This document shows, in pieces, positions 1 to 50,887 of a stretch of 50,887 nucleotides of DNA. The notes under the pieces are model-generated. The model worked only from the letters and a program-made list of their open reading frames with translations, searched no databases and was not told the DNA's origin. How positions within the stretch are numbered: the first letter of the stretch is position 1; each line of letters starts with the position of its first letter. Made by a program: the position numbers and the translations under genes. This DNA comes from an uncultured Oscillospiraceae bacterium (GTDB lineage: Bacteria; Bacillota; Clostridia; Oscillospirales; Oscillospiraceae). The stretch lies in assembly GCA_944385535.1 (NCBI GenBank), contig CALWXR010000014.1, positions 1 through 50,887 of the forward strand, given 5' to 3'.

Positions 1-708
1 AATGAAAAAGGGTTGGTAGAAAACCTTGTGGGCTATATCCGACGCAATGTATGTGTTCCTTTACCTAAAGTGAAAAATCTGGAAGAGTTGAACGGAAAGC
101 TGCTGGAGAAGTGTGTTCGCTATCTGGAACACAAAGTTGACAGCCGCCCGGCTCCGGTAGGTATCCTGTTGGAAGAAGACCGACAGTGCCTGCAGCCCCT
201 GCCTGCCTACACACCGGATGTTTCCAAGAGGGCATATCCCACTGTCAGCCGGTATTCCACAGTGCTGTTTGAAACAAATGCCTATTCTGTTCCCTGCCGG
301 TATACCGGAAAGAACACGACCCTGAAAGCATATCCCAACCACATCGAGGTCTGGATTTCCGGATCTCTGGTTGCCCGTCATGAACGGCTCTTTGGCCGCA
401 AGGGAGAATCTTTGGATTTACAGCACTATCTTCCCATACTGGCGCAGAAAGGCAGGGCGATCCGTTACGCACGTCCCGTCCAGAATGCAGTTCCCGCGGA
501 ATTCCTGAATTGGCTGGAAGGGCAGAATCTTACGGCCAAGGAAACAGTGGAATTGTTGGGACAGTGTGCCGATGTCGGGTATGCCGCAGTTATGTGCGGA
601 AGGCTTCCCAACAGTCCGGAGCCGGTGGTGGAAGATCCAGTGAAAGTTCCGGCTGTAGATCTGGGTGCCTATGATACCCTCTGCGGAAAGGGGGCTGCCG
701 CATCGTGA
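1..708 (+). CDS. istA: IS21 transposase IstA, C-terminal part (partial)
   Basis: The reading frame is open from the first base, beginning NEKGLVENLVGYIRR, which matches the region of IstA just after the last catalytic Glu of the DDE (rve) domain. The remaining ~235 residues are the C-terminal Mu-transposase-like beta-barrel and tail. IstA cuts and joins the IS ends with IstB as its ATPase partner. The catalytic Asp residues lie outside the window, so this copy is truncated only by the window edge as far as can be seen. The stop TGA overlaps the GTG start of istB, so the two are translationally coupled. Confidence 0.9.
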   Translation, partial: NEKGLVENLVGYIRRNVCVPLPKVKNLEELNGKLLEKCVRYLEHKVDSRPAPVGILLEEDRQCLQPLPAYTPDVSKRAYPTVSRYSTVLFETNAYSVPCRYTGKNTTLKAYPNHIEVWISGSLVARHERLFGRKGESLDLQHYLPILAQKGRAIRYARPVQNAVPAEFLNWLEGQNLTAKETVELLGQCADVGYAAVMCGRLPNSPEPVVEDPVKVPAVDLGAYDTLCGKGAAAS

Positions 709-1484
709 TTGACATCAGGGAAGAACAGATAAAGCTTCTTTGCAAGCAGCTGAAGCTGCCTACATTTGCCAACTATACAGATATTCTGCGGCAAAGCCAG
801 CCCGATGCCGATTTCGGTGATCTGCTCCTGGATCTTCTCATGGCTGAAACCAATGCCAGACAGGAAAACCAGAACCGCCGTCGGTTAAAAGCTGCCGGAT
901 TTCCGTTCCAGAAGACGCTGGACGAGTTTGATTTTACCCAGCTGAATCCCAGTATTTCTCCGGTATTCATCCACGAACTGGCATCCTGCAAATTCATTGA
1001 CGACAGAAAGAATATCGTCATGATTGGAAATCCCGGCAGAGGGAAGACCCATATTTCCATTGCCATTGGCCTGAAAGCCTGCCTGCAGGGTTACCGGGTT
1101 CTGTTTAAGAACGCCGGTACGCTGGCAACGGAACTGACGGAGGCCAGAGATGCCTACCAACTGGGCCGAATTGAACGGCAGTTGGAGAAAACGGATCTTT
1201 TGATCCTGGATGAACTGAGTTACATGAGTTTCAATAAATATGAGTCAGAACTGCTGTTCAAGGTAATCTCTGAGCGCAGTGAACGATCCAGCACCATTGT
1301 GACCACAAATCTGTCCTTCTCCGAATGGACACAGCTGTTTGAGAACACGACCATGGTCGCAGCTCTGGTCGACAGGCTGACATACCGATCCCATGTACTG
1401 GATATGAGCGGACCATCTTACCGCCTGATGACTGCACAGGCTGAGAATGAAGCCGCAACAACCGCCGGCAACACCGCTGGCTGA
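705..1484 (+). CDS. istB: IS21 helper ATPase IstB
   Basis: A 259-aa AAA+ protein with Walker A GNPGRGKTH (about residues 108-116) and Walker B LLILDE (about 165-170), and a DnaC/DnaA-like sensor region (TIVTTNLSFSEW). IstB binds target DNA and regulates the IstA transposase; full length (~250-260 aa) is typical of the family. The start is GTG at 705 in a GTGA overlap with the istA stop. A short Thr/Ala-rich tail follows the conserved core. It appears intact and could be functional if istA is whole upstream. Confidence 0.93.
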   Translation: MIDIREEQIKLLCKQLKLPTFANYTDILRQSQPDADFGDLLLDLLMAETNARQENQNRRRLKAAGFPFQKTLDEFDFTQLNPSISPVFIHELASCKFIDDRKNIVMIGNPGRGKTHISIAIGLKACLQGYRVLFKNAGTLATELTEARDAYQLGRIERQLEKTDLLILDELSYMSFNKYESELLFKVISERSERSSTIVTTNLSFSEWTQLFENTTMVAALVDRLTYRSHVLDMSGPSYRLMTAQAENEAATTAGNTAG

Positions 1485-1499
1485 ATTTTCGGTCACAGC

Positions 1500-1597
1500 T
1501 GGCTCAGGGATTCACTCATACTTTTGTACCAGGTGGCTCAAGTATTCGTTAGCATAAGTGGCTCAAATATTGGCTAGCACCCGGCTCAAATATTCAT
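1500..1597 (+). repeat. Repeated transposase-binding motifs at the IS21 right end
   Basis: Four copies of a TGGCTCARRTATTC-like motif start at about 1500 (diverged), 1534, 1559 and 1582. Spacing is 34, 25 and 23 bp. IS21 ends are known to carry several such repeats recognised by IstA. The outermost copy is followed by TTGACA. Confidence 0.7.
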
Positions 1598-1621
1598 TGA
1601 CATTTACATTCTTTTCTGCCG

Positions 1622-1966
1622 TCATAGCTCCAACTCCACTCCGTACAGCTCGTCTGGCGACCAATGAATGGTGAAGTCCGCGTCCTCAATGTTGTCACAG
1701 TGGTCATGCAGGAAATCTTCATTTGCATCCGCTCGCATCCTGAAATACGCCACTTCCTCGGGCGTTGCCTTTAAGGTTTTGCCCTCGCCATAGAGATAGG
1801 CTTCAACATGGACGCTGACTTCCTGCTCGGAATCCAGCTCATCCATGAAGTTCTCATAGACAGTCCAGCCATCGAGATCGTCGGCATCCCTTGGAATACT
1901 GGCAGCGAGAAACTCTACCTCATTGTTATCTGCGGTAAGCGTTACCACTGAAAAGAGCACAGCCAT
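1622..1966 (-). CDS. Small conserved acidic protein (DUF6329-like)
   Basis: 114 aa, strongly acidic, no signal peptide or membrane segment. The sequence (EFLAASIPRDADDLDGW, FRMRADANEDFLHDH, DELYGVELEL) matches from memory a small conserved family found in clostridial conjugative elements that I believe is DUF6329; function unknown. The ATG at 1966 is chosen over upstream codons because it follows AAAGGCGG at a suitable distance and because the conserved protein begins there. The start codon and ribosome-binding site lie inside a 45-bp perfect palindrome shared with the IS3 remnant to its right. A solitary gene caught between two insertion sequences; probably ICE cargo or a displaced backbone gene. 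Confidence 0.65.
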   Translation of the reverse strand: MAVLFSVVTLTADNNEVEFLAASIPRDADDLDGWTVYENFMDELDSEQEVSVHVEAYLYGEGKTLKATPEEVAYFRMRADANEDFLHDHCDNIEDADFTIHWSPDELYGVELEL

Positions 1967-2008
1967 ATGTATAATCCGCCTTTCTGCGAAAGGCGGATTA
2001 TACATATG
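1964..2008. repeat. 45-bp perfect palindrome (21-bp arms, 3-bp loop) carrying divergent start sites
   Basis: The left arm 1964-1984 and right arm 1988-2008 are exact reverse complements around TGC. Each arm contains an AAAGGCGG ribosome-binding-like sequence and an ATG at its outer end, so translation starts are mirrored for the minus-strand gene (ATG 1966-1964) and the plus-strand IS3 remnant (ATG 2006-2008). Confidence 0.9.
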
Positions 2009-2233
2009 ACACAGAGCATGTCCAGAGTAGCTCATTGCATTGGCAACGGGCCTATGGAGGGTTTCTGGGGCATCCTAAAGAGAGAAAGATATTATGGGCG
2101 CAGATTTACTTCCCGGGAAGAATTAGTGGATATGTTTGAAGCATACATCCTATACTACAATACTCAGCGTGTCCAAAGAAATCTCGGCATTCTTACGCCT
2201 ATGGAGAAACACACTATGTTGTTGGCGGCATAA
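2006..2233 (+). pseudogene. IS3-family (IS150-like) transposase OrfB, C-terminal remnant
   Basis: 75 codons read from the ATG in the palindrome. The protein contains NGPMEGFWGILKRE, the conserved region around the third catalytic residue of the IS3 rve domain, and the C-terminal YYNTQRVQRNLG...TPMEK motif. The first two thirds of the transposase, including the DD residues, are missing, so it cannot transpose. The open frame is fused exactly to the palindrome's ATG and has a ribosome-binding site, so a truncated peptide could be made. The stop is TAA at 2231-2233. Confidence 0.85.
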
Positions 2234-2238
2234 CAAAA

Positions 2239-2286
2239 CCCATCCAATATGTGCGCTCGCCAGAGCAAGTGTACATATTGGATGGG
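2239..2286. repeat. Hairpin with 14-bp perfect arms after the IS3 remnant
   Basis: Arms 2239-2252 and 2273-2286 (CCCATCCAATATGT and its complement) enclose a 20-nt loop. No T-run follows. A second hairpin, CACAGCGC/GCGCTGTG, lies at 2290-2309. They may be debris from IS ends or transcription barriers. Confidence 0.6.
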
Positions 2287-2412
2287 TGCCACAGCGCCGC
2301 AGCGCTGTGAACTTTTCGTTAATTATTTCGCTGTCTACTTGACGGGGCGCAGTTCATCTTTTGAGTATCGGGGCGTTCTGCTTTTCGCGATGTCGGATAA
2401 TTCGCTATTCAG

Positions 2413-2442
2413 TATCAGGAATTCCGCATACTAGCGGCTAGC
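2413..2442. repeat. Direct repeat flanking the RIT element, left copy
   Basis: 30 bp directly abutting the outer RIT motif. It matches 6052-6081 in the same orientation at 25 of 30 positions, sharing GAATTCCG and ATACTAGC. It may be the target sequence or part of the element's extended end. Confidence 0.6.
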
Positions 2443-2585
2443 GGTTATCCCGACTTTCATGTTATACCGACTTTTCAAAAAATGCCCACTGTGCCAACAG
2501 TTTTGGGCAAAAAAGTCGGTATAACATTTTGCTTTTTCAGTTGGAAGGAACCCGCGTTTTTTCAAAAGTCGGTATAACCAATGGG
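2443..2585. repeat. RIT left terminal inverted repeat
   Basis: It pairs with 5903-6045. It holds GTTATACCGACTTTT at 2461-2475, the same motif inverted at 2511-2525 and 2564-2578, and a degenerate outer copy at 2443-2457. The inner two motifs face each other or tandem, as expected for recombinase binding sites. Confidence 0.85.
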
Positions 2586-2588
2586 ATT

Positions 2589-3626
2589 TTACCGCAGACC
2601 GTAAAGACGTTTCAGAGTATCATCATCGAGAGTATCGGCATCACTTTCGCCTGCGTCAATCTCACAGATTCCGGCGGACGCTTTTTCAATCGCTTTCCGT
2701 TTCATTTCCGTATCCGCATGGGCATAGATCAAGGTAGTCTCAAGATTTGCGTGACCCAGCCATTGGGAGACCAGCGCCAGATCCATTCCATGCTGGTACA
2801 GGTGCATAGCCCGGCTGTGGCGAAAATGGTGTGGATGCAAATTGGTTGGCATAGAGGGACAGGATGCTCTGGCACTGTCCGCATACTGACGCAGCATTTT
2901 TCTTACGTTGTCATCGGACATCGGGGCGCGGACGCCTTTTCGGTCTGTATAAAAGAGAAACGCATTTGCATAGTCGCCTTCTCCCGGATGATACAGCTTC
3001 ATGTATTTTCGTATATGCTCCACGGTTTTGGGCATGACCGGTATGAACCGGTATTTGCCGCCTTTGCCCAACACCTTCACAGTTGGAGATTTGGAGAATT
3101 GAATATCGCAGATTCTCAGATTCAGCAATTCCTGGATTCGTGCACCAGTATCGTACAGCATAATCATCAAGAGCAGATCCCGGATACCCTTTTTCGTTGC
3201 GGTATCCGGCTGTGACAGCAGAACTTTCATTTCCGCTTCGCTCAAAAATTCAATACCGGCAGGTTCTGTTTCTTTCTTCCATGGAATCTTCTCCAGCTCT
3301 TTGTAATAACGAGCCAGCGAAATATCCATCATGGCAGCGTAAGCAAACAATGCCCGGATGGATTTGAGCTTGTGGTTTCTGGTGGAAACAGAACAGCCCC
3401 GCTGTTCCAGATCATCCAGAAAGCCGGAGACGAGATTTTTGTCCAGCATGTCAAAGGTCACCGCTGTTATGCGGCATTCTTGCTGTCCGGCAGCGTAATC
3501 CATGAGCTGTTCCACCGCTGTCTGGTAGGCTTTCACGGTATGTGGACTGCTCTTTCTTTGGGACGGAAGATAAATCAGAAAGAAATCATGGATCACTGTG
3601 AGTAATCTGTTTTCAGGCTTCTGCAT
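2589..3626 (-). CDS. RIT tyrosine recombinase C (third gene of trio)
   Basis: 345 aa. The N-terminal SAM-like core-binding domain (about residues 1-115) is followed by the catalytic domain with the first Arg in DTGARIQELLNL, the HxxR box HHFRHSRAM, the LGH box SQWLGHANLETT and the nucleophile in LIYAHAD. This is XerC/D-like phage integrase architecture. It is last in the trio and overlaps gene B by 14 bp, so it is translationally coupled. Together the three proteins are presumed to recombine the RIT ends; individual roles are unknown. No truncation seen. The short distance to the inverted repeat (about 11 bp after the stop at 2589) is typical of a compact mobile unit. Confidence 0.9.
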   Translation of the reverse strand: MQKPENRLLTVIHDFFLIYLPSQRKSSPHTVKAYQTAVEQLMDYAAGQQECRITAVTFDMLDKNLVSGFLDDLEQRGCSVSTRNHKLKSIRALFAYAAMMDISLARYYKELEKIPWKKETEPAGIEFLSEAEMKVLLSQPDTATKKGIRDLLLMIMLYDTGARIQELLNLRICDIQFSKSPTVKVLGKGGKYRFIPVMPKTVEHIRKYMKLYHPGEGDYANAFLFYTDRKGVRAPMSDDNVRKMLRQYADSARASCPSMPTNLHPHHFRHSRAMHLYQHGMDLALVSQWLGHANLETTLIYAHADTEMKRKAIEKASAGICEIDAGESDADTLDDDTLKRLYGLR

Positions 3627-4605
3627 CTTGGCACACCTCCGGTATCAGCGTGTCAAACACAGCCCAGTCAACAGCGGTACTCTGTATCAGATTTGCAGGC
3701 AGCAGGTGAATATAATATGCTGTCTGCGCAAAGGAATTGTGGCCCATATAGGCACGCAGAAACGGAAGTTTCGCGTTCAAATCGGAGCCGTCATCCAGCC
3801 AACGCTGCACAGCGGCGGTTGCAAACCGGTGACGTAAATCATATACGCGAACAGGGGGAAGGTTTTCCTCGTCGATATCTGGATTCGCATTCTTCCAACA
3901 CCTTTGAAATTCACGAAGTATGGTTATGGACGCAAAGGCTTCCCCATCCGCTCGGGGAAAGAAATAGCCGCTTTCAAAAGGGAAACGAGCGCGCCGCTCA
4001 TTGTAATCAACACACAGCGTGCGCATATCTTCAGACATGACAACGATACAGTCCTTGTTTCGCTTTGTCCTTGTAATCAGCACTTCCCCGGAATCCAGAT
4101 ATAGATTTTCTGTTTTCAGCGTCCGGGCCTCTGCCGGTCTGAGACCACAGGTGTAAATTAGCCGGAACATGACCGGAAGAACTTCCTGTTTATACGGCTG
4201 CGCGGCAGATGGGGATATACGGTCTATTGCCGCAAACAAGCGAATCAGTTCATCATCTGTAAAAATATATGGAACAAAGGCGCTGGTATGTCCGTACATT
4301 TTCTCTGGAAGGACATAGGCAGCGCCGCCAATGCCATTCATGTACATTGCGAATTTCCGAATAACAGAACCTCTTACCGTGCGTTCACAGCTATAAGAAC
4401 CAGTGCTGTCTTCCATCCAGGTCAGTACCATTTCCTGCGTCAGAACTGCAGAGCAGGGAAACCGTTTCGCGCAAAATCTGTCCAGACTTTTCATGATAGG
4501 TTCATATGCGGAATTTTTGTGGAATAGTGCTTCCCGGTATGAGAGAAATCCCTGGATATATGGCCCCAGCAGACTGCTGCATTCAATCATGGCGGCGACC
4601 TCCAA
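3613..4605 (-). CDS. RIT tyrosine recombinase B (middle gene of trio)
   Basis: 330 aa tyrosine recombinase. Catalytic landmarks are TCGLRPAEARTL (first Arg), VYDLRHRFAT (the usual HDLRH box with Asp-Leu-Arg-His), YMGHNSFAQTAYYIHL (GH box and nucleophile Tyr). It overlaps gene A by 23 bp and gene C by 14 bp. The N-terminal domain is more diverged than in the two partners. It is expected to act with them on the element ends. Confidence 0.9.
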   Translation of the reverse strand: MEVAAMIECSSLLGPYIQGFLSYREALFHKNSAYEPIMKSLDRFCAKRFPCSAVLTQEMVLTWMEDSTGSYSCERTVRGSVIRKFAMYMNGIGGAAYVLPEKMYGHTSAFVPYIFTDDELIRLFAAIDRISPSAAQPYKQEVLPVMFRLIYTCGLRPAEARTLKTENLYLDSGEVLITRTKRNKDCIVVMSEDMRTLCVDYNERRARFPFESGYFFPRADGEAFASITILREFQRCWKNANPDIDEENLPPVRVYDLRHRFATAAVQRWLDDGSDLNAKLPFLRAYMGHNSFAQTAYYIHLLPANLIQSTAVDWAVFDTLIPEVCQDAEA

Positions 4606-5824
4606 TCAGAGAAAAGTCCAGAGCGCATTCCTGGAGGTGGACGCTGTCCAGAGAAATATACTGCTTGGCAGCTTCCATATCCCTGTGCCCCAGAACCTGT
4701 GAAATCGTTGCAAGCGGAACACCGTCAATGACCAGTTCTCTTCCCAGCCTGCGTCTGAGAGAATGGAACCCCTTCCCATCAAATGCAGAGTGTTCTATTC
4801 CCGCTGCCTTCTGGTAAGAGCGGAACATGCAGCCTAAAGCAACCGCGTCACCAATTTTTTCATACGGCGGTCTCAGCTTTAAAAACAGGAACTCACAATC
4901 TGTCTGCCTGCGGCCATTCAGAATATAATCCCGCAATGCGGCGGCTGCCTTTTCTGTAAGCGGAAGCTTGACAGGATATCCCGTTTTCTGCTGCTGGATA
5001 TGCAGTTCTTTTCTCACCCAGTCAATGTCTGTCAGCTTCAAATTAATGATATCCGAGGCACGCAATCCCAGTTCGGCCCCCAAAAGGATAATCGCCAGAT
5101 TTCGCTTTCCCTTTACAGTACGCAGGTCGATCTGCTCCAAAATGCGATTCAGTTCCTGCGTTGTCAGCGGCTGCTGGATTTTTTCTTCCCGGGTAACGGA
5201 AACCGAAAACAATCCCTCAAAAGGAATATCCAGTCGCCCGGTATCCCGCAGAAATTCATGGAACCGTTTTGCATAGGAGAGAATGTTCCGCAGGCTGCCG
5301 CGGGTAACTTCTTTGGAGCAGGACAGGATAAACCCGGCCAGATCGGATGTTTTTATTTTCCTCACATCTGTAATGCCAATACTTCGCAGGTAATTCAGAT
5401 AACGGCGGATTACCCAGGAATAGTCGTAGCTTGTATTCGGATCTCGGACCAGCGTTTGCAGGAATTCTTCCAGCAGAGCTTTGTCCTCATCAAACAGACG
5501 GTATTTTTGTTTTAGTTTGTGCATTGTCCAGGAAAGAGTGCCGGTATTGTAATACTCTGTGAGCCGCTCTAGGCATTTACGTTTGCCCAAATAGTGATCC
5601 TGTTTGATTTCTCCCAGCTCATATCGTGATTCCAATTCCTGCTGAAATTCTCTCAGTAATATGGGGTTATAATACTCCTCCCCATGAGCCGAACAATAAT
5701 CTCGAATCACCTTCATATACCCATAGCTTTGCCCATAAACCGTTCGCGGTGACAACTTCAGCTTATCACGCATGCACACTGATGTTTGGTCTATGAGATC
5801 ATCCAGGAGAATCCGCCTATCCAT
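4583..5824 (-). CDS. RIT tyrosine recombinase A (first gene of trio)
   Basis: 413 aa, the largest of the three. It has a long N-terminal core-binding region (to about residue 215) and a catalytic domain with ELGLRASDIINLKL, FHSLRRRLGRELV (HxLRR box), VLGHRDMEAAKQYISLD (GH box and nucleophile Tyr). The start at 5824 lies about 80 bp inside the right inverted repeat, leaving room for a promoter there. It is first in a three-gene overlapping operon. Confidence 0.9.
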   Translation of the reverse strand: MDRRILLDDLIDQTSVCMRDKLKLSPRTVYGQSYGYMKVIRDYCSAHGEEYYNPILLREFQQELESRYELGEIKQDHYLGKRKCLERLTEYYNTGTLSWTMHKLKQKYRLFDEDKALLEEFLQTLVRDPNTSYDYSWVIRRYLNYLRSIGITDVRKIKTSDLAGFILSCSKEVTRGSLRNILSYAKRFHEFLRDTGRLDIPFEGLFSVSVTREEKIQQPLTTQELNRILEQIDLRTVKGKRNLAIILLGAELGLRASDIINLKLTDIDWVRKELHIQQQKTGYPVKLPLTEKAAAALRDYILNGRRQTDCEFLFLKLRPPYEKIGDAVALGCMFRSYQKAAGIEHSAFDGKGFHSLRRRLGRELVIDGVPLATISQVLGHRDMEAAKQYISLDSVHLQECALDFSLIGGRRHD

Positions 5825-5902
5825 TACCTTTCACGTCCTTGTAATTTAGATTCAGGTTGCCCTGTAATCAACATTATACAGAAAAAACAGGAATGGAAAA
5901 AT

Positions 5903-6045
5903 GGACTTGGTTATACCGACTTTTGCAAAAACACGGGTTTCTTTCCCATTAAAGGACAAAATGTTATACCGACTTTTCTTTCCAAAACTGCTGGTACAGT
6001 GGGGCTTTTTTGAAAAGTCGGTATAACACAAAAGTCAGGATAACT
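5903..6045. repeat. RIT right terminal inverted repeat
   Basis: Mirror of 2443-2585. Motif copies are at 5910-5924, 5963-5977 (same orientation) and 6013-6027 (inverted), with a degenerate outer copy at 6031-6045. Sequence between motifs is also conserved, for instance the stretch reading CCCACTGT on the left and its complement on the right. Confidence 0.85.
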
Positions 6046-6051
6046 CTATGG

Positions 6052-6081
6052 TATCCAGAATTCCGGATACTAGCAGCAAGC
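6052..6081. repeat. Direct repeat flanking the RIT element, right copy
   Basis: Partner of 2413-2442; begins 6 bp outside the outer RIT motif. The five mismatches mean it is not a fresh duplication. Confidence 0.6.
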
Positions 6082-6084
6082 AAT

Positions 6085-6905
6085 GCCTATGGCGCGCCAT
6101 ATGCGAAAAACGCTCATTTCCGCCCCGGCGGATTTGAGCGTTTTCTGCTTGTTGAGGCTCTGCCCCAATCCCCGCAGAACACTGGAAGTGTGTTCTGAAA
6201 ACGCTGGAAAAATCCAGCGGCTACGCGATTTTGCAAATCGCTAAATGGGCATCAACGCCCATCCTTCTCATTTTCATTCTCCTCGCTGGGAACATTCTCG
6301 TCAAGAATTCGGTCAACATTGGCCCGGTTATGTGGAGTACAACATAACAAGAGCAGATGTTAAGCTGAGTAATAAGGAAAAACTGCGAGAGCAGTATCAA
6401 TATCAGGCGTAAACGTTCATGAATTTTGATCCATTTGCTCACGAACATTAGCGCCAGTGAAGCACTGATCGTTTGGCTATCAAGGACATAGCAAGTGGCA
6501 AGTCATCCTTGACAGCCAAACAGGAACTGCTAAAATGTAGGCAAGGGCAACCAATCCAGAGAATTGGTTGCCCCAGTCTCAGCATTTTGTTTCAATTGTA
6601 ACTGTACCTACATCGTTGACTGGCTGCTCCGTAATTCATGAGCGTGTGACTCAATTATTCGTTGTTGTTCACAATTAGGAATAGTAGATACATTTTATAA
6701 TTTAGCACGTTCTGTTTTTGAGAAATAGGATATAAGGGAATAGTCATGAAACAAGCAAATCTATTATTGCTGTGACATCATGTGCAAGTCATGAACCTGA
6801 AGTAAAGTATGTGTAGTTACCACATGCAAAGAAGTTTTTTATAGAGTAGAACTCCCAAGTATAGAGTCCGTCTGTGATAAACGGTCTTTGATGGGATGTG
6901 AATCA
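6085..6905. other. Gene-poor, decayed interval with several dyads
   Basis: No convincing gene. Contents: an imperfect 18-bp dyad (AAAACGCTC.../...GAGCGTTTT) at about 6106-6144; a CAGAACAC/GTGTTCTG hairpin at 6175-6197; an open frame on plus at 6245-6412 (55 codons, no ribosome-binding site) ending KLSNKEKLREQYQYQA, which looks like the tail of a lost gene; a GTTTGGCT...AGCCAAAC hairpin at 6471-6521; and a GGGCAACCAAT/ATTGGTTGCCC hairpin at 6545-6573. From about 6600 to 6905 the sequence is AT-rich and I see nothing coding. Confidence 0.6.
6245..6412 (+). pseudogene. Orphan 55-codon open frame, probably the tail of a lost gene
   Basis: Reads from ATG 6245 to TAA 6412. The C-terminal half (GYVEYNITRADVKL, then a Lys/Glu-rich end) has normal protein composition, whereas the first ~12 residues are His/Pro-rich and look random. 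No ribosome-binding site precedes it. I do not recognise the family. Confidence 0.3.
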
Positions 6906-7964
6906 TTAAAACTTCATAATACCAATTGCCGAACGTACTGCTTCGAGGGTTTTGCTCGTTACCTCAATTGTTTCGTTCGTACCCTTATAGAGAATATCTT
7001 TGACATCATTAAGGTGCTGCTCCCATTGCAAACGTCTGGTGTAGATTGGCTCAAATTCTGCAATCAACACATCCGTAAGGAATTTTTTTACTGTGCCATC
7101 CCCTAACCCGCCTTTTCTGTAGTGAGCTTCCATCTCGGCAAGGTTCTGATATACGGGACAGAACATTTGGAAGTGTTCATCTGTGCAGAAAGAACGTAGA
7201 TAGATGAATACTGGATTATTCTCGGTATTACCTGGATCATTAATTCTAAGATGATTGGGGTCGGTGAACATACCCTTTACCTTAGAACAAATTATATCAG
7301 CGGTATCCTTAAGATAAATGCAATTATTGAGGGATTTGCTCATCTTTGTTTTACCATCGGTACCGACCAGTCGCCCATTCAGAGCTTTTTCTGGCAGAAT
7401 TGCAACCGGTTCCATGAGAATGTTCTTCCCCTTACCGTAGAGCCTGTTAAAAGTGTGGACAATTTCGCGAGTTTGCTCAATCATTGGAAGTTGGTCCTCA
7501 CCGACTGGAACTACGGTAGCACCTACGCAGGTAATGTCAGCTGCCTGGCTAATAGGATAAGTGAAAAAACCAACCGGAACGGAGCTAGAAGTCATACTCT
7601 TGCTCTGCATTTCAGCTTTTACCGTTGGGTTGCGTTGCAGTCTGGCAACGGTAACCAAATTGCTGTAATACATCGGCAATTCACTCAGTGCAGGAATATG
7701 GGACTGTAAGAAGAATGTCGTTTTATCTGGGCTAAGCCCCACGGCCAGATAATCGCACATGACATTTAGAATGTTTTCTGTAATTTTCTGTGGATTATCA
7801 GCATTATCTGTTAGTGCTTGCAAATCTGCAATCATGACATATCTCGCTGTAATAGAATCATTATTTTGAAGGGCAACACGACTTTTTAGGCTACCGACAT
7901 AATGTCCGTAGTGGAGAGCACCGGTAGGACGATCACCAGTTAAAGAAACCTCATTTTTAATCAT
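6906..7964 (-). CDS. trpS: Tryptophanyl-tRNA synthetase
   Basis: 352 aa class I aminoacyl-tRNA synthetase that charges tRNA-Trp with tryptophan in the cytoplasm. It has the signature TGDRPTGALHYGHY (HIGH-type motif at residues 18-21) and KMSKS (about 205-209), and the PVGEDQ tRNA/ATP-site segment. The ATG at 7964 is chosen because AGGTGA lies 10 nt upstream and homologues begin there; 28 upstream codons are rejected. It is last in a minus-strand unit after a 58-aa gene and DUF554, 122 nt downstream of the latter. A complete, AT-richer synthetase gene inside an ICE is most likely a second copy; such copies can give resistance to TrpRS inhibitors such as indolmycin, which here is inference. Confidence 0.93.
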   Translation of the reverse strand: MIKNEVSLTGDRPTGALHYGHYVGSLKSRVALQNNDSITARYVMIADLQALTDNADNPQKITENILNVMCDYLAVGLSPDKTTFFLQSHIPALSELPMYYSNLVTVARLQRNPTVKAEMQSKSMTSSSVPVGFFTYPISQAADITCVGATVVPVGEDQLPMIEQTREIVHTFNRLYGKGKNILMEPVAILPEKALNGRLVGTDGKTKMSKSLNNCIYLKDTADIICSKVKGMFTDPNHLRINDPGNTENNPVFIYLRSFCTDEHFQMFCPVYQNLAEMEAHYRKGGLGDGTVKKFLTDVLIAEFEPIYTRRLQWEQHLNDVKDILYKGTNETIEVTSKTLEAVRSAIGIMKF

Positions 7965-7993
7965 AATAAATATCACCTGCTTTTTTGAGAAGG

Positions 7994-8046
7994 GCACCTG
8001 TGATTGCACTGGTGCTTGGATTATGTACCAAGGCAGCCACAGGTGC
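7994..8046 (-). promoter_or_regulatory. Nested hairpin in the leader between DUF554 and trpS
   Basis: Outer arms GCACCTGTG 7994-8002 and CACAGGTGC 8038-8046; inner arms CTTGG/CCAAG at about 8015-8031. The structure sits about 30 nt upstream of the trpS start. No U-run follows, so it may affect RNA stability or translation rather than termination. No T-box motif was found. Confidence 0.4.
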
Positions 8047-8086
8047 ACTGTTGTTTATTTACCTAGCTGTTAATATCCCATCCTGT

Positions 8087-8770
8087 TTAGATAAACTTGT
8101 AGATAAGAATGGGCAGGAAAATTGCAGGGACAAGGTTCATGGTCTTGATATTGCATACACCAAGAAGATTCAATCCCACGCAGAAGATTAATACGGAACC
8201 CACAGCAGACATATCTCCCAGAACCGCAGTAGTGATTACAGGAGAAAGTACCGCTGCAAGACAGGAGAAGAAGCCCTGATAAAACAACACAATCACAATG
8301 GAGAACATAATGGAGAAGCCAAAAGAAGCTCCGAATAAGATCGCACAGATCAGATCCAACATAGATTTTGTGAGAAGCGTAGTAATATCACCATTCAGTC
8401 CATTCTGAATTGCGCCGACGATAGACATGCTGCCAACGATACTCAACAGGGAATAGGAAATGAATCCTTCGATCTTCTTCTCAGACATGGGAGTCTTAGA
8501 GAGAATGGCGGAGCTCTTGTTGAGAAGCCAAACAACACGGTTTTCCAACTGAATTGCATTGCCAATTATACCACCAACAACCAAAGAAAGGATTGCAACA
8601 ATTGGATTGGAAACATCAAGACAACCAACAATACCTACCAGAAAGGCGCACAGAGCGAGAGTTTGCATGACTTTCTCAGAGAAGATGCCATCTTTGAACT
8701 TTGAGCTTGCGATAGCACCAATTGTAGTACCCAGTGCGATGGCACAGCAATCAATAAATGTTCCAGTCAT
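8087..8770 (-). CDS. DUF554 (YqgA/YdfK-type) integral membrane protein
   Basis: 227 aa with about six or seven hydrophobic helices. It begins MTGTFIDCCAIALGTTIGAI and has the conserved GIVGCLD and VVGGIIGNAIQLENRV segments of the DUF554 family, which are small-molecule transporter-like proteins of unknown substrate. The ATG at 8770 follows AAGGAGG at normal distance. Family length is typical. It lies between a 58-aa gene and trpS in the same direction. Its pairing with trpS suggests a role tied to tryptophan or indole-like compounds, but that is inference. Confidence 0.85.
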   Translation of the reverse strand: MTGTFIDCCAIALGTTIGAIASSKFKDGIFSEKVMQTLALCAFLVGIVGCLDVSNPIVAILSLVVGGIIGNAIQLENRVVWLLNKSSAILSKTPMSEKKIEGFISYSLLSIVGSMSIVGAIQNGLNGDITTLLTKSMLDLICAILFGASFGFSIMFSIVIVLFYQGFFSCLAAVLSPVITTAVLGDMSAVGSVLIFCVGLNLLGVCNIKTMNLVPAIFLPILIYKFI

Positions 8771-9121
8771 AAGTTAATGGCCTCCTTTTTAACTGGCAAA
8801 GTTATTTCCTTTTTGGAAAACAACCTCATTAAAACGCACAAAATCCGGGCCGCATGAGTAAACAGACGATAAATTGAGACAGTATCGTCTTCTTACTGCT
8901 GCGGCCCGGACTCGTGCAACGGTCAGGCTCGGAACAAGTGAGAAACTTATTCCATTTTTCCTTGCTGGGAACCTACAATAAAGTGATTCCTCGGCTGTGA
9001 ATTTCTGTATTCCACAGATAGGGGATTGATTCATTTCCTTCTTTCTAAGCCGGCTATCTACCGACAGGGGATTTTTATTAATTGATTTTACGTCTTCTCA
9101 ACCCCAATATGAGAGAGACAG
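8771..9121. other. Leader region between the 58-aa gene and DUF554
   Basis: 351 bp holding the large hairpin at 8844-8910. A minus-strand open frame 9034-8789 (81 codons) runs through the hairpin; it has an AAGGAA sequence immediately before its ATG, too close for good initiation, and no recognisable protein features. I regard the interval as mainly RNA leader. Confidence 0.5.
8844..8910 (-). terminator. Large hairpin upstream of DUF554, possible attenuator
   Basis: Arms 8844-8871 and 8883-8910 pair over about 27 positions with few mismatches (core TCCGGGCCGC/GCGGCCCGGA). On the minus strand it is followed by TTTTGTGCGTTTT. It lies 74 nt before the DUF554 start, so it could stop or slow transcription entering DUF554-trpS. 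Confidence 0.6.
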
Positions 9122-9298
9122 TCATTGGCCGAAGATGAGCCGATCCAATTCAGCATGAAATTCCAGAATGGACATCGTTTCGTGGACTTTTGTGCGCGAA
9201 TTATAGAAATCCACAAGCGGTTCCAGACCATCATCTCGAATAATCACTCTGAAAACAGGAATACGATGAATCTTCGTGTAGAACATTCTATTGGACAT
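9122..9298 (-). CDS. 58-aa protein of unknown function
   Basis: Starts ATG 9298 after AAAGGAGG (about 9300-9312). The protein is mixed alpha/beta in composition with a KIHRIPVFRVIIRDDGLEPL segment and an acidic end, no signal peptide, no Cys. I do not recognise it. It is the first gene after the intrinsic terminator at 9340-9381 and precedes DUF554 and trpS, so it is probably co-transcribed with them. Confidence 0.6.
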   Translation of the reverse strand: MSNRMFYTKIHRIPVFRVIIRDDGLEPLVDFYNSRTKVHETMSILEFHAELDRLIFGQ

Positions 9299-9339
9299 CT
9301 CAATACCTCCTTTCTGAACTAAAATTGGTGTAAAAAGAG

Positions 9340-9381
9340 AAAAAAACACGGTAGAACTGGTCGACGACTAGCTCTACCGTG
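9340..9381 (-). terminator. Strong intrinsic terminator in the trpS-unit leader
   Basis: On the minus strand CACGGTAGAGC (9381-9371) pairs with GTTCTACCGTG (9357-9347), followed by TTTTTTT (9346-9340). It lies ~190 nt after a good promoter and 42 nt before the 58-aa gene's start, so it is better read as an attenuator than as the end of the distant relaxase operon. Confidence 0.8.
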
Positions 9382-9402
9382 CAAGAAGCCAATTACTCCC
9401 TT

Positions 9403-9477
9403 TCATGCAAGAAGGGTAGCTCTGCAAGTAAAGCCACTGGAAACACTATTGAATTTTACTACTTTGCTAATTTTCAT
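9403..9477 (-). CDS. Candidate 24-aa leader peptide
   Basis: ATG 9477 to TGA 9403 encodes MKISKVVKFNSVSSGFTCRA plus four residues. GAAGGGAG lies 12-13 nt upstream, a weak spacing. Its stop falls in a CCCTT/AAGGG hairpin (9398-9416), and GCTACCC within its 3' end can pair with GGTAG of the terminator's 5' arm. This is the geometry of ribosome-controlled attenuation. There are no Trp codons, so a tryptophan-starvation mechanism is not supported; drug-induced stalling is possible. Confidence 0.45.
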   Translation of the reverse strand: MKISKVVKFNSVSSGFTCRATLLA

Positions 9478-9538
9478 GTTATCCAGAGGCTCCCTTCATC
9501 CAAGCAAAAGACTTCTCTTTAAACTCTTTTTCGATATC

Positions 9539-9567
9539 ATTCTATCAAACCTTTTCTTTCCATGCAA
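9539..9567 (-). promoter_or_regulatory. Sigma-A-type promoter for the attenuated trpS unit
   Basis: TTGCAT (9567-9562), 17-bp spacer, TAGAAT (9544-9539). Transcription would start near 9532, giving a ~150-190 nt leader that contains the leader peptide and the terminator. Confidence 0.65.
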
Positions 9568-9689
9568 GGGGGAAATGATGACAAAATTCTTACAAAATCG
9601 AAAAAAAGTTCATGTAATATGAACAAATATCTCATTTTGTCTTCTTATGGAATACAATTCTCCACAAAGCGAGGACACTCAAACTATAT

Positions 9690-11099
9690 TCATCGCCTTT
9701 GTTCTTGCTCGCCCTTGTCTTCTTCCTCATTACACAGAATTAGTATTTTCTGCACATTGGCCTTGGCAGTTTGAAGCGCCCGCATCTCATCTCTGGCCTT
9801 TCGGTAATCGGCATACATATATTTTTTCTCGGATAGGAGCTGGGCGTATTCTGCTTGCAGGCTCTTGACAGTGGGCAGCTTTTTCAAGCCCTGTTCATCA
9901 AAAAACTGCTTTGCCGCCTTATGCAGTATGATCTCAGACTCATGCTCGGAAAGGAATTTCTTGGAGTAGCCAGCCTTTCGATAGGCAACATAGGTGTCAC
10001 GGGTCTTTGCGTAGTTGATGATGTGCTGCTGCAACACTTTGATTTCCGCCATGCGCTGCTCGGCGGACTTCATCTTGGCAGACAGGGAGTGGTACTGCAC
10101 TGTGACGGAAGCAGTCCTTTCTTCCAGAACACTTCTATCCAGCAGATTGTGTTCCTCCAGATAGATCAGCGTTTGGGAAAGCTGTTTCAGATTGAAGTTC
10201 TTCGCCCACCGTGCGTAACCGGCACCCTTTCCTTCTTGTAGCTTTGCCTGAATATCAATCAGCAGACTACCGCTGGGTTTCGCGGGAGCATCCATGATCG
10301 GCTTCTTTTTCGGGGTATGCTCCTTGGTTCCGGCAATGATGGCGCGAAGATCATCCGGGGTGTAGCCTGCGCCCAGCGTGTCCATGCGGATGAAGCGCTT
10401 CTGTCCTTCCCCCAGCAAGGCGGGAATCTTGCCGCCCTTGACCTGATACCCGGAGCGTTGCAGCAGCTCCAGCAGCTTCTCAAAGCTCTGGGGCTGCTGT
10501 GCCAGCGCTTCATCAATGGCATAGCAGATACGCTCCCGGTGGGAGGGCTTCTTCTGATCGCCCAGCCACTTGTCGTAGGTCTTGCTCTTGCCCTTGGGAT
10601 TCTCCACGATGGAGTAACCATTCTCAATGCAGATCGTATCATTGAGGCGGCGCAGAGCCTTGGTGCTGCCCCAGAAGTTGCGGAACTTGCTCCGCTCATC
10701 GAGGGCGGTGGAGTTCCAGATCACATGATTGTGAATATGGGCTTTGTCGATATGTGTGCAGACGATGTAGGCATGATTGCCTTTTGTGAACCGCCGTGCC
10801 AGCTCATATCCTAAACGGTTTGCTTCCTCCGGGGTGATCTCGCCGGGGCGGAAGGACTGGCGCAGATGGTAGGCAATCACATTATCCTCTCCTCGCACTC
10901 TCCCGGTGTTTTTCATGTACTGTTGCTTGGATAGTAGAAACTCTCTGTCAGCAACACGGCTGTCGCATTGCCAGCTTGTGATGAGCCTGCCGCTATCTGT
11001 CTTTTCTGGGTTTGCTACATAGTCAATGATAGCTTCAATTGCGGTTCCAACAGACCGCCCCTTGCCGATATGCAGGGGCATCAGCCTTGTGGTTGCCAA
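9690..11099 (-). CDS. MOBP-type conjugative relaxase
   Basis: 469 aa. Relaxases nick the transfer origin (oriT), stay covalently bound to the 5' end and pilot the strand into the recipient. The metal-binding HUH-type motif HIDKAHIHNHVIW is at about residues 116-128; a candidate nucleophile Tyr (AIIDYV) is near residue 27. The C-terminal half (from ~270) is Lys/Glu/Gln-rich and probably coiled coil. The start is TTG at 11099, with GGGAGGTG just upstream; no ATG lies nearby. It is at the end of the mob gene cluster (MobC is 900 bp upstream in the operon direction). Matches the VirD2-like relaxases of Tn1549-group elements. Confidence 0.93.
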   Translation of the reverse strand: MATTRLMPLHIGKGRSVGTAIEAIIDYVANPEKTDSGRLITSWQCDSRVADREFLLSKQQYMKNTGRVRGEDNVIAYHLRQSFRPGEITPEEANRLGYELARRFTKGNHAYIVCTHIDKAHIHNHVIWNSTALDERSKFRNFWGSTKALRRLNDTICIENGYSIVENPKGKSKTYDKWLGDQKKPSHRERICYAIDEALAQQPQSFEKLLELLQRSGYQVKGGKIPALLGEGQKRFIRMDTLGAGYTPDDLRAIIAGTKEHTPKKKPIMDAPAKPSGSLLIDIQAKLQEGKGAGYARWAKNFNLKQLSQTLIYLEEHNLLDRSVLEERTASVTVQYHSLSAKMKSAEQRMAEIKVLQQHIINYAKTRDTYVAYRKAGYSKKFLSEHESEIILHKAAKQFFDEQGLKKLPTVKSLQAEYAQLLSEKKYMYADYRKARDEMRALQTAKANVQKILILCNEEEDKGEQEQRR

Positions 11100-11111
11100 A
11101 TGGTTTCACCT

Positions 11112-11149
11112 CCCAAAAAGAAATACGGACCGCTTTCAAAAGCAGTCCG
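11112..11149 (-). terminator. Hairpin plus T-run between the Cys-rich gene and the relaxase
   Basis: CGGAC-GCTTT pairs with AAAGC-GTCCG (11149-11126), followed on minus by TATTTCTTTTT. It stands just ahead of the relaxase ribosome-binding site and could lower relaxase expression. Confidence 0.5.
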
Positions 11150-11157
11150 CTGGAACA

Positions 11158-11526
11158 CTATTCCATTTCATCATCTTCATCAAGTTCATCAAACTCGTCC
11201 AAGTCATCAAAATCATCAAAATCATCAAAATCATCTAGCTGCATATCCTGATGTCTGTGACCAAATCGCATATCGTATTGCTCCTGCGCAAGTGCCTTGA
11301 CCTCCGGGCGGCGATCCTGTGTCCTGTTTTTCAGCCAACTCTTTTGTGCTTTCGATAAGTGCCACGGAAGGTTGAATAGCCGATTCAGCGTTTCCTGTTC
11401 CGCTTTCACTTCCGGCGGCAATTTGGTGCAGTCTTTGCAAATATGGGAAGCGTGACCTTTGCCACTGAATTTCTCATTGGCTCTATATCTGCCGCAGACT
11501 TTGCAATAGTGACCGTGCTTTTTCAT
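11158..11526 (-). CDS. Small Cys-rich protein with an acidic repeat tail
   Basis: 122 aa. The N-terminus carries CKVCGRY and CKDCTKLP, forming a probable zinc ribbon (CxxC...CxxC, residues ~9-35). The middle is basic (KAQKSWLKNRTQDRR). The last ~25 residues are almost only Asp, Glu and Phe (DDFDDFDDFDD then LDEFDELDED). ATG at 11526 is chosen because GGGAGGG sits 7 nt upstream; a GTG five codons earlier overlaps that site. A conserved small gene beside relaxases in this ICE group; it may help relaxosome assembly, but the function is unknown. Confidence 0.7.
   Translation of the reverse strand: MKKHGHYCKVCGRYRANEKFSGKGHASHICKDCTKLPPEVKAEQETLNRLFNLPWHLSKAQKSWLKNRTQDRRPEVKALAQEQYDMRFGHRHQDMQLDDFDDFDDFDDLDEFDELDEDDEME
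11204..11235. repeat. 9-bp tandem repeat coding the acidic tail
   Basis: Three and a half copies of TCATCAAAA, read on minus as DFD-type codons. Such a repeat can change length by slippage. Confidence 0.8.
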
Positions 11527-11562
11527 CGCATTCCCTCCCACATAGATTGTTACATTGCGAAC

Positions 11563-11591
11563 ACTATATCACAGGCGCAGACATTACGCAA
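11563..11591 (-). promoter_or_regulatory. Promoter for the Cys-rich protein and relaxase
   Basis: TTGCGT (11591-11586), 17-bp spacer, TATAGT (11568-11563). It lies between the terminator at 11613-11646 and the start at 11526, which suggests a separate transcription unit for the relaxase. Confidence 0.6.
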
Positions 11592-11612
11592 CAAAATCGT
11601 CGTACATAGTGG

Positions 11613-11646
11613 AAAAAGCTCCAGTGCCGTTTTGACACTGGAGCTT
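11613..11646 (-). terminator. Intrinsic terminator after the CD1845-like gene
   Basis: AAGCTCCAGTG pairs with CACTGGAGCTT (11646-11616), followed on minus by TTTTT-CC. It ends the large minus-strand operon that includes MobC and the CD1845-like protein. Confidence 0.85.
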
Positions 11647-11650
11647 ACAA

Positions 11651-11932
11651 TCAGATGCTTTTCAAGAATCCAGATACATCTTGCAGTTTGCCCAGCACCC
11701 AGACTGCGAGCATGGGCAAACCCATGTGGCTGACCAGGAATGCAATGGTCAGGAGAATCAGACCATTCTTTGGGGAATACGTCACCAGAACCGCAATGCC
11801 GAGGATGCCAATAATCCCACTGACCAGCCGGAGCAGCATTCCCGAAAAGGAGATCAGCCCAATACAGATTAGCGTAAACAGATCAATTGCCAGGGTAACA
11901 GGGATAGTAAGGATTTTGAAAATCCGTTTCAT
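11651..11932 (-). CDS. Small ICE membrane protein (CD1845-like)
   Basis: 93 aa, almost entirely hydrophobic with about three membrane helices and a short charged N-terminus (MKRIFKIL). It resembles the CD1845 family of small proteins encoded beside mob genes in clostridial conjugative transposons; function unknown. ATG 11932 follows AAGGAGG at 7-8 nt. Upstream codons of the longer frame are non-coding spacer. Confidence 0.7.
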   Translation of the reverse strand: MKRIFKILTIPVTLAIDLFTLICIGLISFSGMLLRLVSGIIGILGIAVLVTYSPKNGLILLTIAFLVSHMGLPMLAVWVLGKLQDVSGFLKSI

Positions 11933-12003
11933 GTTCGCAGCCTCCTTTTTCTTTGTACTGTTATAATAAGGGAAACATATTCTTTCTGCAAGGATACGGC
12001 GGG

Positions 12004-12342
12004 TTACCCAAACTTTGTAAGAGCCGAGAGAATATCCCGTGCCGCATCCCACAGACGTTCCTGGCTTTGCTGGAGATCGTCCAGATCGGCATCGTAAATT
12101 CTGCCGGTTTCGTGGACGCGCTTGGTAAGCTGGTTGAGGTTGTTGCTGGAGTACCGGAGCAGAGATACCATCTCTTTCAGCTCCGGCAATTCCAGCTTCA
12201 CCACATATCCGTCAATGGACATCTTTCGGAGAAACGCCGATAAGTTTGTAGTGCCATATTGCGCCATTTTTTCCCGGATCATATCCAGTTCTTTCTGCGT
12301 AACACGAAATCGCACCTCGATATTTCTTTTGCGGTTGGCCAT
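12004..12342 (-). CDS. mobC: Relaxosome accessory protein MobC
   Basis: 112 aa. It has a basic N-terminus with a ribbon-helix-helix-like motif (NIEVRFRVTQKELDMIREKM) followed by the MobC signature (LSAFLRKM, LRYSSNNLNQLTKRVHETG). MobC binds oriT DNA next to the relaxase and opens the nick region. The start at 12342 follows AGGAG; it lies 1 bp after the end of DUF3849's stop, so the two are co-transcribed. An oriT would be expected near this cluster, but I could not identify it. Confidence 0.88.
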   Translation of the reverse strand: MANRKRNIEVRFRVTQKELDMIREKMAQYGTTNLSAFLRKMSIDGYVVKLELPELKEMVSLLRYSSNNLNQLTKRVHETGRIYDADLDDLQQSQERLWDAARDILSALTKFG

Positions 12343-12343
12343 T

Positions 12344-13171
12344 TCAACGCTCCTGTCCATTCAACTTCGCCGAATATTTCGGCGAAGTTGTTTTCGGCGT
12401 AGTCTGTAGTTTCGCCCGGACGGAGGGTTTGTGGGCTTTCTCCTGTTTCTGACAGTATTCCTGACGGACGGTGCTGAGAAACAAATCGGTCAGTCCCGAA
12501 TGGCTGTTCACAACAAACTGGCAGTTCCGGTCTGTACCCCACGCATCGGGATTCTTCTGGATGGGGATGGTTTTCGCCCATTCCTTATTGCTGTGGGAAA
12601 ACCGTGCGTCCCAATCTTTCTGCTGGACAGTGTTTGCGAGGACATACAGCGTCCTGTCCAGTCCGAAAGCATTAACGACCTGTGCTGCTGCTTGGTTATC
12701 GAGTTGATTGTCGTGATAATGCTCCCGGATTGCCGCTTCAATGGCTTCCTTGCAGGCAATGTTTACTCTGTTGGATGCCCGGTACTGCTCCAGCTCCCCA
12801 TGCTCCTGAGCGTAGCTGGCAGGATAGGGATACACCGGCGTTTCCCTGAGTGTACGGCGCTGTTCTTCCAGAATCGTATCCGCTCTGGATTCCAGACAGT
12901 CCCAGATCACATCCATATGGTCTGTCTCCCGCTTTTCAAAATCCCGGAATACATCCGCCAGAGGACTGGGGGATTTCATCAGGGCGTCAGCCTGCGCATC
13001 CGACAGGTCGTGGTATTCCAGCGACAGCAGAATATCTTCCCGGACGGTGTATTCATAGGCGTGGTTCAGGATTCCCTCCGGGGGCTGGCCTTTCAGCCAG
13101 TCCCGGAATTTCTCCTGTTCGTCAAACATCTTCTGATACAATGCCGTATTGCGTTCTTCGTTGGTCATCAT
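12344..13171 (-). CDS. DUF3849 protein with a C-terminal KPSV-x-x-KL motif
   Basis: 275 aa, cytoplasmic. The central part contains the DUF3849 hallmark: PVYPYPASYA, GELEQYRASNRVNIACK and AIEAAIREHY (about residues 110-160). It is common in Tn1549-like elements; role unknown. The N-terminal ~100 residues are acidic and helical. The C-terminus has HKPSVRAKLQ followed by a basic, Pro/Thr/Ser-rich tail, a motif shared with three other proteins here. The ATG at 13171 overlaps the stop of the giant helicase gene (ATGA) and is preceded by GGAGG. Confidence 0.85.
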   Translation of the reverse strand: MMTNEERNTALYQKMFDEQEKFRDWLKGQPPEGILNHAYEYTVREDILLSLEYHDLSDAQADALMKSPSPLADVFRDFEKRETDHMDVIWDCLESRADTILEEQRRTLRETPVYPYPASYAQEHGELEQYRASNRVNIACKEAIEAAIREHYHDNQLDNQAAAQVVNAFGLDRTLYVLANTVQQKDWDARFSHSNKEWAKTIPIQKNPDAWGTDRNCQFVVNSHSGLTDLFLSTVRQEYCQKQEKAHKPSVRAKLQTTPKTTSPKYSAKLNGQER

Positions 13172-16100
13172 CGTACCTCCTCATGGCGTTTTTGTTTTTT
13201 ATCAGTCCTGCTGGGGGCAGGCTGGCTTCGCAGCTTATCAAGCACAGAGGGGCGGGCGGATTTGGCAACCACCTGTTCCTGCTGACCGCCCTTATTGGCA
13301 TCCAGATTCAGCTCCGCATCCAGAAAAATAAGCCGCGCGGTTTTGTCCCGCAGCTCCTCCTCATAGGGAAAGGGCTTGCCCAGCTCTGCCTTTGCCGCTT
13401 CCTGCTGGTGGTAGGTTTCGTCCAACTGGGTCTGGAATACCTTCAACCGCTGGGGCATCTGTGCCAAAGCGTTGTCCAGACGAATCAGATTCCCTCTGGG
13501 GTCGCTGCCTAGGATAGCCTGGTGCCGCAGCCTGCCCTGCATGGTCAGCACATACTTTTTGCCGAAGTCCTCCAAAGTGACGGACATCTGAAAGCCCCGG
13601 TATGTACCGACCTCCACCGGGTCAAGCCCGGTTGCTTTCTTTGCGGCCTCAATCAAAGCGGCACCGGCATTATCCTTATCTGTCAGCTCGTCAGCCAGAA
13701 CCGTCATACCCACAAAGCCATCCGTGGGATGAGGGTGGGCTTCCAGCGTCTGCATATCCTCCTGAATTGCCTGAATGTAGCCCTTCAGCTTTTCAATCTG
13801 TTCCGGGAAGTGCCGCAGCAGATTATCTTCCAGCCGGTACTGCTTGCTCTTGTAGTCGGCTTTCATAATTTTCAGCTTGGAAACCTCCACATCCAAATCC
13901 ATACGCTCCTTGATCCGGGGATCACCGGCGCACAGGGCCTTGATTTCCGCAAAGGACAGCGCCACTTCATCCACATCGTCGCAGGAGCGCACCGGGGACT
14001 TGGAACTCATAATCTGGGAAATGAACTTTTGCTTATTTTCCACGGTCTGCCACAAGTAAGCGTCGAAGGTTCCTTCTGTCACATAACGAAATACATGGAC
14101 TTTCTCATTCTGGTTGCCCTGACGCTCGATTCTACCTTTGCGCTGCTGCAAATCACCGGGCCGCCAGGGACAATCGACATCATGGATCGCCACAAGACGA
14201 TCCTGGACATTGGTGCCCGCGCCCATTTTGGAGGTACTGCCCAGCAGCACACGCACCTGGCCGGAACGCACCTTGCCGAACAGCTCTTTTTTCTTGGCCT
14301 CTGTGTTGGCGTCGTGAATAAAGGCAATCTGCTCTGCCGGAACGCCCCTGGCAATCAGTTTGGAACGAATGTCATCGTAAACGGTGAAAGAGGCTTTTTC
14401 TTCCATAGGGAGCATCGCGGACTCCGGGGAGGAAGTGTCTAAATTGCTGCTGACAGCTTTTTTTGCTTTCGGCGCAGCCTGGGGTGTGGAGATATCGCAG
14501 AAAACAAGCTGGGTCAGCTTGTCTGCTTCACCGTCTTTCCAGACTTGCAGAATGTTTTCCACACACAGATTGACCTTGCTGCCCTCCTGATCCGGGAAAT
14601 CGGGATTGATAATCCGCTGGTCAAGTCCCAGTTTTCGTCCATCCGAGGTTACTTTCAGCATATTGTCAGTGGAGGGGTCAACACAGCCGGAATGGATAGC
14701 GGCGGCTCGTTCGGACAGCTCCTGCACCAGCCCTTTCTGTACCTCCGTGGGCTTGGCAACCACATTGTGGTATTCCACCTCCGGGACGGGAAGATTGAGC
14801 TGATCCGCTGTCTTGATGTCCGCAACCTCCTTGAATAGGTTCATCAGCTCCGGCAGATTAAAGAACCGGCTGAACCGTGTCCGGGGACGGTAGCCCTTGC
14901 CCTCCGGTGCCAGCTCCAATGCGGTGACGGTCTCTCCAAACCGGGAAGCCCAGCAGTCGAAGTGGGTCATGTGCATTTCTTCCAGACGGGCATACTGCAA
15001 ATACCGCTGCATGGTGTACAATTCCGTCATACTGTTGCTGACAGGCGTACCAGTTGCAAAAACTACGCCGCGATTCCCGGTGAGTTCATCCATATAGCGG
15101 CACTTACCAAACATATCGCTGGATTTCTGGGCATCCGTGGTGGAAAGGCCGGCAACATTGCGCATTTTTGTGTATAAGAACAAATTTTTGTAATTGTGCG
15201 CTTCGTCCACAAACATACGGTCAACGCCCAGTTCTTCAAAGGTCACTACATCATCTTTCTTATCGTCCGCCCGCAGCTTTTCCAACCGGGACTCCAAACC
15301 GCGCTTGGTACGCTCCAGCTCCTTGACGCTGAATTTCTCACCGCCGCTTTCCTTCAGCTCCGAAATACCCATGGTAATCTCCGCAATCTGGTCTTGGAGA
15401 AGCCGCTCCTGCCGCTGTTTGCTGATGGGGATTTTCTCAAACTGGCTGTGACCGATGATAACCGCATCATAATCGCCGGTGGCAATCCGGGCGCAGAACT
15501 TCTTGCGGTTTTTCGTTTCAAAGTCCCGCTGCTTGGTGACCAGGATATTGGCGGAGGGGTACAGGCGAAGAAATTCCGACGCCCACTGTTCTGTTAAGTG
15601 GTTGGGAACCACAAAGATGGACTTTTGGCACAGTCCCAGCCGCTTGCTTTCCATTGCGGCAGCGACCATCTCAAAGGTCTTGCCCGCGCCCACTTCGTGG
15701 GCAAGCAATGTGTTGCCGCCGTAAAGCACATGGGCAATGGCATTTCGCTGATGCTCCCGGAGGGTGATTTCCGGGTTCATGCCCGCAAAGACGATGTGAC
15801 TGCCGTCGTATTCCCGTGGGCGGGTGCTGTTCATTTCCTCGTTGTACTGCTGGACCAGTGCCTGACGGCGTTCGGGGTCTGCCCAAATCCAATCCCGGAA
15901 CGCATCCCGGATCAGCTGCTGCTTCTGTGCCGCCAGCGTGGTTTCCTTGGCGTTCAGCACGCGCTTTTTGTGTCCATCCGCGTCCTCAATGGTGTCGTAC
16001 ACTTGGACATCCCGGAGGTTCAGGGAATCCTCCAGAATTTCGTAGGCGCTGACACAATCCGTGCCGTAGGTGTTCCACGCGGCAACATCGTTGTAGGAAA

Positions 16101-19100
16101 TCCGGGTTTTGTTGCTGATGCTCCATGCGGCGGTATAGGGAGAATACTGCACATCCATGGAATAGCGCAGGTAGCTGGGGGTGTCGAAGGTTTCAAACAT
16201 GAACTGCTTGATGTAGGACCTGTCAATCCAGGTCGCGCCCAGACGCACCTCAATCTCGGATGCGTCCAAATCCTTGGGCTGCGCCGCCCGCAGCGCTTCA
16301 ACATTGACCTGATAGGCGGGATTCTCCGCCGCAGCCGCTTCCGCCTGCCGGAGCTTTTGACGAACATTGCCGGACAGATACTCGTCCGCTGTTACCCAGC
16401 CCATGCCATCCTCTGCATTGCCGAGGGTGGGGTCGTGGAAAATCACGCCCCGCAGCTCCGATGCCAATTCCTCCGCTGTCTTGCCGGTCAGGCTGGACAT
16501 ATACGCCATGTCCACCTCCGCCTTTTCCGCGATGGAGAGGGTCAGGGCTTCGCTGGCAGTATCCACGGAGGTGACTACCCGGTGGGGCTGGATGGTTCGC
16601 TTGGTGAACATATCCGCCTTGCGCTGGAAATTGCCGTCATCGTCCATGACTTCCAGAGCGCACAGGAGGAAATAGGAGGAATCGTCGGAGAATGCCAGCT
16701 TGTTGCCACGGCTGTTGATAAGCCCATACTTTTCCGTGAAGTTGTCATAGAGCCGGTTCAGTTCCCCCTGCTTCTCCTGAATGGCAGAATCCGGGATGGT
16801 TTCGTCCATCTGAAGGTCGATCAGCTCATGGACGCAGGTACTAAGCGCCAGCATACCCTTGATACGCTCTTTGGCGGTGGCGTTCAGATCGGGTCTGACC
16901 ATGATGCTATTTTCCCGGAAGTAAACCTCCCCGTCCACAAGGGTATAGGAGAAGTTCTTCACATCCGGGTCAGCCGGAAGGGTGTTCTGAATGGTTTCGC
17001 CCTCACCCAGATCGGGCAGCTCCGCTTCCTGATAGGTGCCCTGGATATGCCGCACCGCTTCCTGGAGAGAACTGGCAAGAGAGATGTTTTCAAAGGGTTC
17101 TACCGTGTAATCCATTCCGTGAGCGGTACTTTCGGAGCTGTTTCTGCCCATGACCATTTCCGGGTGGTCGAGGAAATAGCTGTTGATGGCATATCCGTCC
17201 TCCGTCTGCCCCAGATGCACCCAGTCTGGGTCAATCTCAATGGGGCGGTCACGCTTTTGCAGGAAGATAATGTCCGATACCACCTCTGTACCGGCATTGG
17301 CTTTGAAAGCGGTATTGGGGAGCCGGATGGCACCCAGAAGATCGGCTCTCTGGGCAAGATACCGGCGCACGGTGGAATCCTTGGCATCCAGGGTATAGCG
17401 GCTGGTGACGAAAGCCACCACACCGCCGGGGCGCACCTGATCCAGCGCTTTGGCGAAGAAATAGTTGTGGATGTTGAAGCCCAGTTTGTTGTAGGCGGGA
17501 TCATTGACCTTGTACTGACCAAAGGGGACATTGCCCACGGCAAGGTCAAAGAAGTCCCGGCGGTCCGTGGTTTCAAAACCTGCAACGGTGATATTTGCCT
17601 TGGGATAGAGCTGCTGGGCAATCCGCCCGGTGATGGAATCCAGCTCCACACCGTACAGTCGGCTGTGACCCATTTCCTCCGGGAGCATACCGAAAAAGTT
17701 GCCGACACCCATGGATGGCTCCAGAATGTTGCCGGTCTGAAAGCCCATATTCCCAACCGCTTCATAGATGGCCCGGATGACCGTGGGGCTGGTGTAGTGG
17801 GCATTGAGGGTGGAGGCACGGGCGGCTTCATATTCTGCCGTGGTAAGGGCGTTTTTCAGCTCCTGATACTCGGAAGCCCATCCCGATTTGCTGGAATCAA
17901 AGGCATCCGGCAGACCGCCCCAGCCCACATACCGGGACAGGATTTCCTGTTCCTCTTTTGTTGCCTGTCTGCCCTCGGATTCAATGGTTTTCAGGGTGGT
18001 GATGGCATCCATATTCTTGCGGAACTTGACCTTGGCACCGCCCATACCCAAATCCTCGTCCGTAATACGGTAGTTCTCGGCGCTGGGGATGGGAGCATCA
18101 CGGGGCGGCTCCGGCTGCTCCGTGCGGAGAGTTTCCACCACAATGTCATAGGGCAGATTGGTTTTCTCACCAGGATAAACGGCAACGGTTTCGGTGGACA
18201 TTTCAGGCTGAACAGGCTGGTTTTTCTGTTCTGCTTCCTGCTGCTCAATATACTTTCTGACAAAGGAAATGGGTTCCGTGCGGAAGATAGGAAAGCGGGT
18301 GGAATTTGCAAAGGTGATATCCTGTAAGTTGACAGAGCCAAAATCCAGATTTACCCGGTCAACAAGGAAGGTTCTGCCGTCGATTTCAAAGGTGGATTCA
18401 CCGGGAATCAGGTGATCCCTGGCAAATTCCTCATCGGAAATCCGCTGGGCATCCGCTCCTGCCTGCCGGACAACAGGAGCGGCGTTCAGCTTGTCCGCAT
18501 CCACAACCTCACCGTTCACAATGCCATGTTCCGCGAGCTGCTCCCGGATGGCAGCGGGATCAACATCGTCCAGACGGTCATATTCTTCTTCCGTATAGAA
18601 TTTTTCCGCCTTGATAAGCTGGGCAATGCGCCGCTGCACCTTCGGCCATGGCAGTTCCATTTGTTCCGGGCTTCCAGAACGGATGACGAACGGGCTTTCG
18701 CCACCGTCGTACTCGCGGGACAGCCATGCGGCAGTGTCCCTGTCTCTGGCATGATCCTTCATGTAGCGGACAACAGCGTGTTTGCTTTCCACACCGCCGT
18801 TCCAGGCACGAATGGCATCGTCAATGTCATCCTGGGACAGAGGCCGCAGTAATTCATGGAGCTTCGGATGGGTTTCATCAATCACTTCCTGATGCAGACG
18901 ATGACGAAACTCCGGCACATCAGAATAGAGTCGGATTAGCTCCAGATCTCCGGAATTGAGAATGGAACGGCGAACCGCGGCATTCCCCTCGATGACCGCA
19001 TTTTCACGGTCTGAATAGCCACAGGCGTTACGATAAGCTGTGTCCTCAGTGATAGCGGCAGCTACAATGGGTTTATATTTTTCAAGCTGCTCCTGCAATG

Positions 19101-22100
19101 TGGGCTTTCGCTGCTCTGCTTCACTGTTCTGAATAATTTGATGACCGTCTGGTCTGAACTCAGCTTCTTGTTCCTGTGTGATTTCACGAGGAACAGAGCT
19201 TTTTTGTTCCGTTTGCGCGATCACCGCATCTGCGGAAGAACGAATCACTAAGGCTTCCAGTCCCTTGTTGGGATCGTGGTCAACCAGCACCAGTCCCGCT
19301 CCAGCGTTTGCCAGGGCAGCGGAATGCTCCTTGAAATCCTGTTTGGGCAGAAAACAGACTGTTACAGGCAGTCTCCTGCCAATGACTTCCCGCTTTACGG
19401 TTTCCAGCCCTAACTGTGCGGATATGGCCTGGGCATCTTTTTCAAAGGCAAAATATCCTTCGTTGAGCTTGACAAGAACATAATAATCAGGGTGTTCTTT
19501 TTTGATCTCCCGGTAATCCTCAAAGAAAGGACCAACCGAAGCGATGGTTTGTGCCACATTCTCCGGTGTGCTTTCCTCTACCACAGGGGCAGGCGGTTCC
19601 AGTTTGGCAAGGGAATAGGTATTGCGGCTTCCATCCTCGCTGACAGCGGATATTGTCACCGAGTGCTGAAAGCGCAGTTTGTCCAGATTATCCTCCAACT
19701 GATGTGCCGGGATTCCGCACATATCCACCCTGCCGCCAGTAGGGATTGGGCGGGTTCCGAGGCGCAAATCCAGAACGGGAGCAGCATGTTTTGCATCCTC
19801 GCCGTAGATTTCAAAGAAGTCCCCGACCTGATACAGCACAATATCCTTCGGGTGGGAGAACTTAATCTCGTTGTACTCCCAGGCAGCAGGCTTGGATTCT
19901 TCCTGAACCAGCTCGGTGGCTTCTATCGGCTCTGATTCCTCGGATTCCGGCTGTTCTTCCGCAAGTTCACTGTCAATGACTTCCGCAGAACCATACCGCT
20001 GTTCCGATTCCTCCGGAGGAGCAAACCGCCCGGATTCCATCAGAGCATCGTAATACTTGACTACCTTTGTCCACGGCAGTTCCATGCGCGTACAGTTCGG
20101 CTTATCGTAGCGAATGCCTTTGCCGTCAGTCCAGACATGGCTCATAGAGTTACGGGAAAGTGCGTTATTTCCACCGCCAATGCCGTATTCATTTTTCAGA
20201 AAATCCAGCTTTTCCTTTGCGGTGTGGGGCGTCTGGTAGAAAGCATAAATTCTGGACTTGCTGCCGGAAAAATTGCTGCCGCGAGTCAGATGCGCGTTGA
20301 TCTCGTCCTCGGTGATAAAGCCCTTTGCCGCTGGCAGCTCCGGCATCTCGCTGACATATTCCCGCCGGGGAAGGGTATATTCCTTCAGCGGACGAATCAG
20401 CTTGTTGGGGTTATACATCTGAAACCGCATCATACCCTTATCGGCGTTGCAGGCATCCCGGAAGGCATAGACCTGCCTCATAATCGCCTGATAGGATTCC
20501 GGCTCAGACAGGAAAACCATCAGCTTTTCCGTCTCCTCCGGGAAACCTCCCCGGAGGGAGCGGACGATGCTCATATGTCCAGCTTCAATGGCTTTTTCGC
20601 TCATGTCGTGGGACATATACCAAAGCTGCTCCGCAAGCTGGCGTTTCTCAAAGCTTCCGCACTCTGTCAGCTCCACATTGGTGGCAAACTGCCCCTGTTC
20701 CAGCAGCTCGCCAACCCGTACAGCTACATCCTCCCAAGAGAGAATCTGGGCGTTTCTGGCATATCGGGCAGCGCTGCCATAGGCAAGGTGCATTCCGTCC
20801 TCGGCATACCAAGCGCACACCTTTGTACTGCCAAATTGCAGGCCGTAGCCGCCGTGGTAGGTCTTTTCCAGAAAATCCACGAGATAGTCCATTGGCTGCT
20901 GTTTGGCGAATTCAATAGCAATCCGTGTGCGGTGATTCTCCGTGTTGCTGCCATAGCGGAGAAACTGGTCAATATACTCCTGGGGCATGGAAAAAGCGGA
21001 GGGTGCGATTTCTGCACTCTCCGCTTCCGCAATATAGGCTATTTGCTGGACTTCCGTGGGGAAGAAGGAAAACTGTTCTCCCTGGATGGGAGGTTCTTCA
21101 TCCGTTAAGCGTAAATCAGCTCCGCCAGGATTACTTCCTCTGCCTGGGCTTTCAAGCTGTTCATCAGCCCCACCCATTTCATGGGGTCGCTGGCTTTCAG
21201 GGCTTCCGTCACCCCCGCCGACTGCATGAGCCCCGGCATCATCTGCTCCAAGCGCCTGTTCGCCGTTTCGTCGATCTCCCTCAGATGGGGGTACAGCTTC
21301 TCGGACAGGATCAGGCTGTTCCACAATACCGGACGATGCTCCTGAAGGTATGCTTTCCGCATCCTCCCGTACTTGCCCAGGGGCTGCGTCTCCTGCCGGG
21401 ACAGAGTCAGATCGGGAATCCAGTAGTCCCCGCTGCGGGTGTAAGTCAGTTCGTTCATTTTCTTGGCTCCTTTCAGACAGCTTTTCGCGTTCGTATTTTT
21501 TGATGGTGACTTCAATACTGCGCAGGACTTCTTCACTGATCTCGCTGACGGCGCTGCCCAGAGCATACACTGTCTGGGGTGTATTGAAGTCAAAGACCGG
21601 CATGAAATCCTCTGCGCCAAAGTGGGCATTTTCCACCAGACCACACCGGGAAAGCAGGGCGTAGGTGGTGCTTACGGTGGCTGCGTTGATGAACGCCACG
21701 CCTTTGTCGAGGTCATGATACCCCTCCAAATGCGATCCGTCAACGATGTCGAGGATGTCCTGCTGGTGGGAGAGAAAGTATTCCGTGACTTTCACGGAAG
21801 AAATCTGTTCCAGCTGGTCAATGAAATCTCCGGGGTATTGAATGTTGTACTGTTCCTCTAAAGCGGCGGAAACTACCGGCTCATGCTCCGGGCGGTATTC
21901 CCAGAGATAGGGGCTGCGGGAGCGTTCTGTGCTGCGGGTATCCGCTACATCGAACACATACTTGAGCTTCGGAGCGTCCCCAGAGTGGTCGATGAGGGCA
22001 ATACCTTTCGCGCCCCGGCGAACATAACGCCCCATTCGCTTGTTCCACAGTTCGTAGTCTGCGCAGGCGGTGGCTTCGGGACGCTGGGCGTAGATCATGA

Positions 22101-22233
22101 GCTGTTCATGGTAAGGGTACTTGTATAACCGGGCAGCTGTGGTCAGGAAGTCTGTCCAACTCTGATAGCTGCTGGTTATCTGCGTAGCCATGTGGTCTGC
22201 CAACTGGCGGTATTGTTGCAGTACGGATGCCAA
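13168..22233 (-). CDS. Giant ArdC-like / MutS-I-like / DNA methylase / SNF2 helicase fusion protein
   Basis: About 3021 aa. Order: ArdC/LtrC-like N-terminal domain (residues ~1-95, LMIYAQRPEATAC, RRGAKGI); Pro/Gly/Ser/Arg-rich linker (~258-376) overlapping tnpV; three copies of a ~80-95-aa module (~425-515, 645-738, 1138-1215); a MutS domain-I-like segment (~790-880, LYQVGDFFEIYGEDA, MCGIPAH); N6-adenine methylase-like domain (motif near 1566, GNVPFGQY); superfamily 2 helicase with Walker A HEVGAGKT (~2181), DEAH (~2343), ATGTPVSNS (~2394) and QRKGRIERQG (~2701); coiled-coil tail; C-terminal RPSVLDKL and basic end. Related proteins in conjugative elements are thought to protect or process incoming DNA. 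The start is TTG at 22233 after GGAAAGGAG; an in-frame extension to 22431 crosses two terminators and is rejected. It overlaps DUF3849 by 4 bp. Confidence 0.9.
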   Translation of the reverse strand: MASVLQQYRQLADHMATQITSSYQSWTDFLTTAARLYKYPYHEQLMIYAQRPEATACADYELWNKRMGRYVRRGAKGIALIDHSGDAPKLKYVFDVADTRSTERSRSPYLWEYRPEHEPVVSAALEEQYNIQYPGDFIDQLEQISSVKVTEYFLSHQQDILDIVDGSHLEGYHDLDKGVAFINAATVSTTYALLSRCGLVENAHFGAEDFMPVFDFNTPQTVYALGSAVSEISEEVLRSIEVTIKKYEREKLSERSQENERTDLHPQRGLLDSRSDSVPAGDAAPGQVREDAESIPSGASSGIVEQPDPVREAVPPSEGDRRNGEQALGADDAGAHAVGGGDGSPESQRPHEMGGADEQLESPGRGSNPGGADLRLTDEEPPIQGEQFSFFPTEVQQIAYIAEAESAEIAPSAFSMPQEYIDQFLRYGSNTENHRTRIAIEFAKQQPMDYLVDFLEKTYHGGYGLQFGSTKVCAWYAEDGMHLAYGSAARYARNAQILSWEDVAVRVGELLEQGQFATNVELTECGSFEKRQLAEQLWYMSHDMSEKAIEAGHMSIVRSLRGGFPEETEKLMVFLSEPESYQAIMRQVYAFRDACNADKGMMRFQMYNPNKLIRPLKEYTLPRREYVSEMPELPAAKGFITEDEINAHLTRGSNFSGSKSRIYAFYQTPHTAKEKLDFLKNEYGIGGGNNALSRNSMSHVWTDGKGIRYDKPNCTRMELPWTKVVKYYDALMESGRFAPPEESEQRYGSAEVIDSELAEEQPESEESEPIEATELVQEESKPAAWEYNEIKFSHPKDIVLYQVGDFFEIYGEDAKHAAPVLDLRLGTRPIPTGGRVDMCGIPAHQLEDNLDKLRFQHSVTISAVSEDGSRNTYSLAKLEPPAPVVEESTPENVAQTIASVGPFFEDYREIKKEHPDYYVLVKLNEGYFAFEKDAQAISAQLGLETVKREVIGRRLPVTVCFLPKQDFKEHSAALANAGAGLVLVDHDPNKGLEALVIRSSADAVIAQTEQKSSVPREITQEQEAEFRPDGHQIIQNSEAEQRKPTLQEQLEKYKPIVAAAITEDTAYRNACGYSDRENAVIEGNAAVRRSILNSGDLELIRLYSDVPEFRHRLHQEVIDETHPKLHELLRPLSQDDIDDAIRAWNGGVESKHAVVRYMKDHARDRDTAAWLSREYDGGESPFVIRSGSPEQMELPWPKVQRRIAQLIKAEKFYTEEEYDRLDDVDPAAIREQLAEHGIVNGEVVDADKLNAAPVVRQAGADAQRISDEEFARDHLIPGESTFEIDGRTFLVDRVNLDFGSVNLQDITFANSTRFPIFRTEPISFVRKYIEQQEAEQKNQPVQPEMSTETVAVYPGEKTNLPYDIVVETLRTEQPEPPRDAPIPSAENYRITDEDLGMGGAKVKFRKNMDAITTLKTIESEGRQATKEEQEILSRYVGWGGLPDAFDSSKSGWASEYQELKNALTTAEYEAARASTLNAHYTSPTVIRAIYEAVGNMGFQTGNILEPSMGVGNFFGMLPEEMGHSRLYGVELDSITGRIAQQLYPKANITVAGFETTDRRDFFDLAVGNVPFGQYKVNDPAYNKLGFNIHNYFFAKALDQVRPGGVVAFVTSRYTLDAKDSTVRRYLAQRADLLGAIRLPNTAFKANAGTEVVSDIIFLQKRDRPIEIDPDWVHLGQTEDGYAINSYFLDHPEMVMGRNSSESTAHGMDYTVEPFENISLASSLQEAVRHIQGTYQEAELPDLGEGETIQNTLPADPDVKNFSYTLVDGEVYFRENSIMVRPDLNATAKERIKGMLALSTCVHELIDLQMDETIPDSAIQEKQGELNRLYDNFTEKYGLINSRGNKLAFSDDSSYFLLCALEVMDDDGNFQRKADMFTKRTIQPHRVVTSVDTASEALTLSIAEKAEVDMAYMSSLTGKTAEELASELRGVIFHDPTLGNAEDGMGWVTADEYLSGNVRQKLRQAEAAAAENPAYQVNVEALRAAQPKDLDASEIEVRLGATWIDRSYIKQFMFETFDTPSYLRYSMDVQYSPYTAAWSISNKTRISYNDVAAWNTYGTDCVSAYEILEDSLNLRDVQVYDTIEDADGHKKRVLNAKETTLAAQKQQLIRDAFRDWIWADPERRQALVQQYNEEMNSTRPREYDGSHIVFAGMNPEITLREHQRNAIAHVLYGGNTLLAHEVGAGKTFEMVAAAMESKRLGLCQKSIFVVPNHLTEQWASEFLRLYPSANILVTKQRDFETKNRKKFCARIATGDYDAVIIGHSQFEKIPISKQRQERLLQDQIAEITMGISELKESGGEKFSVKELERTKRGLESRLEKLRADDKKDDVVTFEELGVDRMFVDEAHNYKNLFLYTKMRNVAGLSTTDAQKSSDMFGKCRYMDELTGNRGVVFATGTPVSNSMTELYTMQRYLQYARLEEMHMTHFDCWASRFGETVTALELAPEGKGYRPRTRFSRFFNLPELMNLFKEVADIKTADQLNLPVPEVEYHNVVAKPTEVQKGLVQELSERAAAIHSGCVDPSTDNMLKVTSDGRKLGLDQRIINPDFPDQEGSKVNLCVENILQVWKDGEADKLTQLVFCDISTPQAAPKAKKAVSSNLDTSSPESAMLPMEEKASFTVYDDIRSKLIARGVPAEQIAFIHDANTEAKKKELFGKVRSGQVRVLLGSTSKMGAGTNVQDRLVAIHDVDCPWRPGDLQQRKGRIERQGNQNEKVHVFRYVTEGTFDAYLWQTVENKQKFISQIMSSKSPVRSCDDVDEVALSFAEIKALCAGDPRIKERMDLDVEVSKLKIMKADYKSKQYRLEDNLLRHFPEQIEKLKGYIQAIQEDMQTLEAHPHPTDGFVGMTVLADELTDKDNAGAALIEAAKKATGLDPVEVGTYRGFQMSVTLEDFGKKYVLTMQGRLRHQAILGSDPRGNLIRLDNALAQMPQRLKVFQTQLDETYHQQEAAKAELGKPFPYEEELRDKTARLIFLDAELNLDANKGGQQEQVVAKSARPSVLDKLRSQPAPSRTDKKQKRHEEVR
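21105..21458 (-). CDS. tnpV: TnpV-family transposon protein, nested out of frame in the giant gene
   Basis: 117 aa, same strand as the giant gene but another frame. It begins MNELTYTRSGDYWIPDL and contains KYGRMRKAYLQEHRP, LSEKLYPHLREIDE and the C-terminal AEEVILAELIYA, all matching the TnpV family (Pfam TnpV) as I know it. An AAAGGAG site lies 9 nt before ATG 21458. The same DNA in the giant frame codes only a low-complexity, presumably disordered linker. So tnpV appears to be a real gene and the linker its overprinted shadow. TnpV function is unknown; it is common in clostridial transposons. Confidence 0.8.
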   Translation of the reverse strand: MNELTYTRSGDYWIPDLTLSRQETQPLGKYGRMRKAYLQEHRPVLWNSLILSEKLYPHLREIDETANRRLEQMMPGLMQSAGVTEALKASDPMKWVGLMNSLKAQAEEVILAELIYA

Positions 22234-22265
22234 ATTGATGTCTCCTTTCCTGTGTGATTTGTAAT

Positions 22266-22292
22266 GAAAAACCCCGCCTGTTCTCAGACGGG
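22266..22292 (-). terminator. Intrinsic terminator-like hairpin in the leader of the giant gene
   Basis: CCCGTCTG/CAGGCGGG stem with AGAA loop, followed on minus by TTTTT. It ends 33 nt before the TTG start at 22233, so it may attenuate entry into the giant gene. Confidence 0.75.
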
Positions 22293-22344
22293 ATTTATAA
22301 CATGTTAGGACAATTCCAAATGATATGTGAGAAAATACGCCCCA

Positions 22345-22380
22345 GGCATTGCTGCCCAGAGCGTATCCGTTAGAACATAT
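22345..22380 (-). terminator. Terminator of the toxin-antitoxin operon
   Basis: ATACGCTCTGGGCA pairs with TGCCTGGGGCGTAT across a CA-rich loop, followed on minus by TTTTC. It overlaps the last codons of the toxin gene. Confidence 0.65.
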
Positions 22381-22705
22381 CCAGATTGGAAAGCTGGTGC
22401 CGTTGGTCTTTGCGACCATAGACTGCGCCAATAATCTGAACCTTTTTTGTTTGCTCGTCTACCCAGAAGTAGATTAGGTAGTTTTTGACTGGAAATTTGT
22501 GGATGCCCTGACTGCGCCAGGGTTCTTCTTCCGTCAGAGGGACGCGATTGGGGAACTGATCCAGAGAAGCGATTTCCTCTTGGAGCGTATCCAGCATTTT
22601 CATGGCAGTCTCAGGTGCCTGGAGTGTGAAGCGGATATAATTGATGATTTCCCGGAGTTGTTCCTGCGCCTGCTGCGTGATTTTTACGGTATATTTCTCT
22701 GGCAT
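22370..22705 (-). CDS. RelE/ParE-superfamily toxin
   Basis: 111 aa. It has the fold-typical N-terminal strand and helices (YTVKITQQAQEQLREIINYI) and C-terminal strands (YLIYFWVDEQTKKVQIIGAVYGRKD). RelE-type toxins cleave mRNA on ribosomes; ParE-type poison gyrase. The family cannot be separated by eye; the LREIINYI helix and PNR motif fit a ParE/RelE annotation. ATG 22705 immediately follows the antitoxin stop, with no gap. Likely stabilises the ICE. Confidence 0.88.
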   Translation of the reverse strand: MPEKYTVKITQQAQEQLREIINYIRFTLQAPETAMKMLDTLQEEIASLDQFPNRVPLTEEEPWRSQGIHKFPVKNYLIYFWVDEQTKKVQIIGAVYGRKDQRHQLSNLDMF

Positions 22706-23008
22706 TTACTGCATCTCCCGTTTCAGATCTGCAAATACATCAGACACAGCACGGGATTTGTCTGCTTTTGCCTCACTCAAACCACGCTCCATCATTGCAT
22801 GGAAAGCGGCTTCATCCATCTCATCCCGGGCAACAGGCACAGGGGGAACAGAGAGGGAAAAAGGGATGCTCCGTGTCATGATTATCTGCTTATAGAGCGT
22901 ATTGATGACAACGGAAACAGGAATGCCCAGCATCTCCATGATTTCCTCTGCCTGCTCCTTCACACTGGGTTCGACACGAGCCATTACATTCGCGGTTTTT
23001 GCTGCCAT
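22706..23008 (-). CDS. RelB/DinJ-family antitoxin
   Basis: 100 aa. The N-terminal ribbon-helix-helix (ANVMARVEPSVKEQAEEIM, LGIPVSVVINTLYKQI) is the DinJ/RelB DNA-binding and dimerisation domain. The C-terminal part (~55-100) is predicted to wrap the toxin. It is first in the operon and probably represses its own promoter, which lies 25 bp upstream. AGAAAGGTGG precedes the ATG. Confidence 0.9.
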   Translation of the reverse strand: MAAKTANVMARVEPSVKEQAEEIMEMLGIPVSVVINTLYKQIIMTRSIPFSLSVPPVPVARDEMDEAAFHAMMERGLSEAKADKSRAVSDVFADLKREMQ

Positions 23009-23032
23009 AGTTCATACCACCTTTCTGCCTCT

Positions 23033-23061
23033 ATTATATCCAAATGTATAGCGATTTGCAA
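23033..23061 (-). promoter_or_regulatory. Toxin-antitoxin operon promoter
   Basis: TTGCAA (23061-23056), 17-bp spacer, perfect TATAAT (23038-23033). The spacer and flanks hold AT-rich half-site-like sequence that the antitoxin could bind. Confidence 0.8.
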
Positions 23062-23120
23062 TACGAAAGCGAAAAATTTACAATTTGAATATCAGAGGAA
23101 CCGATCCGGCAGGGGGCGTA

Positions 23121-23447
23121 CTATTGACAGACGAAAGAAGCGTTCGTGAAAACCAGAGAATTCAAGGCAGCTTCAGAGCAGATGGAGATATAGCAAGCGG
23201 ATTCCTCTTGGGGAATCACAACATCATAACCGTCAAAACCGTTCAATACCTGTTGTTCGGGCGCTTTTACAGACAAGGAATCCAGATCAAGGTAATAGGT
23301 GTTGATTACACCCGCAGCATCCTGTTCACAGGCTTGGGAGATAGCAACCTCTCTGTCGGTGGTCATTTTCAGTATGTTTTCCCGAACACCGAAGGAGGGG
23401 TGCTGAATGACATGATCACTACCGAGGTACACAAGAATCCTTTCCAT
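23121..23447 (-). CDS. Small protein, possibly DUF3990-related
   Basis: 108 aa starting MERILVYLGSDHVIQHPSFG. The pattern of an N-terminal YLGSDHVI followed by DREVAISQACEQD and NTYYLDLDSLSV resembles DUF3990 proteins (which begin YHGSxxxI and have an A-x-x-WA helix), though shorter. The first ATG of the open frame is 20 codons upstream, but GGAGGAAAGAC just before 23447 favours the internal start. Function unknown; low resemblance. Confidence 0.5.
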   Translation of the reverse strand: MERILVYLGSDHVIQHPSFGVRENILKMTTDREVAISQACEQDAAGVINTYYLDLDSLSVKAPEQQVLNGFDGYDVVIPQEESACYISICSEAALNSLVFTNASFVCQ

Positions 23448-23562
23448 TTGTCTTTCCTCCTGAACACAAACTTTCCACAGTCTATCATGTTCTATGGGGA
23501 CTGTCAATCGACACTCTACCCAAAATCGGAGGCCAGAATTCTACTTGACAGAATTTCTTTTC

Positions 23563-24042
23563 TTATAGAGGAAGGTCCTCCCAAGGCTCCAACCCCATTT
23601 CTTCCCATGTCACACCATAGGGCGCACCGCCAGAGGTGTATCCGGCGATAAAGAAGAAACGATCATCCTGCCAGGATTCCGTTGCAGCGGGTTCACGCTT
23701 TTTCTTTTTCCTCGGACGGGGAGCTTTGCCGGTTTTCTTCTGCTTTGGCTGCTTGGTGAGAGATTCCAAAGTAATCCCTGCTTCGGCATCCCGCTGGATG
23801 CGCAGGGCATAGGAATCCAGCCGCTTGACATAAAGCTGTTGGATTTCCTCATAGGCAACCCGATAATTGCTGCTCCGTACTTTGGCATAGACGGTTTGGC
23901 ACAGCGTTTCAACTTCCTCTGACTCCGGCATCCGCTGGTATTGCAGAAAGAACCGCAGCGTCTCCCGGTACATCCAGTCGGCAATGCGGGCTTTCTGTTT
24001 CTGCTTCAATGCCTTATAGGGCACAAGTGGTTTTTCCGGCAT
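23563..24042 (-). CDS. Conserved ICE protein with a Lys/Arg-rich segment
   Basis: 159 aa. The N-terminal ~95 residues are helical (ALKQKQKARIADWMYRETL). A very basic stretch (about residues 100-116, GKAPRPRKKKKREP) and an aromatic/acidic C-terminus (VTWEEMGLEPWEDLPL) follow. GGGGGAGG precedes ATG 24042. I do not recognise a named family. It lies between the DUF3990-like gene and the TTRAP-like gene; the basic stretch suggests nucleic acid binding. Confidence 0.6.
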   Translation of the reverse strand: MPEKPLVPYKALKQKQKARIADWMYRETLRFFLQYQRMPESEEVETLCQTVYAKVRSSNYRVAYEEIQQLYVKRLDSYALRIQRDAEAGITLESLTKQPKQKKTGKAPRPRKKKKREPAATESWQDDRFFFIAGYTSGGAPYGVTWEEMGLEPWEDLPL

Positions 24043-24099
24043 AGCACTTCCTCCCCCTGGTATCGAGGTCAGTATAGCAGAAAAGCGGCAGGAAGTCTA

Positions 24100-24324
24100 T
24101 CACTCTTCCTCGTCAAAGTCGGGGATCAGATCGAGGGCGGCAAATTCCGCATCGGTCAGAAGATTCAGCTTGGCGATGGCGCTGTCCGTCAGGTCTTCCA
24201 GCTCCTGCTCGTCCTTATCCAGATAGGTACGCATTTCCACAAGGGCGTGAATCAGCCCCAGACGGGTGCCAGGATTGTAGATACTCATGAGCTGCTGTTC
24301 CTCAAATGTGAAGTTTTCTTTCAT
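24100..24324 (-). CDS. Transposon-transfer assisting protein (TTRAP-like)
   Basis: 74 aa, acidic. It contains FEEQQLMSIYNPGTRLGLIHAL and TDAEFAALDLIPDF, matching the small 'transposon-transfer assisting' family of clostridial conjugative elements. Mechanism unknown. ATG 24324 is preferred over the upstream TTG because GGAG lies 9 nt before it. It starts 2 bp after the stop of the ArdC-like gene, so it is in the same operon. Confidence 0.75.
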   Translation of the reverse strand: MKENFTFEEQQLMSIYNPGTRLGLIHALVEMRTYLDKDEQELEDLTDSAIAKLNLLTDAEFAALDLIPDFDEEE

Positions 24325-24326
24325 GT

Positions 24327-26225
24327 TCAAATCTCCTGTTCTTTTGATTTTCGGGGTTTGGATTTGCGCTGGGGCTGCTGCGGCTGATCTTTGAGCTTTT
24401 CAAGGACGGAGGGCTTCTTCTCCCGGTGGGCGGCATCTGCCAAATCCATCAGGGAAATGGGCTGACCGGATTTGGCCTGCTGTTCCAGATCGGCTACCGT
24501 GGGCTGTTTCCCATTGTTAATGATGCCATCAATCATGCCGTAGTCATCTTCCGTGGACATCTCCGCTGCTTTCAGGTAGTTCTCTTTCTGGAAATCCGGC
24601 AGCTCCTTGAAACCCACGCTGTCGCAGTAATGGTAAGATACCACACCGTTTTGCTTGATGGCAACGATGTCGCTGACGCTCAAGGACGGGCTGTGATAAT
24701 CTACCGGACGATGGAGGTTAAACTGTTCAAAGATTGCCTCCAGCCTGGCATTGGTGCTGCCGGTGGCAGTCAGCGGTGCGGTGTAGATCAGGTCATAGCT
24801 GTCGCGCTCAATGGCTTTCCCATGAGATTGCATCCAGTCCATGTTCATAAACCGCACATTGCCGGGATCGTCACGCTTTACCTGATAGATGGCAAAGCAG
24901 TCTCCTCCATGAGCGAGGAAAGCATTCTCCCGTTCCTCCTTATGCTGCTGGCGCTCCACAATTTTTTCGTGGAACAGGGAGCTTTGCTCCCATTCCTCAC
25001 GGGAAATAGTGAACACCGTGCCGGGGGCTTGGGTATCCAATTCCTCCCGGTCAAACAGCATCTCTGCATTGCCGCCGTCCACGATGGCGTATATGGTCAA
25101 ATCCTGATCGTACAGCTCCACTGCCTGTTCTCTGGACAGGGGCAGCATATCCCCATCCAAATAGCCGCAGGTTTCCCAATCAGCCACTTTCAGGGATTCA
25201 TCCGGCATAGGGTATTCGTCCAGCGCCTGCTCTGGGGCATCCGGCACCTGGGGCTGCTCCTGCGCAGGGGCATCTGCAGCCAGATCAATGCCTTGCTCCT
25301 TGCAAATCTCCCGATAATGCTGCTCAATCCCAGAAATCAGCTCAGAGGAGGTCTTGTTTATGGTTTCCAGACTGGCACGGAGTTCTTTCAGCTCCTTGCC
25401 CTGGGACCATGTGGCGATATAGCCAAAGCTGTTGTCGGCGGTTTCAATTCCGAAATACTGACAAACAGCATAGGAAATGCTCTCGGCTTCCACTTCCTCG
25501 GTATTCCTGTCCTTTTCTCCCGGTACAAGGATGGTTTCCCCATCATCTGCCAGCTCCGTCATTTTCTCATAGTTGTGGAGCCGGGAATGGGCCATCTCGT
25601 GAATGGCGGCGCAGACGGTCTGCACCTGGCTCATGCCTTCCCGCAGGAAAATTGCCTGTTTCGTCAGACTGAAATAGCCATCCATGCCGGGTTCCATCGG
25701 CTCTATGGTAATGGGCACCTGAGATGTCCGGCGCAGAGCCTCCATGAAAACCTCATACTGTGCCACATCCCCGGTCAAACTGAAGGAAATCTGCGGCAGG
25801 GGCTTTCCGTCGGTCTGGGATATGTCAAATACAGACACCACTTTGAACATGGGAATGGTAACTTCCTTTTCCTCCGTGATGGGTTTCCCTTCATCGTCCA
25901 GCATGGGTAGCTTGGTGTCCGGGTCCAGTTTTTCCTTATCCACCTTGATTTTGTAGGGGGTGGGGGCCAGAATCTGGATGCCCTTTTCTCCCTTTTTCAC
26001 ATGACGCCCGAAGCTGTTTTTCCACTTGCTGAAGCCAGCCACCAGGGTAGCATCGGGCCGCTGGGCGTGGATCAGCATGACATTGTTCAGCGAATACCTG
26101 TGGAACCGGCTCATGGTGGTGAGATAGTTGCGGTATCGGTCACTTTCAAACAGCTCCATAATGCCTTTTTCAATGCCAGCGGTGATCTCTTTGATGCGCT
26201 CTTTGTTGGATTGTTTTTCGGACAA
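24327..26225 (-). CDS. ArdC/LtrC-like antirestriction protein with YodL and DUF4316 domains
   Basis: 632 aa. N-terminal ArdC-type ssDNA-binding domain (~1-110, YSLNNVMLIHAQRPDATLV, GRHVKKGEKGI); zinc metallopeptidase-like domain with HEMAH (~210) and a downstream Glu (EVEAESISYAV); YodL domain (~375-410, LTIYAIVDGG); DUF4316-like C-terminus ending in KKPSVLEKLKDQ and a basic tail. ArdC-type proteins are carried by conjugative elements and protect entering DNA from restriction. The KPSVLEKL motif is shared with the giant helicase, PcfB and DUF3849 proteins. The N-terminus resembles that of the giant protein, suggesting duplication of one domain. Confidence 0.9.
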   Translation of the reverse strand: MSEKQSNKERIKEITAGIEKGIMELFESDRYRNYLTTMSRFHRYSLNNVMLIHAQRPDATLVAGFSKWKNSFGRHVKKGEKGIQILAPTPYKIKVDKEKLDPDTKLPMLDDEGKPITEEKEVTIPMFKVVSVFDISQTDGKPLPQISFSLTGDVAQYEVFMEALRRTSQVPITIEPMEPGMDGYFSLTKQAIFLREGMSQVQTVCAAIHEMAHSRLHNYEKMTELADDGETILVPGEKDRNTEEVEAESISYAVCQYFGIETADNSFGYIATWSQGKELKELRASLETINKTSSELISGIEQHYREICKEQGIDLAADAPAQEQPQVPDAPEQALDEYPMPDESLKVADWETCGYLDGDMLPLSREQAVELYDQDLTIYAIVDGGNAEMLFDREELDTQAPGTVFTISREEWEQSSLFHEKIVERQQHKEERENAFLAHGGDCFAIYQVKRDDPGNVRFMNMDWMQSHGKAIERDSYDLIYTAPLTATGSTNARLEAIFEQFNLHRPVDYHSPSLSVSDIVAIKQNGVVSYHYCDSVGFKELPDFQKENYLKAAEMSTEDDYGMIDGIINNGKQPTVADLEQQAKSGQPISLMDLADAAHREKKPSVLEKLKDQPQQPQRKSKPRKSKEQEI

Positions 26226-26254
26226 GTCTTTGCGCTCCTTTCTTTGATTTGACT

Positions 26255-26290
26255 ACTCCCCGTGTGACATAGATGGGTCACACAGGGAGT
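26255..26290. repeat. Dyad upstream of the ArdC-like gene
   Basis: ACTCCCCGTGTGAC (26255-26268) pairs with GTCACACAGGGAGT (26277-26290). On plus it is followed by TTTT; on minus it stands 30 nt before the ATG. It could be an operator or RNA hairpin. Confidence 0.55.
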
Positions 26291-26393
26291 TTTCTCCGCA
26301 TATAACAGCCGATTTTGGCTTTCCGAATGTAAATACACATACCCCTGTGGAAGTGCGTGAAAAAGTCATTGGTATCAGCCACTTTTTTGACCC

Positions 26394-26759
26394 TTAAATG
26401 CGGAGATTCCAATACTGAACGCGCTTCCTTTCGGCATCCCGACGCCTGCGCTCCTGAACGGAACACGCAGGACAATATTTCGCACGGTGAGATTTGGACA
26501 GGACAGGCTTTCCGCAGATTACGCAGCGTTTCCTTGGCTGGGAATGGAGGATGGATGCTTCCAGCGCCGGGTCATTGGGCAGCACCGCATTGCGGAACCA
26601 CTTGCAGTTCAGCGAGTAGGAAATCCACTGTGGGCAGACATTGCAGAACGACCAGTCCAGAACAAGACAGTTTCCATTGTCATAATTGCAGCAGCGGCTG
26701 CGTATCAGCTTCCGCGCCTGCTTTAGCTGCTCGTCATTCATCCGGGGCAGATCAGCCAT
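26394..26759 (-). CDS. Cysteine-rich zinc-binding protein (Cys-rich VLP-like)
   Basis: 121 aa with Cys pairs in RCCNYDNGNCLVLDW, FCNVCPQW, CVICGKPVL and YCPACSVQE, suggesting two zinc sites. The ending KRVQYWNLRI is basic. It resembles the 'cysteine-rich VLP' family found after topB in these elements. ATG 26759 overlaps the topB stop by 8 bp. Confidence 0.75.
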   Translation of the reverse strand: MADLPRMNDEQLKQARKLIRSRCCNYDNGNCLVLDWSFCNVCPQWISYSLNCKWFRNAVLPNDPALEASILHSQPRKRCVICGKPVLSKSHRAKYCPACSVQERRRRDAERKRVQYWNLRI

Positions 26760-28791
26760 TGCCAAACACCAGCTTGAAATGCGCCCGCTCACCATCGTCC
26801 TCCAGAACCACGGCGGCGTCATAGACATTCCCGGTTTTGGAGGAAACACAGCCCTTCAGCGGTGCACGGCCTTTCTCCAGCAGGAGTTGGGCAGTTTTTT
26901 TATCGAGCGTTTTCTGCTTGAGGGTAAAGAACCGACTGTCCCTCCACAAGACGAATTTGCAATCCTTGTTCGTGCAGAAGTATCCCTTGCTGCGCTCGAT
27001 CACCGGCCTGCCGCACCGGGGGCATTTGCCCACGGTGGTTTCGGCGGAGGGGAATAGAATATCCGCGCCGGAAACCGGGCAGTAATCCGCAACCAGATCG
27101 GTGAGCATACCCTGGATGCCAGCCAGAAATTCCTCCGGCTCCAGCTCGCCCTTTTGCACCTGGGACAGCCGATGCTCCCACTCTGCCGTGAGCAGCGGCG
27201 ATTGAAGCTGTTCTGGCAAAACCGTAATCAGGGAATTACCCAGAGCTGTGGGAACCAGAATGGTCTGCTGTTTCACCTTGCGGCGTTCCAGCATTCCCGT
27301 GGATACCAACTTTTCCAGAATCCCGGCGCGGGTGGCAGGGGTTCCAAGCCCTTTGCGCTCCGCATCCTCCGGCATATCCTTTGCCCCTGCCGTTTCCATG
27401 GAGGATAGCAGAAGATCTTCCGTAAAGTGCTTGGGCGGCTGGGTTTTGCCATCCTTCACAGATATCTTGCTGGGGGTCAGCACCTGCCCGACTTCCAGAC
27501 CGGAAAACCACTTCTGCGGGATGCTTTTCTGTCCGTATTTCTTCCAGCCAGCATCCAGCAGCATTTTCATGGTTGTCTTAAAGGTTCCCTCACAGGCAAT
27601 GGTGATTTCTGCCTCCCGATAGCGGTAGGCTCCGCTGACCGCCATCAGCACCTGCCGGGAGATCAGCTTCAGAATATTCTGTTCCGCTTTCGGAAGGACG
27701 GACAAGTTCTGCTTTCCCGCTTCCGTTGTGGGAAGAATGGCGTGGTGGTCAGACACCTTTTTGGAATTGCACACCTGCTCCGCAAGAATCTCGGTGGGGG
27801 CATCCGCACCGTAGGTACCGGCTGCGCACTGGACGATGGCCGGAACGCTGCCCAGCATATCGTCCGTCAGACAGCGGCTGTCCGTCCTGGGGTATGTACA
27901 CAGCTTCTTTTCATACAGGGCTTGCAGATAGTCCAGTGTCTGCTGGGCGGTATACCCCAAAAGCCGGTTGGCATCCCGCTGGAGGGTGGTCAGGTCGTAG
28001 AGTGCAGGGGCTTTTTCCTCTTTGCCCCAATGCCGGATGCTGGCAACAACTGCCTGTTTCTTCTGGCTCAGTGCGGCCTGAAATGCCGCGTCCTCCTTGT
28101 CGGGAAACTTCTCACTGACAGCGGTGAACTCCGGAAATTCCAGCTCCACGGTGTAATAGGCTTCCGGGACAAAGGAGGCAATTTCCGATTCCCGCTGTAC
28201 CAGCAGGGACAGCGTGGGAGACATGACCCTGCCTACATTCAGCTTTGTGCCGTACAGGAGAGAAAAATAGCGGGTGGCGTTAATGCCCACCAGCCAGTCG
28301 GCTTCCGCGCGGCAGAGGGCGCTTTTGTGCAGTCCATCAAAATCGGAACCGGGACGGAGGTTGTCAAAGCCCTCCCGGATAGTATCATCCTCCATTGAGG
28401 AAATCCACAGCCGTTTCATGGGCTTGCTGCATCCTGCCAGATGGTACACCGTGCGGAAGATCAGCTCACCCTCCCGTCCGGCGTCGCAGGCGTTGATAAT
28501 GCCGGTCACATCCTCCCGGCGCATCAGCTTTCGCAGAATGTCGAACTGATTCCGCTTATCCTCTGCAATGAGAAATCGGAAGGAGCTGGGAATAATTGGT
28601 AAATCCTCCTTTTTCCATTTGGCGTAGCGGCTATCGTAGTATTCGGCATCGGCAAGGCCAGCCAGATGTCCAAAGCACCAGGATACCAGGAAACCGTTTC
28701 CCTCCAGGTATCCATCCCGGCGCATTGTGGCACCCAGAACCTTGGACAAGCTCTGGGCAACGGAGGGCTTCTCCGCAATCACAAGCTGCAT
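26752..28791 (-). CDS. topB: DNA topoisomerase III
   Basis: 679 aa type IA topoisomerase that relaxes or decatenates single-stranded regions of DNA during transfer or ICE replication. TOPRIM motifs EKPSVAQ (residues ~7-13) and DAGREGE (~104-110); catalytic Tyr in YPRTDSR (~300); GTPATRAGIL near 440; a C-terminal zinc ribbon CPRCGRPVI...CTNKDCKF (~589-612). Full length for ICE-encoded TopB. It overlaps the upstream Cys-rich gene by 13 bp, so expression is coupled. A chromosomal copy presumably exists elsewhere. Confidence 0.95.
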   Translation of the reverse strand: MQLVIAEKPSVAQSLSKVLGATMRRDGYLEGNGFLVSWCFGHLAGLADAEYYDSRYAKWKKEDLPIIPSSFRFLIAEDKRNQFDILRKLMRREDVTGIINACDAGREGELIFRTVYHLAGCSKPMKRLWISSMEDDTIREGFDNLRPGSDFDGLHKSALCRAEADWLVGINATRYFSLLYGTKLNVGRVMSPTLSLLVQRESEIASFVPEAYYTVELEFPEFTAVSEKFPDKEDAAFQAALSQKKQAVVASIRHWGKEEKAPALYDLTTLQRDANRLLGYTAQQTLDYLQALYEKKLCTYPRTDSRCLTDDMLGSVPAIVQCAAGTYGADAPTEILAEQVCNSKKVSDHHAILPTTEAGKQNLSVLPKAEQNILKLISRQVLMAVSGAYRYREAEITIACEGTFKTTMKMLLDAGWKKYGQKSIPQKWFSGLEVGQVLTPSKISVKDGKTQPPKHFTEDLLLSSMETAGAKDMPEDAERKGLGTPATRAGILEKLVSTGMLERRKVKQQTILVPTALGNSLITVLPEQLQSPLLTAEWEHRLSQVQKGELEPEEFLAGIQGMLTDLVADYCPVSGADILFPSAETTVGKCPRCGRPVIERSKGYFCTNKDCKFVLWRDSRFFTLKQKTLDKKTAQLLLEKGRAPLKGCVSSKTGNVYDAAVVLEDDGERAHFKLVFGNG

Positions 28792-28985
28792 CCTAACACC
28801 TCCAGGGAAGCGCCTCTTTGCACCTCACGGTGGCAAGGATGGACGCAGCCTTCACCGAAGCGCTTGCAGCCGAAGCAAAGATGTTCTTTGGGGAGGACAG
28901 GTTTGCTGTCCTCCCGCATGGGCTTGGGGATTTGGGTCATCATTTTCTCAAAAGACCGGGATTTCCCTTCGGTAAAATAACTCAT
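28779..28985 (-). CDS. Small Cys-containing ICE protein
   Basis: 68 aa starting [16 protein letters not shown] and containing [15 protein letters not shown], a probable metal site (CxxC...CxxxC). ATG 28985 overlaps the DUF4366 stop (ATGA), and its end overlaps topB by 13 bp. Such tight packing shows it is a real operon member. Function unknown. Confidence 0.65.
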
Positions 28986-29821
28986 TTGGATTCTGCGCCC
29001 TCCTTTTCTTCGTAGGATTCAAAATCAGCATAGTTCTCATCATCTTCGTCCATGCCGTAGTCGTAATCATCCAAATCGGTATTGCCTTTTGTTTTGGGAT
29101 CGGGCTTCTTGTTTTTCAGGAAATACCAGCCCATGACACCGATCAGGACAATGATGAGAATGACAGCAAGGACAGCGTCGGAATTGGATTTTTTCTCCGG
29201 CTCAGGGGCAGGCTCCGTCGCTGCAACAGTAGGTTCCGTAGTTGGTTCAGGCTCGCAGCCAACGCACTGGGTCATATCCTTGGCACAAATAGCGCAGGCG
29301 GTATTGACATGACCGGCATAGCATTTATCAACGCAGCTGCACACCTCCACCGTGTCTCCGTCCTCCAGCAGTGCCTGTAAATCAGCATCATCCACCTTGT
29401 TCAGGAAAAAGGTGTTGAACTGCTCGTTATTTTCGTCCACAGGCGCGTCATAGTCGATGATGATGTAGAACACCTCGCCACTGCGGGTTTCGATGGTGAT
29501 GAACTGCTTCCTCGTGTCGGCATGGTACTGGAGGTCACGGGCAATGGCGTTCCCTTCTTCAAAGGGTTCCACAGGCGTAACTGTTGTGGGCTGGGTCGGA
29601 GCCGTAGTGGCAGGCGGTTCCGTAGCAGCGGGCGCTGTGGTTGCGGGGGGTGTCGTGGGTTTTGCGGGAGCTTCGGTGGGCCTCGGCTCGGTGGGATCGG
29701 ATGTGTAGATGATGACATCATCCGCAGGCGGATCAGCTTCTGCGGATGCCGTGACAGTCAGGAAAGACAAACACAGCATCAGCGTTGCCAGAAGCGCAAA
29801 TAAACGGCGATTAAGCCTCAC
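28982..29821 (-). CDS. DUF4366 (CD1107-like) membrane-anchored surface protein
   Basis: 279 aa. Signal peptide (residues ~1-27, [18 protein letters not shown]), Pro/Thr-rich stalk (~45-85), a conserved extracellular domain ([19 protein letters not shown]) with a Cys cluster ([16 protein letters not shown]), a second short Thr/Pro/Glu linker, one membrane helix (~220-240, [19 protein letters not shown]) and an acidic cytoplasmic tail rich in Asp/Tyr. This is the standard DUF4366 protein of Tn1549-like transfer operons, thought to belong to the cell-envelope part of the channel. It overlaps DUF4315 by 11 bp. Confidence 0.88.
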
Positions 29822-30056
29822 TGGAAGATTCCTCCTTTTCCTTGATTTCGTTTGCTTGCGCGGATTCCTGGATTTTTGCCAGCAGTCCAGCGAGATCCTC
29901 CGGGGTCAGACCGGACTCCCGAACCATGCCGATGATGTCGATGTTTTCCATCTCCTGAATCTGCTGTTTCAGCTCTGTGTTTCTGGACTGAAGAGTACGG
30001 ATTCTTTCCGTGTTTTTCTCCAGTTCGGCACGGAGCTTTTGAAGTTTGGGGTTCAT
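29811..30056 (-). CDS. DUF4315 coiled-coil protein
   Basis: 81 aa. A strong heptad coiled coil covers residues ~1-38 ([19 protein letters not shown]), followed by [13 protein letters not shown] and a Glu/Ser tail. It matches DUF4315, always next to DUF4366 in this ICE group. Cytoplasmic; probably interacts with another channel component. Ribosome-binding site GGAGCG upstream. Confidence 0.85.
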
Positions 30057-30074
30057 AAATAATCACGCTCCTTA

Positions 30075-31760
30075 TCAGGGCAGACGCCCATAGGTGTAGA
30101 AATGGGACTGCCAGTATTGTGTGTTGATATTTGTGTAGGTGATGGGGTCACCACAGTGGATCATGCGATTGTTGCCTACATAGATGCCTACATGGGATAC
30201 GCCGGGTGTGTCATAGGTTCCGACGAAAAACACCAGATCACCGGGACGGGCGTTACTGCGGGACACAGGTGTGCAGATGTTGCACAAGCCCTGGGCGCTT
30301 AACCGCCCTACGTTCCAGCCGCTGTGGTTGATAACCCAGGAAACAAAGCCGGAGCAGTCAAAAGAGGTGCTGGGACTGCTGCCGCCCCAGACATAGGGAT
30401 AGCCGAGATATTTTTCCGCTTCCTTTATCATGGCGGCAAATTCCGCATCCTCCAGCGCTTCCGGGGGAATGTCATAGTCCGTGTATCCGTCGATCAGATG
30501 TTTTCGGATGTAGTCAGAATCCGGGAACAGGTCAGGACGATTGCCCAGAGTGGCCATATACAGCGCATACCGGCTCAGAGTTTCCTCATTCATGATATAC
30601 ACAGGCACATGGCTCAGATCGAAGTTCTCCAGCGTTACCGTACAGGAGGTATAGTCATACGGCTCAGCATTTTCATCCCAGGCGGGAACATCCTCCCCGG
30701 TGTCAGGATTACGGTAACGGGTTTCCGCTTCCACATCCACAGTCAGGATATACTGCTTTTCAAACAGCATATTCAGCGTATCCATTACCTCGCTGAGTGT
30801 CCATTCTCCCGGATGAAGGGCGGACAGAATTGCTGTCAGCACATAGGGGTCATGGCCGATTTCATCCAGATCGTAGCTGTATGCGTCGTAATCATGGGTG
30901 ATTTCAAAACGGTCAAGCTGCCGCTGTAATGCCTGTTCCATGGCACAGTAGGCAGCTTCCGCTCCAACAATAGCATCATCCGAAGCGGCATAGCTGCCGG
31001 AGGCAAGCCCAGCGCCGATGCCCTCCACCATCATGGAGCAGGAGGCCACAGCATTGAGCAGAAAGGCCAGCATCAACAGGAGGACAAGGACGGCGGCGAA
31101 CCCTTTTTTATGACGCCAGACGAAAGCCGCTGCCTTTCCTGTTTCTTCTGCCGCGTTTTTCGCAGCCTTTGCGGTATTCCCGGTAGTGTGAGCGGCAGTG
31201 GATGCCCCTCTGCCAGCTTTGGCAGCAGCATACTGGCGCTTGATGTCCTGCTTCTGACGCCACCGGGACAAAGGGTTGCTGGTGGGCTGTTCCACCTCCG
31301 CTTTCTTTTGCAGGGCGTGGAGATTGGCTTTCTCAAGCTGCTTTTCTGCCCGGTCAGCGGCACGGTAGGGCTGGAGCTGGGCATGATGGTGGGCTTCCTG
31401 AAGAAGATGCCCGGTGCCCTCGGCAGTATCCAAAGTACTTCCCGCAGCTTCCACGCCTACATTGTCATCCTCGGATTCCCGTAGATTCCGGCGGATCTGT
31501 CTGCGGGCAGCGGCGGCAGGCGCGTCGGTGACTTTGAGTCGGGAGGGCGGCTTTTTCTCGGTATCTTCAAAATGCAGCTTCACCTTGATTTTGCCGCTGC
31601 TGTTGTCGGTAATCAGCTCCCGCTTGATAACCTTTTTGGTAGGGATTTTTGCCTGGGCTTTCTCTGCCTTGTCAGCCGCCTTTTCTGCTTTCTGAACGGC
31701 TTTTCCCATAACGGGGTCAAGCCGCTCTTTATCGGTGAATTTCAGCCGGGATTCACGCAA
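30075..31760 (-). CDS. Membrane-anchored NlpC/P60 cell-wall hydrolase (CD1108-like)
   Basis: 561 aa. Cytoplasmic basic/Ala-rich N-terminus (~1-205) with coiled-coil segments, one membrane helix (~212-235, FAAVLVLLLMLAFLLNAVA), an extracellular region, and a C-terminal NlpC/P60 domain with catalytic Cys in FDCSGFVSW (~470) and His in GVSHVGIYVG (~530). It likely opens peptidoglycan for the mating channel, the VirB1-like role. The start is uncertain: TTG at 31760 (protein MRESRLKF...) is chosen because homologues begin about there; it overlaps the upstream stop by 8 bp. Confidence 0.88.
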   Translation of the reverse strand: MRESRLKFTDKERLDPVMGKAVQKAEKAADKAEKAQAKIPTKKVIKRELITDNSSGKIKVKLHFEDTEKKPPSRLKVTDAPAAAARRQIRRNLRESEDDNVGVEAAGSTLDTAEGTGHLLQEAHHHAQLQPYRAADRAEKQLEKANLHALQKKAEVEQPTSNPLSRWRQKQDIKRQYAAAKAGRGASTAAHTTGNTAKAAKNAAEETGKAAAFVWRHKKGFAAVLVLLLMLAFLLNAVASCSMMVEGIGAGLASGSYAASDDAIVGAEAAYCAMEQALQRQLDRFEITHDYDAYSYDLDEIGHDPYVLTAILSALHPGEWTLSEVMDTLNMLFEKQYILTVDVEAETRYRNPDTGEDVPAWDENAEPYDYTSCTVTLENFDLSHVPVYIMNEETLSRYALYMATLGNRPDLFPDSDYIRKHLIDGYTDYDIPPEALEDAEFAAMIKEAEKYLGYPYVWGGSSPSTSFDCSGFVSWVINHSGWNVGRLSAQGLCNICTPVSRSNARPGDLVFFVGTYDTPGVSHVGIYVGNNRMIHCGDPITYTNINTQYWQSHFYTYGRLP

Positions 31761-32112
31761 ACCACTCACCGTCCAGCAGACTTTCCAGCAGCACATTCAT
31801 TTCCGAGTACACAGCGTGCCATTCCACGGAGAGTTTGGGATAGAGAAAGGTGCAGGACCAAAGGTAACATAGGCTCCCTTCCAATTCGTCCATATCGACA
31901 TACTCCGGTATCTTGGAGAACATCTCATGTTCAGCAAACAGTTCGTTAATCCGTGCCACTGCTGCTTTTCCAACTTTGGTAAGCGATACGGAACTGTTTT
32001 TCCTTATAGAACAGTAGTTTATTGCAGAAACCAAAGTGGTGATAAACTTACCGTATACTTTGGAAAAAGCAGCTAATTTGGCTTTTCCATTGACAATTTC
32101 AGCTTCTATCAT
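31753..32112 (-). CDS. Transfer-operon protein of unknown function
   Basis: 119 aa, mostly helical, with ELFAEHEMFSKIPEYVDMD and an aromatic LCYLWSCTFLYPKLSVEW segment. No signal peptide. ATG 32112 overlaps the VirB4 stop (ATGA). It sits between VirB4 and the hydrolase, so it is probably part of or regulates the channel. I do not recognise the family. Confidence 0.65.
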   Translation of the reverse strand: MIEAEIVNGKAKLAAFSKVYGKFITTLVSAINYCSIRKNSSVSLTKVGKAAVARINELFAEHEMFSKIPEYVDMDELEGSLCYLWSCTFLYPKLSVEWHAVYSEMNVLLESLLDGEWFA

Positions 32113-34907
32113 TCGGATGTTTCCTCCTTTGTTTCACTGGGTTTCGTTGTCATTAAGCGGTAGAGTTCCGTATCCTTGGGGAAGTTGTCCACGAAGGGCA
32201 CAATGGTATCGCCGTAGAACAAAAGTCCTTCACCGGCATTGGAATGGGTCACATAGGAAAGCTGGTGAGGAGAAATGCCCAGCTGCTGGGCGAGAATCTT
32301 TCGGTCACCGGCAGCCTGGTTGAGCATATAGATGAAATCCGAGTTTTCAAAGATATTCTCAACCTCCCGGCTGGCAAGCAAATCCTTGACATTCTGGGTG
32401 ATGCCCGTGGGGATGCCGCCCCATTTACGGAACCGCTTCCAGATTTCCACGGAGTAGGCGGCGGTCTGTTCCTCTTTCAGCAGCAGATGGAACTCGTCGA
32501 TGTAGTACCGGGTGGACTTTTGAGCTTCCCGGTTAATGGTGACACGGTTCCAGACCTGATCCTGAACAATCAGCATACCGATCTTCTTGAGCTGCTTGCC
32601 CAGCTCCTTGATGTCGTAGCAGACCACCCGGTTGCTGACATCCACATCGGTCTGATGGTTGAACACATTCAGAGAGCCGGTGACATAGATTTCCAGCGCG
32701 GTGGCAACGAACTGGGCTTCCTTTTCCTCCTGTTTTCTCAGACAGTCATAGAGATCACCGAGGATGGGCATCTTTTCCGGCTTGGGGTCATTGAGATAAT
32801 CCTGATACACCATTCGCACACAACGGTCAATGATGGTTTTCTCCACAGGTTTCAAGCCGTCCTTGCCGCCTACGATCAGCTCACACAGCGAAAGGATAAA
32901 GTCCGATTTCAGTGAAAGCGGATTTTCCTCGTCACTATAATTGAGGTTGATGTCCATGGGATTGATGTGGTGCTTGGAGGTGGGAGAAATCTTAATGACC
33001 TGTCCCTCCAGACGCTGCACCAGGGGGAAGTATTCGCCCTCCGGATCGCAGATCATAATGTCATCGTCGGTGGCAAGAAACACATTGGAAATTTCCCGCT
33101 TGGCGGAGAAGGACTTGCCGCTGTTGTGAACCACCAGACCGTTTTCCAGTACATAGTTCAGATACCGGGGCACGCTCATGTCATACACAGGGATGGGCTT
33201 GGAAAGAGATATGGAAGAAACCTGGGTGACGATATGCCCGCCGCTGAGGCGCATACCCTCGGCAATCTCTGCGGCTTCAATGTATTCGTCATCCCCATTC
33301 AGAATGAGATGGGTGCCCGTGCAGCGAACCTCCGTCCCATCTTCCATGACGATTTTCTTCAGCTCTCTCACATACTTTTCAAGGCGGATGTCTACGGCAT
33401 ATGCATCCACAATCTCGCCGGTGCTTTCGTCCAAAGCCTTGACCCACGTTTCTTTGACACCTTTGGCAACCAGATCGGCAAAAGAAATGGAATCTCCGTT
33501 GGCGAGAAGGACACGGGTATCACCGGAGAAGCAGCCGGGAGTGCCGAGAATCAGACCGTTGGGATTTTTCAGCAGCTTCCGATCCACCATGATGATGTTG
33601 TTACTTAGGGCGTTGATCCCGTAGTACAGCGCCTCCGGGCTGTCCTGAAACAATTCCTGGGTGGTGAAGGGAACGAAGATTGCCACACCGGAGGAAGTCA
33701 ACCCCCGCTGAATCTCAATCTGGTTGAGGCCCAGCGGCAGGCTGCTGACCATACCTTCCTCCTGCTGATAGTCCAGCGCCGTGATGCTGCAATTATATTT
33801 CTGGGCAATGGAATTGGTCTGGAACACATTGTTGTCCAGTTGGCGTTTCGTGTCCGCGGTGTTGAGAATCAGGAATGTCACAAGGAACATTCTCTGGTTC
33901 CGGCTCTGAAGGTCAGAGAGCAGCTTTTTGGCTTCGGCACCGTAGGTGGCAAGGTCAGAGGGAATTATATCCATGTCATATCCGGCACGGACAGCCTTTT
34001 TCTGTTCCTCAATCTTGCTCTTGTCCAGATCGGTGATGGTGCGCTTGATGGTTTTGATGGCGCTGACCTGATCAACGGACTGCACATGAATATTGACCAC
34101 AATGTTGCTTTCAATATCCAGAAAGTCCTTGAGAATCCGGTCACTCAGCTCCGGTGCCAGAATTTGCAGGAAACTGACAGAAGCGAACTTCTTACCCATG
34201 CGGAAATCCTTTGCCCGGTTGAACAGGAAGGAGCTGGGGGCAATGTAATCCTTGCTGGACAGGCCGGAGTGGGGCAGATCTTCCCAGCGGAAAGTAAAAG
34301 GCTCCGGCGTGTCCATGCGGAGAATGTCATGGAGAACCCGGAGCCGTTCCTGTCCGTTCAGCACCTCGGCACTGACGCCCAGCCGTTTGAAGTTGTTGAG
34401 AATGTCCGTTTCAATGCGCTCTAAGCGGGGCTTGGCAGAGCGGATGTTGTCGGCATCGATGCCGAAAGTGAGATACTTGGTTTTCACGATGCCGTTGTTG
34501 CCCTTTGCCTGCTGATCCTGGATGATTTTGGACAGTTCCCGCTGGATGCTTTCAAACTGGTCAGAGCGCAGCGGGATTGCCCGGACAAAGGATTCCCTCA
34601 GGGCGGTCAGATTCACGAAGGAAAACTGGAACTTGATGGAACTGTCGAAATAGTTGAGGAAATCACACCAGCCGTCGAAGATGGCCTGCTTGTCCTCGTT
34701 GTCCGAGAGCTGGTAGTTGATGTCCCGGAACTGAATGGTTTTGGTGAAATGAGTGGGCGTCACCTGACAGATACCGTCTACACGGATTTGCAGGTAGGGA
34801 ATGCTGTCCTGCGCGGACATTTCCTTCTTATCTGTCCGCTTTGCCCTTGAGATTGCGGTCTTGACCTCTTTTTGCTGCGTGCGGGACAGCTTTCTTTGGG
34901 TGGACAA
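32109..34907 (-). CDS. virB4: VirB4-type conjugation ATPase interrupted by an intein
   Basis: 932 aa including a 137-aa intein (residues ~459-595). The host protein is ~795 aa after splicing, with N-terminal VirB4 domain (GICQVTPTHFTKTIQFRDINYQ), a P-loop GTPG-[intein]-SGKS, Walker B YYIDEFHLLL (~805 in precursor numbering) and the C-terminal AAA motor (GIPTGITQNV). VirB4 powers pilus assembly and substrate transfer at the cytoplasmic membrane. The intein splits the Walker A loop, so unspliced protein should be inactive. The start overlaps PrgI by 80 bp. Confidence 0.93.
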   Translation of the reverse strand: MSTQRKLSRTQQKEVKTAISRAKRTDKKEMSAQDSIPYLQIRVDGICQVTPTHFTKTIQFRDINYQLSDNEDKQAIFDGWCDFLNYFDSSIKFQFSFVNLTALRESFVRAIPLRSDQFESIQRELSKIIQDQQAKGNNGIVKTKYLTFGIDADNIRSAKPRLERIETDILNNFKRLGVSAEVLNGQERLRVLHDILRMDTPEPFTFRWEDLPHSGLSSKDYIAPSSFLFNRAKDFRMGKKFASVSFLQILAPELSDRILKDFLDIESNIVVNIHVQSVDQVSAIKTIKRTITDLDKSKIEEQKKAVRAGYDMDIIPSDLATYGAEAKKLLSDLQSRNQRMFLVTFLILNTADTKRQLDNNVFQTNSIAQKYNCSITALDYQQEEGMVSSLPLGLNQIEIQRGLTSSGVAIFVPFTTQELFQDSPEALYYGINALSNNIIMVDRKLLKNPNGLILGTPGCFSGDTRVLLANGDSISFADLVAKGVKETWVKALDESTGEIVDAYAVDIRLEKYVRELKKIVMEDGTEVRCTGTHLILNGDDEYIEAAEIAEGMRLSGGHIVTQVSSISLSKPIPVYDMSVPRYLNYVLENGLVVHNSGKSFSAKREISNVFLATDDDIMICDPEGEYFPLVQRLEGQVIKISPTSKHHINPMDINLNYSDEENPLSLKSDFILSLCELIVGGKDGLKPVEKTIIDRCVRMVYQDYLNDPKPEKMPILGDLYDCLRKQEEKEAQFVATALEIYVTGSLNVFNHQTDVDVSNRVVCYDIKELGKQLKKIGMLIVQDQVWNRVTINREAQKSTRYYIDEFHLLLKEEQTAAYSVEIWKRFRKWGGIPTGITQNVKDLLASREVENIFENSDFIYMLNQAAGDRKILAQQLGISPHQLSYVTHSNAGEGLLFYGDTIVPFVDNFPKDTELYRLMTTKPSETKEETSE
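33123..33533 (-). other. Mini-intein in the VirB4 Walker A loop
   Basis: 137 codons. Block A begins with Cys1 (CFSGDTRVLLANGD); block B has the TxxH motif in RCTGTHLILNGDD; block F is PVYDMSVPRYLNYVLENG; block G ends VVHN with Ser as +1 residue. All classic splicing residues (C1, T/H of block B, penultimate H, terminal N, S+1) are present. It is too short for a LAGLIDADG homing endonuclease, and none is seen. Confidence 0.93.
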
Positions 34908-35259
34908 TCCGATAAACCTCCTTATCTAACTGGTTTTGCCGTTCAATGACGGCATAGAAATTGTTGGTTTTGTAGGGGCGCTTCTTAGGACGAAGCACCA
35001 GCACCCGAATCATGTTTCGGATGATGACCTCCAGGTGCTGCCCATTCTTTTCGTACAGAGCGAACAGGAAGGCGGGCAGCATAGTGAGGATCATCAGCAT
35101 TGCGGCAGAGGAATTGCCCAAAGGCTCCTTTGTGGCGAAATACAGGGGGACGCCAATAAGCAGGCCAATACTGAAACATATCAGCTGCCGTTTGGTCAGG
35201 TTGAAAAGAACCTTGCTTTTGACTTTGGTGAGGTCTTTGGGGACGGTTACATAGGGCAT
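34828..35259 (-). CDS. prgI: PrgI-family (VirB3-like) transfer protein
   Basis: 143 aa. Begins MPYVTVPKDLTKVKSKVLFNLTKR, the PrgI family signature, followed by two membrane helices (~27-45 and 53-70) and a basic C-terminal tail. VirB3-like component that works with VirB4 at the membrane. The last 80 bp overlap the start of virB4; it lies 12 bp downstream of the VirB6-like gene. Confidence 0.9.
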   Translation of the reverse strand: MPYVTVPKDLTKVKSKVLFNLTKRQLICFSIGLLIGVPLYFATKEPLGNSSAAMLMILTMLPAFLFALYEKNGQHLEVIIRNMIRVLVLRPKKRPYKTNNFYAVIERQNQLDKEVYRIVHPKKAVPHAAKRGQDRNLKGKADR

Positions 35260-35271
35260 TTTCTTACCTCC

Positions 35272-36141
35272 TTAGTGGGCATTGAATACGGAGCGGGCAA
35301 GGCTGCTGGTTTTGAACAGGCAGAAGCAGAGCAGAACCGTATAGCCCATACACGTCCAGATAGCTTTGCTGATGTCACCGGACACGGAGATGTTCTGCAC
35401 CAGCACGGAGTAGATCGCCACGCAGACGATAATGAGAAACGCCTGAAAGCCCAGGGCAAACAGAGTGCGCAGATAGTTCTGGCCCATCTGCCCCCATTCC
35501 CGGTTTGCCATGGTGGCCATGGGGATGGGAGCCACAGAAGTCACCAGATAGACCTCGATCATGCGCCCGTAGATGACGATGAAAATGCAGATGGTGATGG
35601 CCCAGGTGCAGATACCCACGAATAGGGACTGAAACCACAGTCCCAGCAGCGGCCCCACATCCATTTCCATGAGCCTGCTTTCCAAATCCGTGACCACCGA
35701 GGAAATGTCGATGCTGGTGTTTCCGATCATCACTCCGGCAGCACCGTTGACAACGCTCTGGGCAGCATCGAAGATGCCCATGACGATGGTCCAGGTGTTG
35801 GATACGATCAGGACTGCGGCGGCGGACTTGAATACCCATTTGAAAAACATCCAGGTGTCCACATCGTTGAGATTGTTTCTGTCGGTGATGAGCTGGATCA
35901 GCTCCAGGGTCATGACGATTGCCAGAATCGCTCCGGCGAGGGGGAGAATCACATTATTGGAAAGGTTCTGAATCATGTTGAAGATGCCGCTGTTCCACGC
36001 CTGTGGGGTCAGTCCCACCTGACCGGCGATTTCTCCAATCTGTTCATTAGTGGAATCGAACATACCGGAAAGGTTGCTGATAATCCCGCTGACAAGCACT
36101 TCTTTCAGCCAGTCCGTGATGCTATCCCAGATAAATTCCAT
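35272..36141 (-). CDS. VirB6/TrbL-like polytopic transfer protein
   Basis: 289 aa with about six membrane helices. N-terminal amphipathic segment (WDSITDWLKEVLVSGIISNL), then hydrophobic segments such as VILPLAGAILAIVMTLELIQ and the conserved VTSVAPIPMATMANREWGQMG loop. It matches the CD0411-like inner-membrane channel proteins of clostridial ICEs, equivalent to VirB6. Ribosome-binding site GGAGGTAAC before ATG 36141. Confidence 0.88.
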   Translation of the reverse strand: MEFIWDSITDWLKEVLVSGIISNLSGMFDSTNEQIGEIAGQVGLTPQAWNSGIFNMIQNLSNNVILPLAGAILAIVMTLELIQLITDRNNLNDVDTWMFFKWVFKSAAAVLIVSNTWTIVMGIFDAAQSVVNGAAGVMIGNTSIDISSVVTDLESRLMEMDVGPLLGLWFQSLFVGICTWAITICIFIVIYGRMIEVYLVTSVAPIPMATMANREWGQMGQNYLRTLFALGFQAFLIIVCVAIYSVLVQNISVSGDISKAIWTCMGYTVLLCFCLFKTSSLARSVFNAH

Positions 36142-36159
36142 AGAGTTACCTCCAATACG

Positions 36160-36936
36160 TTAGGTTGTCGGAACTACGGAGGTTTCCACACGTTCACAGT
36201 AGACCACATACCGCTGCCTGCCGCCGGAGGCGTAGGGGTGACAGGTCAGCAGCGTCAGCAGCTCCCGTCCTGGCTGAATCAGAATTTCCTCTACATCGTG
36301 GGGGTCGATGATCTTGATTTCACAGACCCGGTAGGTCAGCGTCTCCCACAGGTTTGTGATGGAAACCAGATCCCCCACTTTCAGCTTGTCGATGTAGCGA
36401 AAGTAGCTGGCACCGTTGTAGCCCCGGTGTCCGGCAATGACGCAGTTGGTGTTATCCCCGCCAATGGGCAGGCTGGTCTGGCTCAGATGGGCGGCACCGG
36501 CTGCCATGTGCTGTTCCGTTGCACCGAGAAAGATCGGCATTTCCAGCTCCATAGCGGGAATGGAAATCACGCCGAATACTTCATCGGCAAGACCGTACTG
36601 TGTCAGGGAAAAGCTGGGCTTCTGGTAGTCGTACTGGCAGGACAGCCCTGCCTGCCCCTGGGTGAAGATGGTTTCGTTGTAGCGAACCATGTCTGCCCAC
36701 AGCTCCGGGTAGGCTCTTACATTTTCCGGGGCAGTCGGCTCGGTGGAATCGATGGTGACAATAACTTCGGCAGTCGGTGCTGTTTTTCCCCGGTCCAGAA
36801 AGCCCTGTGCATTCAGGGAGATCTCCCGGTCAACCATGGCACCCCAAAGATAGGGATACAGGAGAAAGGCAAGACCGGTAGCGAACACCAGCAGCATCAG
36901 GGCAATCAGAAAGGCACGGAATTTACCGTTTCGCAT
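36160..36936 (-). CDS. Pilus-type sortase (class C-like), first copy
   Basis: 258 aa. N-terminal membrane anchor (FLIALMLLVFATGLAFLLYPYL), sortase fold with catalytic His in AGHRGYNG (~170), Cys in LLTLLTCHP (~231) and Arg in GRQRYVVYCER (~243). Transpeptidase that links or anchors LPXTG-type proteins outside the membrane. No C-terminal membrane segment, unlike the second sortase, so it may be the housekeeping/anchoring partner. ATG 36936 follows AGGAGG; the gene overlaps the neighbouring sortase by 14 bp. Confidence 0.85.
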   Translation of the reverse strand: MRNGKFRAFLIALMLLVFATGLAFLLYPYLWGAMVDREISLNAQGFLDRGKTAPTAEVIVTIDSTEPTAPENVRAYPELWADMVRYNETIFTQGQAGLSCQYDYQKPSFSLTQYGLADEVFGVISIPAMELEMPIFLGATEQHMAAGAAHLSQTSLPIGGDNTNCVIAGHRGYNGASYFRYIDKLKVGDLVSITNLWETLTYRVCEIKIIDPHDVEEILIQPGRELLTLLTCHPYASGGRQRYVVYCERVETSVVPTT

Positions 36937-37816
36937 AGCAGCCTCCTTTCTTCCTTTTTCTGAACTTCTTCCAGCATTGTACCGAAAGGGCAACCACCAG
37001 TATTGCACCAGCGGCGGCAAGAATCCCAATGAGGATGCCCTGCAGGTATTTTGCTTCCCATGTGGACACTTCCGGGTCCACACTCTGGATTTCTTCTGTC
37101 AGGGCAGCAGCTTCCTCAAAGGGAATCCGGGAACCGCGAACCAGCAATCTGTGGGTATTTACACCGTAGGGGGTGCAGGTGACGAGGGTGCACAAGTCCT
37201 CGCCGGGGACAATCCCCAGCAGTCTGGTGTCGTAGGGCAGCACAGTGTTGATCTCCACCACCTGATACGCCAGAGTTTCGTTCAGAATGTGCATGTAAAA
37301 CACATCCCCAACAATCAACTGCTCCAGATCGGTGAACATCTTCTGGGATGCCATGCCGCTGTGACCGGACAAAATGGAATGAGTGCTTTCTCCACCGACT
37401 GGGAGAGAGCTGCCCAGCAGATGCCCAATGCCGCGTTCCAGGGAATCGTTTTCTGTGCCGTGGTAAATGGGCAGGTTGACGCTGATCTTGGGAATCTCCA
37501 CATAGCCCATGATGCCATTCCCGGCGAGATTGAGCTGGCTGTCATAGTCTGCCGATGCTGCCAGCAAGCCCTCCTGACTGTAAGTGTCCTCCGTAGAAGC
37601 GCCGGGAATCAGGGAATGATTGTAAATATCCGCCCGGTCTTTTGCTTCCCGCAGCGCAGAATCATCTATTTGCTCTATGACCTCCTGATAGGCGGTGTGA
37701 ATCTGAGATGCGTACTTTTGGTTTACATAATTACTGATAACGGGATAAAGGGTCAGCCCCAGGGCCAGCAGGAACGCCATGACTGCCAGGGCGATTGTGA
37801 TACGCTTTTGCTTCGT
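36923..37816 (-). CDS. Class C pilus sortase, second copy, with apparent ACG start
   Basis: 297 aa if read from ACG 37816, 285 from the internal ATG 37780. It has an N-terminal membrane helix, YVEIPKISVNLPIYHGT, catalytic His in LSGHSGM, Cys in TLVTCTPYGVNTHR and Arg in LLVRGSR, and a C-terminal membrane helix with a Lys/Arg tail; this is class C architecture, which polymerises pilins. AAAGGAGGG stands 6 nt before ACG-AAG-CAA-AAG (expected MKQKR); no ATG, GTG or TTG is nearby. A start-codon mutation, or ACG initiation, would lower expression. Confidence 0.85.
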   Translation of the reverse strand, partial: TKQKRITIALAVMAFLLALGLTLYPVISNYVNQKYASQIHTAYQEVIEQIDDSALREAKDRADIYNHSLIPGASTEDTYSQEGLLAASADYDSQLNLAGNGIMGYVEIPKISVNLPIYHGTENDSLERGIGHLLGSSLPVGGESTHSILSGHSGMASQKMFTDLEQLIVGDVFYMHILNETLAYQVVEINTVLPYDTRLLGIVPGEDLCTLVTCTPYGVNTHRLLVRGSRIPFEEAAALTEEIQSVDPEVSTWEAKYLQGILIGILAAAGAILVVALSVQCWKKFRKRKKGGCYAKR

Positions 37817-37839
37817 ATGGAACCCTCCTTTAGGGGAAA

Positions 37840-37866
37840 GCCCCGGAGGGGGTGTCCCTCCGGGGC
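37840..37866 (-). terminator. Hairpin between major pilin and sortase genes
   Basis: GCCCCGGAGGG pairs with CCCTCCGGGGC, followed on minus by TTTCCCC. It is GC-rich with a short T-run; likely a partial terminator or RNA stabiliser that keeps pilin mRNA above sortase mRNA. Confidence 0.7.
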
Positions 37867-37877
37867 GGCGGTGAGAA

Positions 37878-39986
37878 TCAGACGGAACGCTTCTTGCGGC
37901 TTACCAGAACAATGGCAGAGGCAGCGCCAGCCATGAGCAGGATGCCGATGACGGTGAAAACAAAAGTGCCGTTGTCACCGGTCTTGGGCAGATCAAAGCC
38001 ACGGGTGTTCACCACGGTCAGGGGCGCTTCAGCATTGACGCTGCCGTTATCCTCCACCATATTGACCTTCTTGCCATCCACGGTAGCGGAAGCGGTCAGC
38101 AGCTTATGCTCCAGATGCGCCTGGGGCATATTGTGCAGGTCGCCGGAGTCCTTGATGATGCTGGCATACCGGGGATCATTCTGGATCAGGCCCAGCACAT
38201 CGGAATCATAGATGTCGCACAGGCCAGTGGTCTCAGTCTGGGAAATAACCACATCGATGCCCTGCTTCAGCATCACATAGCCGCTGTCAGTGCGAACCTC
38301 GGTTATGGTATAGGTATCATCCTCCAGGCCCTTGACAATAATCTTGCCCTTGGAATCAGCTGCCTTGACGGGGATAAAGTGGGTGGCGTCCGCTTCCGCA
38401 GTCACATGGTCAACCACATAGTAAATGCCTTCGTCCTCGTTCAGCTCTGCCTTGACAAAGTAGTTGTCGGTTTTGTTCTGAATCAGGAACTCCACCTTGG
38501 AGAAATCACCATTGCCGTCGCTGAACAGCTTGGTCAGGTCAATGCCGTAGGTAAACACATGGCAATCGTCAACCAGGGTATCGTAGTAGTCCTGAGAAGT
38601 GCGCTTCCAGGTCAGAACCACATCGTTGGGGTTTCCAGCGTCGCCGTAAACAACGGAGCTGTCGCTGTTCATGGTCGCCTGATAGGTGATTCTCACGGTG
38701 CAGTCGGAGAAGCCGGAGTTGACCATGGATGCGCCGGAGTAAACAGCCTTGGAGGTGTTGATTTCAGTCAGACCGTTAGCAGTCATTTCGATGGTCATAA
38801 CGGACTCCCCGGCATCGGTGGTATTGTAGGCAACGGTGAACTTACCGTCAGCCTCCGTCCACTTGGCAACGGAATCGGTGCAGGCAGCGTCGGTGAAGAA
38901 CTCCAGAACCACATCGCCCTTGTTGTAGGTCAGGCCCTTGGACAGGGTATCCACGAAGGTGTAGCAGGACAGATAGGTGGATTCGGAGGTGATGGAGGGC
39001 AGCGTGGAAATGATCTGATAGTCGATGACATCACCATCGGAGGCAGTGCCGGTGTGGGCGTAACCGTCGGTAATATCAGCAGCGGAGCCGCCGTTCTTGC
39101 CAGTGTCAGCCACCTGCTCCCGCAGGGTCTTTTCCAGAGAGGGAATGCCGGTCAGGTTTTTGGGGTACAGGGTAATGTCGTAGATCCAGCGGGTGCCGCC
39201 GTCAGTGGCGTTGGTGCCGTCAACAGAGGTCATGGGGACGGATACCAGGAAGGGATCGGTGGTGGACACGACCATTTCGGGAACTTTGGTCTCCACAACC
39301 AGGTACAGGCCCAGAGCCAGATCGGTGGCCTGGGTCTTACCGTAGGAATCGGTCAGGGGCATGGCAGTGCCGCCGTTAGCAGCGCTGTAGGCTTCCAGAG
39401 CGTTCTTAGCCACGGTGGAGTTGGCTTCCAGGCGAGCGGCCAGGGCATCGATCAGCACATCGGACTGGTAGAAATACTTGGAGGAATCCAACTGGTCAGC
39501 GTTGGTATAGCGGTTCAGACCATTTTCCAGCCCCAGGGCTTTCAGAAAGTCAGCACCCTTGGTCTTGTCGATGGCGTACAGCACTTCCACATGGCTGCCG
39601 GTACGGTTATCCGCTTCGGATTCGGAGAACTGGACGATATCCGCGACCTTGACGTAGGTGAACTCCACGCCCTTGATGGCATAGCCGTAGGACACTTCAC
39701 CATTGCCCAGGTCGGACTGGGTATCGGTGTCTCCCGCCCGGACTGCACCGCCCAGGATATCGTTCACGCCGGTCTGATCAAACACGCCGGTGGAGACGTA
39801 GGAGGAATCCCAAACACCGTCCTTTTCGGCGTTCGTCAGGTCATACTTGTAGATGGTCAGGGAGCCGGTCTTGGATTCGTCGATGGTGGCATCGCCCACC
39901 TCTGCCGCGAAGGCAGCGGGAACGCAGCTCAGGCAGAGCATGAGGGCCAGACACAGAGTGATGATTCTCTTAAAAGTTGTTTTCAT
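37878..39986 (-). CDS. LPXTG major pilin (SpaA/SpaH-type)
   Basis: 702 aa. Signal peptide (~1-28, LALMLCLSCVPAAFA), N-terminal domain, pilin motif YPKN (~275-280, the Lys that forms intersubunit bonds), Ig-like isopeptide domains with E-box TYTITEVRTDSGYVML near 600, and sorting signal LPKTGDNG with a membrane helix and RKKR tail. Sortase class C would polymerise it through the Lys and the Thr of LPKTG. It is preceded by AAAGGATAAT. Its position in a transfer operon implies that the pilus works in mating or host adhesion. Confidence 0.92.
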   Translation of the reverse strand: MKTTFKRIITLCLALMLCLSCVPAAFAAEVGDATIDESKTGSLTIYKYDLTNAEKDGVWDSSYVSTGVFDQTGVNDILGGAVRAGDTDTQSDLGNGEVSYGYAIKGVEFTYVKVADIVQFSESEADNRTGSHVEVLYAIDKTKGADFLKALGLENGLNRYTNADQLDSSKYFYQSDVLIDALAARLEANSTVAKNALEAYSAANGGTAMPLTDSYGKTQATDLALGLYLVVETKVPEMVVSTTDPFLVSVPMTSVDGTNATDGGTRWIYDITLYPKNLTGIPSLEKTLREQVADTGKNGGSAADITDGYAHTGTASDGDVIDYQIISTLPSITSESTYLSCYTFVDTLSKGLTYNKGDVVLEFFTDAACTDSVAKWTEADGKFTVAYNTTDAGESVMTIEMTANGLTEINTSKAVYSGASMVNSGFSDCTVRITYQATMNSDSSVVYGDAGNPNDVVLTWKRTSQDYYDTLVDDCHVFTYGIDLTKLFSDGNGDFSKVEFLIQNKTDNYFVKAELNEDEGIYYVVDHVTAEADATHFIPVKAADSKGKIIVKGLEDDTYTITEVRTDSGYVMLKQGIDVVISQTETTGLCDIYDSDVLGLIQNDPRYASIIKDSGDLHNMPQAHLEHKLLTASATVDGKKVNMVEDNGSVNAEAPLTVVNTRGFDLPKTGDNGTFVFTVIGILLMAGAASAIVLVSRKKRSV

Positions 39987-40076
39987 GAAGCATTATCCTT
40001 TCTTAAATAAAATGTTTTTTGATTTTGTTGTTTGGTTGGTATGTTGATGGGGAAAAAGGTTTGTATCGGTGGCATG

Positions 40077-40100
40077 AAAAAGCCAGGGCTGATCCCTGGC
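40077..40100 (-). terminator. Intrinsic terminator after the thioester adhesin gene
   Basis: GCCAGGG/CCCTGGC stem, followed on minus by TTTTT. It is 22 bp after the adhesin stop and ~90 bp before the major pilin ATG, so the two pilus genes can be set at different levels. Confidence 0.85.
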
Positions 40101-40121
40101 ATGGTAGAAGGTGTCCATGGA

Positions 40122-43100
40122 TTACACCTTCTTTCTCCGATATACGATGATACCCAGACAGCCAACAGCAGCCAGCAGGCTGAGAACTTTAAGAATCAAG
40201 CCCGAACTTGCTCCCGTTTCCGGCATAGTGAAGGTACGGGCGTTAATCACACGCACTGCGATCTCCAAGTCATCAACAGGAAGCTCTCCTTCAAAAGCGG
40301 TGTTGGTGAGCAGCTTGAAGCCGTCCGGTGCTTTGGTTTCCGTCAGGCGGTACTGTAAGCCAGGATAGAGGCTGCCCCATTCCAGAATACCGTCCATTCC
40401 GGTAGTCAGGCACCCTTCCACAACATCGGGATTGGAGCAGCCGCCCCGCACGACAACTTCAGAATCGGAATAGGTTACGGGATACCACAGGGAACCCTCC
40501 GCACTCCATTCCAGCAGGAAAGTGGCCCCTTCCAGGGGGCTTCCGGTGGTGTCTACCTTCTCAACGGTGATCTTACCGGGACGCAGGGTGTTGGTGAAGA
40601 AAACCTCTGCGGTCTTGCCCTGGGCAACTGTAATTCTCTGGGGATTCTCACTTTTGCAGTAGAACAGGCTGTTCTCCGGGAACAGTTCTTCGATGGTGTA
40701 CTCACCGGGGAGAATGTTTTCCGTCAGGATGGTGCCGTCTGCCTGGGAAGTCAAGGGAGAACCCTTAATTTCTGTCCCATTGGCATCCGTGATCTTGAAC
40801 TGCCAGCCCGCAACGCTGCCGTCACCCTCTACGGTTTTGATGATTTTCAGCCTGCCGTACTGGATATTGGTGAAGGTAATGGAAACATCCTCATGGGGCT
40901 TGATCTCGAATTCCTGAATGGTTTCATCCACCATCCAGTATTCATCCTCAAAGCGGCCATACTCGTCTCCGGTTTCCTTGGCCCAGTAGGTGCCGGGGTC
41001 AAGATAGTACCCCGCCTTGCCTTCCTCGTTGGTGATAAGCGTTCCGATCTCCTGGGTGCAGCCTTCATCCGCATAGATAGTAATGTGCCAGCCCTCCACG
41101 GATTCTCCGGTGTTGGTTTTCTTGTAGAACCAGCCCAGGCCCTGTTCCTTGTTCAGCCAGGTGTCCACGGAGGTTTTTCCTGCGATGACGGTTACATCAT
41201 GGAAGCCCAGTTCCGTACACCAGTAATTATCCTCTGTAGGCAGCTCAACGATAAGATAGCGTCCCGGAGCCAGTTTCCCGGTGCAGGCATAGCCGTTTTC
41301 GTCTGTGGTGTAGTCCCCCACAACATTGCCGTCGGAGTCCTTTACCCGGAATGTCCAGCCTTCCAGATGATTGCCCGTATTGGTGGTTTTCTGGAACTCG
41401 ATACGTCCATACTGCGTATTGGTATAGGACACTTCTGCTTGTGAACCGGCTGTGATCGTTACCTGCTTTTCTACGGTGGCATCGTACTCCCAATAGGTGT
41501 CATCCCGGTCATGAACTTCCCGCACATAGTAATTTCCCGGCAGCAGCTTCCCCGAATAGGCATAGCCGTCCGCTCCGGTTTTGACAGTGGACAGGATGTT
41601 TTTATTGGCATCCAGAATCTGGAAGCTCCATCCCTCCGCGGAACCGTTCACGGCGTTCTTTTGAATGCGCAGATCGCCATAATGGGTATTGGAGAAGGTC
41701 ACAGTTGCCGTAGCATTGGCCGTAACTGTCACCGTTTTCACAGCGGAATCGCAGACCCAGTAGGGATCGCTGATGGCTGCTTCCTTTGCGTAATAAGTTC
41801 CGATGGTCAATCCTGTAACAGTCACGCTGCCGTCTGCCCCGGTGGTAAAGGGAGAACCGGTGACAGCACTGGTGCAGGCAGCATCATAGTAAAGCCCAAT
41901 CTGCCAACCACTCAGGTTCTGACCTGTGTTTGTGGTCTTGACCAGCTTCACGCTGCCGGTGTTCAGCTTGTTTGTGAAGCTGACCGTTGCTGTGGCACCT
42001 GCGGTCACAGTCACCGACTGCGGGTTGATGCTGGCACAGTAGTACAGGGCATTGATGGTGCTGTCCGTGTGTCCCAGCTCCTTCACATAGTAAGTGCCGG
42101 GGGTAAGTCCCGTAACGGAAATCTTTCCGCTGCTGTCCGTAGTGTGCGGCCCGGATACCAGACTGGTACAGGAAGAATCAGAGTAAATTCCAAAGCGCCA
42201 GCCGGACAGATTTTTGCCGTCCTCGGTTGTTTTCGTCAGGCTGATGGAACCCGTATTCAGTTTGTTGTAGAAACTGACCGAAGCGGTGCCGCCGCTGGTG
42301 ACGGTCACCATTTGGGGATTGGTACTGGTGCAGGTATACAGGGCGTTGATACTGCTGTCCGTATGCCCCAACTCCTTAACATAGTAGGTTCCGGCAGTCA
42401 GCCCTGTAACGGAAATCTTACCGCTGGTATTTGTGGTGTGCGGGCCAGACACCAGAGTGGTGCAGGCACTGTTGCTGTAAATCCCAAATTGCCAGCCGGA
42501 TAGGTTTTGCCCGTCCTCTGTGGTTTTCGTCAGACTGATAGCACCCGGATCGGGAGCTTTCAGCTTAAAGTAGGCATTGATATTGCCGCTGGAAGCACTG
42601 TACAGGCTGATGCAGGTCTGATAAGTAGAACCGGACATATACCAAATATTGTAGGTAGAGCTGGCGGCAGAGGGAGCATACCGGGTTGCCGTAAAGACGG
42701 TGGATGCCGAAATGGTTCCGGTCTGGGTGATTGTCAGGGTGTTCCCGCTCTTGCTGAAGCTGGCCCCGCTTCCATTGGAGAAACTGAAATTGGACAGCAC
42801 GCCGTTGGAATCCGTTACAGAGGTAGACGTACCGCTTAGAGTGATCGTCGGCGCACTGCTGCTGGAAGAACTCGTGAAGCTGGGAATCTTCTTTGCAGCC
42901 TGGATGTTGGACACCAAGGTGTTGTAATTGGGCGCAAAGTTGGAAACGGAAGCTACACCCGCATTGTAGAAGATGTCACCAGCCGTTCCGCACTCGTTGG
43001 TGGAGTTAAGCGTAAATGTGCTGGGATCACGCAATCCACAGACAATCTCGTAGATCAGGAACTGTGTTGCCACACGGAGCGGAACGTTGGGATTGTTGGC

Positions 43101-43790
43101 CTTGGAGGTGGTGGTCACGCTGATGGAGTGATCCCACATCTGGTTACTGTACAGCAGGATCAGGCCAATGGCTTCCCGTCTCGCAGCGGGCAGCGCATAC
43201 CAGACATTGGAGCCTTGGGTGCTGCCACTGCCATCCAGAGTCACGCCCCGGTCTACGGAGTTGCCGGAGGTGCTGGCAGCGTAGGTGCGCCAAGGCTCGA
43301 TGCAATAGATGGGGTCATCCGCATAGGCCACTCCGCCGTACCGGGCAAAATGCCAGCCCATGTTCTTGATGTACGCCGTTCGGGTCGTATCAGTACCGTT
43401 GGGTTTGTAAGTACAGGACACCTGATAGTTTAATACCGTGGTGTAGTTGCCATTGTCCGCATAATCGAACAGCATGATGCTGTTCTGGGTGCTGGCGATG
43501 CTCATAACGGCGTAATCATCGGAAGCGAATGCCATGATTTCCGGCTCGTCTGCCAAGGCTCCCTCTTCCAAACCTTCGGTGGATTCTGTCTCAGACTCCG
43601 TTGAAGGGGACGTTGTTTCTTCTGCCTGGGTTTCTTCGTCAGGAGTGGTTGCTTCCTCGGCTTGTGTCGATTCTGGTTCCGTACTGGCTCCCGGTGTATC
43701 CGCTTCTGCGGCTGACACACCGGGAATTAGCCCAAAGCACAGAACCAACACCAGCAGGAGAGAAATCATCCTCCGTAAGTGTTTCATCAT
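40122..43790 (-). CDS. Thioester-domain tip adhesin with SpaA/Cna-B repeats and MPETG anchor
   Basis: 1222 aa. Signal peptide (~1-27); Thr/Glu-rich low-complexity segment (~35-85); thioester domain (~110-300) with Cys in DPIYCIEPWR and Gln in ATQFLIYEIV, the residues that form the covalent bond in known TED adhesins; eight prealbumin-like repeats (~410-1170), repeats 1 and 2 being 98 aa each and nearly alike (ISLTKTTEDG, LSGWxFGIYS, GTYYVKELGH); the last repeat has the E-box YRLTETKAPDGF; sorting signal MPETG, membrane helix, RRKK tail. Likely the pilus tip or a covalent host/recipient-cell adhesin. RBS AAAGGAG. Confidence 0.9.
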   Translation of the reverse strand: MMKHLRRMISLLLVLVLCFGLIPGVSAAEADTPGASTEPESTQAEEATTPDEETQAEETTSPSTESETESTEGLEEGALADEPEIMAFASDDYAVMSIASTQNSIMLFDYADNGNYTTVLNYQVSCTYKPNGTDTTRTAYIKNMGWHFARYGGVAYADDPIYCIEPWRTYAASTSGNSVDRGVTLDGSGSTQGSNVWYALPAARREAIGLILLYSNQMWDHSISVTTTSKANNPNVPLRVATQFLIYEIVCGLRDPSTFTLNSTNECGTAGDIFYNAGVASVSNFAPNYNTLVSNIQAAKKIPSFTSSSSSSAPTITLSGTSTSVTDSNGVLSNFSFSNGSGASFSKSGNTLTITQTGTISASTVFTATRYAPSAASSTYNIWYMSGSTYQTCISLYSASSGNINAYFKLKAPDPGAISLTKTTEDGQNLSGWQFGIYSNSACTTLVSGPHTTNTSGKISVTGLTAGTYYVKELGHTDSSINALYTCTSTNPQMVTVTSGGTASVSFYNKLNTGSISLTKTTEDGKNLSGWRFGIYSDSSCTSLVSGPHTTDSSGKISVTGLTPGTYYVKELGHTDSTINALYYCASINPQSVTVTAGATATVSFTNKLNTGSVKLVKTTNTGQNLSGWQIGLYYDAACTSAVTGSPFTTGADGSVTVTGLTIGTYYAKEAAISDPYWVCDSAVKTVTVTANATATVTFSNTHYGDLRIQKNAVNGSAEGWSFQILDANKNILSTVKTGADGYAYSGKLLPGNYYVREVHDRDDTYWEYDATVEKQVTITAGSQAEVSYTNTQYGRIEFQKTTNTGNHLEGWTFRVKDSDGNVVGDYTTDENGYACTGKLAPGRYLIVELPTEDNYWCTELGFHDVTVIAGKTSVDTWLNKEQGLGWFYKKTNTGESVEGWHITIYADEGCTQEIGTLITNEEGKAGYYLDPGTYWAKETGDEYGRFEDEYWMVDETIQEFEIKPHEDVSITFTNIQYGRLKIIKTVEGDGSVAGWQFKITDANGTEIKGSPLTSQADGTILTENILPGEYTIEELFPENSLFYCKSENPQRITVAQGKTAEVFFTNTLRPGKITVEKVDTTGSPLEGATFLLEWSAEGSLWYPVTYSDSEVVVRGGCSNPDVVEGCLTTGMDGILEWGSLYPGLQYRLTETKAPDGFKLLTNTAFEGELPVDDLEIAVRVINARTFTMPETGASSGLILKVLSLLAAVGCLGIIVYRRKKV
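41955..42548 (-). repeat. Two 294-bp tandem coding repeats in the adhesin gene
   Basis: Repeat 1 (about 42548-42255) and repeat 2 (about 42254-41961) each code 98 residues and share most positions at DNA and protein level. Repeat 3 downstream is clearly related but diverged. Copy number could vary by recombination. Confidence 0.7.
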
Positions 43791-43817
43791 TAGATCTCCT
43801 TTCGCATGGGAATGGGA

Positions 43818-43847
43818 AAGCTCCTACCCCAGTTGAGATAGGAGCTT
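43818..43847 (-). terminator. Hairpin between Maff2 and the adhesin gene
   Basis: AAGCTCCTA pairs with TAGGAGCTT; only a TTTCCC run follows on minus. Possibly a partial terminator or processing site. Confidence 0.55.
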
Positions 43848-43867
43848 CCTGGTTTTCTACGCTAGGC

Positions 43868-44086
43868 TTAGGTAGTGAACAGACCGGAGAGCAGCGGCAC
43901 CAGGGTGATGCCGATCAGCGCCACACCGCCGCCAGCCATGAGCTGCTTCATGCCCTGGGACTTTGCACCGGGGTTGTCATTGCCGTAACCTTCCAGCAGA
44001 TTGATTGCGCCCCATACGCCAAGACCAGCGCCCAGAGCAACGACCAGGGTCTGCAAAACATTGATAGCGGAATTGAAAAATGCCAT
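43868..44086 (-). CDS. Maff2-family small membrane protein (VirB2/pilin-like)
   Basis: 72 aa with two membrane helices (NVLQTLVVALGAGLGVWGAI and AGGGVALIGITLVPLLSGLF) separated by a short polar loop. Maff2 proteins occupy the VirB2-like place in clostridial type IV operons and are proposed pilin/channel subunits. TTGGAGGTC precedes ATG 44086. Confidence 0.9.
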   Translation of the reverse strand: MAFFNSAINVLQTLVVALGAGLGVWGAINLLEGYGNDNPGAKSQGMKQLMAGGGVALIGITLVPLLSGLFTT

Positions 44087-44168
44087 TTAAGTGGACCTCC
44101 AAAATAAGAATGATTTTGAAGGGACACTTTACTTTGACTTCTCTGATCTTTCTATAGATTCTGCCGAA

Positions 44169-45953
44169 TCAGGCAGTTGGGCCGGAAGAATTCACTTCAT
44201 ACACCTCGCAGGGCTGTTCCGGTTTCAGCCGGAGGCGGTGGGACAGGAAACGCTCTATGTCCAATTCGTTTCGCTTGTCAAAGTCGGATGTGAACTTATA
44301 GTTGGGATGCTTGGTGATATCGTATTTGTTGGACAGAAACGGGCGGACGCCCCGAAGCTGCAAGATACACTTGCCGCCGTCCATGACGGCCAGTTCGTCC
44401 TGGCTCATAAGCTCCTTGCCCAGTTTCTGATAGTTGAGGGAATGGGAAACCTCCCGCCCACGGCTCTCTCCGGTGTTGAAGGTGTCAATCGTTTCTTTCC
44501 CCAGCGCGGCGGACAGCTCCTTTAGGGTGGTCGGCTCTTTGCCGCCCAGGAAAATGGACGTGTCCATATTGCCGATGATGGTATCGGCATTGTCCTTGTA
44601 AATGGCCTTGAGCTGGCTCTGGGCTTGCAGCACCAGACAGCAGGAAATCTCCCGGGAACGTATGGTTGCTACCAGCTTTTCCAGCCGGGGAATCTGCCCG
44701 ATATTTGCCGCCTCGTCGATCAGGCAGCGGACATGAACTGGAAGCCTGCCGCCATACACATCGTCGGCTTTCTCGCAGAGGAGGTTGAAAAGCTGGGTGT
44801 AGCACAGGGAAATGAGGAAATTGAAGGTATCGTCGGTATCTGACATAATGATAAACAGGGTGGTCTTGCGATCCCCCAGGGTGTCCAGCTCCAGCTCGTC
44901 ATAGGCGGTCAGGTCACGTAGCTCCTGAATATCAAAAGGAGCCAGCCGTGCGCCGCAGGAAATCAAGATCGACTTTGCTGTTTTGCCGGCGGCTAATTTG
45001 TATTTCTTATACTGCCTGACAGCGAAGTGCTGGGGCTTTTCCTTTTCCAGTTCCGCGAACATCAGGTCAACCGGATTCTGAAATTCCTCGTCATCCTCCC
45101 GAACCTCCATGGCATTGATAAACTCAATGAGGGTGGAGAAGTTCTGCTCCTCCACCGGGGCCTCATAGTGGATGTAACCAATGAGCGCCGTGTACAGCAG
45201 GGTTTCCGCCTTGACCCAGAAATCGTCCCCGGCTTTGCCCTCACCCTTGGTGTTGGCAATCAGGGCAGTTACCAGCTTCAAAATGTCCTTCTCGCTGTGG
45301 ATGTAGGCGAAAGGGTTATAGTGCATGGACTTTTTGAAGTTGATGGTGTTCAGAATTTTCAGCCGGTAGCCAAAATGCAGAAGCATTTTTCCGCACTCGG
45401 TGACGATGCTGCCCTTGGGATCGGTGACTACAAAGCTGACGGGGTACTTCTTGGAAGTACACTGCATCAGGTTGGGCTTCAGCCAGAACCGGGTCTTGCC
45501 GGAACCGGAGCCGCCGATGATAAGGACATTCTTATTTCTGGCGGCTTTGGGATCGGCAGGGCGGTTGTTCATGGTCAGTCTCTCTGTCTGTGTGAGGATG
45601 ATGTTGTTTTCAAACACCGGGTCAACAAAGGGCCTTATATCCTCTGCTGTGCCCCACCGGGCGGAGCCGTATTCCAGATTCTTGCGAAACTTTTTCGCGT
45701 CCTTGCCCTTCACATAGACAGCCAGCCGAATTGCCGCTGCGGCTGCAATGCCCACACAGAGATCCGCAGGGTGAAAGCTGGGCACGGCGGTATCGAATGC
45801 TGCTACCATACCCTCCATGAAGTGCAGAAGCTTCCCGGACAGATCGGCACCGGAAGCCAAGCGAAAAGCCTGCCCCAGCTTAGTGGCAAACAGGGCGATG
45901 ACCACATAGGGGAGGTTGGGCAAAAGGACCTTCTTCCAGTTTACTTGCCTCAC
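44169..45953 (-). CDS. VirD4/TraG-type coupling protein
   Basis: 594 aa. Two N-terminal membrane helices, Walker A IIGGSGSGKTRF (~148), Walker B CLIDEAANIG (~413), and the conserved SQLKAIYKDNADTIIGN (arginine-finger) segment. It docks the relaxosome and drives DNA through the VirB4 channel. The start overlaps pcfB (ATGA). The hallmark LPGMCG-type and C-terminal regions look complete. Confidence 0.94.
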   Translation of the reverse strand: MRQVNWKKVLLPNLPYVVIALFATKLGQAFRLASGADLSGKLLHFMEGMVAAFDTAVPSFHPADLCVGIAAAAAIRLAVYVKGKDAKKFRKNLEYGSARWGTAEDIRPFVDPVFENNIILTQTERLTMNNRPADPKAARNKNVLIIGGSGSGKTRFWLKPNLMQCTSKKYPVSFVVTDPKGSIVTECGKMLLHFGYRLKILNTINFKKSMHYNPFAYIHSEKDILKLVTALIANTKGEGKAGDDFWVKAETLLYTALIGYIHYEAPVEEQNFSTLIEFINAMEVREDDEEFQNPVDLMFAELEKEKPQHFAVRQYKKYKLAAGKTAKSILISCGARLAPFDIQELRDLTAYDELELDTLGDRKTTLFIIMSDTDDTFNFLISLCYTQLFNLLCEKADDVYGGRLPVHVRCLIDEAANIGQIPRLEKLVATIRSREISCCLVLQAQSQLKAIYKDNADTIIGNMDTSIFLGGKEPTTLKELSAALGKETIDTFNTGESRGREVSHSLNYQKLGKELMSQDELAVMDGGKCILQLRGVRPFLSNKYDITKHPNYKFTSDFDKRNELDIERFLSHRLRLKPEQPCEVYEVNSSGPTA

Positions 45954-46411
45954 CGTTCCAGCTCCTTTTTCTTTGTCCGATCCACCACAGCGGACTGAAT
46001 CAGCGCCTTAAACTGTTGCAGCTTGGCAAGTACGGAGGGCCGGGATTTCTTGTTCACGATCTGATCCGTGTATTCCTTGAAAGCGGCGGTCATGGCATCG
46101 GCATCCTGACTTTTGAAAAAAATCAGGTAGCGATCCTGTCCCTTTGCCTTATAAGGAGCAAAGTCAATACCGTACTTCCTGGCAATCCGTTTGAAGGAAC
46201 CGATGTTCTGGTCCGTGACCTCCACGCTCTGCAAGCCCCGATTCTGGGCAGCGAGCTTTTTGACGGTCATTTTGCCGTGTGGCTGCTTATTTTGGCGGTG
46301 GGTTTTCATTTGGGCAAGAAATTTGCTGAGCGCTTTGCGCAGCTCCTGCTCTGTCAGCTTGGAGCAGTTGACAATGAGGGTGACAACTCTTTGTTCCACT
46401 TCTTCCTGCAT
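45950..46411 (-). CDS. pcfB: PcfB/DUF3801-family coupling accessory protein
   Basis: 153 aa. DUF3801 features: TLIVNCSKLTEQELRKALSKFL, GKMTVKKLAAQNRGLQSVEV, FKRIARKYGIDFAPYK. The C-terminus carries KKSRPSVLAKLQQF plus a basic end. PcfB-type proteins bind the coupling protein and relaxase in Gram-positive conjugation (pCF10 PcfB/PcfC). Overlaps virD4 by 4 bp. The start follows AAAGGAGATG. Confidence 0.88.
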   Translation of the reverse strand: MQEEVEQRVVTLIVNCSKLTEQELRKALSKFLAQMKTHRQNKQPHGKMTVKKLAAQNRGLQSVEVTDQNIGSFKRIARKYGIDFAPYKAKGQDRYLIFFKSQDADAMTAAFKEYTDQIVNKKSRPSVLAKLQQFKALIQSAVVDRTKKKELER

Positions 46412-46459
46412 GGGGCATCATCTCCTTTCCGTAAATTTGCAGGGAGAAGGCAATCCCCG

Positions 46460-46504
46460 CTAGGGAGGAACCACCAGGCGGTGCAGCAGTTTCTTCAGTT
46501 CCAT
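46460..46504 (-). CDS. Possible 14-aa peptide
   Basis: ATG 46504 to TAG 46460 encodes MELKKLLHRLVVPP after a consensus AGGAGG. It is short enough to be accidental, but the ribosome-binding site is strong and it lies in the operon between two genes. It might couple translation to pcfB. Confidence 0.3.
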   Translation of the reverse strand: MELKKLLHRLVVPP

Positions 46505-46513
46505 AGAACCTCC

Positions 46514-46825
46514 TTATCGTATCTGATCTTTGCGGTCATAGAGGAGATTTCCCCGAATAACCTTGGCGTGGGACAGAATCTGGATGTTCCCGCTTTTTTC
46601 GTTCTCCAGAGCTTTCTGGTAGCCCTTATCGGAGAGAAACAGGCGCATCCTGTCACCTTTGTCACCCACCGGGGAATCATGGGTCAGGACATGGAAGATA
46701 ATCATGTGCTGGGTATTTTTGTCAAACCGGGCCATGTCCATGTAGTCATGACCTTTGTAGTTCTGGGCACCAGCCTGAATCCGGGCTTCCTCCATCTGCT
46801 GGGCAATGGTTTTTCCGTTACTCAC
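46514..46825 (-). CDS. Conserved ICE protein, paralogue of the 48685-49011 product
   Basis: 103 aa. Core: FDKNTQHMIIFHVL, RMRLFLSDKGYQKAL, NIQILSHAKVIRGNLLYDRK. The same pattern appears in the 108-aa protein at 48685-49011 (RHMAIIEV, RARLFLSEEGYKTI, LTILHHANVINGYLVDDRK), so the two are homologues. Function unknown; no membrane segments. Start overlaps the next gene upstream by 8 bp. Confidence 0.7.
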   Translation of the reverse strand: MSNGKTIAQQMEEARIQAGAQNYKGHDYMDMARFDKNTQHMIIFHVLTHDSPVGDKGDRMRLFLSDKGYQKALENEKSGNIQILSHAKVIRGNLLYDRKDQIR

Positions 46826-47180
46826 GGCACTCCTCTCCGCCGCGTCCCTGCCCCTTCACGGTCAGAATGCCGTCCAGGGTTGTGGCAGTAATGCGCAGCC
46901 GCTCGGCCATGGCAACGTCGTTTTTCACCGCCTCATCCACGGCAGCGCCGCAGACTACCAGGACATTTGCACGGCGCAGATAATCCCTTGCCATATCCAG
47001 ACCATCCTTATGTTCCTGGGGAATTGCATCCCGAAGGAACCGGGCCTGCTGAACCAGGGGACAGCAGGGGTTATATCCGGCGTCGTAGACAGCACGGCAA
47101 TACCGATCTGCCAGCTTTGCGTTTTCGCTTTCGTTTTTACCCCAGGGTGCGGTAATATATGCGAGAGGTCTTTTCTTCAT
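46818..47180 (-). CDS. DUF4406-like nucleoside 2-deoxyribosyltransferase-fold protein
   Basis: 120 aa. Starts MKKRPLAYITAPWGKNESEN; the N-terminal strand, PLVQQARFL and ANVLVVCGAAVDEAVKNDVAMAERL match the DUF4406/DUF7768 group with a nucleoside deoxyribosyltransferase-like fold, function unproven. The start at 47180 is preferred over ten codons upstream because GAAAGGAAGG lies just before. Confidence 0.7.
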   Translation of the reverse strand: MKKRPLAYITAPWGKNESENAKLADRYCRAVYDAGYNPCCPLVQQARFLRDAIPQEHKDGLDMARDYLRRANVLVVCGAAVDEAVKNDVAMAERLRITATTLDGILTVKGQGRGGEECRE

Positions 47181-47222
47181 TTTCCTTCCTTTCTCCCGGT
47201 GTCCGGGCACGAAAAAAGCGGC

Positions 47223-48092
47223 TCATAGGGAGCCGCCAAAATCGTGGTTGTATTGCATGGTACAGTGATTGTCCAGGGTGGAAACAGAATTGAACAGGGA
47301 TGCCAGAAGATAGGCTCTGGTGTTGCGTACCTGAGTGTGGTTGTCCGCGATCCCGTCCATGACCCGTTCAATGTGCATGACATTGATCTTTGAAAATCGT
47401 TCCTGCACATAGGAGGTTGGGTATTCTGCATCCCTGCCAATTCGGATGGTGGGACTGCGGTTCATAGCCACCTCCAGCATGATTTCCACCAGCTCATCCA
47501 GCGGTTCCATTCGATACTGCTGCCGCAGCCAATCGTACTCAATCTGATGCTTGATCTTATCTCTCTCATCCCTTGCATCCTTCTGTCCTTCAGCGGGAGC
47601 TTCCGCTAGAAGGAATGAATGAGTATTTGATAGATCAGTATTTGATTGATCTATATTTAATTCTTGTATATTTAATTGTGCGGGTTTTTCCTGTTTTGGT
47701 TTTCCCTGTTCTGGATTTTCCTGTTCTGGAAAACCCAAGACTGGATTATCCAAGACTGGATTTTCCCGTTTAGGTGAATCCGACGGTGCAGGCGGAGATA
47801 CCGGCTTTTCCAGGATGGTATATTCCACATCGGTCAGCCGCCCTTGGGCATCCCGCAGGCGGCGGCGCTGGACATAACCGGCCTTCTCCAATTCCTTGAT
47901 CGTCGCGCAGATACTGTCAACACCGTCCTTGCAGATGCAGGCAAGCCCCTTTGTAGTGTAATCCCAATCCTCCGGGAGGGAAAGCATCAGGGAGAGCAGT
48001 CCCTTTGCTTTCAGGGACAGAGTTTTATCCCGCAGGTGGTAATTTGCCATCACGGTATAGTCCTTCGTTTTTTCTACTCGGAATACAGCTAT
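47223..48092 (-). CDS. Replication-initiator-like protein (RepA_N-type/DUF6017), apparent ATA start
   Basis: 289 aa from ATA 48092, or 276 from ATG 48053. N-terminal winged-helix domain (VMANYHLRDKTLSLKAKGLLSLMLSLPEDW, DGVDSICATIKELEKAGYV), a variable Pro/Glu/Asn linker, and a C-terminal DUF6017-like helical domain (IEYDWLRQQYRM, RNTRAYLLASLFNSV). This class probably initiates autonomous ICE replication. AGAGGTGA lies 6 nt before ATA-GCT-GTA-TTC-CGA, and homologues as I know them begin MAVFRVEK, so the expected ATG is replaced by ATA. GTG 48056 is a fallback start. Confidence 0.8.
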   Translation of the reverse strand: MAVFRVEKTKDYTVMANYHLRDKTLSLKAKGLLSLMLSLPEDWDYTTKGLACICKDGVDSICATIKELEKAGYVQRRRLRDAQGRLTDVEYTILEKPVSPPAPSDSPKRENPVLDNPVLGFPEQENPEQGKPKQEKPAQLNIQELNIDQSNTDLSNTHSFLLAEAPAEGQKDARDERDKIKHQIEYDWLRQQYRMEPLDELVEIMLEVAMNRSPTIRIGRDAEYPTSYVQERFSKINVMHIERVMDGIADNHTQVRNTRAYLLASLFNSVSTLDNHCTMQYNHDFGGSL

Positions 48093-48166
48093 TGTATATC
48101 ACCTCTTTTCATGGGGACAGTCAGGCGGTGTGGCAGAATCAGCCTATACCTGTCTTGATCCCAGAC

Positions 48167-48682
48167 TCAGGGTTCATAGACCACGACTTCATCCGAGTGG
48201 AATTCTTCGGGGTACAGATCCTCGATACAATCCAGAAAGTCCAGCAGATCAGGTGCAGGCTCGGTAGCAGGCAACTGATCGCCCTTGTACTCCCGGAACT
48301 CGGTGATGTAGTCATCCTCGTCGCCATAGACGATCTGAACGCAGGATACCACGGCGATGCTCATATCCTCCCGCAGCCACAGCTCCAGATAGCGGCTTGC
48401 TGCCACGTCCAGATCATCCACGCGCAGCGTAGGCTCCCGCCAGAGCAGCGTGGCGCTGCCCTCAAACAGCTTCGCACTCCGGTACTTCAGGGTCATGGGG
48501 CGTTTGCCGTCTGTGGAATAGGCATACACAGGCTCCGCTCTGTCCCGCAGGGCGTCATACAGGTATGTGAAATGGATGTCACAGACCAGGCTGGCTATCT
48601 CGTCCGGCCCGTACTTGCCGCGAATACCCAGGTCAATGCAGATGTTGGTGATGGAAGCAATCAGTTTTTCAACGGTAGTCAT
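48167..48682 (-). CDS. Conserved ICE protein of unknown function
   Basis: 171 aa, acidic, no membrane segments. Segments include VEKLIASITNICIDLG, CDIHFTYLYDALRDRAEP and LELWLREDMSIAVVSC. I do not recognise the family. It starts 2 bp after the stop of the 108-aa gene, so the two are co-transcribed. GGAGGATATGTAATTATG gives its ribosome-binding site. Confidence 0.6.
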   Translation of the reverse strand: MTTVEKLIASITNICIDLGIRGKYGPDEIASLVCDIHFTYLYDALRDRAEPVYAYSTDGKRPMTLKYRSAKLFEGSATLLWREPTLRVDDLDVAASRYLELWLREDMSIAVVSCVQIVYGDEDDYITEFREYKGDQLPATEPAPDLLDFLDCIEDLYPEEFHSDEVVVYEP

Positions 48683-48684
48683 AA

Positions 48685-49011
48685 TTACATATCCTCCTTG
48701 TGTTTTCTTGCATTTTTTCGTTTCGGTTTTCTATCGTCAACGAGATACCCGTTGATGACGTTTGCATGGTGCAGGATCGTGAGCATCCCTTTCAGCTCCA
48801 GAGCGCGAATGGTTTTGTAGCCTTCTTCCGACAAAAACAGTCGGGCACGGTATGAGCAATCCGGCGCGTACACTGGAAGCTCATATTGGAATTCATCAAG
48901 CTCCGCTATGTGCTTCGGGACTTCGATAATCGCCATGTGACGGGTGTCGTCGTAAAAACGGCGGTTGGAATACTCGATGTGACCGGATGCGACGCCAAAA
49001 TCACTGGTCAT
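48685..49011 (-). CDS. Conserved ICE protein, paralogue of the 46514-46825 product
   Basis: 108 aa with the RARLFLSEEGYKTI and LTILHHANVINGYLVDD signature and a basic tail (KPKRKNARKHKED). See the paralogue. Start overlaps the 211-aa-frame gene by 11 bp, again marking a compact operon. Confidence 0.65.
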   Translation of the reverse strand: MTSDFGVASGHIEYSNRRFYDDTRHMAIIEVPKHIAELDEFQYELPVYAPDCSYRARLFLSEEGYKTIRALELKGMLTILHHANVINGYLVDDRKPKRKNARKHKEDM

Positions 49012-49615
49012 GGGTGGTCACATCCTTTCTCAGCTTCATCGCGGCAATGCCATACTTGGCAATAAGCATGGCATTGATAATCAGCCGGAAATTCTCGTCG
49101 TCGATCAGCTCCCGGTCTGCCAGCTCAGACAATGTGACACCTCTGCGCTCAGTGCATAAGCCGAGGGCAGCGCAATACAGTGCGTAGTTGTGCGGGTTGA
49201 TGCCTTTCAGGATTGCGAAACTGAAATCGATTCCAGAGTGGCAGAAGCAGTTCGCGGTACGCCAATGAATGGTTTCGTTGGCGGTCAGCAGATACATGGC
49301 GGCATAATAAGCCGGGGTGTTTCTTCCGGGGGCATAGCCCATACGGGTGTGAAAGAACTCCATACGGGATTTGTGCCGGTCATCCACCCAAAAGGAATCC
49401 TGATACTCGCAGATCAGTTTGGGCAGTCGGCGGATCATCTGGCATCCCGTATAAGCGATGGAGTTTACAGCGTCCTGATAAGTAACGGCTCCGGCTTCAA
49501 TGCGTTCTGCCAGATACGGACAAACGGAATGCGGACATTTGTTTTTGCCCCGGTATTCCGTGCAGTATTTGCAGTCCACATCTTTAGCTTTGTAAGTGAA
49601 TCTTCGGATGTACAT
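49001..49615 (-). CDS. Cys-containing ICE protein of unknown function
   Basis: 204 aa. N-terminal Cys cluster (DCKYCTEYRGKNKCPHSVCPYL) suggests metal binding; the middle is aromatic (FFHTRMGYAPGRNTPAYYAAMY), followed by CFCHSGIDF and a helical C-terminus. ATG 49615 follows GGAGG at 6 nt. No family recognised. Confidence 0.6.
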   Translation of the reverse strand: MYIRRFTYKAKDVDCKYCTEYRGKNKCPHSVCPYLAERIEAGAVTYQDAVNSIAYTGCQMIRRLPKLICEYQDSFWVDDRHKSRMEFFHTRMGYAPGRNTPAYYAAMYLLTANETIHWRTANCFCHSGIDFSFAILKGINPHNYALYCAALGLCTERRGVTLSELADRELIDDENFRLIINAMLIAKYGIAAMKLRKDVTTHDQ

Positions 49616-49642
49616 GAAACCTCCTATGGTTGACATAACAAT

Positions 49643-49670
49643 AACCGGGCAAGCAAGGGCCTGTCCGGTT
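49643..49670 (-). terminator. Hairpin after parB
   Basis: AACCGG-CAGGC pairs with GCTTG-CCGGTT (49670-49643). T-run weak (ATTGTT). Possible partial terminator separating parB from the following genes. Confidence 0.5.
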
Positions 49671-49688
49671 GGTTGGGAATATTCAGTT

Positions 49689-50558
49689 TTAACGGCTTTG
49701 GTCGCGCTGCCGTTTGCGCTGCCATGCCTCCAGTAGTTTGAAGATCACGGCTTCCATTTGCATGGGAGAATAGGAACGGGGAAAATACTTGCGCAGCTTT
49801 TCGCCGGAGAGAGTAATGTCATTGCGCACCGGCTTTTTCGGCTCAATCATGATGGAAAGCATGGTGTCCTCGTTCAGTTCTCCGCTTTGGCTCAGTTTCT
49901 TCATACGCTGGGCCTGGGAGAGTGACGGGGTAGCCTGCTCACTGTCCATGGTTTCCAGCAAAATGGCCTGTTCTTCCTTGGACAGTGCTGCAATTTGGTA
50001 GGCCGGGGTAAGAGCAATTTTACCGTCATCTACCATCTGCATCAGCGGCGGGGCAAGATTGGTAAGAGAGATGTAGTTGCGCACAGTATCGCCGCTGACA
50101 CCATCCTTTTCTCCAATGAGATCATCGCTTCGGAACTTTGCCGAACCGTTCGGCGCAGTTAAATCTGTTCTGGCTCCCTGGCGCTTGATGGCATCCATTT
50201 TCATCTTGTATGCCTTGGCCCGTTCCGATGGCAGAATGTTCTCACGCTGGATGTTGCTGTCTACCAGACGGATGATGGCTTCATCATCGTTTAAGTCCAG
50301 GACAATGACTGGCATGAAATCCATTCCGTTTTGTTCGCAGGCGTGTTTCCGTCTGTGACCCGAAATCAGCTCATAGCCGCCTGTTTCACGGGGCCGGACA
50401 ATGGCGGGAACCAGGACACCGCTTTTCTGAACGCTTTCGGTAAGTTCCTGCATGGCGGGATCGTCCCGCACAGCAAAGGGATTTTGTGGGTGTGGGTGTA
50501 GCTGGGATAGCAGCATCCGGTAAATCGCACCCAGCGTTTCCGGCACTTTTTCAGGCAT
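49689..50558 (-). CDS. parB: ParB/Spo0J-family partition protein
   Basis: 289 aa. ParB nuclease-like N-terminal domain (LHPHPQNPFAVRDDPAMQEL; GHRRKHACEQNG near 69; QRENILPSERA) and a helix-turn-helix (VSGDTVRNYISLTNL) that should bind parS. Segregates or stabilises the ICE. ATG 50558 follows AAAGGAGGCG. ParA usually precedes ParB in these elements but none is seen upstream. Confidence 0.9.
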   Translation of the reverse strand: MPEKVPETLGAIYRMLLSQLHPHPQNPFAVRDDPAMQELTESVQKSGVLVPAIVRPRETGGYELISGHRRKHACEQNGMDFMPVIVLDLNDDEAIIRLVDSNIQRENILPSERAKAYKMKMDAIKRQGARTDLTAPNGSAKFRSDDLIGEKDGVSGDTVRNYISLTNLAPPLMQMVDDGKIALTPAYQIAALSKEEQAILLETMDSEQATPSLSQAQRMKKLSQSGELNEDTMLSIMIEPKKPVRNDITLSGEKLRKYFPRSYSPMQMEAVIFKLLEAWQRKRQRDQSR

Positions 50559-50807
50559 AGCAGCGCCTCCTTTCAAATATTTTGGGCATAGAAAAAGGGC
50601 ATTCCCATATCGCGGAAATGCCCTTAATCTTGGATAAGGTGAGCCTTACCCGGGGGATATGAATTTGTCGTGAATTTAACACCTCCAAAAAATTGCCTTC
50701 ATTCTGCTTGATTTTTCGGGTTGGAAAAGAACGAAGAATCAGGTGGCAGAATCCCAAAAACCGTTGGTATTGTAGGGCTTTCCCGGTTTGTCGTAATTAT
50801 ACTGTAA
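50559..50807. other. Interval between parB and the integrase remnant
   Basis: 249 bp. Contains the terminator at 50591-50626 and GGTGAGCCTTACC-like short dyad at about 50638-50650. A 68-codon minus-strand frame (50757-50551) runs through the hairpin and has no convincing start. It is the likely place for the operon promoter, parS or the ICE end, but none can be assigned by eye. Confidence 0.5.
50591..50626 (-). terminator. Intrinsic terminator just upstream of parB
   Basis: AAGGGCATT pairs with AATGCCCTT around an 18-nt loop, followed on minus by TTTTTC. It stands only ~33 nt before the parB start, so it attenuates transcripts from the right or marks the end of a lost upstream gene. Confidence 0.75.
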
Positions 50808-50887
50808 GGGCACACATGTGCCTCTCTTCTGTTCGCACAAGGCGTTAGCCTTAAAGAGATTCAAGCATGGCTTGGACACAGTACAAT
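50808..50887 (+). pseudogene. Tyrosine integrase C-terminal fragment (5'-truncated, runs off window)
   Basis: After TAA at 50805-50807 the frame reads GHTCASLLFAQGVSLKEIQAWLGHST, the classic region from the HxxR box to the LGHST box of phage-type integrases (normally preceded by LRH...). The normal residues before H are missing and a stop codon is immediately upstream, so the gene is cut there. It continues to the right of the window and is opposite in direction to the ICE genes. Confidence 0.8.

What the first reader, a model, noticed from the sequence alone, without database searches (positions are those of the whole stretch)
33123..33533. Mini-intein inserted in the Walker A loop of the ICE's VirB4 ATPase
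The sequence shows GTPG, then a 137-codon block with all intein splicing residues (Cys1, TxxH, HN end, Ser+1), then SGKS. Inteins often sit in ATPase P-loops (established), but one in a VirB4 of a Tn1549-type ICE is unusual to me. Splicing would be required for conjugation, so it could act as a post-translational switch or as a selfish passenger that travels with the ICE. The lack of a homing endonuclease suggests it is now fixed and inherited vertically with the element.
Basis: partly seen in the sequence, partly recalled or inferred. Interest (0 to 1): 0.87.

Follow-up and report, generated by a model that had tools for sequence, protein, structure and literature searches.

The report
Self-splicing insert in a conjugation motor
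The motor protein that drives DNA transfer by a gut-bacterial mobile element carries, in its ATP-binding loop, a small insert that very probably cuts itself out after translation; this insert comes and goes among related elements even though it carries no known means of spreading.

Summary
Confirmed. Window 33123-33533 (minus strand) encodes exactly 137 residues with the class-1 intein splicing residues, between GTPG and SGKS of a CD1110-family VirB4 in a Tn1549/CD1110-type ICE. Intein N- and C-terminal models pass their cut-offs; the predicted fold (pLDDT 97.7) matches solved mini-inteins. Mini-inteins of 136-137 aa sit at the same bond in 15 of 20 GTDB-species loci returned (one truncated) and 2 of 21 IMG/VR loci. 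Splicing residues are invariant in 14 of 14 alleles and intein dN/dS is 0.03-0.29, so splicing is very probably active, though not observed.

'Fixed and vertically inherited' fails at family scale: intein-bearing VirB4s are not a clade (p-AU 2e-8, 5e-36), close relatives are empty, and the own genome holds an empty copy. In 200 same-family genomes 3 of 78 VirB4s reaching the site are interrupted. Best reading: active ICE-borne mini-intein, spread by conjugation plus recombination. Regulation is untested. Nine open-access searches showed me no natural VirB4 intein. New host gene for a known kind.

The parts
33123..33533 (-). mini-intein, 137 aa (Cys1 to Asn137)
   Evidence: sequence; TIGR01445/TIGR01443 above cut-off; PF14890 on the block alone; model pLDDT 97.7; Foldseek to solved mini-inteins
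32109..34907 (-). virB4 precursor gene, CD1110 family, 932 aa with intein (start codon uncertain; overlaps the PrgI gene)
   Evidence: NF045971 equivalog 1096.6 bits, cut-off 325
33534..34907 (-). N-extein, ending GTPG (first half of Walker A)
   Evidence: profile 1-425
32112..33122 (-). C-extein, beginning SGKS (second half of Walker A); Ser+1 codon AGC 33122-33120
   Evidence: profile 426-752
33531..33533 (-). Cys1, first splicing nucleophile
   Evidence: Cys in 14 of 14 alleles
33309..33320 (-). block B TxxH (Thr72-Gly-Thr-His75)
   Evidence: Thr72 and His75 in 14 of 14 alleles
33180..33182 (-). block F Asp118 (in VYDM)
   Evidence: Asp in 14 of 14 alleles
33123..33128 (-). His136-Asn137, C-terminal splice dipeptide
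   Evidence: 14 of 14 alleles
34828..35259 (-). PrgI-family gene just upstream of virB4
   Evidence: PF12666 E 5e-30
35272..36141 (-). TrbL/VirB6-like membrane protein
   Evidence: weak TrbL_P match, 20.0 bits, below cut-off 128.85; an ORF of the same length lies at the same place in L020, L026, L027, L028
30075..31796 (-). CD1108-family / NlpC-P60 hydrolase downstream
   Evidence: NF045974
44169..45953 (-). VirD4-like coupling protein, CD1115 family
   Evidence: NF045973
9690..11099 (-). relaxase (MobA/VirD2-like)
   Evidence: PF03432

Best explanation
The block is an active class-1-type mini-intein. VirB4 is made as a precursor whose Walker A loop is split (GTPG...SGKS). The intein folds as a Hint domain, Cys1 attacks its own upstream peptide bond (N-S shift), the N-extein moves to Ser+1, Asn137 cyclises, and the exteins are joined to GTPGSGKS, giving a VirB4 that can bind ATP. 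The unspliced protein should be unable to power transfer. The intein has no endonuclease; it persists because a lesion that stops splicing would disable the ICE's own transfer motor. It spreads by riding the ICE between hosts, and enters or leaves virB4 lineages by homologous recombination with other CD1110-type ICEs in the same cell. Shown here: sequence, residues, predicted fold, purifying selection, same site in many ICEs, patchy occupancy, empty relatives, co-resident empty copy. Inferred: splicing itself, ATPase block before splicing, recombination as the route.
For: Splicing residues present and invariant in 14 of 14 aligned alleles; intein HMMs over cut-off; 14 of 14 members match intein_Nterm and 13 of 14 intein_Cterm at E up to 0.001; model pLDDT 97.7, Foldseek top three NpuDnaB, Mtu RecA and Ssp DnaB mini-inteins, query TM 0.78-0.86. 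dN/dS of the intein 0.03-0.20 in six close pairs and 0.14-0.29 in four distant pairs. Precise empty sites in relatives. ICE-borne spread: L023, L024, L025, L033 (NCBI Oscillospiraceae and Lachnospiraceae), 94.3-97.5% DNA identity to L023 over 7.2 kb. Patchy: one clade of intein-bearing exteins rejected, p-AU 2.2e-8 (N-extein) and 5.4e-36 (C-extein). Own genome: intein-bearing copy on C14, intact GTPGSGKS copy on C1.
Against: No splicing was observed. Residue 125, where many inteins have a His before the Asn (recalled), is Met, Leu, Gly or Tyr in 14 of 14 alleles. The intein has diverged much faster than its exteins (window vs L020: 80% against 99% aa identity over the parts compared), so constraint is looser than on VirB4. 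Recombination as the route is inferred: signs of co-conversion beside the site were weak. The intein tree has low support (2 of 11 branches starred), so intein-extein conflict could not be tested well. The AU tests used LG+G4 with rows left out, after I had seen earlier trees.
Confidence: 0.83

Rival explanations
1. Conditional splicing switch: the intein splices slowly or only under a signal (redox, temperature, contact with DNA or partner), so conjugation is gated after translation.
For: P-loop mini-inteins are published examples of conditional splicing (RadA, PMC5790916, passages; mycobacterial DnaBi1 redox sensor, PMC6195587, passages). The best solved match by sequence profile is the P. 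horikoshii RadA intein. Cys71 next to block B is present in 13 of 14 alleles and could pair with Cys1.
Against: A Cys before TxxH is common in inteins (recalled). Nothing here shows slow or signal-dependent splicing. Close relatives do without the intein, so the gate is dispensable to the ICE family. Purifying selection is equally expected for plain splicing.
Confidence: 0.17
2. Recent homing with an endonuclease that we do not see: full-length alleles with an endonuclease exist in unsampled ICEs, or a free-standing endonuclease acts in trans on the empty site.
For: Patchy occupancy at one exact bond. The +1 Ser codon is AGY in 17 of 17 intein rows but in 36 of 78 empty rows, as if a DNA site mattered.
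Against: All full-length copies found are 136-137 aa. Over the 4.2 kb of L064 that aligns to it, intein-bearing L026 has, besides the intein, one extra 1.65-kb stretch, which holds an IS110-like transposase ORF (by eye) and not an endonuclease gene. The LGTPG-Cys pattern found only the two known contigs in IMG/VR. The AGY bias may be shared descent: the empty relatives L064, L103, L107 are AGY too.
Confidence: 0.15
3. Dead insert: the intein no longer splices and this VirB4 and ICE are decaying.
For: One relative is clearly broken: L032/L005 (P. phocaeensis An858) starts inside the intein.
Against: Window ORF is open over 932 codons, catalytic residues intact, intein dN/dS 0.20 with L020 and exteins 0.02, and typical ICE genes lie around it.
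Confidence: 0.04

Closest known systems
P-loop mini-inteins of archaeal RadA and CDC21/MCM (P. horikoshii, P. abyssi) and mycobacterial DnaBi1
   Same: Endonuclease-less intein in the ATP-binding loop of a nucleic-acid motor (PMC5790916, PMC6801210, PMC6195587, passages); RadA intein is the best PDB sequence match to the VirB4 intein profile (E 3e-13, over profile positions 25-137); Hint fold.
   Different: Host is a conjugation (type IV secretion) ATPase on an ICE, in Clostridia. Insertion bond is GTPG|SGKS; the 'classic' P-loop site is between the invariant Lys and Thr (PMC5050341, passage). DnaBi1 uses the class 3 mechanism, this one has class-1 residues. Identity to the 50 Foldseek matches listed is 13-29%.
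Intein-bearing phage terminases (e.g. MW202478)
   Same: Mobile-element ATPase host; distant homology (28.9% identity, E 8e-5).
   Different: In MW202478 the intein sits late in the protein, not in the P-loop.
Intein-free VirB4 of CD1110-family ICEs (Tn1549-like)
   Same: Same gene family and neighbours; uninterrupted loop.
   Different: No intein; 4 of 78 empty rows carry GTPGAGKS, which lacks the +1 nucleophile.

Membership tests
Intein (self-splicing Hint protein) | N-terminal Cys/Ser/Ala, block B TxxH, C-terminal (H)N, +1 Cys/Ser/Thr | tested here: met
   Cys1, T72xxH75, H136-N137, Ser+1; Cys1, T72, H75, D118, H136, N137 in 14 of 14; Ser+1 in 17 of 17 intein rows
Intein (self-splicing Hint protein) | Hint (hedgehog-intein) fold | tested here: met
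   AlphaFold pLDDT 97.7; Foldseek to solved inteins, best E 2.6e-9
Intein (self-splicing Hint protein) | In-frame insertion at an exact point absent from homologues | tested here: met
   NF045971 broken at 425/426; empty homologues
Intein (self-splicing Hint protein) | Autocatalytic excision and extein ligation | not testable with these tools
   needs expression
Homing (endonuclease-bearing) intein | LAGLIDADG or HNH endonuclease domain | tested here: not met
   136-137 aa in all full-length copies found; no endonuclease family matched by the window protein
Conditional-splicing intein | Splicing depends on a signal | not testable with these tools
   no biochemical data
CD1110-family VirB4 | NF045971 equivalog cut-off 325 bits | tested here: met
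   1096.6 bits, in two stretches either side of the intein
Tn1549/CD1110-type ICE | Linked relaxase, VirD4 (CD1115), CD1107, CD1108, PrgI, VirB4 | tested here: met
Tn1549/CD1110-type ICE | Own integrase and defined att ends | tested here: inconclusive
   three tyrosine recombinases at 2589-5824, but ends were not mapped and these may be a separate element

The most novel reading that the evidence does not exclude
An intein gates conjugation itself: VirB4 of a widespread gut ICE family is held inactive until its P-loop intein splices, and the endonuclease-free intein is passed among co-resident ICEs by recombination, a 'passenger on a passenger' that tunes horizontal gene transfer.
Probability: 0.15. 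Interest if true: 0.78.

Novelty: new member of a known kind. Interest (0 to 1): 0.46.

Why it matters
It adds a conjugation motor to the list of P-loop intein hosts, and gives natural matched pairs (intein-bearing and empty VirB4, even within one genome) in which to ask whether an endonuclease-less intein helps, harms or merely rides. Because this ICE family crosses family borders, it is a concrete vector for intein dispersal; PMC5050341 (passage) calls the vectors of intein transfer speculative and names phages and conjugation as candidates.

Tried and rejected
Rejected: 'ordinary VirB4 insertion' (empty homologues); 'Hint-domain toxin or hedgehog-like processing domain' (insertion mid-ATPase with both exteins conserved; the Hint hits L013-L015, L018, L019 and L149-L157 are other proteins by eye); 'endonuclease gene beside virB4' (the extra 1.65 kb upstream in L026 holds an IS110-like transposase ORF by eye, no family search run); 'another divergent intein' in long frames of G934 (L097), G963 (L159) and G031 (L160) (all uninterrupted).

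Led nowhere: intein alone in viral contigs (0 of 16 stretches confirmed); intein in plasmids (no match among 72,556 records at E 1e-3); the 2 phage records matched have other host proteins; the phylum-wide profile search gave no new VirB4 intein (9 of 319 genomes, only the own genome and G066 in VirB4; the other 7 read). Co-conversion beside the site in L026 was suggestive at most (94% to L022 against 91% to L064 in the first 90 bases on the N side).

Rows dropped: the trees left out 10 loci that duplicate a genomic place (L003-L005, L007, L008, L016, L017, L090, L108, L110); also, because my loop motif did not fit them, six fetched VirB4 loci, L081, L082, L084, L085, L087, L088 (found; all uninterrupted by the profile); L031 was too short for the C tree, L032 and L115 had no or too little N part. 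further left out L089, L119, L034, L079, L080, L083, L086, L078, L041, L111-L114, L116, L031, L107 as long branches or near copies. L034 (intein) and L107 (empty, grouped with L029/L030) are among these; with them 7 changes were counted, without them 5. Of the 5 other loci, 4 were read (not L037). Of the 19 other loci, 5 were read; the other 14 were not inspected.

Full report
What is there. The minus-strand ORF 32109-34907 encodes a CD1110-family VirB4 (NF045971, 1096.6 bits). Its Walker A loop reads GTPG, then 137 residues, then SGKS. The inserted block has Cys1, TGTH (72-75), Asp118 in a VYDM block F, His136-Asn137 and Ser+1. NCBIfam intein_Nterm and intein_Cterm score above their cut-offs. 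Pfam Intein_splicing passes its cut-off for the block alone and falls just short for the whole protein; Pfam Hint stays below its cut-off. The VirB4 profile itself is split exactly at positions 425/426.

Fold. An alignment of 14 such inteins (A3) gives an AlphaFold model with mean pLDDT 97.7. Foldseek ranks NpuDnaB, Mtu RecA, Ssp DnaB and NpuDnaE inteins first. By sequence profile the best solved relative is the P. horikoshii RadA intein, another P-loop mini-intein (E 3e-13).

Neighbourhood. The gene lies in an ICE gene set: relaxase 9690-11099, DNA topoisomerase III-like 26752-28791, CD1107 28982-29821, CD1108/NlpC-P60 30075-31796, VirB4, PrgI 34828-35259, TrbL-like 35272-36141, two sortases, a pilin and a large SpaA-repeat surface protein 36160-43790, VirD4 (CD1115) 44169-45953, ParB-like 49689-50576. 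None of the 27 distinct window proteins given to Pfam or NCBIfam (the intein block not counted apart) matched a drug-resistance family at the E-value limits used; not every ORF was searched.

Occurrence elsewhere. With the intein alone, 4 of 300 same-family genomes matched, the window's own and the truncated G039 included. With a four-row profile, 5 of 394 genomes of the order matched, 3 of them in VirB4, and 6 of 391 of the class, 4 of them in VirB4. The samples overlap. The scan of 84,980 GTDB species with profile A2 returned 20 loci; 15 (L020-L034) are VirB4 with the intein at the same bond, one of them (L032) truncated inside the intein; the other 5 matched weakly and the 4 I read are other proteins. 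This scan needs exact matches to short motifs, so it is a lower bound. IMG/VR gave 21 loci, 2 of them VirB4. The pattern for the same loop followed by Cys found only those two contigs, against 27 with the loop uninterrupted. No plasmid record matches the intein, while 88 hold the C-extein at E up to 1e-60. Record titles name Pseudoflavonifractor, Oscillibacter, Intestinimonas, Gemmiger, Catenibacillus, Parablautia, Lachnoclostridium, Faecalicatena and unnamed Clostridia and Oscillospiraceae, some with a cecum, colon or rectum source; that the others are gut bacteria is recalled. No full-length copy found exceeds 137 residues.

Occupancy. In 200 genomes of the window's family, 78 above-cut-off VirB4s reach the site: 75 run through it uninterrupted, and 3 are interrupted at it (own C14, G066 C6, and the truncated G039) (recount). 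At most five candidates per genome appear to have been scored, so copies may be missed. The own genome has a second full VirB4 on contig C1 with intact GTPGSGKS, and a partial one on C47; G066 likewise has an uninterrupted copy on its contig C1.

Evolution. Trees were built from the two exteins separately. On the C-extein (68 rows, 17 with intein) and N-extein (67 rows, 17 with intein) quick trees the intein label needs 7 changes. On careful LG+G4 trees with long branches and near copies removed it needs 5, of which supported branches force 4 (N) or 5 (C), and holding the intein-bearing rows together is rejected: p-AU 2.2e-8 for N (14 against 37 rows) and 5.4e-36 for C (15 against 38). L026 (intein) groups with empty L061 and L064; its ICE matches L064 at 88-90% DNA identity on both sides of the exact insertion. 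The counts cannot tell gain from loss. L023, L024, L025 and L033, from NCBI Oscillospiraceae and Lachnospiraceae, whose titles name strains and not MAGs and whose contigs are 80-447 kb, share 7.2 kb at 94-97.5% identity (each against L023) with the intein inside: the intein is carried between families by the ICE.

Selection. Nei-Gojobori dN/dS of the intein is 0.20 (window-L020), 0.17 (L021-L022) and 0.03-0.09 (four pairs of L023, L024, L025, L033), and 0.14-0.29 in four distant pairs, some with saturated dS; exteins in the same close pairs give 0.00-0.08. The intein is therefore under purifying selection but less tightly than VirB4. Synonymous divergence of intein and exteins is of the same order in window-L020 (0.61 against 0.36 and 0.45), consistent with joint inheritance inside that lineage.

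Site. All 17 intein rows have an AGY codon at Ser+1; of 78 empty rows 36 have AGY, 38 TCN and 4 an Ala codon. The rows are related, the 17 fall into about nine sequence groups, and the empty relatives L064, L103 and L107 are AGY too, so this may be descent rather than a DNA target.

Literature. In nine full-text searches of an open-access library I saw no listed title or abstract start that describes a natural intein in VirB4 or an ICE; most listed papers were seen in the listing alone. Of the 5 papers holding both 'intein' and 'VirB4' I read passages of two (PMC8628067, PMC13222520), which touch on inteins only in connection with an engineered toxin; the other three were seen in the listing. 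I read passages, not whole texts, of PMC8987985, PMC5050341, PMC10663303, PMC7765530, PMC6801210, PMC5790916, PMC6195587 and PMC4465626. The 2016 survey of intein clustering by Novikova and colleagues is not held, so priority is not established. About 70% of bacterial and archaeal inteins lie in ATP-binding proteins (PMC5050341, passage), so a P-loop location is ordinary for an intein; the host is what is new to me.

Judgement. A genuine, very probably active mini-intein of a known kind in a host gene for which I found no earlier report, on a mobile element, with clear evidence of repeated gain or loss. The regulatory-switch idea is attractive and open.

Noticed in passing
window 2589-5824 (-): Three overlapping tyrosine recombinase genes in tandem, the layout I recall for 'recombinase in trio' elements; could be a separate small element beside the ICE.
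   Followed up: no
window 36160-43790 (-): Two sortase genes, an LPXTG SpaH/EbpB-type pilin and a 1222-aa protein with SpaA repeats and a borderline thioester-domain match lie inside the conjugation gene cluster, between the TrbL-like gene and VirD4.
   Followed up: no
window 13168-22431 (-): Single ORF of 3087 aa inside the ICE; not annotated here.
   Followed up: no
window 6906-8770 (-): A class I (Trp/Tyr-type) tRNA synthetase-like gene and a DUF554 gene between the recombinases and the relaxase.
   Followed up: no
L005 / L032 (P. phocaeensis An858): virB4 remnant that begins inside the intein at about residue 37-41, next to an ORF on the other strand that looks like sulfate adenylyltransferase (by eye): a breakpoint inside the intein.
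   Followed up: partly
L072, L091, L102, L119: Empty VirB4 alleles with GTPGAGKS, which lack the +1 nucleophile and so could not host a splicing class-1 intein at this bond.
   Followed up: partly
L149, L150, L156, L157: Hint domains inside large proteins, two copies with the same amino acids 5.7 kb apart in each of two genomes.
   Followed up: no
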